Numbered from the stretch's first letter, positions 1 to 37,308 are shown. The stretch is DNA of 37,308 nucleotides from an uncultured Bacilli bacterium (GCA_944368945.1 CALVXH010000007.1:1-37308); one strand, 5' to 3'. Notes: generated by a model from the letters alone, not told the origin. Program-made: numbers and translations.

Positions 1-1672
1 TTGCTTGAGTTCCTCTAATTGCTGAAAAAGTTAATAAAGAGTCTGCTAGGTAAGTTTTATTTGCAATTGATGAATCTGTAACGAGTGGCTTAATATAGTC
101 ACTAACTTTAGCTATTGCTTCTTTGCCATCTGCAATCTTATATCTAACATATTTATTATAATCAACTTTATTGAATTTATTGCTTCCACTTCTAAATAGA
201 AATTCCATTGCATTGGATAATAACGTATTATTGATTACTAAATTGCTTGATGAATAAGATCTAATAACATTTCTTCCTGATTCGATAATTGAATAACTAA
301 TTTTGTTATTATCACCATTAATTTCTAATGTAGTTCCAACATATGATAAATTTGTTAAATTATTTCCAAAATCTGCTCCTTTAAAATGCACATCAACTAA
401 TTCAATATTATCACCATCAAGATATATTGAATTATTATCTTGTCCCCATAATATAAATATTGGCGGTTCACTATTTGTTGTCATAGTTAAATTGCCTAAA
501 GTTACATAAGGCATTGGCCCTCTAAATAAATCACTAGATGTTAGTAAAGGAACATAACTAATATTTCCATTAACAGTTATTTTTTGCTCATCACTTGGAT
601 AAGTTAAATTATGTGTATTAATCACAAATCCATTGCCATAAAAATCATTTGTCAAATGTACTCCACTAATTCTTTTTATACTTACTTTGTCCCAAGAGAT
701 TAGTCCATCATCTACGGCTTTATTCCATTTATCAGTAAATTCATGATTATATGTAGTGTCAAAATAATATACATCGTCATTGAATGGTAGTAGCTTGCTA
801 TTTTCATCTAATCTACCAAATAATTTAGTATCTTTATTTTTCTCACTAAGTATTTTTCCATTTTCATCAAAATTATATGTATTCTCTAAAGACTCTAGAT
901 TTACCCTTAATACTAATGGGAACGAATCGGTTGTTTTATTAGTATAACTAATTAAATCATCATAATCATAAACATTAATTGCATTAACAAGTGTAAATGA
1001 TATTGAAGCGCTACCAGTTGTTCCATAAGGATTAATAAATTTTAAATCAGCTTCACCTTCATTTAAGAACTCTATTCGTTTATTAATTGGATCAAAACGA
1101 ATGTTATTGGTATTTTCGATAGCAACACTTGATAAATTTAATGTATTACCATAAAACTCGATATCTAAATCTAAATAACTATCTTTTTTTTCAGTCTTAT
1201 AACCATCAATCGTGTCATATAAGCCAACATAATCAATTCCACTAAGTGTTTTTTGAGAAAATGGAATAATCGGATTAACAATAACTGCACCATTATCTCC
1301 AACAACGACCGCAGTAAAACTTCTTGAAATTGTATTTTTCTCGTTTGAACAAGTGATTATAGTTTCACCTTCGCTTACTGGTATTAAATAAAAATCGTCT
1401 CCTTCTTTTGACACTCTAGCAATATTAGAATCATCACTTTTCCATGTTAATATATTTCCTTCACTTAAAGGATATTTTGAATCAAAAATAGCGTCAGCTT
1501 CTAATTTCTTTTTGCCTTCACTAAGTAAAAAAGCATTATTAGTTTTATACTCCCAAGTAATATCAGTAATATTTTGTTCAACATTTCTAATAACAAAAGT
1601 TGATGTTACAAAAGCTAAAATTGAAATAACAAAAGGAATTAATAAAAGGAATAAAAAAGCTTTCTTTTTCAT
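1..1672 (-). CDS. Membrane-anchored beta-helix surface protein, module 2 (3' end outside window)
   Basis: 557 residues are visible and the reading frame runs off the left edge. The N-terminus (MKKKAFLFLLLIPFVIS) is a charged start plus one hydrophobic segment without a lipobox, so the protein is either membrane-anchored with its bulk outside or has a cleaved signal. Residues about 35-120 look like a BIG2/Ig-like domain (TWKSDDSNIARV followed by GETIITCSN). Further on, Asn/Gly-rich short strands (NNSIYLDGDNIELVDV, LVINNTLLSNA) suggest a right-handed beta-helix. It is a clear paralogue of the 824-aa protein at 18273-20747: both share the FYGNGF, TTYNH, GQDN and VIxPxxP/GRN-type blocks. The ATG at 1672 overlaps the permease stop as ATGA, with GGAG 9 nt upstream inside the permease gene. 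It is the last visible gene of the ATPase-permease-anchored-protein cassette. Molecular role unknown; probably an adhesin or a client of the adjacent ABC exporter (inference). Confidence 0.75.
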   Translation of the reverse strand, partial: MKKKAFLFLLLIPFVISILAFVTSTFVIRNVEQNITDITWEYKTNNAFLLSEGKKKLEADAIFDSKYPLSEGNILTWKSDDSNIARVSKEGDDFYLIPVSEGETIITCSNEKNTISRSFTAVVVGDNGAVIVNPIIPFSQKTLSGIDYVGLYDTIDGYKTEKKDSYLDLDIEFYGNTLNLSSVAIENTNNIRFDPINKRIEFLNEGEADLKFINPYGTTGSASISFTLVNAINVYDYDDLISYTNKTTDSFPLVLRVNLESLENTYNFDENGKILSEKNKDTKLFGRLDENSKLLPFNDDVYYFDTTYNHEFTDKWNKAVDDGLISWDKVSIKRISGVHLTNDFYGNGFVINTHNLTYPSDEQKITVNGNISYVPLLTSSDLFRGPMPYVTLGNLTMTTNSEPPIFILWGQDNNSIYLDGDNIELVDVHFKGADFGNNLTNLSYVGTTLEINGDNNKISYSIIESGRNVIRSYSSSNLVINNTLLSNAMEFLFRSGSNKFNKVDYNKYVRYKIADGKEAIAKVSDYIKPLVTDSSIANKTYLADSLLTFSAIRGTQA

Positions 1673-3279
1673 AAATTAACTCCTTCAAATCTTAAAAATA
1701 ATTTAGATATTCTTTTTTTAATATTAATTAATAAACTTACCATATATAAAATTTGAATTAACAAAATAATAGAGAAGAATATTAATTCAGAGAATTCATT
1801 ATCAATAAACACGATAGTTACTGTTCCTACTCCAACTGTAATAATAGGAAATATAAATCCGATAAAAGTAACTAAAAAATTATTTTCCTTTTTACCTCTT
1901 AGGTCTGTATATAAACTACTAATATTTAAACTAATAATACTGCTAGCCCCTATAAGTATCATCATAAAAAAGTTAATTACACTTATTTCTTTAAATGAAA
2001 CTAGTAAAATTAATCCAATCAAATACGAAATAAAAGATAAAATAGATGGTACGCTTAATTTAATTAAAAATTGTTTAAAATAACTCACTGGTAAAGTTTT
2101 CATTATTAATAAAGTGTTCTTTTCTTTTGCAATGCTCATTGAAGAATTTAAATTAATAATCGATAGAAATAATAAAATTAACAAAGTATCAAGAGTTAAA
2201 TATATTGAAGGAAATAAGGTTAAAACATAATTTAAATTGCCTGTATTAAATATTAAATTAACACTTGATACTACACTAAAAACTAAAAAAGGCTCAGCAA
2301 TTATTAAAGATATATAGGAAAATATTCCATCATTTTTATTTAATGCTAAATGAATTTCTTTTCTAATTAAAGCATTTGTTTCATTAGTGAATTTATATGT
2401 TAAAGATTTAACTTTTTTATTATTAAACTGTGCTAAACTCGAATTAAAATACTTTTTTATATATAAATTTAATATTATTGTTCCTATAGAAAAAATAAAT
2501 AAAGGTATTAAAAATGATCCTAAAAAATTAACACTCATATCTAAAGTTCTAGAAAAATAAGTCATTGAAGAAATAGGTAAAAGATACTTCGCTATATAAT
2601 TTAAAAATTCTATATTGCTTGCTGTAAATAAATTATCTAGCGATGCATCTCTAACTAGATTAATAAAAGCATTTAATATCAAGCTATAGCTAATAACTAA
2701 AAATAATAATAGAGCTATCATTATGATAAAAGATAAAATCTTATATTTTGATAATAACTTTTTAAACTCATTAAAAGGTATAACCAGTAAAAATGCTACT
2801 CCTTCCATTAAAAATGTTAATAAAAGCATCATAAAGAAAAATATGATATAAAATGTAAAATTAGAACTTCTAATATAAGCATATGTTGCACCAAATACAT
2901 ATGAAGTTGATAAATTAAAGATTAATAATTTTGTGTATAAATTCACTCCCTTAGAAAGAATTATGTCATAACTAGTTAAAGGTAAGGTTGAATAAATTAA
3001 TCTTTCGCTTTCACTATTAAAAAATGTCTTTTGTGTAATTGGAACATAACCTAGTATTCCTAAAATAGTTATAGCAAAAATTAAAACTATAAAGAAAGAA
3101 TCATTTAAATCCGCATATACGTTTATTTTATTATAAATTAATGAATAAATAAGTATTTCTAAACAAATGAAAAATGCTAATAGCACAATTGAGCTAATTA
3201 TTGATATTACTCTCTTAATGCCATGTGTCTTAAAAAGTGAATTTGTCTGAAATTCTTTTAAAATCAATTGACCTATCAT
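1669..3279 (-). CDS. ABC-2 type exporter permease, module 2
   Basis: 536 aa with about 12 hydrophobic segments, which fits an ABC permease carrying both membrane halves on one chain. The two halves show internal pseudo-symmetry: a cytosolic E-R/K-x(n)-LP loop before a membrane segment occurs near residue 95 (SERLIYSTLPLTSYDIILSK) and again near 400 (KEKNTLLIMKTLPVSYFKQF). No nucleotide-binding domain is present; that is supplied by the upstream gene, whose stop overlaps this start as ATGA. Paralogue of the 538-aa permease at 20747-22363. The next gene downstream also overlaps by 4 bp, so the three genes are translationally coupled. Substrate is unknown. Neighbouring surface proteins suggest export of, or a response to, an envelope component, but antimicrobial-peptide export or immunity is an alternative because such ATPase/permease pairs often do that. 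Confidence 0.8.
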   Translation of the reverse strand: MIGQLILKEFQTNSLFKTHGIKRVISIISSIVLLAFFICLEILIYSLIYNKINVYADLNDSFFIVLIFAITILGILGYVPITQKTFFNSESERLIYSTLPLTSYDIILSKGVNLYTKLLIFNLSTSYVFGATYAYIRSSNFTFYIIFFFMMLLLTFLMEGVAFLLVIPFNEFKKLLSKYKILSFIIMIALLLFLVISYSLILNAFINLVRDASLDNLFTASNIEFLNYIAKYLLPISSMTYFSRTLDMSVNFLGSFLIPLFIFSIGTIILNLYIKKYFNSSLAQFNNKKVKSLTYKFTNETNALIRKEIHLALNKNDGIFSYISLIIAEPFLVFSVVSSVNLIFNTGNLNYVLTLFPSIYLTLDTLLILLFLSIINLNSSMSIAKEKNTLLIMKTLPVSYFKQFLIKLSVPSILSFISYLIGLILLVSFKEISVINFFMMILIGASSIISLNISSLYTDLRGKKENNFLVTFIGFIFPIITVGVGTVTIVFIDNEFSELIFFSIILLIQILYMVSLLINIKKRISKLFLRFEGVNL

Positions 3280-4010
3280 TTTTCATTATAAAGTTTAATA
3301 AATATTGCACTTATCTTATTTCTTAAACTAGGCTCCTTTTTTAAATCAAATACATTAAATATTTTTCCATCTTTAATAATGGCTACTCGATCGCAAATTT
3401 TAGCAATTAAGTCTATATTATGACTTGCTACAAAACACGTTCCTCCTAACTTAACATAATCTTTCATTATCTTAGTTAATTCAAACGTACTCATTGCATC
3501 AAGCCCAACTGTAGGTTCATCTAATATCCATATTCTAGGATTATGAATTAAAGAAGCTATTAGACATAATTTTTGCTTCATACCATGAGAATATGATCTT
3601 ATTTCTTTATATAAATCTTCTTCTTTCAAATCTAAAGCCTTAAGCAAAAAGTTAAGGTTTTGCATGAATTTTTGAGGAGAAATATGATAAATTGAACTTA
3701 TAAATTCAAGATATTCAACTCCTTTCATATCTTCATAGCAAATTGGTTCACTAGGAGAATATCCAATAATAGATTTAACTTTAATTGGCTCTTTCTTAAT
3801 GTCTAAATCATTAATTAAAATTTCTCCAGACTCAAAAAGTTTAGAACCTAAAATGCATTCAATGGTAGTTGATTTACCAACACCATTTTTACCTATAAAG
3901 CCAAATAGTTCTCCTTCATGTACATCTAAATTGATGTCAAATAAAACTTGTTTTTTACCATATGACTTATTAAGTGAGGTTATTTTAATCATTGATTTAA
4001 TATTATCCAT
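3276..4010 (-). CDS. ABC transporter ATP-binding protein, module 2
   Basis: 244 aa with a complete ABC ATPase motif set: Walker A (FIGKNGVGKSTT), a Q-loop-like region, a variant signature YSHGMKQKL, Walker B (WILDEP) and the switch His in ASHNIDL. It energises the ABC-2 permease encoded immediately downstream. I chose the ATG at 4010 because GGAGG lies 8 nt upstream. An in-frame TTG at 4025 overlaps that ribosome binding site and would add only five residues. The ATG overlaps the stop of the 853-aa surface protein gene (TGATG), so the exporter is coupled to the lipoprotein/surface-protein cassette in this module. It is strongly similar to the 271-aa ATPase of module 1, including the DEPTVGLD and MKQK segments. 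Confidence 0.92.
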   Translation of the reverse strand: MDNIKSMIKITSLNKSYGKKQVLFDINLDVHEGELFGFIGKNGVGKSTTIECILGSKLFESGEILINDLDIKKEPIKVKSIIGYSPSEPICYEDMKGVEYLEFISSIYHISPQKFMQNLNFLLKALDLKEEDLYKEIRSYSHGMKQKLCLIASLIHNPRIWILDEPTVGLDAMSTFELTKIMKDYVKLGGTCFVASHNIDLIAKICDRVAIIKDGKIFNVFDLKKEPSLRNKISAIFIKLYNEK

Positions 4011-6571
4011 CAATCTAACCTCCAAGTTTCATATCCATAGTATGAATAATTTACAAATGAAGCGTCTCTTTCATCAAATTCGGAGCCAACAACTTTAGTT
4101 CCCGACCTAAATTTAGAAATATTAATTTGCTCATGATTGCCGTTTGTAGCAGGTTTATAAGGTACCATGCATCCTCTAAAAAATGCATATGTATAGTTAT
4201 TAAAGATATCATTGTAAACACTACTGCATGTTGTGTAATTTCCAGTAACATATACTTCAAAAAACTTTCCATAAGAGTCATTCCAAATATTTATATAATC
4301 ACTTTCATAACTTTCTGATGTTTTATATGTTGTATTAGATTTGTTTAAATATTCACAGCTATAATTATAGTTTCCTTGTGAATTGATGAAAAAGAATGCA
4401 TACGACCTTGAATCAAAAGAGATTATTCCTGTTTTTTTATTGTATTTCACTATATTAGTGTTGAAATCGTCTCTAACTTTATTTGGAAACATTGGATTTA
4501 TTACAACATTATTGTTTGAAATAAGAGGTGAAACAAAATAATCTGTCACATTAAAGCTTATGCTTTCGAATTTACGATCTTTGCCCATGTTAGGACCTGA
4601 TTTAAAGGTAACATTATATAAATTTACATATTCAATATTATTTATTTTTTCTTTAAAATCATCAAATTGATAGATATTGATATTGCCACCTAAAGAATAT
4701 TTCTTCGGTGTGGCCCCATCTGCATCTATTGGCAAATTTGAATCAAATTCAAAGCTTCCGTACATATCACAATATGATTCTTGTGTATTAACATATTCCC
4801 GAAAAGTACTAGCGCTTTGATAAATCAAGTTTCTACTTCCATCGGTTCCACCTGTTAGATTATCATTGTCAGTAATCCATTTGTTTGTTGCTTCTTTAAA
4901 ATCATATTTTGTAGTTGCAAAATTTAATCCGCCGACACCTTGGTAACCAGATCTTCTAATTAATGAATTAATTGTTATGCCCAAAAAACCATGCAATAAA
5001 TCATTTGAAAAATTATCAAATTGAGAACAAGATAATTTTATTGTTGAATTTTTATCTACAAATAAATACGAGCCAGGAAGAAAAGTTATATTGTTTTTTA
5101 TGTTAATCATAGAATCATATATATAAAAGTCAAAGTATGGTGATACATTAAAATTGCCTTTATTAAAGTCCATCGTCATACTTCCAATTGCCAGTTTAGC
5201 AGTTAATGTTGGCATATTAATATTTAAATATGCGTTTTTATTATCGTAGATTCTATAAATTATTTTTTGAGCCATTATATTTTCTCTACAAAAAGTATCT
5301 TGATAAACAAGTCCATTTGTTTGATTTTCATCATATGTACATTCTCTTATAATATATGAATTTGAATCAGTAAGCTGAATAATATATTTGCTTTCAACAC
5401 CAACTATGTAGAGAGTTTGATCAGTATAATTTCCATTCTTACCGCCAAAATCTATTCTAAGAACACCTTTTAAAGAACCTCCATACATTATTTTTATGTT
5501 GCAATTTAAATAAGGCATTCTATACATAGAGAATGGTGCATCGCCATATCCATAAGAAACAGGCATTCCCCTTTCATGATTTTGGTCTTCAACAACGAAT
5601 GTTGCATTTAATGTACCACCATTCTCAACAATTATACTTCCACCTTGTCCACTATTTGTTATAGAACCATATGCGTTAAGTGTACACCCATTGCCAATAA
5701 TTAAATTGTTTCCACATAAGTCAATCTCGGAATATTCGCCAATAATAAATCCTTGGAAATTATATTGCGAAAATTCCGAATTATTACCATAAAAGCCAGT
5801 TCTTGCACCTAAATTAATAGTTGTATTATTTGTTAAATATAAATCTGATGTAAGATTGATTCTATTTACACAATTATTTATATTACTACTATTTGGTCCC
5901 GAATTTGGCTTGTATTCACTTGTAACACTACTTTTATCCTCAAGGCCAATTGTGTGCTGATTTGAACTAGAATTAACTTGGAAGTTATTCCAGTCACCAC
6001 TCAAATCATTAGTAACTGCATCTTTCCCTTTTGGATCTTTATAAGTAGCTTCAATTTCGATATTACTTGTGACTCCTCCAGCTTCAATTGTATTAGATGG
6101 TTTCGTTGGATCACTAGGAGATGTATTTTCAATTAATTTTATTGTATTTGAATTTATAGTTACATCATTATTTGAATTTTCTTTATCATAAGTAAAAACA
6201 TCATTAACATTATTCGTTGCACTTTGTTTTGTTCCACTTAAAATTATATCTTTTGTAACTTGATATTTACTTTTATTTTTGTTTGAAGGATCTAAAACAA
6301 CTTGATTATTGTATGACCAAACATAATAATTGTTTCCATCCATTTGAACAGGAGCATCACTAGTAGTAATAAAAGAATTTTTTTCTTTTATAATTTCTTT
6401 TTGATTACCATCATAATTAAAAGTAACACTTACATAGTTTTCATCTTCTTCAATATAACTAGTAGATTTAAATAAAGAAGATTCAATTATTTTATATGTA
6501 GAAAAAGCAAATCCTGCGCAAAACAAGACTATAATTGAAAAAAATGCAATTGTTGTCTTTTTAAACTTCAT
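4010..6571 (-). CDS. Large beta-rich surface protein, module 2 (853 aa)
   Basis: N-terminal hydrophobic segment at about residues 8-29 ending AGFAFSTYKIIESS. This resembles the SipW-type signal ends of the neighbouring small proteins, so it may be a SipW substrate. The rest is Asn/Ser/Thr/Gly/Tyr-rich with many short strands (for example CGNNLIIGNGCTLNAYGSI), consistent with a beta-solenoid. It aligns in layout with the 903-aa protein of module 1 at the same cassette position, sharing the PF-x(n)-Y-x-NC/IKI-type blocks and the NGGTLN/NxGTLN strands. It lacks the Hint domain found there. No LPXTG sorting signal at the C-terminus (ends ETWRLD). ATG at 6571 lies 3 nt after the previous stop with only GGAA as a weak ribosome binding site. 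Likely secreted or anchored structural/adhesive protein; function inferred from composition and context only. Confidence 0.7.
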   Translation of the reverse strand: MKFKKTTIAFFSIIVLFCAGFAFSTYKIIESSLFKSTSYIEEDENYVSVTFNYDGNQKEIIKEKNSFITTSDAPVQMDGNNYYVWSYNNQVVLDPSNKNKSKYQVTKDIILSGTKQSATNNVNDVFTYDKENSNNDVTINSNTIKLIENTSPSDPTKPSNTIEAGGVTSNIEIEATYKDPKGKDAVTNDLSGDWNNFQVNSSSNQHTIGLEDKSSVTSEYKPNSGPNSSNINNCVNRINLTSDLYLTNNTTINLGARTGFYGNNSEFSQYNFQGFIIGEYSEIDLCGNNLIIGNGCTLNAYGSITNSGQGGSIIVENGGTLNATFVVEDQNHERGMPVSYGYGDAPFSMYRMPYLNCNIKIMYGGSLKGVLRIDFGGKNGNYTDQTLYIVGVESKYIIQLTDSNSYIIRECTYDENQTNGLVYQDTFCRENIMAQKIIYRIYDNKNAYLNINMPTLTAKLAIGSMTMDFNKGNFNVSPYFDFYIYDSMINIKNNITFLPGSYLFVDKNSTIKLSCSQFDNFSNDLLHGFLGITINSLIRRSGYQGVGGLNFATTKYDFKEATNKWITDNDNLTGGTDGSRNLIYQSASTFREYVNTQESYCDMYGSFEFDSNLPIDADGATPKKYSLGGNINIYQFDDFKEKINNIEYVNLYNVTFKSGPNMGKDRKFESISFNVTDYFVSPLISNNNVVINPMFPNKVRDDFNTNIVKYNKKTGIISFDSRSYAFFFINSQGNYNYSCEYLNKSNTTYKTSESYESDYINIWNDSYGKFFEVYVTGNYTTCSSVYNDIFNNYTYAFFRGCMVPYKPATNGNHEQINISKFRSGTKVVGSEFDERDASFVNYSYYGYETWRLD

Positions 6572-6574
6572 ATA

Positions 6575-7300
6575 TTATTCCAAAGTTACAAAACTTACTC
6601 CTATAGTATCAATGCTATTTAAAAACTCATTTTGAGAGAATGTACCTATATAATCTCCATTGTCTAAAATAAAATTAAAATTCACATCGATATGAAATGG
6701 CGCATTTGATATAGCAGTTATGGTACTTTTAATATTTTTAGTAGCATTTAAATCACTACTAATTGGTATATATGTGCTAATTGTAAAACTCGTATTATCA
6801 AATGTAATCATATTTTTATATTCGGTATTATTATTGGTGCTAACAATTGAATATAAATCATCTAGTTTAACTGAAAAATAACCAACTTCCTTTCCAACTT
6901 CTTCATCATACATATTTCCATAAACTTCTATAAAATCTAAGCCGGAATTAATTTTATCTTTTATATATTGATAAATATTCGCATTTTTAAAATCAATATT
7001 TACAAGTAATAATGAATTATCAACAAAATCATTTTCTTGACGATATGCATTATTATCAAAATCAAAATTAAAAGTCATGATATCTTTGGTTATTGTATTT
7101 TTAAAATACTTAAGACCACTGAAGTTTTTATAAATTATAGTTTTTTGATTTTCTAATGTAATAGGTAAAACATTAATTTCAAGAGGATTATTTTTATATA
7201 CTGCACCTGTTAATGTAAACACACTAAAAGCTGTTGATATTGAAGCAATAATACCAACTGCAATAGCACAAATACAAATACCCTTTCTTGAAAATTTCAT
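6575..7300 (-). CDS. Small secreted protein with SipW-like signal peptide, module 2
   Basis: 241 aa. Short basic N-terminus (MKFSRKG) and a hydrophobic core ending ASISTAFSVFTLTG, the position where the module's other small proteins have GF(S/A)xW. The body is beta-rich with a conserved-looking MTFNFDFDN/DNTSFTIST pattern and no cysteine cluster. It matches in place the 229-aa protein of module 1: each sits between the repeat lipoprotein and the very large surface protein. ATG at 7300 follows the lipoprotein stop by one base, with GAGGG as ribosome binding site. Probably exported by Sec and trimmed by the SipW-type peptidase at 11302-12222. Whether it is a filament subunit, like TasA/camelysin, or an accessory/anchor subunit cannot be told from sequence. 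Confidence 0.7.
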   Translation of the reverse strand: MKFSRKGICICAIAVGIIASISTAFSVFTLTGAVYKNNPLEINVLPITLENQKTIIYKNFSGLKYFKNTITKDIMTFNFDFDNNAYRQENDFVDNSLLLVNIDFKNANIYQYIKDKINSGLDFIEVYGNMYDEEVGKEVGYFSVKLDDLYSIVSTNNNTEYKNMITFDNTSFTISTYIPISSDLNATKNIKSTITAISNAPFHIDVNFNFILDNGDYIGTFSQNEFLNSIDTIGVSFVTLE

Positions 7301-7301
7301 A

Positions 7302-8414
7302 TCATCCCTCTACATAATTTGCATAAAAAGTCATATCTGAATAAATAGGAGTAAGGTCAGTTAGTTTGCCTGACAAAGGATTTAATGGACCTTCTGCAGT
7401 TGTATAATACCCATTAAAAACAAAACCATCTTTTTTACATGTAGGTATTCTATTCATTTCAATTGGTCTACCTGCCGTAACAGTAATTGTTGTAGGAATT
7501 GTAGAAACAAATTCTCCTCCATTTGCATCAAAAGTCACTGAGTATGTTTTACTAGGTTCTTGATCCACGGTTAAATCAATAACTTCATTGAATTTTTCGC
7601 CATCAAATAAATAAATTACTAAATTATCAATATCAAAGTAATAATCTCCATTATTAGCTTGTCTTTCATAATATGAACCAGGTTCTCCATATCCATATAA
7701 CCATTTTGTTGCTTCTGGCAAGTCTATTGGAGCAAGTTCAGTGTATTCTCCATTAGTAAAATAGACTGTAATAACATAGTTATTGCCATCTTGAAGACCA
7801 ACTACACTACTTATTCCTCTCCCATCTTCACCATTTTTATATGGCAAAGTAATAATAGTTGGTTCTCTATCATCAGTATAAGTAATTGTAACAATATAAT
7901 CACCATTTGGATCTTGAGCGTATGTTACATCTTTAATACCTACGCCATCTCTTCCATTTCTAACTTCGATATCTTTAGTAGTTCCATCACTTAAAGTAAA
8001 TGTTAAAAGTGTTGTGTTATTAACTTCATTAATTGCACTTTCAATGCTAATAACACTTACACCATTATTTACTTCAAAGGTAGTATCTTCTAATGTTTCA
8101 TCAGTATAAGTAACTGTAATAAGTGTTTTTAATCCATCTTCACTTTGACTACTAGTAATTGTTGATATACCAACTCCTTGAGGTCCTTTTTCTCCTTCAT
8201 CACCTTTTTCACCTTTAGGAATAGTAATTACTAGTGGCTCAATATCATCATCAGTAAAAGTTAAAGTTAAAATAGTATTTCCATCTTTATCATTATCAAT
8301 TGTAAAGCCTTCAAACATCATGCCTTCTTCACTGCCAAAAATAGAACAGCTACTCGTAAAAGAAACTGAAAATAACATGAGTAATGAGATAAGATATTTT
8401 TTAAATTTAATCAT
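7302..8414 (-). CDS. Repeat lipoprotein with collagen-like stretch and InlB-type C-terminus, module 2
   Basis: 370 aa. Lipoprotein signal with lipobox FTSSC (Cys23). Residues about 68-80 form a short collagen-like Gly-x-x run (GEKGDEGEKGPQG). Residues about 40-235 consist of roughly 45-residue repeats with the pattern T-x-TYTD-x(n)-TIITLP-x-NGxDGxGI-x-x-V. The last 75 residues (VTFDANGGEF ... FVFNGYYTT ... YANYVEG) match the Listeria/Bacteroides InlB B-repeat (Flg_new) type. It should be lipid-anchored with an extended beta-repeat stalk displayed outward. The ATG at 8414 overlaps the stop of the zinc-ribbon gene by 8 bp, with AGGAG 9 nt upstream. It heads the cassette lipoprotein / small SipW protein / large surface protein and has the same architecture as the 374-aa lipoprotein at 17144-18268. 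Confidence 0.85.
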   Translation of the reverse strand: MIKFKKYLISLLMLFSVSFTSSCSIFGSEEGMMFEGFTIDNDKDGNTILTLTFTDDDIEPLVITIPKGEKGDEGEKGPQGVGISTITSSQSEDGLKTLITVTYTDETLEDTTFEVNNGVSVISIESAINEVNNTTLLTFTLSDGTTKDIEVRNGRDGVGIKDVTYAQDPNGDYIVTITYTDDREPTIITLPYKNGEDGRGISSVVGLQDGNNYVITVYFTNGEYTELAPIDLPEATKWLYGYGEPGSYYERQANNGDYYFDIDNLVIYLFDGEKFNEVIDLTVDQEPSKTYSVTFDANGGEFVSTIPTTITVTAGRPIEMNRIPTCKKDGFVFNGYYTTAEGPLNPLSGKLTDLTPIYSDMTFYANYVEG

Positions 8415-9537
8415 AATAATCTTCTCCTAAAGTTAATTCATAAGCGTTATATATAAAACGTAAATTTTCTTCTTTATTTATGACTAGCATATTTGCATGA
8501 CATGCTTCACAATGACTTTCATTTTCAATTTCTTTATGGCAAATTGGGCAGTAATTAAAGTTTTCTTTAATAACAATCGCTAATGATTTTATAAGCTCTA
8601 AAATTTCTTTATTTGACTTAAAAGAGATAACTTTTGCATAACTTTTGTTATCTAAAGCCATGATTTTTAAAATATTAAAATTAATTCCTTTTTCTAAAGA
8701 AATTTTATAGTTCATAAAAATATCTTCATTATTTAAATAAGTTAAAGTTAAATCTAATTCTTCATTAAATTCAAAAATATATCTAAATTCATTATAAGTA
8801 AATTTAATTAAAGAACTCTTTTTTATTATTAAGTTACACTCTTTATCTTCATTAATTAAAGTGAATAATTTAGTTACGATTTCTTTTTTAAAATCCTTAT
8901 TAATTACTATAGATTTTTTATAGTACTTATAAATATAAGAATAGTCAGAATCATCAAGTAAAATGTTAGTTGGAAAAATATCATTTAAATCAATAGTCTT
9001 AACTTTTTTAAATAAGTCAGCATTTATTAAACTATATAATCTAATGATTAAATCATTAATTAACTCTTCTTCTTTTGAGTTATTTTTATAGTGCTTAAGA
9101 GAATAAATGTAACGCTTAAAAATTGAGTTAGTACCAAATTCACCATAACTTAAACCGGCTTTTAAAAATGGCACACTATAATTTTTCATTGAAATAGATT
9201 CAAACACTAACTTATTTAACTCATTTATAAGTAAAGACTTAACAAATCTATTTTCATAAATGTCAGCATTTTCTTTAAATTCAAAAGAATATACTCTTTT
9301 AGGAAGAAGTTCATTATTTACTTTAAAAAAGTATTGTCCTTTTTTAATTGTTTTAGCAATTAACTTTTTATCATAACGATGAAAACGTTCAATTCTAACT
9401 AAAGTTTCTTCTCTATCAAGATCAATTCTAAAAGAAGAAAGAATATTATAAACATGATAAAAAAGTTTATTTAAATCATCATATTTTGATTTAACTACTT
9501 CATTAATAGTAACTTTTTTATTCATGGTTAAATTCAC
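8407..9537 (-). CDS. DUF2357/McrC-like protein with C-terminal zinc ribbon, module 2
   Basis: 376 aa, no signal peptide or membrane segment, so cytosolic. An ADIYENRFVKSLL segment (about residue 110) resembles the PENRFVK block of DUF2357/DUF524-type proteins that partner McrB-like ATPases. PTNILLDDSDYSYIYKYYK (about 190-210) also fits that family. The C-terminus carries a zinc ribbon, C330-x2-C333-x9-C343-x2-C346, where McrC-type proteins would have a PDDEXK nuclease. I see no convincing PDDEXK residues. GTG at 9537 is the start: AAGGAG lies 9 nt upstream and GTG overlaps the ATPase stop as TAGTG; the in-frame ATG at 9525 is too far from that site. Paralogue of the 474-aa protein at 23184-24608. 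Likely effector or adaptor of the AAA+ ATPase (inference). Confidence 0.65.
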   Translation of the reverse strand: MNLTMNKKVTINEVVKSKYDDLNKLFYHVYNILSSFRIDLDREETLVRIERFHRYDKKLIAKTIKKGQYFFKVNNELLPKRVYSFEFKENADIYENRFVKSLLINELNKLVFESISMKNYSVPFLKAGLSYGEFGTNSIFKRYIYSLKHYKNNSKEEELINDLIIRLYSLINADLFKKVKTIDLNDIFPTNILLDDSDYSYIYKYYKKSIVINKDFKKEIVTKLFTLINEDKECNLIIKKSSLIKFTYNEFRYIFEFNEELDLTLTYLNNEDIFMNYKISLEKGINFNILKIMALDNKSYAKVISFKSNKEILELIKSLAIVIKENFNYCPICHKEIENESHCEACHANMLVINKEENLRFIYNAYELTLGEDYYD

Positions 9538-11324
9538 TATTCATATCTCCTTAAGTAACGCGCTATAAATTTACGTGTATTTTTAAATGATGACTTTCCA
9601 TATGTTTCATCAATTAGTTTAGTAAACTTATTTAATTGATTTTTAAATGATGCGCCATATTTAGAATCTAATTTTCTTAATACTTTATTTACTAAAAAAG
9701 CATCAAGGGCTAAAGAATAATCCATATCCATTCCTTTAAATAAAGGAACTAAAATATCAAGTTGTTTTAAACTACGATTTCCTATAGCGATATCAAATTC
9801 ATTAAAAATAAATTCGGTTAGTTTATTAAATGTTGTCTTTTCATTATCTTCAAACTTATATTCATTTAAGGCTTTATTAAATAAATCATTTAATCCTTCC
9901 ATTGTTAAATTAATAGGATCATATTCTTTATCAGCCTTAAATTCTTTTTGGCTTTCTTCAAAATCAATAATAATTGATCTATCAATAACTTTATCAGTGA
10001 TAGTAAATGTTGAATCATCTTTATTTGCTGTACCAATAAAAGTTGTATTTGGAGTTATTTGTAAGTTTCCATGAATTAAATTTGTAGGAGCATCATAATA
10101 TTTTGGTAAAACCATTAAAGAAATATATCTTTCATTTTCAGGAAATTCCATAACACTTAAAAAATCAGCAAAGTAATATTCAATTCTAGAAATATTCATT
10201 TCATCTAATACCATTAAATTTAGATGATTAACTTTATATGTTGCTTCATAAAGTCTAGTTAAAAATGGAGTTTCGTTATATCTATTAGTAAGTTCATTAT
10301 AATATCCAAGTAAGTCACTCTTCTCTTTATATGTAACTTGGATTGATTCAAAATAAGCTTCTTCACCAATATATTTAGCAAAGAATCTTGGTAACGATGA
10401 TTTACCAGTTCCACTTAAACCTTCTAAGATTATAAGTTTACTAGCCTTAAGTCCAGCGATAAATAAAGCAAGTTCAGTTTTATCATAATAAAGCTTTTCT
10501 TTACTTGCTAAATAGCCATGAAGTCCATCAAGTAATTCTTTTAAAGAAATACTGCTTGTTTCATATAAACTAGATAAATCGGTATCAAAATTATCATCTA
10601 TAGTAGTAAGATTTTTAAATAATTCTTCTTTTTTAGGAAGTGCCTTACTTAAAACCTCATTATTATCTCCAAGCACGCTTACTTGGCCGTTACTAAATCC
10701 TAAAGATCCATCACCTTTAGAATGATCAAACATCTTACTGACATCAATACCTTCATCTTCTTTTTCTTCGTTTTCAGTTGATTTTTGCTCAGTATTTGAT
10801 GATTTTAATACGCTTTTCTTTTCTAGTGCATATCTAAATATACCTACAATACCATAGACAATAATAAGTAAAACTAAAAAGAAAATTGTTGCCACTAAAA
10901 TACTTGCAAAAGTATAACTTACTCCTATTGGATAAGCTTCAGCTCCACTAGTAGGAATTAAAAATAATGCCCCCGTAGCAAAAGCTAAACCAAATGCTAC
11001 TACAAACGCTGCTAAATAATAAATAACGCCTTTAAAAGAAAATCTTTTGGTGTTATGTTCTTTTAATACTTTATGAATAAGTATACAAACAAAAATAAAA
11101 ATCTCTAAGTAGAGACAAAAGAAAAATAGCATTATTAACATTCCACTAGTTGCTGCTACTTGAGGAATTTGAAGTAATTCACCTATCCCAGCAAAGATAT
11201 TATTTTTATTCATGATGACATGATTTAAATCAATACCTAAGCCAGCTAAAAATATAAGTAAAGTGTAAAATAAAGAAATTGCTAAGATTAGCCATTCTGT
11301 ACTAGTAAACTTCTTTTCTTTCAT
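9537..11324 (-). CDS. Membrane-anchored McrB-like AAA+ ATPase, module 2
   Basis: 595 aa. Four predicted membrane segments (about residues 11-32, 60-85, 98-122, 136-163) precede an acidic linker (about 175-230) and a cytosolic AAA+ domain. Walker A is GLSGTGKS (302-309), Walker B LMVLDE (370-375), and the sensor-1 region GTANKDDS is followed by TITDKVIDR with a candidate arginine finger. This arrangement resembles McrB/AAA_5-type ATPases (GTMNTADR in McrB). Standard McrB proteins are soluble; the four-helix membrane anchor is unusual. ATG at 11324 has AGGAG 9 nt upstream and the gene overlaps the signal peptidase gene by 23 bp. The downstream zinc-ribbon partner overlaps as TAGTG. Very similar to the 607-aa ATPase of module 1 across the AAA+ domain. 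It could hydrolyse GTP rather than ATP; this cannot be decided by eye. Confidence 0.85.
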   Translation of the reverse strand: MKEKKFTSTEWLILAISLFYTLLIFLAGLGIDLNHVIMNKNNIFAGIGELLQIPQVAATSGMLIMLFFFCLYLEIFIFVCILIHKVLKEHNTKRFSFKGVIYYLAAFVVAFGLAFATGALFLIPTSGAEAYPIGVSYTFASILVATIFFLVLLIIVYGIVGIFRYALEKKSVLKSSNTEQKSTENEEKEDEGIDVSKMFDHSKGDGSLGFSNGQVSVLGDNNEVLSKALPKKEELFKNLTTIDDNFDTDLSSLYETSSISLKELLDGLHGYLASKEKLYYDKTELALFIAGLKASKLIILEGLSGTGKSSLPRFFAKYIGEEAYFESIQVTYKEKSDLLGYYNELTNRYNETPFLTRLYEATYKVNHLNLMVLDEMNISRIEYYFADFLSVMEFPENERYISLMVLPKYYDAPTNLIHGNLQITPNTTFIGTANKDDSTFTITDKVIDRSIIIDFEESQKEFKADKEYDPINLTMEGLNDLFNKALNEYKFEDNEKTTFNKLTEFIFNEFDIAIGNRSLKQLDILVPLFKGMDMDYSLALDAFLVNKVLRKLDSKYGASFKNQLNKFTKLIDETYGKSSFKNTRKFIARYLRRYE

Positions 11325-12222
11325 TTTGATTGTCTCCTATTAGTGTTTCATCCTTAATAACAATTAAGGTATTGCTATAAGAATTTTCATCATCAGCAAA
11401 TTCTTTATATGAATAATTTTTATTCTTATATTCGTAAATTCCTTCATTAGATATAACAAGATAATAATTAGAATTATTTATATATCCATTAAGATCACTT
11501 AATCTAGTTTCTATTTTCTTTTTTACATATGAATCTAAATATAAATAAGTAATTAATAATACACTTACTGCACTAATTGCACTTATTCCATAATTAGATG
11601 ATATAAAAAATGTAATATAACCTACTTTAGGAATCTTTACTCCTGTATATAGTCCAATTACTTCATTAAAGGTAATTGGACTATCGCTAGCATTATTTGC
11701 ATCTCCTCTAGTAATAATTGTTGATTCATTTATATCTATTATTCTATGAACAATTCTTAAATTATCACTATTAACATAACAAATAATGTCATACTTTTTT
11801 AATTCATTAATACTATCTACACGTTTAAGAAATATTAAATCATTAACTTCAATTTGATTATTTAAATTTTCAGTAAATAAATAATCATTACTCTCGTTTT
11901 TATAAGACATGGAGCCAGTTTTAATAACTACACTCTTATAAGGAAAAGGGGTATTATTCATTATTTTTTCAGTTACACTTCCTATTAAAGCTAAGGCTAA
12001 AATAACTAAAACTATATCGAGTGATATATTATAAATAACTCTTAATACATTATGTTTCTTATTTAATTCCTTTTCTTTATTAACTTGCTTTTTATATAGA
12101 ATAGTTGAATCTTGTTTTCCATTAAGAATCTCTTTAGCTTCCTCTTTTCTTTCATAGATTAAGAAGATAACAATTCCTAAAGTAAAAACTATTAAAACAA
12201 CTAAAACTATATAAAAGACCAT
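11302..12222 (-). CDS. SipW-type signal peptidase I, module 2
   Basis: 306 aa from ATG 12222; a TTG at 12228 would add two residues, and neither start has a good ribosome binding site. One N-terminal membrane segment, a second at about residues 62-82, the catalytic domain outside, and a third segment near 205-228. Catalytic Ser in KTGSMSYKN (about Ser104). The general base is a His in IVHRII (about 159) rather than Lys, with the Asp of TRGDANN (about 174) behind it. This is the ER/archaeal-type arrangement of SipW. SipW peptidases process TasA/camelysin-like precursors encoded next to them. The proposed substrates are the 216-aa protein directly upstream and the 241-aa protein at 6575-7300. 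The cytosolic tail after the last membrane segment is Asn/Tyr rich. Confidence 0.9.
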   Translation of the reverse strand: MVFYIVLVVLIVFTLGIVIFLIYERKEEAKEILNGKQDSTILYKKQVNKEKELNKKHNVLRVIYNISLDIVLVILALALIGSVTEKIMNNTPFPYKSVVIKTGSMSYKNESNDYLFTENLNNQIEVNDLIFLKRVDSINELKKYDIICYVNSDNLRIVHRIIDINESTIITRGDANNASDSPITFNEVIGLYTGVKIPKVGYITFFISSNYGISAISAVSVLLITYLYLDSYVKKKIETRLSDLNGYINNSNYYLVISNEGIYEYKNKNYSYKEFADDENSYSNTLIVIKDETLIGDNQNERKEVY

Positions 12223-12231
12223 TTTCAAAAA

Positions 12232-12882
12232 TTAGTTCTCTGCCTCAATATTAATCGTATAACTTGAGACATTAGCAACGGCCGTTTTAAAAGCATCCAT
12301 TGTAGTAACAACATCATCAATCTCTACTGAACTTCCTGCACCATCATAATACAAACAAGGTGCGACTCCATCAAAAGTTGTTTCGTTCCAAGTCCATTCT
12401 AAGGTAACCTCTTTTATAAATTCACCTTCAGCTTGTTCTGTCCATACACCATCTGCCCATTTAGAATTACTTTCCGGCGATAAAGTCAAAATGTCTGGTG
12501 TATTAACGTATGTTTCAATATCAGTGGTTGTTTGATTGACAGCTGTTGTAATTTTTATTGACTTCAAATAATCAAGATTCTCTACAACAACTTTAAGTAC
12601 AAGTGTCAAAGTCATATTTCCACCACCGGTGCTCGTGACTCTTCCTTCAGTGTCTGCATCTGTAGGTTCAAATGATAAAGTATTTAGTCCACCTTTAAAT
12701 GATGCTTCTAAATTTAATACTTTATTTTCAATTAAAACTTCAGTAGGCTTTCCTGTGGTCAATTCCTTATTCTTAGTGCCACCTGTAATTACGTACGTTG
12801 CTAATGCTGTTCCAGTAATTGTTGCAAGTCCAAGCACCATTGCTCCAACGGCTAATAGTTTCTTGTTAAATTTTTTCTTCAT
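12232..12882 (-). CDS. TasA/camelysin-like secreted protein, first gene of module 2
   Basis: 216 aa. Signal peptide with basic start (MKKKFNKK) and hydrophobic core ending TGTALATYVITGG, the camelysin/SipW-dependent form (AxYx) rather than the GFxxW form of module 1. The body is beta-rich and compact. Near the C-terminus LEWTWNETTFDGVAPCLYYDG matches the W-x-x-x-F-x-G-x-x-P-x-x-YY motif seen in the tandem paralogues of module 1, which places it in the same family. It is the natural substrate of the SipW-type peptidase whose gene follows 4-10 bp downstream. In-frame TAA just upstream fixes the ATG at 12882. The nearest strong ribosome binding site (GGGGAG) is 27 nt away, but a small hairpin in between would restore normal spacing (see the regulatory entry). 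Confidence 0.8.
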   Translation of the reverse strand: MKKKFNKKLLAVGAMVLGLATITGTALATYVITGGTKNKELTTGKPTEVLIENKVLNLEASFKGGLNTLSFEPTDADTEGRVTSTGGGNMTLTLVLKVVVENLDYLKSIKITTAVNQTTTDIETYVNTPDILTLSPESNSKWADGVWTEQAEGEFIKEVTLEWTWNETTFDGVAPCLYYDGAGSSVEIDDVVTTMDAFKTAVANVSSYTINIEAEN

Positions 12883-12890
12883 ACATTATC

Positions 12891-12917
12891 GCGAATTATT
12901 ATGTTTCGCTCCCCTTT
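12891..12917 (-). promoter_or_regulatory. Hairpin between ribosome binding site and start codon
   Basis: Reading the minus strand, AAAGGGGAG (12917-12909) is followed by GCGAA (12909-12905), a 9-nt loop, then TTCGC (12895-12891), then 8 nt and the ATG at 12882. Folding the 5-bp stem reduces the distance from ribosome binding site to start codon from 27 nt to about 8 nt. Stem and spacing are read directly; the function is inference. Confidence 0.45.
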
Positions 12918-12933
12918 CAATATTTATAACTAA

Positions 12934-12962
12934 ATAATAAATGATTTAACCTGATTTAACAA
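12934..12962 (-). promoter_or_regulatory. Promoter of module 2 with tandem direct repeat
   Basis: Minus strand: -35 TTGTTA (12962-12957), 17-bp spacer, -10 TATTAT (12939-12934). The spacer and -35 are covered by two head-to-tail 10-bp repeats (plus strand TGATTTAACC at 12942-12951 and TGATTTAACA at 12952-12961), a plausible operator. Position is right for transcription of the 216-aa gene and the rest of module 2. Confidence 0.55.
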
Positions 12963-12993
12963 GTGACAATAATTTAATAGATGAAAAGAAAAT

Positions 12994-13021
12994 CTTACAA
13001 AAATTATATTATTGCTATAAT
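12994..13021 (+). promoter_or_regulatory. Promoter of the plus-strand membrane gene, leaderless
   Basis: -10 TATAAT at 13016-13021 and a weaker -35 CTTACA at 12994-12999 (16-bp spacer). The ATG at 13028 is 7 nt beyond the -10, where transcription would be expected to start, and there is no ribosome binding site. The gene therefore probably gives a leaderless mRNA. Confidence 0.55.
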
Positions 13022-13027
13022 TAGAAT

Positions 13028-13732
13028 ATGGAATATATATTTTCTAGTAGTCTTATAATTCTATTTATTTTGTTTTTAGTATTAACAATATTCTTAAAAA
13101 ATAAATTTTTAATAAAGCTAATAATTTATTCGATTGCTATCGTTTTATTAGTATGGAAAACAATTGAATTTACTTATTATGGAGTTACTAAGACTGAATC
13201 TTATCCTATTGAATTTAGTCATATAAGTTACTTTGTTTATGGAGTAATTATCCTGAGCGGCATTAAAAAATTCTATTTTACAGCAGGGATTTACGGACTT
13301 TTATCAGGAATTGGCTATATTATAGGAGGTGTAGCTTCTCCTAAAACAATGTTAACTTCTTTACCTCCATATTTAGTAATTATGGGATATATATCACATA
13401 TGTTACTTTTACTTGGAGGTTTACTTACCTTATTTAAAGTAAAAAGATATCCATTAAAGGATATCTATATTACTTATATCTTTTTAGCATTAACTTTTAT
13501 CTTTTCTTATTTAGTAAAGATAAAAGTATTTTATCCAGATGCTAACAATTTAAATTCTTTAGTTATTATTAAATTAATCGATGGATCAATATTGAGTTAT
13601 ATTGGTGTAACATATAACGAACCGTGGTTAAACGCATTAATAACAATATTAATATTTGTTACTTTAGCATTATTTACTTTAGTGATTAATTTAATAAATA
13701 ATCAAATGAATACAAGATTTATACGAATTTAA
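13028..13732 (+). CDS. Polytopic membrane protein, possibly YwaF/TMEM164-like
   Basis: 234 aa, almost entirely hydrophobic, with about seven membrane segments. The block SYPIEFSHISYFVYG followed by FYFTAGIYGLLSGIGYIIGG recalls the YwaF/TIGR02206 integral membrane family (a PL-x-x-C-like loop before a FWG-like helix), but the match is weak. It is the only complete plus-strand gene here and sits between the two modules, divergent from module 2 and convergent with module 1. Its last 14 bp overlap the 3' end of the 903-aa gene on the opposite strand, leaving no room for a conventional terminator. No ribosome binding site; the start directly follows a good -10 box. Function unknown; it may be unrelated to the surface system. 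Confidence 0.7.
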   Translation: MEYIFSSSLIILFILFLVLTIFLKNKFLIKLIIYSIAIVLLVWKTIEFTYYGVTKTESYPIEFSHISYFVYGVIILSGIKKFYFTAGIYGLLSGIGYIIGGVASPKTMLTSLPPYLVIMGYISHMLLLLGGLLTLFKVKRYPLKDIYITYIFLALTFIFSYLVKIKVFYPDANNLNSLVIIKLIDGSILSYIGVTYNEPWLNALITILIFVTLALFTLVINLINNQMNTRFIRI

Positions 13733-16430
13733 TCATATATTTTATATCGCTTGGAGCGGTCATTTCACCATCCGAGATTAATCCATTGTGATACGAAATT
13801 AGATTTTGTAAATCATTTATGCTAAATTGACCTTTGCCAATGCCAATTTTTAAATATTTTGCGTTATAAGCATCAAACATATATTCAGATACAATGCCAT
13901 TCCATTCATCAAATGAAAATAGTCCGTATTTTTTAATGTCGTTTTTAAGTTTAATTTTGTCTATATTATGGTTATCATCATAGTCATAAATATTAGCTAT
14001 GCTTGGATCAAATGGAGTTAGAGTAATAAATGAGTCAACAACTGCATTTAAATTATTTTCAGTAATTAATGTATATGCAAATTCAAATTTATAATCTATT
14101 TTATAAGATTTCAGTTTGACTTTATCTAAACTTCCACTTGTTTTGTTGAAAATTAGAAAATCATGTCCAATAAACTTTTTTATACTCTTTTCATCAATAT
14201 GCACATACTTATTAACATTGCAATCAAACAAATCATGACCTGTTAAAAATACAATAGATATTGAATTTTCAAAATAAAGTGTTTCTTCAACGTAAATAGT
14301 TTCAAAATGCTTAAATAAACCTATAAGTTTTTTGTATTCAAATTTTCCATTAAAATGATTATAAGAAAGAACTTTATCAGTAATTAAAAGCGATTTAATA
14401 GGCTTTTCTCCACTATCAGTTATTACTATTGAATTTTCGTTAAAGCACCCATCGCTTTTAGCTGTAATCTTAGTTGACCCAGTAAATCTAATTGTTTCAT
14501 CAGAATAAATTGCTTCTAAATTTAATGTAACCGTATAGGTAATATTTTCTTTTGTATCGTTAGCTTCAATAATCAATGTAGGATTACTTAAATTACTTAA
14601 CTGAGTGCCTGTGTCACTAAATGAAGCGCCAGTGTTTCTATCAACTGTCCAATTATAATTAATTATTTGCGGTGGATCATAATTTTGTGGAGCAAATGAT
14701 ACAACTAGATTAAATTCTCCTCCTTTTCCTTCATCAGTTTCCTTTATTCCATTTTGTGTATCAATAGTGATTCCAGTTATATAGTTTGTAGATTGTTTAT
14801 TCCAATAGTAAAACTCTGAGAATTCTCCTTTATATCTTCCAATTTCATTATTATTTGTTAACTGACCATTAATATCTACCAAAGACAAAGTAAGTGGTAT
14901 TTCATACCATTCATTCATTTTTGCCCCAGTATTACTGCCTTCTCCACTTTTAGGCTCATACATAATCGTATTCCCAGTATCATTAACGCACAAAATCGAA
15001 CCAACATTAGATGTTTCAAAAATTCCTGCTCCTAAGTTTACATTTAATTCTCCGTTAACAATACAATTTGCAGGTTTTGTTTTTAAATTATCGTCAGTTT
15101 TCAAAATAGATTTTTGCATGCTAGAAGCGTGAGTCCCTCTACCTGTATAATAATCAGTACCATCATATACAACAAAGCTATCACAAGTAAGTTTTGCATT
15201 TTTATTAACAAAAAAATTTCCACCATTCATTAATTTATAACTATTGTTTGATCCATTATAATTAGCAAAACTGCCATCCTCAAAAGAGTTTAATGAAATA
15301 TCAAAATGATAGGTTAACGGAAAATAGCCAGAGTTAGAAGTTACTTCAGATGGTATTCCGGCAAAAGCAGCAATAATCCACGCACCTTCCCCTGCTGTAT
15401 TTGTAATCGCTTCTTTTACGTTAATATCAAGTGCATTAAAAGTGGTATCACCATAAAAATCTAATTGGCTTATTAATGTTTCCTCATCAAAGTCAGCAAT
15501 AAAATATGAGTTTTTATCATTAAGAGTTATAACTGAATTATTATTAGTACTAACAAGTGATAATGTGTAATTCCCATAATTGCTTGCAGCGTGAATATTT
15601 ACCCAACCATTAAGACTTGTTCCGTAGCAAAACTTAATTTTTGGAGTAATATTTTCAACATAAAAATCATCTAACGGAATGCATTTTTTTTCGTTCACAT
15701 CATCATAAATTGCTTTTAAGGCAGATCCTCCTGCAAAATCATACCAATAAAATGGAACATTAATTTGAGGCATAGTACTAGAATTTTCTTCAATTGAAGA
15801 AACAATAAGTGATCCATTATCTTTACTGCATTCACCAAGCAATCCATAAATATTTAAAGTACCGTGGTTAATCAATGTAGAATTATCTCCAAGTAATAAT
15901 GCACTATATTTGTCAGATGTATATGAAGTCTGGTGTCCTCCAGATCCAGCGCTAATAAGACCTCCAATTTCAATTGTTCCATTATTAATTAATGTGATAT
16001 TATCTTTTAATGTTACTAGAGATTTTGGTGTTTTAGCCGGGTAATCAAGAGCATGTGTTAAGTTAGTATTTGATGCTTTAGAAGAATTTGCAACACCTTC
16101 TTCATACGGTATGCTTAACGTGACTCCTTCCGGTATTATTAGTGTCGAAGTTCCATCAATAGATGTTATAGTATAATCCTCATTATTAACATTGGTATTT
16201 CCAGGTATTACATATATAGTATCACCACTTTTACTATCCGATATTGCTTTACCAATGCTAGTATAATATGTGCTCTTAATGTAACATACTGGTGTTTTGA
16301 CAACCGCTCCACTTTCAATAAGGCTAGTTACTTCAATCCAATTGGAATAGCCAATTAAGAAAGAAGATATTAAAACTAAATTACCACTTATTACTAGAAC
16401 TCCTTTTTTATAATTATTTTTTTTATCCAT
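13719..16430 (-). CDS. Large beta-rich surface protein with C-terminal Hint domain, module 1 (903 aa)
   Basis: N-terminal hydrophobic segment (about residues 9-29) ends IGYSNWIEV, similar to the GFxxW signal ends of the small proteins. Residues about 55-500 are Asn/Gly-rich short strands (SLVTLKDNITLINNGTIEI, NSTLINHGTLNIYG), typical of a beta-helix. Residues about 505-655 look Ig-like. Residues about 662-806 read as a Hint (hedgehog/intein-like) domain: Cys662 in SDGCFNENSIVITDSGEKPI, KVLSYNHFNGKFEYK, a block-B-like FLTGHDLF (Thr730, His732) and a closing FAYTLITENNLNAVVDSFI. No terminal His-Asn is present, so hedgehog-like rather than complete intein splicing chemistry is expected. About 95 residues follow. 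Last gene of module 1, three bases after the 229-aa gene, overlapping the plus-strand gene tail to tail. The equivalent protein of module 2 has no Hint domain. Confidence 0.75.
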   Translation of the reverse strand: MDKKNNYKKGVLVISGNLVLISSFLIGYSNWIEVTSLIESGAVVKTPVCYIKSTYYTSIGKAISDSKSGDTIYVIPGNTNVNNEDYTITSIDGTSTLIIPEGVTLSIPYEEGVANSSKASNTNLTHALDYPAKTPKSLVTLKDNITLINNGTIEIGGLISAGSGGHQTSYTSDKYSALLLGDNSTLINHGTLNIYGLLGECSKDNGSLIVSSIEENSSTMPQINVPFYWYDFAGGSALKAIYDDVNEKKCIPLDDFYVENITPKIKFCYGTSLNGWVNIHAASNYGNYTLSLVSTNNNSVITLNDKNSYFIADFDEETLISQLDFYGDTTFNALDINVKEAITNTAGEGAWIIAAFAGIPSEVTSNSGYFPLTYHFDISLNSFEDGSFANYNGSNNSYKLMNGGNFFVNKNAKLTCDSFVVYDGTDYYTGRGTHASSMQKSILKTDDNLKTKPANCIVNGELNVNLGAGIFETSNVGSILCVNDTGNTIMYEPKSGEGSNTGAKMNEWYEIPLTLSLVDINGQLTNNNEIGRYKGEFSEFYYWNKQSTNYITGITIDTQNGIKETDEGKGGEFNLVVSFAPQNYDPPQIINYNWTVDRNTGASFSDTGTQLSNLSNPTLIIEANDTKENITYTVTLNLEAIYSDETIRFTGSTKITAKSDGCFNENSIVITDSGEKPIKSLLITDKVLSYNHFNGKFEYKKLIGLFKHFETIYVEETLYFENSISIVFLTGHDLFDCNVNKYVHIDEKSIKKFIGHDFLIFNKTSGSLDKVKLKSYKIDYKFEFAYTLITENNLNAVVDSFITLTPFDPSIANIYDYDDNHNIDKIKLKNDIKKYGLFSFDEWNGIVSEYMFDAYNAKYLKIGIGKGQFSINDLQNLISYHNGLISDGEMTAPSDIKYMIKFV

Positions 16431-16432
16431 AA

Positions 16433-17122
16433 CTAATACCCACTAACTGAAACATTTAAAACGAAAGACGCAAAAGGAAGTTCGCTATCTAGAATTTGTT
16501 TTTTTATATTTTCATCACTAATATTAAAATTATATTTAAGTTCTAAATTTATGTAATTTAATTTTGAGTTATTTATTTCATCAAGTGAGAATATAGTTGA
16601 TGTCTTTATTGAATGTGTAGGAGTTAATTCGCTAGTTGAAGGTAAATCAGTCAATGAACTATCAAAATATGTTTTTCCATTACTACAACTATATTTAATA
16701 TTAACGCTGCCATTATTATATTGATCTAACAATAAGTACTTATCAATATACGCTTTGTAAGAAAGTTCAAAAAATATATTTAAATTATCAATAGTATTAT
16801 TTTCTATAAAATCCTTATATGAAAAAGACATAAAATATGTTACTTCTGCAACATTTCCAAACACATTATCTTTTATAAATCCATAATTAGAATTATATTT
16901 AAAGGAACTAATTCCACTATTATTATCTCCTTTAAACTGATTTAATGATATATATTTATTTAGCATAACAACATCCCCAAAGTTGCCTTGTACATCAAAA
17001 GAATCGCTTAATCCAGCTGCGCCTCCCTCAGCCAGTATCCATGAAGAAAATCCAGTTCCAAATAAAAATATTGGAACGAATAACATCAATAGTATATTTT
17101 TAGAAAGTTTATTAATTTTCAT
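16433..17122 (-). CDS. Small secreted protein with GFxxW signal, module 1
   Basis: 229 aa. Basic start (MKINKLSK), hydrophobic core ending LFGTGFSSWILAEGG, so it carries the module's GF(S/A)xW(I/V) signal motif. The body (FDVQGNFGD ... FASFVLNVSVSGY) is beta-rich and ends in a strand-like segment. It lacks the WGxxFxxxxPxxYY motif of the upstream tandem paralogues, so it is a separate subfamily, equivalent by position to the 241-aa protein at 6575-7300. It is encoded between the repeat lipoprotein and the large Hint-containing surface protein. AGGG about 9 nt upstream of the ATG. Likely SipW-processed; role unknown, perhaps an adaptor linking lipoprotein and large protein. Confidence 0.75.
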   Translation of the reverse strand: MKINKLSKNILLMLFVPIFLFGTGFSSWILAEGGAAGLSDSFDVQGNFGDVVMLNKYISLNQFKGDNNSGISSFKYNSNYGFIKDNVFGNVAEVTYFMSFSYKDFIENNTIDNLNIFFELSYKAYIDKYLLLDQYNNGSVNIKYSCSNGKTYFDSSLTDLPSTSELTPTHSIKTSTIFSLDEINNSKLNYINLELKYNFNISDENIKKQILDSELPFASFVLNVSVSGY

Positions 17123-17143
17123 CCTTTAATCCCTATGCTTCTT

Positions 17144-18268
17144 CTATCCCCATATGGCGTATAATGTTAAGTCTTTTGTTACGGAAGTAAGCGAAGTAAA
17201 ATGGCCTGAATTCGGATTGATTATTGGATCAGTCCACCATCCTTTAAAGTCTAAATTTTCATTTTCATTATAACATTTTAATGAATCTTGATTTAAGTCG
17301 ATATAACTTCCGTATGTAATGCCCTCAAAACTTCTTATTTTTGTGGAAGATTCTTCAGGATTCGTCAAATCGCCAATAGTCCACTTTCCGCCATTAACAT
17401 CAAATGTCACCGTAAACGTTAAATCACTACCTATACCTTTAATGCTAAATAAATACCTCCGTGTATTTCCTGTTTTCTTATAAACTGCCCCTGAAGATTC
17501 TATGATATAAAAATCACCATCATCCCCTAAATCATTTGCTGGATAAGAATTTCCTGTAAACCATTGATTAGTTTTAGGTATTGGAACAAATATTTCATCC
17601 TGATCCCCGTTTGTATAACTAACTAATAAGCAATAATTTACATCGTCACTTTTACTTTCATCATACGTTATGGATACGATGCCAACTCCAGAATTCAAAT
17701 AAAATGGTTTTTCTGAAGTTCCATCTGTATATTGTATTGTTATTTCATAATTTCCATTTGAATCTGAGTTAATTAAAATATCACTAATACCCTTACCATC
17801 TTTTCCTTTATTAATTGTAAATGTCTCACTTATTGAACCATCGCTATACTGAAAAGATAAAGTAGTATTTCCTTCATCATCAAATCCAGAAATAACCTTA
17901 GTAACTTCCTTACCATCATCACCCTTATAAACTGGCACTGTAATTATAGTTGGTTCTTTATTAACATCAGTATAAGTAATAGTAATGGTAACTAAAGTTT
18001 TATCATCGTTTAATGTACTAACAACATTGGCTATTCCAACACCATCCGTACCATTAATAGCTTTTGGAATTGTAAATACTAAAGGATTTTTCCCTTCTTC
18101 AGCGAAATTTATTGTAACAATAACATTTCCATTATCGTCTGTCTCAACATTAGTATTTAAAATTGTCAAAGTATCATCACCAAAAAAAGCAGAACAACTT
18201 GTAACACCAAAACACCCGATAGAAACGCCAAGAATTATTTGAATCTTTCTAATAAAACTAAAATTCAT
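17144..18268 (-). CDS. Repeat lipoprotein with InlB-type C-terminus, module 1
   Basis: 374 aa. Lipoprotein signal with lipobox GVTSC (Cys25). Residues about 35-235 contain roughly 45-residue repeats built on I-x-YTD/YSDGS ... NGxDGxGI units (VTITITYTDVNKEPTIITVP, NKGKDGKGISDILI). The last 85 residues (VTFDVNGGKW ... FKGWWTDP ... LTLYAIWG) are of the InlB B-repeat/Flg_new type. Same architecture as the 370-aa lipoprotein of module 2, but the collagen-like Gly-x-x run is missing here. GAGGTGAT ribosome binding site formed by the end of the preceding gene. Predicted to be lipid-anchored with a repeat stalk outside the cell; it heads the lipoprotein / small protein / large protein cassette. Confidence 0.85.
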   Translation of the reverse strand: MNFSFIRKIQIILGVSIGCFGVTSCSAFFGDDTLTILNTNVETDDNGNVIVTINFAEEGKNPLVFTIPKAINGTDGVGIANVVSTLNDDKTLVTITITYTDVNKEPTIITVPVYKGDDGKEVTKVISGFDDEGNTTLSFQYSDGSISETFTINKGKDGKGISDILINSDSNGNYEITIQYTDGTSEKPFYLNSGVGIVSITYDESKSDDVNYCLLVSYTNGDQDEIFVPIPKTNQWFTGNSYPANDLGDDGDFYIIESSGAVYKKTGNTRRYLFSIKGIGSDLTFTVTFDVNGGKWTIGDLTNPEESSTKIRSFEGITYGSYIDLNQDSLKCYNENENLDFKGWWTDPIINPNSGHFTSLTSVTKDLTLYAIWG

Positions 18269-18272
18269 AATA

Positions 18273-20747
18273 TCACCTCATTAAATTTTCTTTCAAATCA
18301 CTTACCTGAGGATCTTTATTAAATAACTCAGGCTCTTCTGTTAAAGAAACTTTACCATTAGTAATAAATTTAAAAGAGTTAAAACCAGCAGCATATAAAA
18401 CGCACTTAGATAAGACAGATAAAAGTTTGTCTATTAATCCTCCATCAACAGTTCCAGTGTATTTATTAACATTTGTAAGTAAATCAACATCTATCAAATC
18501 GCTAAAACTATTAATGTTATTAGTTAAATTATTTACAATTAATGAATTATTCATGCCACCTCCGTAAAAAGCAATCATAGTATTAATAAACTCTGAATCT
18601 TCTTTTATATATGTAAATTTATTTGAATTACATATGTCTTTTAAAATAGGTTTAATCGGAAAAAATTCGTCAATTGATAAATCAATATTTTCATCTAGAA
18701 CACTAGAAGCAAGTGAAGAAATTCTTTCTTCTACCAAACTTGTTGTGTCAATGTCATTAACATTTTTCCAATCATAAAATTTAGTATTACCTTCTAAAAC
18801 AATTTTTGAAGGCAAACTAGTCCCACCAAGTTTATTAGGAATATATGAATTAAGACCTTCTAAAACAGTTGCAACACTAGTAGAACCACCATTATAAAGA
18901 AATGGTCCATTAAATTCTGATTCTAACCCAATAGAGAATAATCCAGAATCATCGAATAAAGCTCCATCTAAAGTAACTTCACTTCCATACTCTTCGTTTG
19001 TATCAGTGTCTAAAGCATCTTGTAAAACTCTTAACGCTTCATACATTTCATCATTGTTTAGGAAAATTCCACTGCTATTTAAGCCTAAAAATTCTTCTAA
19101 AATCATATTTGCAGAAGCGACATTGGTTGAATAGATATCAAAGAAGTCACTAAATGGGACACTATATGCTTTACCACCAATAGTAACATTAATTGTCTTA
19201 GTAGTGTCATAAGGCTTAATAACGTTACTACCAACCTTTAAATTAAATTCACTACTTCTTGTAAGTATTGAATTTTTAATTAATAAGTTCTTTGTGTCAA
19301 ATGCTCTAACTAAATTTTTACCTAATCTAATAGTCGAGTTTTTAATTGTTACATCATTGCCCATTACTTCCACAACTGTCCCAGTAAAAGCATAATTACG
19401 CTTATTTGAATTATCATCAATATTTTGAATTCTTAAATCATTTAAAGTAATTCCATCAGCGTCAAGTAATAATCCAACATTATCTTGTCCATAAGCTTTA
19501 ACAATTACATTATCATTTTGACTTGGATCGCCTATTGTTACATAAGCAAGTGGTCCAAAGAAATAATCTTTTGTATAATCTGGAGCAAGTTTTTTAAGAT
19601 TAATGTCAATTTTTCCATTATTTGGGAAACACAAGTTATTCATATTAATTGAAAAACCATTTCCATAAAAATCTTTTTGCACTTTTATACCTACTTTTAT
19701 ATCTGTAGAAATATTTGTACCATATTTACTATTGTAGTCATCAATAAATTTATGATTATATGTAGTTTCCATATAAACTAATTCATTAGCAAAATTAAAT
19801 GTACCACTCTTTTCATCATAATTTCCAAATAAACTAATGTTTCCTTCTTTTTTAGTAAATGAAGGATCAATTTCATATTTATATATTCCTTGACTAGAAT
19901 AAGTAGGATCAATTTCAACATTTTTTCCTTCATAAACTTCTCTTAAACTACCAAGTGAAGTTTGCATTACTACTATTTCTCCACTACTAGAAAAATTAGT
20001 ACACATTAATAAGTCATTATAGTTATAAACATTTACTCCATCTTTAACTACATTAAATGTATAGGTGTTAGTGATAAATGGCTGTTCAGTACTTACTAAA
20101 GTAAAATATGAATTTTCGCTATAACTATTAATAGTCATAGTGTTATTTGAGTAAGTGATATTATCACTTTTTTCTAAAACACTTACTTTACCATTAGTGA
20201 CAGTATCACCAACTACATCAATATCAAATTCAATTTTGGCATTTACTTTATTTGCATTATCTAGTTTAACTTCATCATAACTTAAATCATACATTCCAAA
20301 GTATCTAGTAGGTTCAACTTGTTGACCTGACGAACTATATTTAGGATTAATTAAAATAGTTCCGTTTTCATAAATGATAGCTTTAAATTCTCTTTCAACA
20401 CTCTTTTTAATGTTTGAACATACAACTGTACATTCACCTTCTTTTAAAGCATATAAATAATAATTATTAGATTCATCTTCTTCAATTTTAGCGACGTCAG
20501 TATTTTCTTTAATATACCAAGTTAATTCATTATCAGGAGCTAAAATTAATACATCATCCATTATAGGAGTAGCCTTTAATTCATAACCAGCATCTCTAAT
20601 TTTAAAGCCTTCTTGATCTCTATAAGAAAAATTAATTCCACTAATATCACTAGCAACATTAATATTAAGTAAAACCACGCTTACAAAAGATATTAAACCA
20701 ATAACAAACGGAATAATTAATAAAATGATAAGAGTTTTATTTTTCAT
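18273..20747 (-). CDS. Membrane-anchored beta-helix surface protein, module 1
   Basis: 824 aa from the ATG at 20747, which has GGAGG 7 nt upstream and overlaps the permease stop as TAATG. An in-frame start at 20780 would add 11 residues inside the permease gene and lacks a ribosome binding site. Single hydrophobic segment at about residues 5-28, then a BIG2/Ig-like region (ELTWYIKENTDVAKI ... GECTVVCSN), then beta-helix-like strands (VTIKNSTIRLGKNLVRAF, NLLIKNSILTRSSEFNL at about 460-500). No LPXTG motif (ends KENLMR). Full-length paralogue of the partial protein at the left edge, in the same position after an ABC permease. Conserved adjacency suggests it works with, or is a client of, that transporter. 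Exact function unknown. Confidence 0.8.
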   Translation of the reverse strand: MKNKTLIILLIIPFVIGLISFVSVVLLNINVASDISGINFSYRDQEGFKIRDAGYELKATPIMDDVLILAPDNELTWYIKENTDVAKIEEDESNNYYLYALKEGECTVVCSNIKKSVEREFKAIIYENGTILINPKYSSSGQQVEPTRYFGMYDLSYDEVKLDNANKVNAKIEFDIDVVGDTVTNGKVSVLEKSDNITYSNNTMTINSYSENSYFTLVSTEQPFITNTYTFNVVKDGVNVYNYNDLLMCTNFSSSGEIVVMQTSLGSLREVYEGKNVEIDPTYSSQGIYKYEIDPSFTKKEGNISLFGNYDEKSGTFNFANELVYMETTYNHKFIDDYNSKYGTNISTDIKVGIKVQKDFYGNGFSINMNNLCFPNNGKIDINLKKLAPDYTKDYFFGPLAYVTIGDPSQNDNVIVKAYGQDNVGLLLDADGITLNDLRIQNIDDNSNKRNYAFTGTVVEVMGNDVTIKNSTIRLGKNLVRAFDTKNLLIKNSILTRSSEFNLKVGSNVIKPYDTTKTINVTIGGKAYSVPFSDFFDIYSTNVASANMILEEFLGLNSSGIFLNNDEMYEALRVLQDALDTDTNEEYGSEVTLDGALFDDSGLFSIGLESEFNGPFLYNGGSTSVATVLEGLNSYIPNKLGGTSLPSKIVLEGNTKFYDWKNVNDIDTTSLVEERISSLASSVLDENIDLSIDEFFPIKPILKDICNSNKFTYIKEDSEFINTMIAFYGGGMNNSLIVNNLTNNINSFSDLIDVDLLTNVNKYTGTVDGGLIDKLLSVLSKCVLYAAGFNSFKFITNGKVSLTEEPELFNKDPQVSDLKENLMR

Positions 20748-22363
20748 TAATTTACCTCCATGGAATAAAATCCTTTGCAAATCCTGCTTTTTATTTTAAC
20801 TAGTAAAGGTACAAGTAAGACTAAACTTATAATAACAATAGTTAAATATATGCCATATCCAGCTGATCCTAAAAAAGACATTAAAAACATGATTAATAAA
20901 ATAATTAATGGATATACAATACTTATTAAGTTAATTAAGTACTTAGTTTTAAATTTAGACTTATTTGATAAGTCATACATATCTAAATAAACTCCTAAAA
21001 TATTAGAAGCAACAATTAAAGCTAAGCCAATAACTAAACTAGAAAAGAATACACTTATTGAAATTGAGTTAGTTGATATTAAAACAATTTCGCTAATTAA
21101 AAGTGAGATACTACTTAAACTTGTAGGTAAAATTAATTTAGCAAGAATTTGCTTAAATGGATCGATAGGAATGTATTTAATAATTTCAAGAGATTTTCCT
21201 TCTCTAGAAATACTTAAAGTTGCACTACTATTAATAACTCCCATAAATAGTAAGATTAAAGTTAGACTAATTGCATTAGTTAATTCAGGAAACATATTTA
21301 AGAAAATTCTTAAGTTTTGATAAATTATTGAATTTAAACTACTAACAACTACAAAACTTAAAAATGGCATCATAATTAATAAAGAAGTATATGAAAAGAT
21401 ATAACTAGAATCTTTAAAAAGTAAATCTGTTTCTTTCTTTAATAAAGAAGAAAAACTAGACTTAATTTTTAATTCTACTTTTTTGCTATCTTTTTTAACT
21501 TTAGAACCCTTATTAAAATCAACTCTATTAAACTTATTAAAGAAGTAACTTGTTAAGTTAATTCCTATTAATGAGAATAAAATAATACTTCCTAAAAACA
21601 TCATTACAGCACTTAAATTTCCATTTCCATTAACAAAGCTTTCAAGTAAATTATTAATTGGAACTAAATATAATTTTGCGTTATGTAAAGCATTAATAAA
21701 TGAATCACTAAATGCTCCTCCAAAAGTTGAATCATTTAAAGCGGTTAAAAATAACTCTAAAACATATTTATAAATAAAGCATAAAATAATAACAACCACG
21801 CAAGCTAAAATAAATTGAATTAAATCGTGGCGCTTAATAAATTCATATAAATATTCAAAAGGTACTACTAAAGTTAAAGCAATTGCTACTACTAATATTG
21901 ATATAAATAAAGGATAGATAATTGATAAAACATAATACTGAGGGAAGAATCCTCTTAAGGCTCCATAACTAATAAGTAATGGAGTAGCAATAATTAAACT
22001 AAGTAAGACTTGTCTAGCATAAATAAATATTATTTTAGAAAAGATAATTTCTTCATTACTTACTGGAAGTACAAGCATAATTGAAGCATCGTCTTTATTA
22101 AACAAAGCTTTTCTAGCCATAAATAAAGAAGACACTATAGCAATTATAAACATGATAAAAATGAAAAATACTAAAAAGTCAAAGGTTCCATAACTAGAGT
22201 ATTTTTCAATCTTTTTGTCTAATTCAAGATAAATAAAACATTCTAAAGCAATAAATAACCCTGCAAAAACTGCCTTAAATAGCCAATTTAAAGCTAAACG
22301 GGATATTTTTTTCTTTCCTGTTCCATTTATTAAACGTTCTTTATTAATTAAATCAATTAGCAT
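20747..22363 (-). CDS. ABC-2 type exporter permease, module 1
   Basis: 538 aa, about 12 hydrophobic segments in two pseudo-repeated halves. Each half has a short cytosolic loop with acidic/basic residues followed by P and a membrane helix (KDDASIMLVLPVSNEEIIFSK near 100; REGKSLEIIKYIPIDPFKQI near 400). Starts 3 nt after the ATPase stop. Paralogue of the 536-aa permease at 1669-3279. Together with the upstream ATPase it would form a complete exporter. A 1-bp TAATG overlap couples it to the membrane-anchored beta-helix gene. Substrate unknown. Confidence 0.82.
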   Translation of the reverse strand: MLIDLINKERLINGTGKKKISRLALNWLFKAVFAGLFIALECFIYLELDKKIEKYSSYGTFDFLVFFIFIMFIIAIVSSLFMARKALFNKDDASIMLVLPVSNEEIIFSKIIFIYARQVLLSLIIATPLLISYGALRGFFPQYYVLSIIYPLFISILVVAIALTLVVPFEYLYEFIKRHDLIQFILACVVVIILCFIYKYVLELFLTALNDSTFGGAFSDSFINALHNAKLYLVPINNLLESFVNGNGNLSAVMMFLGSIILFSLIGINLTSYFFNKFNRVDFNKGSKVKKDSKKVELKIKSSFSSLLKKETDLLFKDSSYIFSYTSLLIMMPFLSFVVVSSLNSIIYQNLRIFLNMFPELTNAISLTLILLFMGVINSSATLSISREGKSLEIIKYIPIDPFKQILAKLILPTSLSSISLLISEIVLISTNSISISVFFSSLVIGLALIVASNILGVYLDMYDLSNKSKFKTKYLINLISIVYPLIILLIMFLMSFLGSAGYGIYLTIVIISLVLLVPLLVKIKSRICKGFYSMEVN

Positions 22364-22366
22364 AGT

Positions 22367-23182
22367 TTAATCAATATCTCCATAAGTCTTAAAGAAAATC
22401 TTAGCAAGGTCTCTACGCTTAAGAGGTTCCTTTTTAAAATCTATTAATGTAGCAACTTTCCCATCTAAAATAATTGCTACTCTATCGCAAACCTTACTTA
22501 CTAATTCAATATTATGAGAAGTAATAAAAACTGTTCTACCATAGGTAGCAAATTGTTTAATCATCTTAAGTAAAACTTCATAAACCATAATATCAAGTCC
22601 AACAGTAGGTTCATCTAAAATCCAAATTTTAGGATTATGAATTAAAGAAGCCATTAGACAAATCTTTTGCTTCATACCATGAGAGTATTCTCTAATTTTT
22701 CTATCCATATCACTTGGAGTCATGCCAAACTTTTTAACTAAAAATTCATAATTCTTGTTAAAGGAAGATTGAATCATATTGTAGCTTGAAGCAATAAATT
22801 GTAAATATTCATTTCCTGTCATCATTTCATAAGTTACAGGTTCGCTAGGAACATATCCAAAAAGTTCTTTAGCTTTTAAAGGATCACGTTTAATATCTTT
22901 GCCAAATAAAAGTATCTCACCGCTAGTAGCCTCTTTTAAACCAACTATACAATCAATGGTTGTAGATTTACCTATACCATTTTTGCCAATAAATCCAAAA
23001 ACTTCTCCCTTTTTAACATCTAAATTTAGTCCTTTAAGTACTTCTTTATGACCATAACTTTTATATAAGTCTTTAATTTGGAGAGCATAGTCAATATCTT
23101 TAAACTCTAATTCTTGAGTATTAGAATCTTCATCAAAGGTGTTTTCTAAGTTTGTATTTTCGCTTACCTTATTTTCTTCCAT
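22367..23182 (-). CDS. ABC transporter ATP-binding protein, module 1
   Basis: 271 aa. Walker A FIGKNGIGKSTT, signature variant YSHGMKQKI, Walker B WILDEP followed by TVGLD, switch His in TSHNIEL. It has an acidic N-terminal extension of about 30 residues (EENKVSENTNLENTFDEDSN) that the module 2 ATPase lacks. ATG at 23182 has GGAGGG 9 nt upstream, inside the end of the zinc-ribbon gene, and is separated from that stop by one base. Forms the exporter with the permease downstream. Confidence 0.93.
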   Translation of the reverse strand: MEENKVSENTNLENTFDEDSNTQELEFKDIDYALQIKDLYKSYGHKEVLKGLNLDVKKGEVFGFIGKNGIGKSTTIDCIVGLKEATSGEILLFGKDIKRDPLKAKELFGYVPSEPVTYEMMTGNEYLQFIASSYNMIQSSFNKNYEFLVKKFGMTPSDMDRKIREYSHGMKQKICLMASLIHNPKIWILDEPTVGLDIMVYEVLLKMIKQFATYGRTVFITSHNIELVSKVCDRVAIILDGKVATLIDFKKEPLKRRDLAKIFFKTYGDID

Positions 23183-23183
23183 A

Positions 23184-24608
23184 TTATCTCGCCCTCCTAA
23201 AACTCTTTATCCACATATAGTCATTTTCACTAGTTTTATTAAACGAATATGTTGCATGGCAATTTTCACAATGATAGTTAAATCCATCAAAAGTAATTTC
23301 AGATTTTCCACAAACTGGACATTTAGAAATAAATAGTTCTTTATCAGCATTAACAAGTAGTATTAATGAATTAACATAATTTTTAAAAAGTAAATCATGA
23401 TTCTTTTTATATAAAGATAAATTTAAAACGTTAGAATAATTACCTGATGAATTATTCATCGTAAATAAAGTTTTACTAATCCCTTTTTTTGAACTCATGA
23501 TTAAATTAATGTTTGCTTCATTTTCTAAACTATATTCAAGACTTGTTAAAAGATAATTTAAACTTCTTCTACTATTATCAACATTTGTGTTAACTCTAAT
23601 TGCTTTATCAATTAATCTAGTTTCAATATAAAAACCAAAATTATTATCATCTTCTTTTATAAGAAATGAGAACATGTCTTTTTTAAAAGCTAATGTAGAA
23701 AAATGGATTTTATTAGCTTTATCAAAATAGATATTCGCTTTATTTGAAAAACTAGTTTTGCCAATTTTATTTTTAGCTAAGTATTCAATTAAGGAAACAA
23801 ATACATAGTTATAATAATATGAATTTAATAAAGACTTGTCTTCGCTTTCAAAAGCATAATTTTCTTTATAAAACTTATAACAATAGCTATATAAAATATC
23901 ATGTAACAAAATATTAGTTGGCATTATAGTTCTATCTTTTTTGATTTTAGTAACATTAAGTTTATATAATTCACTATTCTTAATTAGTTTAACTTTATGT
24001 TCTAAAATCTTAAATAATTTATAGACTCTAACCTTATATGAACTTTCTTTAGAAAATAAATCAAGATCATCTCTAGATTCAAATTGATTTACTAAGCTAA
24101 ACTCTCCATATGTTAATCCAGTAACTTCAAATTCTTCTTCAATTGATAAAGTAATTGGTGCTAAACTGCTTAAAATATCTTTAATTTCTGCACTAATTTC
24201 ATTTACAAGTAAAGCAATAAATGTATTTTCATATGTAATTAATGAATCATAACTTTCTAAACTATGAACATATTCTGGTGAAATATCTTTACCTTTATAC
24301 TTCCAGTTTTTAACATCTTTCATAGTCTTTAAGAATGACTCTGTTGATAATGAAGGAGATAATTCACTTCTTAAAATAATTTCTCGACTTTCTTGCTTAA
24401 TATGAGGGCGATAAACAATCGAAGTAATCTTGTCTAATACTTCTTTAATTTTAAGTCCTCTATTATAACTATCTTCATAATCAAAGCGTTTATAAAGATT
24501 AATCTTTTCATTAAAAAGAGCATCATAAAGATTAGTAAATGATTTGTCTTTATTTACTAATCTTTTAAGCTTATTTGTTATTTCAACTAGATACTCTTTT
24601 TTCTCCAT
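23184..24608 (-). CDS. DUF2357/McrC-like protein with C-terminal zinc ribbon, module 1
   Basis: 474 aa, soluble. SLITYENTFIALLVNEIS (about residue 125) corresponds to the YENRF block of the module 2 homologue. LTYGEFSLVNQF and PTNILLHDILYSYCYKFYK match its LSYGEF and PTNILLDD segments. The C-terminal zinc ribbon is C430-x2-C433-x13-C447-x2-C450. About 100 residues longer than the module 2 copy. No convincing PDDEXK nuclease residues were seen. It lies 27 bp after the AAA+ ATPase gene, and this gene pair is kept in both modules, as McrB/McrC-type pairs are. The likely role is partner of the ATPase, with the zinc ribbon contacting nucleic acid or protein (inference). Family link is moderate and should be tested by profile search. 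Confidence 0.62.
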   Translation of the reverse strand: MEKKEYLVEITNKLKRLVNKDKSFTNLYDALFNEKINLYKRFDYEDSYNRGLKIKEVLDKITSIVYRPHIKQESREIILRSELSPSLSTESFLKTMKDVKNWKYKGKDISPEYVHSLESYDSLITYENTFIALLVNEISAEIKDILSSLAPITLSIEEEFEVTGLTYGEFSLVNQFESRDDLDLFSKESSYKVRVYKLFKILEHKVKLIKNSELYKLNVTKIKKDRTIMPTNILLHDILYSYCYKFYKENYAFESEDKSLLNSYYYNYVFVSLIEYLAKNKIGKTSFSNKANIYFDKANKIHFSTLAFKKDMFSFLIKEDDNNFGFYIETRLIDKAIRVNTNVDNSRRSLNYLLTSLEYSLENEANINLIMSSKKGISKTLFTMNNSSGNYSNVLNLSLYKKNHDLLFKNYVNSLILLVNADKELFISKCPVCGKSEITFDGFNYHCENCHATYSFNKTSENDYMWIKSFRRAR

Positions 24609-24635
24609 ATAAACGTATTCCTATTTAATAATTAA

Positions 24636-26459
24636 TTAAAACTTTCTTAATAATTTGTTGATTTCGTGATTGGTGTATTTAAATTCATCACCAGGATAAG
24701 TTTTAGCAATTAACGATCTTAATTCGATTAAGCCTTGCTTAATATATTCTTCGAATCGGCCTTCAAGTTTTGAAACTACTTTTCTAGAGAACATAAAGTC
24801 GATTGCATCATCCTTTTTGCCTCCGCAAGCCACATATACTGGGGCAAAGTTATCAATTTGATTCATAATACGGTTACCAATAGTTAAATCAAATTTATTA
24901 TATGTAAATTCGATTAAACTTCTTAATTTTGTATAGTCTTCACTCTTCATTTGGTAACTACTAGTTTCCTTGGCTTCTTTAAATAATTCCATTAATTTGT
25001 CATAACTTAAAGATATCTTAGTAACATCTTCATCAACACTAAATGGGATATTTTGGTCATCAAATAAAATTGTAATTGCTCTATCATAAACCTTATCTGT
25101 AATAGTATAAGTTGAATCATCTTTATTTGCTGTACCAATAAACCATGTGTTACATGGTATCTTCAATATGCCATCTTCAAGATGATTTGGAGCTTCAAAA
25201 TCATAAGGAAGTTGCATAATCTTTAAATACCATTTATCCATTGGATATTCTAAAATTGATAAGAAATCTGCAAAGTAATATTCTACACGGCTAATATTTA
25301 CTTCATCTAAAACCATTAAATTCATATGATGTGGTTTATAAGTTGCATCATATAATCTTTTTAGAAACTCAGTTTCGTTATATGTCTTTGAAAAGTCATT
25401 ATAGAATCCAAGAAGATTAGTTCTATCTCTCCAAGTAGCCTGTACAGGTTCGAAATAAGAATCTTCACTAATAAAATCACTAAAATAACGAGCAAGAGAA
25501 GATTTACCTGTTCCAGAAAGTCCTTCAAGAATAATTAATCTTGAACTTGCTAAGCCAGCTATAAAAGCTCTAATAGTATGAATATCAAAATATAACTTTT
25601 CTTGCTTAGCTAAATATTTTCTTAATTTATCACTTAAAACTCCTAATGTAATATTATTATCAAAAGTTTCTTCTCTATTTGCTTCATTAATAACATCAAT
25701 TGAACATAATCCAGGGAAGACAATCTCTTTTGCTTTTAAAGTAGATTCTTTTAAAGAAGTGTCTCCATTAAACTCACCACTAGCACTTCCAACTCCTTGT
25801 CCTACTATATTGTTGCCTGTTCCACTAGTAGGATTAGATTCGCCAAAACTTTGAGCGAGTTGACCTTGTTCATCATATTTTTCTTCCTCTTCTTCTTTAG
25901 CTTTTGCTTCAGCTTCTTCAAGTTCTTTATTTCTAATACCAAAGAATCTATAAGGCTTATCAATATTTTTGAAGTTTACATATAATGCACATATTCCAAA
26001 AATAATTGCGCCAAGAATTACACTAATAATAGTTCCGACAACTACACTTTCTAAAAATAAAAGTAAGTTATTTCCCATTAAAGTAAGATCATAAGGATAT
26101 TGAGCACAAAGACCAATTGCTAAAGCAAGTGCTAAACAAATTACAAAAGTAACTAAATAAACAATAAGCCATTTTTTAGAAAAGCGACGCTCTTCATAAT
26201 AAGCTGCTAGTCTCATTTCATATATAAATGCAATAGCAAATACTAAAATATAAACAAGGAAGCAACATTCCATAATATAAAATTGAATACTTCCAGTTAT
26301 TGATGGAAATCCAAAACTACTACCTAATAATGCAATTGGATTATTTGCCTTAATAAAAGATCCCGCATCTAAGCAAATTGCAGCTAATAATACAATTACA
26401 AGATAAAAGAATATAATCGATATAGCGATAAAATTCTTTCTAGTAAAATATGTTTTCAT
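24636..26459 (-). CDS. Membrane-anchored McrB-like AAA+ ATPase, module 1
   Basis: 607 aa. Four membrane segments (about residues 8-31, 60-82, 97-120, 132-162), a charged Glu/Lys-rich stretch (about 178-195) that may be a short coiled coil, a Gly/Ser-rich linker, then the AAA+ domain. Walker A is GLSGTGKS (313-320), Walker B LMVLDE (381-386), sensor region GTANKDDS (442-449), then TITDKVYDR with a candidate arginine finger at Arg460, and a helical lid containing TIGNRIMNQI. ATG at 26459 overlaps the signal peptidase stop (ATGA). The ATPase faces the cytosol. Coupled to a signal peptidase on one side and a DUF2357-like zinc-ribbon protein on the other, as in module 2. Possible roles are envelope assembly, quality control or defence; none is shown by sequence alone. 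Confidence 0.85.
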   Translation of the reverse strand: MKTYFTRKNFIAISIIFFYLVIVLLAAICLDAGSFIKANNPIALLGSSFGFPSITGSIQFYIMECCFLVYILVFAIAFIYEMRLAAYYEERRFSKKWLIVYLVTFVICLALALAIGLCAQYPYDLTLMGNNLLLFLESVVVGTIISVILGAIIFGICALYVNFKNIDKPYRFFGIRNKELEEAEAKAKEEEEEKYDEQGQLAQSFGESNPTSGTGNNIVGQGVGSASGEFNGDTSLKESTLKAKEIVFPGLCSIDVINEANREETFDNNITLGVLSDKLRKYLAKQEKLYFDIHTIRAFIAGLASSRLIILEGLSGTGKSSLARYFSDFISEDSYFEPVQATWRDRTNLLGFYNDFSKTYNETEFLKRLYDATYKPHHMNLMVLDEVNISRVEYYFADFLSILEYPMDKWYLKIMQLPYDFEAPNHLEDGILKIPCNTWFIGTANKDDSTYTITDKVYDRAITILFDDQNIPFSVDEDVTKISLSYDKLMELFKEAKETSSYQMKSEDYTKLRSLIEFTYNKFDLTIGNRIMNQIDNFAPVYVACGGKKDDAIDFMFSRKVVSKLEGRFEEYIKQGLIELRSLIAKTYPGDEFKYTNHEINKLLRKF

Positions 26460-27541
26460 AACGTATCATTCCCTTTCTCATCAATTGATGAACCACTTTT
26501 TTTATTAAATTTATTTTTAATTTTATTTAATAGACTATTTTCTTTTTTAGCTAATTCTTCTTTTTCCTTTTCTTTTTCTTTAGCTATAGATTCTTCTTTA
26601 ACTTTATTTAATTCATTTTCACTTAATTCTAATTTTTTGATATATTTTCCTTCTTCATATGTATATTCATAATTTTTGTAGTACAACTTTTCTAAATCTT
26701 TATAGATAAATACTTTATTTGGATCTTCTAATGTTTCTAGATTTATTTCTAAATCTTTAATTAATAGTTCTTTTCTAGAGTAAACCGCTTCTTCGTATTT
26801 ACTCTTAAAATGATCAAACATTAGTAAGCAATAGATAATAGAAATGATTGTAATAATTCCACTATTAGATTGAAGGAAAATAACAAATACACCAACCAAT
26901 TGAATTCTAAAGTTTGTATAATGTCCAATAATCTTATCATAAGTTAAATAACCTTCATATAATCTATTAGTATCATCAACGTTATTTGAGTCTCCTCTAG
27001 TTACATAGGTTCCATTACTATTAATACCAACAACTCTATGAACGTAAATTATATTATCTTGCCCATAAAAAGAAACTACATCATAAAGTTTAATATCATC
27101 TTGAGAATCATACTTTTCTATTCCGATAATGTCATAAGTATTAAATTGATTATCAAGATGATATGTTTCTAAATATGTATTAGCTGGATTACGTTCAGAC
27201 ATTGATCCACTTGATATAACTACATAGCCTGTATCACCAAATAATAAGTTATTATTAAAAAATCTTGAATATACACTAAAGCCAAAAAACACTAATACGA
27301 CTGCAAGCACAGAATAACTAGCTATTTGTGAAATAGTCTTTTTAATATTGCCTTTTTTATTATCTTTTGATTCTTTAAATTCTTCTAAAGCAAATTCAAT
27401 AATCGCAACATCATCTCTACCTTTAGTTATGCTTTCTATATTAGATAAATAGTAACTTCTAAATAAAAAAGTAAAGACAAGACAAAAACTAATTAAACAA
27501 ATAGCTGTAACAACAAGCGAAAGTATTTCTATATTACTCAT
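26456..27541 (-). CDS. SipW-type signal peptidase I, module 1
   Basis: 361 aa. Membrane segments at about residues 5-27, 72-91 and 212-240. Catalytic Ser113 in VISSGSMSE, general-base His168 in IYVHRVV, and Asp184 in TRGDSNN form the SipW/ER-type active site (His in place of the Lys of classical LepB). A cytosolic C-terminal tail of about 115 residues is strongly charged (EKEKEKEELAKKEN) and probably coiled-coil, an extension absent from the module 2 copy. GGAGG lies 9 nt upstream of the ATG, and the start overlaps the preceding stop as TAATG. Six candidate substrates lie directly upstream and more downstream (16433-17122, perhaps 13719-16430). Confidence 0.9.
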   Translation of the reverse strand: MSNIEILSLVVTAICLISFCLVFTFLFRSYYLSNIESITKGRDDVAIIEFALEEFKESKDNKKGNIKKTISQIASYSVLAVVLVFFGFSVYSRFFNNNLLFGDTGYVVISSGSMSERNPANTYLETYHLDNQFNTYDIIGIEKYDSQDDIKLYDVVSFYGQDNIIYVHRVVGINSNGTYVTRGDSNNVDDTNRLYEGYLTYDKIIGHYTNFRIQLVGVFVIFLQSNSGIITIISIIYCLLMFDHFKSKYEEAVYSRKELLIKDLEINLETLEDPNKVFIYKDLEKLYYKNYEYTYEEGKYIKKLELSENELNKVKEESIAKEKEKEKEELAKKENSLLNKIKNKFNKKSGSSIDEKGNDTL

Positions 27542-28266
27542 TAATCCATACCTCCACTAATTGATATCACTAACTTAGTAGAATTTAATGCTTCACCTAG
27601 TTTTGAAAAGGCAATTAAGTCTTCAATTTTGGTATTTTCATATTCACCCGGATTTTGATTATTAAAGACACTTCCCCGATAAAAAGTGAATTTTTGCGTG
27701 ATATTTGCTTTATAATATGTAAAATTTTGTTCATTTAACACATCATAACTAACACTAGTTTTTATATATTTATCATTAATTAATCCTTTATTATTTTTAT
27801 TTAATTTAAATCTAAGTGGTTTCTCAGATAAACATGAAATATCAACATAATTTATAGGATTAGATAAAATAGAAAATGCTTGGTAATTAGTAAAAGAAAG
27901 TTCAATATAGATATTTGAAGAATCTATAAAATCATTAAAGCTAATTACTTCATATGTTAATGTAAAACTTAAATTTTCATTATTCTCACTTCCAGTAATA
28001 TAAAATCCATCGCCAGGATCTTTTACATTTTGACTACTACCATTTGAGTCAAAAACTACTGATAAATCGGTCTCGCTATTCGTTAAAGTACTAATAACTA
28101 AACTTTTATTTTTAATGTCATTATTTATTGTTATTGATACATTGTCATAATCTGTATCAATTGAACCATTAACTATCCAACTAGCAAACCCTAATGAAAC
28201 TATAGAAAAAGAAGCTATCAAGAAAATAGCGTTAATCATAAAAATTTTCTTACTTCTTTTTCTCAT
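27541..28266 (-). CDS. TasA/camelysin-like secreted protein, tandem copy 6
   Basis: 241 aa. Basic start (MRKRSKK), hydrophobic core ending VSLGFASWIVNGS with the GF(S/A)xW(I/V) signal motif. Shares with the upstream copies the mid-protein GDGFYITGSENNENLSF block and a C-terminal QKFTFYRGSVFNNQNPGEYEN segment, a diverged form of WGxxFxGxxPxxYY. Closest to copy 5 (28289-28966). Followed with a 1-bp overlap by the SipW-type peptidase gene. AAGG about 8 nt upstream of the ATG. Predicted to be translocated and then cleaved just before or within the FASW segment. Confidence 0.78.
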   Translation of the reverse strand: MRKRSKKIFMINAIFLIASFSIVSLGFASWIVNGSIDTDYDNVSITINNDIKNKSLVISTLTNSETDLSVVFDSNGSSQNVKDPGDGFYITGSENNENLSFTLTYEVISFNDFIDSSNIYIELSFTNYQAFSILSNPINYVDISCLSEKPLRFKLNKNNKGLINDKYIKTSVSYDVLNEQNFTYYKANITQKFTFYRGSVFNNQNPGEYENTKIEDLIAFSKLGEALNSTKLVISISGGMD

Positions 28267-28288
28267 AAATTTACCTTTTACTTATAAC

Positions 28289-28966
28289 TTAGAAACTAGG
28301 AGTAATAGTGATCTTAAAATTTTTGTCACTCATAGCAGCCTCAGCAGCAGTTTCAAAGTTTTTCAAATTTGTAATTAAGTTGGTATAAGCTTCTCCATCA
28401 CCTACAGCAACTTTACATGGATTTTTACCTTTAAACACTGATCCCCAAGCGAATGTCCATTCATGAGTAACTGTCGCACTTGAACCATCATATTTAACTG
28501 ATACGCCTTCGTTAATAGTAGTATCAGTTCCATTTAATGTAATATTTGTCACATTTAAACAATCAGCATTAATATAATTAGAAGTTGCTAAACCTCTTAT
28601 GCCTTGAAAATCTCCCGAATAAGTGTATGTTACATTTACTGGATTAACAGCACTAAATCCACTAACACTTGTAACTGTATAAACTACTTTAAATGTCAAA
28701 TCTTCTTTATCCCCATCACCTGTTATTAATCCATTGCCTTCTGTTCCGTCAGAATCAAAAGTAACAGTACCATCAGTTTGTGAATCGTCAATACTAATGA
28801 TTAAATTATTTCCAGTTACACTTCCAACTGTAAAAGTAATATTTTGATTTTCTTCTGTACTACCATTAATTACCCAAGCAGAAAATCCAACTGTTCCTAA
28901 GCTAATAGTAGCTAGAAGTAAAACACCTTTTAAAGTTGATTTTTTTCCTTTATTTAATAATTTCAT
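28289..28966 (-). CDS. TasA/camelysin-like secreted protein, tandem copy 5
   Basis: 225 aa from the ATG at 28966, which has AGGAG 7 nt upstream. An in-frame start at 29017 would overlap the previous gene by 41 bp and has no such site. Signal peptide core ends SLGTVGFSAWVINGS. Mid-protein GNGLITGDGDKEDLTFK and C-terminal WTFAWGSVFKGKNPCKVAV correspond to the family blocks, with the final YY pair replaced by a loop ending in AYTN. Rich in Thr/Val beta strands. Likely a SipW-processed surface or filament subunit by analogy with TasA. Confidence 0.8.
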   Translation of the reverse strand: MKLLNKGKKSTLKGVLLLATISLGTVGFSAWVINGSTEENQNITFTVGSVTGNNLIISIDDSQTDGTVTFDSDGTEGNGLITGDGDKEDLTFKVVYTVTSVSGFSAVNPVNVTYTYSGDFQGIRGLATSNYINADCLNVTNITLNGTDTTINEGVSVKYDGSSATVTHEWTFAWGSVFKGKNPCKVAVGDGEAYTNLITNLKNFETAAEAAMSDKNFKITITPSF

Positions 28967-28976
28967 AAATAGTCTC

Positions 28977-29780
28977 CTATTGTTTATTAATGCCGTTAAT
29001 TTCGGCTTTAATTTCAATATTTAGTTTTTTATTATTCAATGCTGATTGAAAACCTTCTAATTCTTCAGTCATTAAATTTAAATATGTTAAATATTGCTTT
29101 TTGTTAATTTTAGAACTGCTTAATTCTTTTTTATATTCATCAATTTTTAATTGGTAATATGTTTCTGGAGTTGATGAATTAAAGAATGTGCCATATTCAA
29201 TTTTAACTTTTATATTTTTAGTGGCTATTTTATATCCACTTACTTCCTTGTAATCAATAAAATCTCCATAAACCAAATGTTCACTATTGATTGATAAACT
29301 TAGATAAGAATAATTCAAACTTTGGTTTCTACCAAAGTTTGAATTATTACTAACAATGTTGCTATCTATATTATTTGATGAATCATTAGCATTAAGGCTT
29401 AAAACAATATTGCCAATTTCAGTGTTGTTTTTTTCTTCCTGTGTTTTATTAGAATTTTCGATTTCTTGAAAATATGAAGTCGGTAAGATTACTTCGGATT
29501 TTAATAAAGGATCAGTTACACTAATATTATTTTCATCTTTAGAGGTGATTCCTTCTCCTCCTGTTTCACCATCAAAATTTATTGTATTAACATTGTAGTT
29601 TCCTTCACAAAATATTGTTTCGTGTTTATAGCCATCAACAGTTACAACTGAACTAAAAGATGATTCACTATTATCCCAAGAAATAATCCATGTAGAAAAA
29701 GCAATTGAACCTAGCGATACAATTGCCGCGCCACAAATTAATATAGGTAATAAGTTATTTCTTTTAATTTTACTTTTCAT
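28977..29780 (-). CDS. TasA/camelysin-like secreted protein, tandem copy 4
   Basis: 267 aa. Signal core ends SLGSIAFSTWIISWDNSE. The C-terminal region has IEYGTFFNSSTPETYYQLK, matching the WGxxFxxxxPxxYY block of its neighbours with Tyr for Trp, followed by a helical charged tail (KKELSSSKINKKQYL). No ribosome binding site is visible; the ATG overlaps the preceding stop as ATGA, so translation probably depends on coupling. An 18-bp perfect inverted repeat lies inside the gene (29309-29348), coinciding with the family's Gly-Arg-x-x-Ser block (FGRNQSLNYSYLSL). Confidence 0.78.
   Translation of the reverse strand: MKSKIKRNNLLPILICGAAIVSLGSIAFSTWIISWDNSESSFSSVVTVDGYKHETIFCEGNYNVNTINFDGETGGEGITSKDENNISVTDPLLKSEVILPTSYFQEIENSNKTQEEKNNTEIGNIVLSLNANDSSNNIDSNIVSNNSNFGRNQSLNYSYLSLSINSEHLVYGDFIDYKEVSGYKIATKNIKVKIEYGTFFNSSTPETYYQLKIDEYKKELSSSKINKKQYLTYLNLMTEELEGFQSALNNKKLNIEIKAEINGINKQ
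29309..29348 (-). repeat. Perfect 18-bp stem-loop inside a coding sequence
   Basis: Plus-strand left arm AATAATTCAAACTTTGGT (29309-29326), 4-nt loop ttct, right arm ACCAAAGTTTGAATTATT (29331-29348), without mismatch. It lies within the 267-aa gene. There is no T-tract after it on either strand, so it is not a standard intrinsic terminator. An RNase III-type processing site or a pause site in the polycistronic mRNA is possible (inference). Confidence 0.85.
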
Positions 29781-30547
29781 AATGAATTATTAAACGTCAC
29801 ATTTAATGTTGCTTTCACAGTTATAGCTTTTCCACTTAATTTAGTGTTCATTGCATTTAATTCGTTTTCCATTTGACTTAACATTTTTAATTTTGCTTCT
29901 GCCGAGGCATTATTTTGATTTGCAGAATTAAATTTTTTCTGATAATACGTTGAAGGATTTTCTCCATCAAATAAAGTTCCCCATTTAAAAGATAATTTTG
30001 AATATGGATTACCTAAAAATGAATCTAAAGAGTAAAGTGTATAATTTCCAATAGTTTCTTCATTAAAATATTTTTTTAAATTATCTACTCCCTCTATATT
30101 TGACCAGTCTAGTTCCAAAAAAGTATATCTATCTGAACTTCTACCAAATAAATCATTTTTGCTATCAACTGAGTAAGATAAATCAGAATCAGAAGAATTT
30201 AAAATTTCAAAATTTATAGAATTAAATTTCCCGCTATTTTTGTGAAATGCTACATCAAAACTTGAAACATTAACCTCTAAATTATTATCAGAATTTTTTA
30301 CATAAATTTGTCCATTAATATTTTCACTATTTACTTCTCCTATTTTTATACTATTAGAAGCAAGCTTTATATCAATATATTTCGTTCTATCTTTAGTTGT
30401 ATCTACTTGAATATTAGTAAACTCTGCATTAACTTCAGTTTGAAATAACCCTATAATCCACGATGAAAAGCCAACTGTTGCTATCGCTATAGTTGCACAT
30501 CCAATTACGATTATATTTATTTTGTTATTTCTTTTTTTAATAGACAT
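29777..30547 (-). CDS. TasA/camelysin-like secreted protein, tandem copy 3
   Basis: 256 aa. Basic start (MSIKKRNNK), hydrophobic core ending ATVGFSSWIIGLFQTE. Family blocks: NGQIYVKNSDNNLEVN in mid-protein, LFGRSSDRYTFLELDW, then LSFKWGTLFDGENPSTYYQKKF, followed by an amphipathic helical tail (SAEAKLKMLSQMENELNAMN). Same length and layout as copy 2. ATG at 30547 follows the preceding stop by two bases with no recognisable ribosome binding site, again suggesting coupled translation. Confidence 0.8.
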   Translation of the reverse strand: MSIKKRNNKINIIVIGCATIAIATVGFSSWIIGLFQTEVNAEFTNIQVDTTKDRTKYIDIKLASNSIKIGEVNSENINGQIYVKNSDNNLEVNVSSFDVAFHKNSGKFNSINFEILNSSDSDLSYSVDSKNDLFGRSSDRYTFLELDWSNIEGVDNLKKYFNEETIGNYTLYSLDSFLGNPYSKLSFKWGTLFDGENPSTYYQKKFNSANQNNASAEAKLKMLSQMENELNAMNTKLSGKAITVKATLNVTFNNSL

Positions 30548-30549
30548 AA

Positions 30550-31320
30550 TTATTTTACAAGGCTTAATTTAAAAGTGATTTTTTTATTATTTAATTCTTT
30601 ATTCATAGTTGTTAATTCATTATTAACATTTTCTATTAAAGTTATTAATTCACTAGTATCTTTGCCTGATCTATCTATTGAATTATAATAAGTAACTGGA
30701 CTTTTACCACCAAAATAAGTACCCCAATCTAATGACAATTTTGTAGTATCTTCAGCTGCACCATTGATTGTTGACTTATTCAAAGTATATTCAATATACC
30801 CATCATTCCCTGGCTCAACACGCGTAAAATTTTCGTCAAAAGTAAGTGTTACTGGTTTAAAAGTCAAATATGACCATGACTCACTGCCACTTCTTCCTAC
30901 ATTATTTACAGTTGTTTCTAAGAATGAATTTGCTGTATCATCAAGTTCAATTTTCACTCCGATAAAGTTATTATCAGTTTGAGTCTTTTCACTTAATAAT
31001 ACATTAATACTATCAAATGAAAATTTTAAAGCATTCCCATCAATAGTTAATCCACTAGGAGAATCTCCTTTAGACAAATCTTTAGCTGTTATAATTCCAC
31101 TGTTTGATTCAGGAACTGAAGTTTCTGCAATGACTATCTTTTGATTCGTTGAAGAAGCACTTAAATATTGTGCGTCATTAGTCACTACTGTATCAACATT
31201 AATAGTTGTTGCGCTACTAGTTTCACTTTGTTGTAATCCAACAATCCACGCTGAAAAGCCAACAGTTCCTAAAGAAATTACAGCAAAACCACAAACTATT
31301 TTTAAAACTTTTTTATTCAT
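30550..31320 (-). CDS. TasA/camelysin-like secreted protein, tandem copy 2
   Basis: 256 aa. Short start (MNKKVLK) and hydrophobic core ending SLGTVGFSAWIVGLQQSE. Family blocks: SGIITAKDLSKGD, NVGRSGSESWSYLTFK, and LSLDWGTYFGGKSPVTYYNSI, followed by a helical tail (ELITLIENVNNELTTMNKEL). ATG at 31320 has GAGG 7 nt upstream. The conserved Trp-Gly / Pro / Tyr-Tyr block near the C-terminus, plus the helical tail, is shared by copies 1-4 and is a candidate subunit-subunit interface (inference). Confidence 0.8.
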   Translation of the reverse strand: MNKKVLKIVCGFAVISLGTVGFSAWIVGLQQSETSSATTINVDTVVTNDAQYLSASSTNQKIVIAETSVPESNSGIITAKDLSKGDSPSGLTIDGNALKFSFDSINVLLSEKTQTDNNFIGVKIELDDTANSFLETTVNNVGRSGSESWSYLTFKPVTLTFDENFTRVEPGNDGYIEYTLNKSTINGAAEDTTKLSLDWGTYFGGKSPVTYYNSIDRSGKDTSELITLIENVNNELTTMNKELNNKKITFKLSLVK

Positions 31321-31333
31321 ATGGTTACCTCGA

Positions 31334-32185
31334 TTACTCTAAGGAAGCAAGTAAGTTCAATGTTTTAGGAACCCAGGAATCTGTTGCATTATGTTCAGTT
31401 CTTGGGCCATACATAAAAACTTGTTTCATTGCTAGTAATTCATTATAAACGAAATCAACATCTTCAATACTATTTGTAAGTTTATTATTAGCATATAACT
31501 TATTATAGTAATTCGATGGGCTTGCTATATATTTTGGTTCAGACGAATCAATGCCGAAAAAATTGCCCCACTTAAATAGTTTCGCAGTACTATTTGTATA
31601 TGTGTATGTAATATCGCCGTCATTATCTTGATATGTCCAGCCAGATTTTGCTTCATCAACAGATGTAGGAAGTGTTAATGTTTTAAACTCATCAGCAATA
31701 TCAATATATTTATAATCACCGACTGTATGAGTTTTTGTCTCTTCTTGGATGGATACTTGATTTCCAGTTGCAGCACTATTGTCAACTTCCTCAAGGTTTA
31801 AACCAGTGCCAGTAGTATTAAAATCAATTTTAATTGCTGTAGGTTTATTTGCTACATCTTTACCAACTTGAAGAGTCAATTTAATGCTAACATTAAAATC
31901 AGTTTCTTTCTCATCATTTCCAGTAATTGTAATATAACCACCATCACTTGAAGTTTTTTCACCGATCCAAACTTGATTATCTTCTTCTTCTAAGATTTCA
32001 AACGTAAAATTAATATTATTTTTTTGAGCTGTATCAACAGATACTGAAACATTACCATTAGCATTTCTTTGATTAACACCAACTATCCATGTAGCAAAAC
32101 CTGTTGTTAATAAGGCTACTGCACCAAAGGCTAATAAACCATTAACAACCCATTTCCTCTTCTCAGAGAATCTCAGTTTTCTCAT
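31334..32185 (-). CDS. TasA/camelysin-like secreted protein, tandem copy 1 (first gene of module 1)
   Basis: 283 aa from the ATG at 32185, which has GGAGG 8 nt upstream; an in-frame GTG at 32200 overlaps that ribosome binding site and is unlikely. Basic start (MRKLRFSEKRK), hydrophobic core ending LLTTGFATWIVGVNQ. Family blocks: DGGYITITGNDEKETDF, KLFKWGNFFGIDSSEPKY with ASPSNYYNKLY (an insertion separates the two halves of the motif), and a C-terminal helical segment. It is the promoter-proximal gene of a 15-gene run and so probably the most abundantly made member. Confidence 0.82.
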   Translation of the reverse strand: MRKLRFSEKRKWVVNGLLAFGAVALLTTGFATWIVGVNQRNANGNVSVSVDTAQKNNINFTFEILEEEDNQVWIGEKTSSDGGYITITGNDEKETDFNVSIKLTLQVGKDVANKPTAIKIDFNTTGTGLNLEEVDNSAATGNQVSIQEETKTHTVGDYKYIDIADEFKTLTLPTSVDEAKSGWTYQDNDGDITYTYTNSTAKLFKWGNFFGIDSSEPKYIASPSNYYNKLYANNKLTNSIEDVDFVYNELLAMKQVFMYGPRTEHNATDSWVPKTLNLLASLE

Positions 32186-32221
32186 CTTATATACCTCCAC
32201 TCAGGAATCGAGAAATAATAA

Positions 32222-32249
32222 GGATTAATAAAAATATAAAAATTAATCC
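32222..32249 (-). promoter_or_regulatory. Stem-loop in the 5' leader of module 1
   Basis: GGATTAAT (32222-32229) and ATTAATCC (32242-32249) form an 8-bp stem with a 12-nt loop, just downstream of the expected transcription start (about 32258) and upstream of the ribosome binding site. No T-run follows. It may stabilise the mRNA 5' end; this is inference. Confidence 0.4.
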
Positions 32250-32264
32250 CTGTTAATTTACCTT

Positions 32265-32293
32265 ATTATAAACATTACAATTTACTTTGTAAA
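32265..32293 (-). promoter_or_regulatory. Strong promoter of module 1
   Basis: Minus strand: -35 TTTACA (32293-32288), exactly 17-bp spacer, -10 TATAAT (32270-32265). Expected transcription start near 32258, giving a leader of about 73 nt before the ATG at 32185. No other comparably good promoter was noticed in the 18.5 kb downstream. A TTGACA further upstream (32323-32318) has no good -10 partner. Confidence 0.7.
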
Positions 32294-32389
32294 AGTTAAT
32301 TAGAGTAATTTTGTTATTGTCAATTACCGATTTTTTCCACTTTTTTCTTTTCAAAATAAAAATAACCGACTTTTGCGGGATTTAAGCAT

Positions 32390-32417
32390 AAAAAAATAAC
32401 TTCTTATCGAAGTTATT
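32390..32417 (-). terminator. Intrinsic terminator before module 1
   Basis: Perfect 9-bp stem AATAACTTC (32395-32403) / GAAGTTATT (32409-32417) with a 5-nt loop. On the minus strand it runs into seven T residues (32396-32390). It ends transcription from the lipoprotein gene or from a small RNA starting near 32491, insulating module 1. Confidence 0.8.
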
Positions 32418-32491
32418 ATAAATATGACCTAGGTTAGAATTTTTGAAATTTTAGTTTCATAAATTGTAGAGAAAAATTTAAATTTAACGCT
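32390..32491 (-). ncRNA. Possible small RNA in the 32201-32589 gap
   Basis: A perfect -10 TATAAT on the minus strand (32503-32498) would start an RNA near 32491 that ends about 100 nt later at the intrinsic terminator. No ORF of note lies in between. The RNA would contain one ACCTAGGT palindrome and a small TGAAA/TTTCA stem. The -35 is poor (ATAAAT at 17-bp spacing), so confidence is low. Confidence 0.22.
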
Positions 32492-32570
32492 TTTTTTATT
32501 ATAGTGACTGGGTTTGTCACATTTATTAACTAATATGTTTAATAGGAAAGAAATTATCCAACCTAGGTCA
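32425..32570. promoter_or_regulatory. Paired ACCTAGGT palindromes and a GTGAC-N7-GTCAC operator-like site
   Basis: TGACCTAGGTT (32425-32435) and its exact inverse AACCTAGGTCA (32560-32570) are 135 bp apart, each built on the 8-bp palindrome ACCTAGGT. Between them, GTGAC-x7-GTCAC (32504-32520) lies immediately upstream of a TATAAT and fills the 17-bp spacer position. The layout fits repressor binding sites that could loop, but no bound protein is known. Confidence 0.45.
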
Positions 32571-32589
32571 ATATTTATCAACAAATTAA

Positions 32590-34203
32590 TTATTCACTTA
32601 CTACTAAATCATAATATCCATATCCACCATCAGTATCTGAATAGGATAAACTATATGAATCGCTATATGAATAATAAGATATAGAGTATGTTTTATTTTC
32701 AACTACTAATTCAACTCTTGTATCAGACTTTCTAGTAATTGAATCAACACTTACTCCATCAATAGTAGCTTCAGTTGCTGAAGTTATTGTAATTGTATGT
32801 GATAATCCATCATCATCTTCATAAGTAAATGTTTTAACAAATTTTAAGAATGGATCTTCTTCAACAGGAATCGATTTAATATCAAATGGAAATGTTATAG
32901 TGCCACCAACTTGTTCAAATGTAATAGTTGTTTTGTCAAACATTTCATCACCAAATTCAATTGTTTTAAGTTTATAGTCATCACCTAAAGTAACTTTTAC
33001 ATATGTTGAACTTGCTGAGAATGGGTTTAAGTTAAAAGAGTAATAATATGCAATAGTTCCAGCGAATTCATTCTCACAAATAAATTCTTTATCACTAATT
33101 ACACTAAATAATTCACTGGCTGCAATTAAGAAATTACCTCTTTCACTTCTTAAGCTTGTAAGTAAAATATCATCGCCTTCTTTAACTGGATAAAAACTTC
33201 TTTCATAAGTCATAACTGAAGGATCTTCTTCACTTGGAGTTGCACTTATTTGATAAACATCATTATTAACAACACAAGCACCACTTCCTTCAACATCGCC
33301 ATAACCATAATCTGCTAGTATATAAACTAAATCATTAGTATAGTAGCCATCAAAAGTATATTTATCTGCATTTTCCCAATCATTAGCTTCATAAGTAGAT
33401 AGTTGCTCAACATGAACTTTTAAATTAGCTGTATTAACTTCTTGCAAGGCCGCATTTAACTTGCTATGTTCCGCTTTATGTTCATATGGAGATGGGTATT
33501 CTAATCTAGGAACATCAACACCAAATTTTTCAAATGTTAATTCACTACTAATAGTGACTTCACCAAAATATGAATCCATTACTTTAGAAGTAGCTTTAAA
33601 TGTTTTAAATTGACCATCTTCAATAGTTAAAGTTACACTTTCCAAAGTTTGGAAATTATAGTTAGTTAAAGAGCCAACTAAATCAAGAGCATTAGCTAGC
33701 GCAGCATCAGTTCCTAAATTTAACTCGTAAACACCTTCAGTACTTGTTGCATTAAAATCATATAAACTTAATTCTTTAAATGGATTATCGTAATCATCCC
33801 AACTTGCAACATTACCTTCATCATCTGTCATTGGACTAAAGACTTGTTTATTTTGCAAATTAATTCCACAAATCGTTGGAACTCCACCAATTTTAAATAT
33901 TCTTCCTTCATTAACTCCATCAACATTTTCAAGTTTCATATGATAGGAGTCATCTTTAAAAGCAACATCTATTGTTGAGATATTGTCACCATTTTCACCA
34001 TATTTTTCATTAACACTACCTGTTAACTCTAAATCACCTTTTAAAATTTCTAATTTCTTTTCATCAAGAACGTTAGTAACTTCTTCTTCGTTGTTTCCTT
34101 CTTCTTTTGAAGTATCCTCATTTAAAGGAGGCAAAGTGCTTTCACAAGAAGCAAGAGTAAACATTAAAAATCCGCTTAAAATTAAAATTGACTTTCTTTT
34201 CAT
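32590..34203 (-). CDS. Putative surface lipoprotein (537 aa)
   Basis: Start chosen at the ATG at 34203, 9 nt after AAGGG; an in-frame TTG at 34221 overlaps that ribosome binding site. Signal peptide with lipobox TLASC (Cys20), then an acidic low-complexity linker (EDTSKEEGNNEEEV). Residues about 35-210 (LEILKGDLELTGSV ... YHMKLENVDGVNEGRIF ... FKTFKATSKV) look like a LolA/LppX-type half-barrel. The following region (ALQEVNTANLKVHVEQLSTYE) may be a second similar domain. The C-terminal 80 residues (FTYEDDDGLSHTITITS) are a small beta domain. It is transcribed on its own or with the upstream 840-aa gene and is separated from module 1 by a terminator and a new promoter. Function unknown; a lipid- or ligand-binding envelope role is a guess from the fold resemblance. 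Confidence 0.72.
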   Translation of the reverse strand: MKRKSILILSGFLMFTLASCESTLPPLNEDTSKEEGNNEEEVTNVLDEKKLEILKGDLELTGSVNEKYGENGDNISTIDVAFKDDSYHMKLENVDGVNEGRIFKIGGVPTICGINLQNKQVFSPMTDDEGNVASWDDYDNPFKELSLYDFNATSTEGVYELNLGTDAALANALDLVGSLTNYNFQTLESVTLTIEDGQFKTFKATSKVMDSYFGEVTISSELTFEKFGVDVPRLEYPSPYEHKAEHSKLNAALQEVNTANLKVHVEQLSTYEANDWENADKYTFDGYYTNDLVYILADYGYGDVEGSGACVVNNDVYQISATPSEEDPSVMTYERSFYPVKEGDDILLTSLRSERGNFLIAASELFSVISDKEFICENEFAGTIAYYYSFNLNPFSASSTYVKVTLGDDYKLKTIEFGDEMFDKTTITFEQVGGTITFPFDIKSIPVEEDPFLKFVKTFTYEDDDGLSHTITITSATEATIDGVSVDSITRKSDTRVELVVENKTYSISYYSYSDSYSLSYSDTDGGYGYYDLVVSE

Positions 34204-34336
34204 TTTTTTCATTCCCTTCAATTAAGTAAAACTATATCACTATTATGAATTTAAAATATACCTTATTCTAATTTCTTAATACTTTAAAAAAACAGCTGAT
34301 ACAATCAACTTTAAATATAAAGTAATCTTAATACAA

Positions 34337-36859
34337 TTATTTCAAAGTAATGATATAGTCTAAAGTTTTTAAATCACTATAAATAATTTTAACATTAAAA
34401 TCACTACTTAAAAAATAATTTAATAAGCCAAATAATAAATATTTATTCCATGTATAAGAAATCAAAGGAAAAGCTAAGTAAGAATTAAACTCAACAATAT
34501 GTAACTCATTATTAACTTTTACTAATTCACTTAAAGTGTTTTTAATCTCTAAAATTGTTTCATTTGATAAATTTAATTTATTAATTTTAATAAACTTATT
34601 CTTATCCACTAATATGAATTCATTTAAATAATCTAAATAAAATTCTAGATAATTTTGTATAGGTCTAAGTCCATTACCTTTTATATAATTTAAAACATCC
34701 TTAGTTGAAAATTCATCTAGTGAAGATAAATATTTAGCAATTATTTCAAATTGATTGACATTACTTGTCTTTTTTAAGGAAATTAATGGACGCTTAAAGT
34801 AATATAAATCATTAAATAGTGTTTTAAGTAAGGAGAATAATCTAAAGTGATTATTAATATCTTTATTTATAAGTAAAGAAAATAAATCAACATCTCTTTC
34901 TTTTAAATAGTCAAATAGTCCTCTTGAAGTAATAAATCCTAATTTAGAATCTAGTATATAAGTATTTAATATTTCTTTTAATTTAAGAATATTTTCATTA
35001 GATAATTCTAATTTATTTAAAGGAATAAACTTTTCACTTTCAAATTGAACATAAGTATTTAAAGAATTAATCGCATTTAAAAAGATATATTCATTAATGT
35101 CTTTATATAAAGCATTGAAATTAGAGAAACTAACTTCTTCATTATTAGACTTTAAATAATTGATTGCTACATCTTTAAAAGACTCTTTTAAAGATAAAGG
35201 CTTAATATATTCTCTAGTATGAATAAAGTTATCTTTTAAGTAACTATCAATTAAACCTTTTAAATAATAACGATTATTAACTTTATATCCTTTTAGTTCA
35301 TCTTTAAATTTAATAAATAAATCCTCATATTTAATAATTGATTTATTTTCCATTATAAAATCTAAAATTTTATCAATTAATTCATCACCAAGTTTAATTA
35401 CATTATTACTAGCTTTATAAGTTCCTTTATCAATTAAAATATAATTGTATTTATTCATGATACCTTCTAAAGAGCGTCTAGTGATATTAAATGAATAATT
35501 AAAAATCTCTTCGCACTTATGATTTAAATAATAGATATTACTAGGATCACTAAATTTAAATCCATCAATAAACTTTTCATTAATTAAGTTAGCTATAATT
35601 TCACTTTCATTTTTGCCTTTTCTTAAATAATAATGTCTATCAGCAATATAACGGAAATTAGAGAGTGTAATAACCTTATTAAACTCAATAAACGAATTAA
35701 ATTCATTCTCTAAAATATAGAGGTTATGATGCAATAAAAATTCATCAATATAACTCATAATGCTAAATTCATAAGATATATAAATGATGTTATATTCTTT
35801 AGAAAGTACTAAGTTATTTTCAAATAATGAATATAAATAAAACAATTTATTAACTAGTAAGTTATCATTAAAATAATTATTAAACTCTTCAAAACTAAGA
35901 TATTTTTTATCTTTTTTAATAATTTTAAATAAATTAAATAAAGGTATATTTATTAAATCTAATTCTTTAAGTTTAATTTTTTTATTAACGTTATTTAAAA
36001 TTATTCTAACTCTATCTTTAGTTCTAGAAATTTTATTAGAGATTTCTTCATTAGTTAATTTAGTATCATTAATAAAACCTTCTTTTAAGCTTAATGTTTC
36101 TTTTTCAATATTAGTTAATTTATTTAAAGTATTTTCAATTAATTCTTTAATAACATCTATAGTAAGTTTATTTCTTAATGACTTTAATATATTAATGAAA
36201 TCTTTATAGTCAAAAAATACTAGTAAAGTAATCAAATCATAATCTAATAAGGTTATGTCATTAAAAGTATTAACAGCATTTCTATATAAAAGTTTAACTA
36301 GTTTTTGATTCTTAAATAATAAAGAAATATCTGTAGTTAAATAAGATTCATCTACTTCTTTAATAGCTTTTTTAACCTTTTCTTTTATCAAATCATAATT
36401 ATATAAAAAGTTAAAAATATAAGCTTTTATATAAGTTTCATTATATTCTTTATAATCATTTAAAGCTGCAACTACATAAGGCAAATAGTCTTCAATATAA
36501 ATGTCTGCTTGTAAAAATATTCTAGATAAATCAATAGTTAAGGTGACTCTATCTTTTAAGCGATAAGCATTTAAGTAAACTATATTAGTACTTTTAAAAA
36601 TGCTTTCAAAAGTTTGAAATAATGGGCAGCCAACATTTTTACGATATACTCTAAGAATTTTATTAATATAATTAATTAGAATCGATCTTTTAACTTTAAT
36701 ATTTCTTTTTTCCAAATAAGTATTTACGTTTTTATATACTTCTTCACTTATCTCATTATATTTATCTAAAGACATAATTTCTTTAGCAACTAAATATTCT
36801 ATTATTCGATTATCAAAATAAATCGAATCTCCCTTACCATATAAATACTTACTCTTCAT
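34337..36859 (-). CDS. Large protein with sigma-70 region 4-like HTH and repeated winged-helix-like units
   Basis: 840 aa, Leu/Ile/Lys/Asn-rich, no signal peptide or membrane segment. Residues about 249-296 (NIEKETLSLKEGF ... LTNEEISNKISRTKDRVRII) match the sigma-70 region 4 helix-turn-helix pattern (ExE-x(n)-L-x-x-x-F ... LxEIxxxxxxTxxRVRxI). C-terminal parts contain repeated units: FIPLNKLELSNENILKLKEI (about 620) and FIKINKLNLSNETILEIKNT (about 780), each after a KD-x(n)-F/Y-L helix set. This suggests several winged-helix-like modules. No sigma region 2 was recognised, so it is probably not a working sigma factor. It could be the DNA-binding regulator of the adjacent surface locus (inference). 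Alternatives: an unrelated Mollicutes-specific protein. Confidence 0.6.
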   Translation of the reverse strand: MKSKYLYGKGDSIYFDNRIIEYLVAKEIMSLDKYNEISEEVYKNVNTYLEKRNIKVKRSILINYINKILRVYRKNVGCPLFQTFESIFKSTNIVYLNAYRLKDRVTLTIDLSRIFLQADIYIEDYLPYVVAALNDYKEYNETYIKAYIFNFLYNYDLIKEKVKKAIKEVDESYLTTDISLLFKNQKLVKLLYRNAVNTFNDITLLDYDLITLLVFFDYKDFINILKSLRNKLTIDVIKELIENTLNKLTNIEKETLSLKEGFINDTKLTNEEISNKISRTKDRVRIILNNVNKKIKLKELDLINIPLFNLFKIIKKDKKYLSFEEFNNYFNDNLLVNKLFYLYSLFENNLVLSKEYNIIYISYEFSIMSYIDEFLLHHNLYILENEFNSFIEFNKVITLSNFRYIADRHYYLRKGKNESEIIANLINEKFIDGFKFSDPSNIYYLNHKCEEIFNYSFNITRRSLEGIMNKYNYILIDKGTYKASNNVIKLGDELIDKILDFIMENKSIIKYEDLFIKFKDELKGYKVNNRYYLKGLIDSYLKDNFIHTREYIKPLSLKESFKDVAINYLKSNNEEVSFSNFNALYKDINEYIFLNAINSLNTYVQFESEKFIPLNKLELSNENILKLKEILNTYILDSKLGFITSRGLFDYLKERDVDLFSLLINKDINNHFRLFSLLKTLFNDLYYFKRPLISLKKTSNVNQFEIIAKYLSSLDEFSTKDVLNYIKGNGLRPIQNYLEFYLDYLNEFILVDKNKFIKINKLNLSNETILEIKNTLSELVKVNNELHIVEFNSYLAFPLISYTWNKYLLFGLLNYFLSSDFNVKIIYSDLKTLDYIITLK

Positions 36860-36874
36860 AATTTTACCAACTAT

Positions 36875-36880
36875 ATTATA
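36875..36880 (-). promoter_or_regulatory. -10 box of the 840-aa gene, very short leader
   Basis: TATAAT on the minus strand (36880-36875). Transcription would start near 36868, only about 9 nt before the ATG at 36859, and no clear ribosome binding site is present. The -35 is weak. Confidence 0.4.
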
Positions 36881-36955
36881 CCGATAAATTGCCTAAATAC
36901 ATACATTATTTTCATATAAAGTAAGATTAAAATGTCATTTTATTAATAAAATAAA

Positions 36956-36983
36956 AGAGTTGATAGATTTTTCTATCAACTCT
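36956..36983 (-). terminator. Intrinsic terminator of the broken gene
   Basis: Perfect 12-bp stem AGAGTTGATAGA (36956-36967) / TCTATCAACTCT (36972-36983) with a TTTT loop, followed on the minus strand by a T-rich tract (TTTATTTTATT). It lies 20 bp after the stop at 37003, so it belongs to the truncated gene. The rest of the stretch 36881-36955 is A+T rich with no feature seen. Confidence 0.8.
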
Positions 36984-37002
36984 AGAAAGTTATAACTAGT
37001 TA

Positions 37003-37104
37003 TTATTGAATTAAACCTTCTACCATGTATTCATAACCTCTTGCTTTAAAGGCTACAGTTTCATGGAATTTTTTATTTTCTTCGCCAGTCCCGTTTTTAG
37101 GAGT
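37003..37104 (-). pseudogene. 3' remnant of a gene cut by an insertion sequence
   Basis: An open frame on the minus strand encodes about 34 residues (TGEENKKFHETVAFK and GYEYMVEGLIQ) and ends at TAA 37005-37003, directly before a good terminator. Upstream it hits a stop at 37107-37105, within the sequence leading to the plus-strand transposase gene. There is no start codon or ribosome binding site, so this is the C-terminal end of a larger protein. I could not identify the protein. The disrupting junction is probably between 37093 and 37107. Confidence 0.55.
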
Positions 37105-37146
37105 TTAACACCTTAAAATTTAGGAGTAAGAGAAAAATTTGAAATT

Positions 37147-37183
37147 ATATCCATATTACTTAAGTAATATGGATATTTTTATT
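37147..37183 (+). terminator. 30-bp palindrome with T-tract upstream of the transposase
   Basis: Positions 37147-37176 are a perfect palindrome (half-site ATATCCATATTACTT) followed by TTTTATTT on the plus strand. It fits a terminator that shields the transposase gene from transcription entering from outside, as is common near insertion sequence ends. Confidence 0.6.
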
Positions 37184-37210
37184 TGGAAAAAATTTTATTT
37201 ATGTTATAAT
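37183..37210 (+). promoter_or_regulatory. Transposase promoter
   Basis: -35 TTGGAA (37183-37188), 16-bp spacer, -10 TATAAT (37205-37210). AGGAG ribosome binding site at about 37235-37239, then ATG at 37249. A short inverted pair AACACCTTA (37107-37115) / TAAGGTGTT (37220-37228) flanks the palindrome and promoter. Confidence 0.6.
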
Positions 37211-37248
37211 AAGGGTGCTAAGGTGTTTAGAAAAAGGAGCTATTACTT

Positions 37249-37308
37249 ATGTCATATTTTTTGAAAAAAACTAAACCTTCTAAAAAAGGCGTATATCTAC
37301 AAATTTAT
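37249..37308 (+). CDS. IS1634-like transposase, N-terminal 20 codons (continues beyond window)
   Basis: The 20 visible residues begin MSYFLKKTKPSKKG and end VYLQIY, which is the typical opening of IS1634-family DDE transposases in Bacillota (YFLKKTKxxKGxYLQIYES). AGGAG 9-10 nt upstream and a good promoter. Only the start is in the window, so whether the element is intact cannot be seen. It is the likely cause of the truncated gene at 37003-37104. Confidence 0.7.
   Translation, partial: MSYFLKKTKPSKKGVYLQIY

Follow-up and report, generated by a model that had tools for sequence, protein, structure and literature searches.

Given that an initial annotation of a 37,308-nucleotide stretch of DNA from an uncultured Bacilli bacterium (GCA_944368945.1 CALVXH010000007.1:1-37308; hereafter the window) had described an McrB-like AAA+ ATPase with a membrane anchor, encoded next to a DUF2357-like protein, and had proposed a repurposed McrBC-like machine acting at the membrane, we asked whether this locus encodes a restriction or defence system that is tethered to the membrane, or a motor that has been turned to another task at the cell surface. 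The four-helix anchor, the loss of the nuclease and an operon shared with export genes, as far as they can be read from sequence, argue for the proposed repurposing. We refer to this ATPase and its partner as module 1, and to a related pair at 8407-11324 as module 2 (Table 1).

The ATPase and its DUF2357 partner

Both open reading frames of module 1 were recovered where they had been placed, on the minus strand, and encode proteins of 607 and 474 amino acids. The description of the first as McrB-like held up: a profile search returned AAA_5 with an E value of 9.5e-4, under the curated cut-off, and the Walker A (GLSGTGKSS), Walker B (VLDE) and sensor-1 (GTANKDDST) motifs are intact. The Walker A Lys, the Walker B Asp-Glu, the sensor-1 Asn and the NxD Asp, together with a DR pair and a GNR motif, are invariant in all 66 homologues. 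GTANKDDST matches the abbreviated NxD signature by which Bell et al. define one branch of McrB proteins (PMC11090510), and by its sequence the ATPase belongs to this branch. Comparison with the AAA of a canonical NxD McrBC pair from a genome of the same family (locus L159) gave 3e-24 in BLASTP and 1.6e-23 in hhalign, and a sequence-only search of the PDB returned a weak match to McrB (6hz4, E 0.82). A motif in the linker, LAxSFG, was near-universal in 22 sequences but is present in only about 40 of the 66 homologues, and we make no claim for it.

The four N-terminal membrane segments are likewise borne out. In the AlphaFold model of the ATPase (mean pLDDT 83.8), four long N-terminal helices span residues 7-30, 58-87, 95-118 and 125-164, and hydropathy finds four hydrophobic segments in 56 of the 66 homologues and five in the other 10. 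The mean number of Lys plus Arg over these homologues is 3.2 at the N-terminus, 2.0 in loop 1, 4.6 in loop 2, 0.4 in loop 3 and 3.7 in loop 4, a pattern that puts the AAA domain and the two termini on the cytosolic side. The protein is thus predicted to consist of a four-helix, cytosol-in membrane anchor and a cytosolic AAA domain.

The partner had been called DUF2357-like, and its relatives bear this out. Taken alone, it does not reach the Pfam DUF2357 model in a profile search; it does align with Pfam-matched homologues, including the invariant YEN motif, which itself aligns to the DUF2357 signature of a canonical McrC. The module 2 partner matches the model directly, as do 38 of the 75 aligned partner homologues, and in relatives the gene immediately next to the ATPase repeatedly gives such a match, also in cases where it is an orthologue of the module 1 partner. 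With the model of the module 1 partner (mean pLDDT 91.7), the best fold match in the PDB is McrC, weakly, at ranks 1 and 3 (6hz4, E 0.016; 6ut6, E 0.097), and a sequence-only search of the same database returned chiefly zinc ribbons. These searches do not place the partner in an unrelated family, and its C-terminal zinc ribbon, which may bind protein or nucleic acid, is present as described.

We also find the partner to lack a PDDEXK nuclease, as had been claimed. None of the 75 partners of the four-transmembrane (4-TM) type contains the pattern PD-x(n)-(D/E)xK, for which shuffles of the set give 1.0 on average, whereas the canonical McrC of L159, our control, has an intact site (PDYTLEVY...HFDAK). 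The control shares with the module 1-type partner a stretch W...P..V....D....NRF. Beyond residue 270, no acidic or basic position is conserved at 60% among the 75 partners, and high conservation is confined to one Phe, the CPxC...CxxC zinc ribbon and one Trp. In the model this region runs helix, three strands, helix, strand, an order that would fit a decayed nuclease fold. Both subunits are homologous to McrB and McrC, as they would be in an active type IV restriction system that is membrane-tethered merely by chance. Such a system would, however, need the missing nuclease site; in addition, the ATPase model leaves no room for a modified-base reader domain beyond the anchor and a disordered linker, and the operon is shared with export genes. 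We consider this reading very improbable.

Table 1. Features of the two modules in the window, in descending order of coordinates, and double-type ATPases of four other loci
Feature	Position	Strand	Basis
Module 1 small secreted protein, SipW-type signal, first gene of string	31334..32200	(-)	signal sequence
Module 1 small secreted protein, SipW-type signal and WG[ST]xF..xPxxYY motif	30550..31320	(-)	signal, motif
Module 1 small secreted protein, SipW-type signal and WG[ST]xF...NPxxYY motif	29777..30547	(-)	signal, motif
Module 1 small secreted protein, SipW-type signal and G[ST]xF..xPxxYY motif	28977..29780	(-)	signal, motif
Module 1 small secreted protein, SipW-type signal	28289..29017	(-)	signal sequence
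Module 1 small secreted protein, SipW-type signal, candidate peptidase substrate	27541..28266	(-)	signal sequence, position
Module 1 SipW-like (Ser/His, ER-type) signal peptidase, long C-terminal tail past last TM segment	26456..27541	(-)	NF046067 3.6e-13, TIGR02228 7.3e-13
Module 1 membrane-anchored NxD McrB-like AAA+ protein, 607 aa	24636..26459	(-)	motifs, profile, model, homologues
ATPase N-terminal four-helix membrane domain (predicted), residues 1-165	25965..26459	(-)	AlphaFold helices, hydropathy, loop charges
Sensor-1/McrB signature TANKDDST, NxD variant, residues 443-450	25110..25133	(-)	N445, D447, S449 invariant, 66 homologues
Module 1 DUF2357 (McrC-like) partner, C-terminal zinc ribbon, 474 aa	23184..24608	(-)	profile matches of homologues, fold, alignment
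YEN motif of DUF2357 domain, residues 126-128	24225..24233	(-)	invariant 75/75
C4 zinc ribbon CPVCG...CENC, residues 430-450	23259..23321	(-)	four Cys invariant 75/75; PDB zinc-ribbon matches
Module 1 ABC transporter ATPase	22367..23182	(-)	TIGR01188 8.8e-53
Module 1 ABC-2-type permease, ~12 TM	20747..22363	(-)	PF16949 3e-5, just under cut-off
Secreted exoprotein, ~820 aa, conserved operon	18273..20780	(-)	protein of this size after permease in most of 80 loci
Lipoprotein, ~370 aa, conserved operon	17144..18268	(-)	lipobox, conserved position
Module 2 small secreted protein, SipW-type signal	12232..12882	(-)	signal sequence
Module 2 SipW-like signal peptidase	11302..12228	(-)	TIGR02228 5.1e-16, over cut-off
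Module 2 membrane-anchored NxD McrB-like AAA+ protein, 595 aa	9537..11324	(-)	motifs, tree
Module 2 DUF2357 partner with zinc ribbon, 376 aa	8407..9537	(-)	PF09823 3.4e-9
Module 2 lipoprotein of conserved set	7302..8414	(-)	PF09479 1.6e-7; counterparts in L070-L072, L144, L150, L151
Module 2 ABC permease (1669-3279) and ABC ATPase (3276-4025)	1669..4025	(-)	phmmer to module 1 genes 6e-47, 9e-88
L165 double-type ATPases	6999-8381, 10226-11659
L172 double-type ATPases	1567-2964, 5186-6622
L180 double-type ATPases	6964-8334, 10186-11598
L078 double-type ATPases	5440-6810, 8466-9902

A conserved operon around the pair

The initial annotation had stopped at the pair and an adjoining signal peptidase; the conserved unit is an operon of about nine genes, and not a restriction locus. 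It comprises small secreted proteins, the SipW-like peptidase, the ATPase, the DUF2357 protein, an ABC-2 exporter, an exoprotein and a lipoprotein. To describe it we used the best 80 of 476 relatives in a collection with one genome per species; these loci are the closest relatives, so that the counts below hold for this branch, not for the family at large. The DUF2357 gene lies no more than 300 nt downstream of the ATPase in 76 of 78 loci. Upstream, a SipW-like peptidase is found within 3.5 kb in 67 of 72 loci (within 300 nt in 63), and small secreted proteins in 62 of 64; downstream, the ABC ATPase and the permease each recur in 64 of 69, followed in most of the 80 loci by the ~820-aa exoprotein and then the ~370-aa lipoprotein. 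Next to the ATPase we saw no recurrent methylase or other restriction gene. Named carriers among the 80 loci include Candidatus Onthovivens, Coprobacillus, Anaeroplasma, Oscillospiraceae, and unclassified Bacilli and Clostridia. The full operon is present in a record named Anaeroplasma bactoclasticum (L107); the Anaeroplasma lineage is wall-less, and the structure made may therefore not need a peptidoglycan wall. Upstream of module 1, an 840-aa protein (34337-36859) has a weak match to a sigma-70 region at residues 218-297 (1.9e-5, below the cut-off) and is a possible regulator.

The peptidase retains the Ser/His motifs of ER-type enzymes, with the HR motif kept in 75 and the Ser-Met motif in 67 of 76 homologues. 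Against NF046067, the SipW equivalog model, scores are 49.5 and 57.2 bits with a cut-off of 190, for which reason we call the peptidases SipW-like and not SipW. Among the secreted proteins of the operon, 86 of 150 carry a WG[ST]xF...P..YY motif, compared with 4 of 214 background proteins. A SipW-like Ser/His peptidase beside small secreted proteins with SipW-type signals recalls the SipW-TasA-TapA system of Bacillus. The secreted proteins here lack detectable sequence homology to TasA or camelysin: a 38-member profile matched nothing in the PDB and nothing of relevance in NCBIfam, and to speak of a fibre is hence a guess. To our knowledge, the Bacillus biofilm fibre operon contains neither an AAA/DUF2357 pair nor an ABC exporter. 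Genome-level co-occurrence of peptidase and ATPase was uninformative, such peptidases being almost everywhere in these genomes: they occur in 48 of 59 genomes of relatives and the ATPase family in 38, so that they are also found where the ATPase is absent and, in general, do not depend on it.

Module 2 repeats the same arrangement, as had been noted, and is a second, divergent copy of the module 1 pair. Between the modules lies a gene for a 903-aa secreted protein (13719-16430), which gives a weak signal for a Hint domain (hedgehog/intein type; E 0.0092, under the cut-off) around residue 656. The genome of the window also has a double-type system (see below) on another contig (G000 contig C29, locus L057, 8133-12561), and thus holds at least three of these ATPase systems.

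Over 66 loci, six components of the operon have diverged together, with distance correlations r of 0.67-0.90; the largest partial correlations link the DUF2357 protein to the permease (0.47) and the ATPase to the peptidase (0.45). Correlated distances are expected of a unit that is inherited together and cannot by themselves show physical contact.

A candidate role at the cell surface

Taken together, these observations suggest that the locus probably encodes a nuclease-free, membrane-anchored motor derived from McrBC which, with the SipW-like peptidase and the ABC exporter, exports, matures or assembles a surface structure. Its building blocks would be the small secreted proteins of this operon. 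By analogy with McrB, which does so in solution, the ATPase would form a hexameric ring, here on the inner face of the membrane, and the DUF2357 protein would dock on the ring and stimulate hydrolysis, as McrC does; the ring might apply force to, or gate, the peptidase, the exporter or the precursor proteins. Since the nuclease is lost and the ring would be fixed in the membrane beside a peptidase, an exporter and exported proteins, mechanical work on proteins appears likelier than the cutting of nucleic acid. We put forward more tentatively, as a possibility, that low-GC Gram-positives and their wall-less relatives have here a new type of energy-driven machine for surface assembly or export, in which a membrane-embedded McrB ring and its DUF2357 activator drive the assembly or release of SipW-processed subunits.

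As a clue to the substrate, the partial correlation between ATPase and peptidase is a hint only. It would also suit a quality-control or remodelling chaperone for membrane proteins, in a role like that of the MoxR-type NorQ and RavA, which would act on the peptidase or the ABC exporter and not on exported subunits. RavA and NorQ are among the fold matches of the ATPase model, and the long tail of the peptidase is predicted to be cytosolic. The fold matches are, however, typical of the broad AAA clade, with MCM helicases first, and the partner here is a DUF2357 protein, whereas that of MoxR systems is a VWA protein; we regard such a chaperone as unlikely.

The main rival to a role in surface export is a membrane-anchored defence system, in which the DUF2357 protein or its zinc ribbon would sense foreign nucleic acid and the ATPase would trigger a response at the membrane or surface, with the export genes as effectors; cells might respond by abortive infection or by altering their surface so that phages are blocked. 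Outside the present type, the NxD McrB branch is linked to defence (PMC11090510), and the nearest soluble relatives, on plasmids, adjoin kinases, a toxin-antitoxin pair and a helicase, with DUF2357 neighbours as well. The PADLOC candidate PDC-M26A, on which a literature search found no paper, matches the AAA domain at 7.5e-39, but we discarded it as a sign of defence because it is unspecific and matches the whole NxD AAA branch. Against a defence role, the operon is stable across families and not islanded, we saw no recurrent methylase or restriction gene alongside, and a single contig carries two divergent copies. Moreover, among 72,556 plasmid and 50,697 phage records, none matches over 80% of the ATPase, and only two phage records match at all. 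Defence thus strikes us as a rather improbable function of this operon.

Relatives and described systems

A tree of the wider family separates four types: the 4-TM type of the window, a 1-TM type with coiled-coil partners, a 12-TM type, and a double type, in which two ATPases surround one DUF2357 gene. The 4-TM proteins form a single clade (SH-aLRT 99), with modules 1 and 2 in two subclades, which stands beside the 1-TM type; together with the 1-TM and double types they make up a larger clade (SH-aLRT 99) that excludes the soluble plasmid relatives. Built quickly and with long outgroup branches, the tree leaves its deepest forks unsure. Partners of the 1-TM type end in charged, coiled-coil-like sequence, with a charged fraction at the C-terminus of 0.54 versus 0.28 in the 4-TM type. 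This type also sits with SipW-like peptidases (2.9e-15 to 1.5e-24), and in 11 of 22 loci a gene for a membrane protein with an EAL motif (c-di-GMP phosphodiesterase-like) lies near the peptidase (L059-L063, L076, L077, L162, L167, L170, L174; L062 confirmed by Pfam at 1.5e-66, the others by motif only), an association that points towards control of a surface trait by c-di-GMP.

Of the systems described so far, CoCoPALM comes closest: NxD McrB proteins with FtsB-like TM segments beside signal peptidases, to which Bell et al. (2024, PMC11090510) give one paragraph, leaving a fuller account to a later paper; our literature search found no such paper. CoCoPALM and the present system share the NxD McrB-type AAA, an N-terminal transmembrane part, the DUF2357 partner and signal peptidase neighbours. 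They differ in that the CoCoPALM GTPase carries an FtsB-like TM segment and a coiled coil, and here four TM helices, and in that coiled coils there are usually on both proteins, whereas the partner here ends in a zinc ribbon. The 1-TM/coiled-coil type fits the published description, and the 4-TM/zinc-ribbon branch is a separate clade. Escherichia coli McrBC shares an AAA module and a DUF2357 module, but has an NxxD signature in place of NxD; the four TM helices, the export operon and the missing nuclease site set the present system apart. With CoCoNuTs it has in common the NxD branch, the nearest soluble plasmid relatives having kinase and DUF2357 neighbours, and in some CoCoNuT McrC proteins the nuclease is inactivated and zinc ribbons are present (PMC11090510). 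CoCoNuTs are, however, described as soluble, with predicted RNA-binding and nuclease domains (PMC11090510), none of which we see here.

That NxD McrB proteins go together with transmembrane segments and signal peptidases is therefore already known from the 2024 account of CoCoPALM. As far as we found in the literature, the 4-TM zinc-ribbon branch, the complete nine-gene operon, the branch-wide loss of the nuclease, the candidate substrates and the EAL link of the sister type are new. If the motor does work at the surface, a motor from defence now serves as a machine of the cell surface and has been retained in Bacilli, Clostridia and Anaeroplasma, and the CoCoPALM idea gains a concrete conserved operon of nine genes, with named parts and candidate substrates. 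The role of an NxD McrB protein would then become testable without phages, and matches to DUF2357 or PDC-M26A could not be read as defence genes by default.

In L165, L172, L180 and L078, the two ATPase genes of the double type show 98-100% DNA identity across the AAA domain (~1.1 kb) but have differing N-terminal anchors; in L057, L073 and L074 the identity is just 76-79%. The near-identical AAA domains look like the result of recent gene conversion, and the arrangement suggests a mixed ring of two kinds of subunit. The 12-TM AAA protein, of ~900 aa, has the same NxD signature (L047, 106-2877; L058; L068; L177-L179) and is paired with a ~520-aa protein that has a C4 zinc motif near residue 420. 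On an unverified phage-labelled contig (L185, 4633-9196), a soluble NxD ATPase is followed by a 689-aa gene in the position of the partner; in the tree, a long branch places this ATPase close to the 12-TM type.
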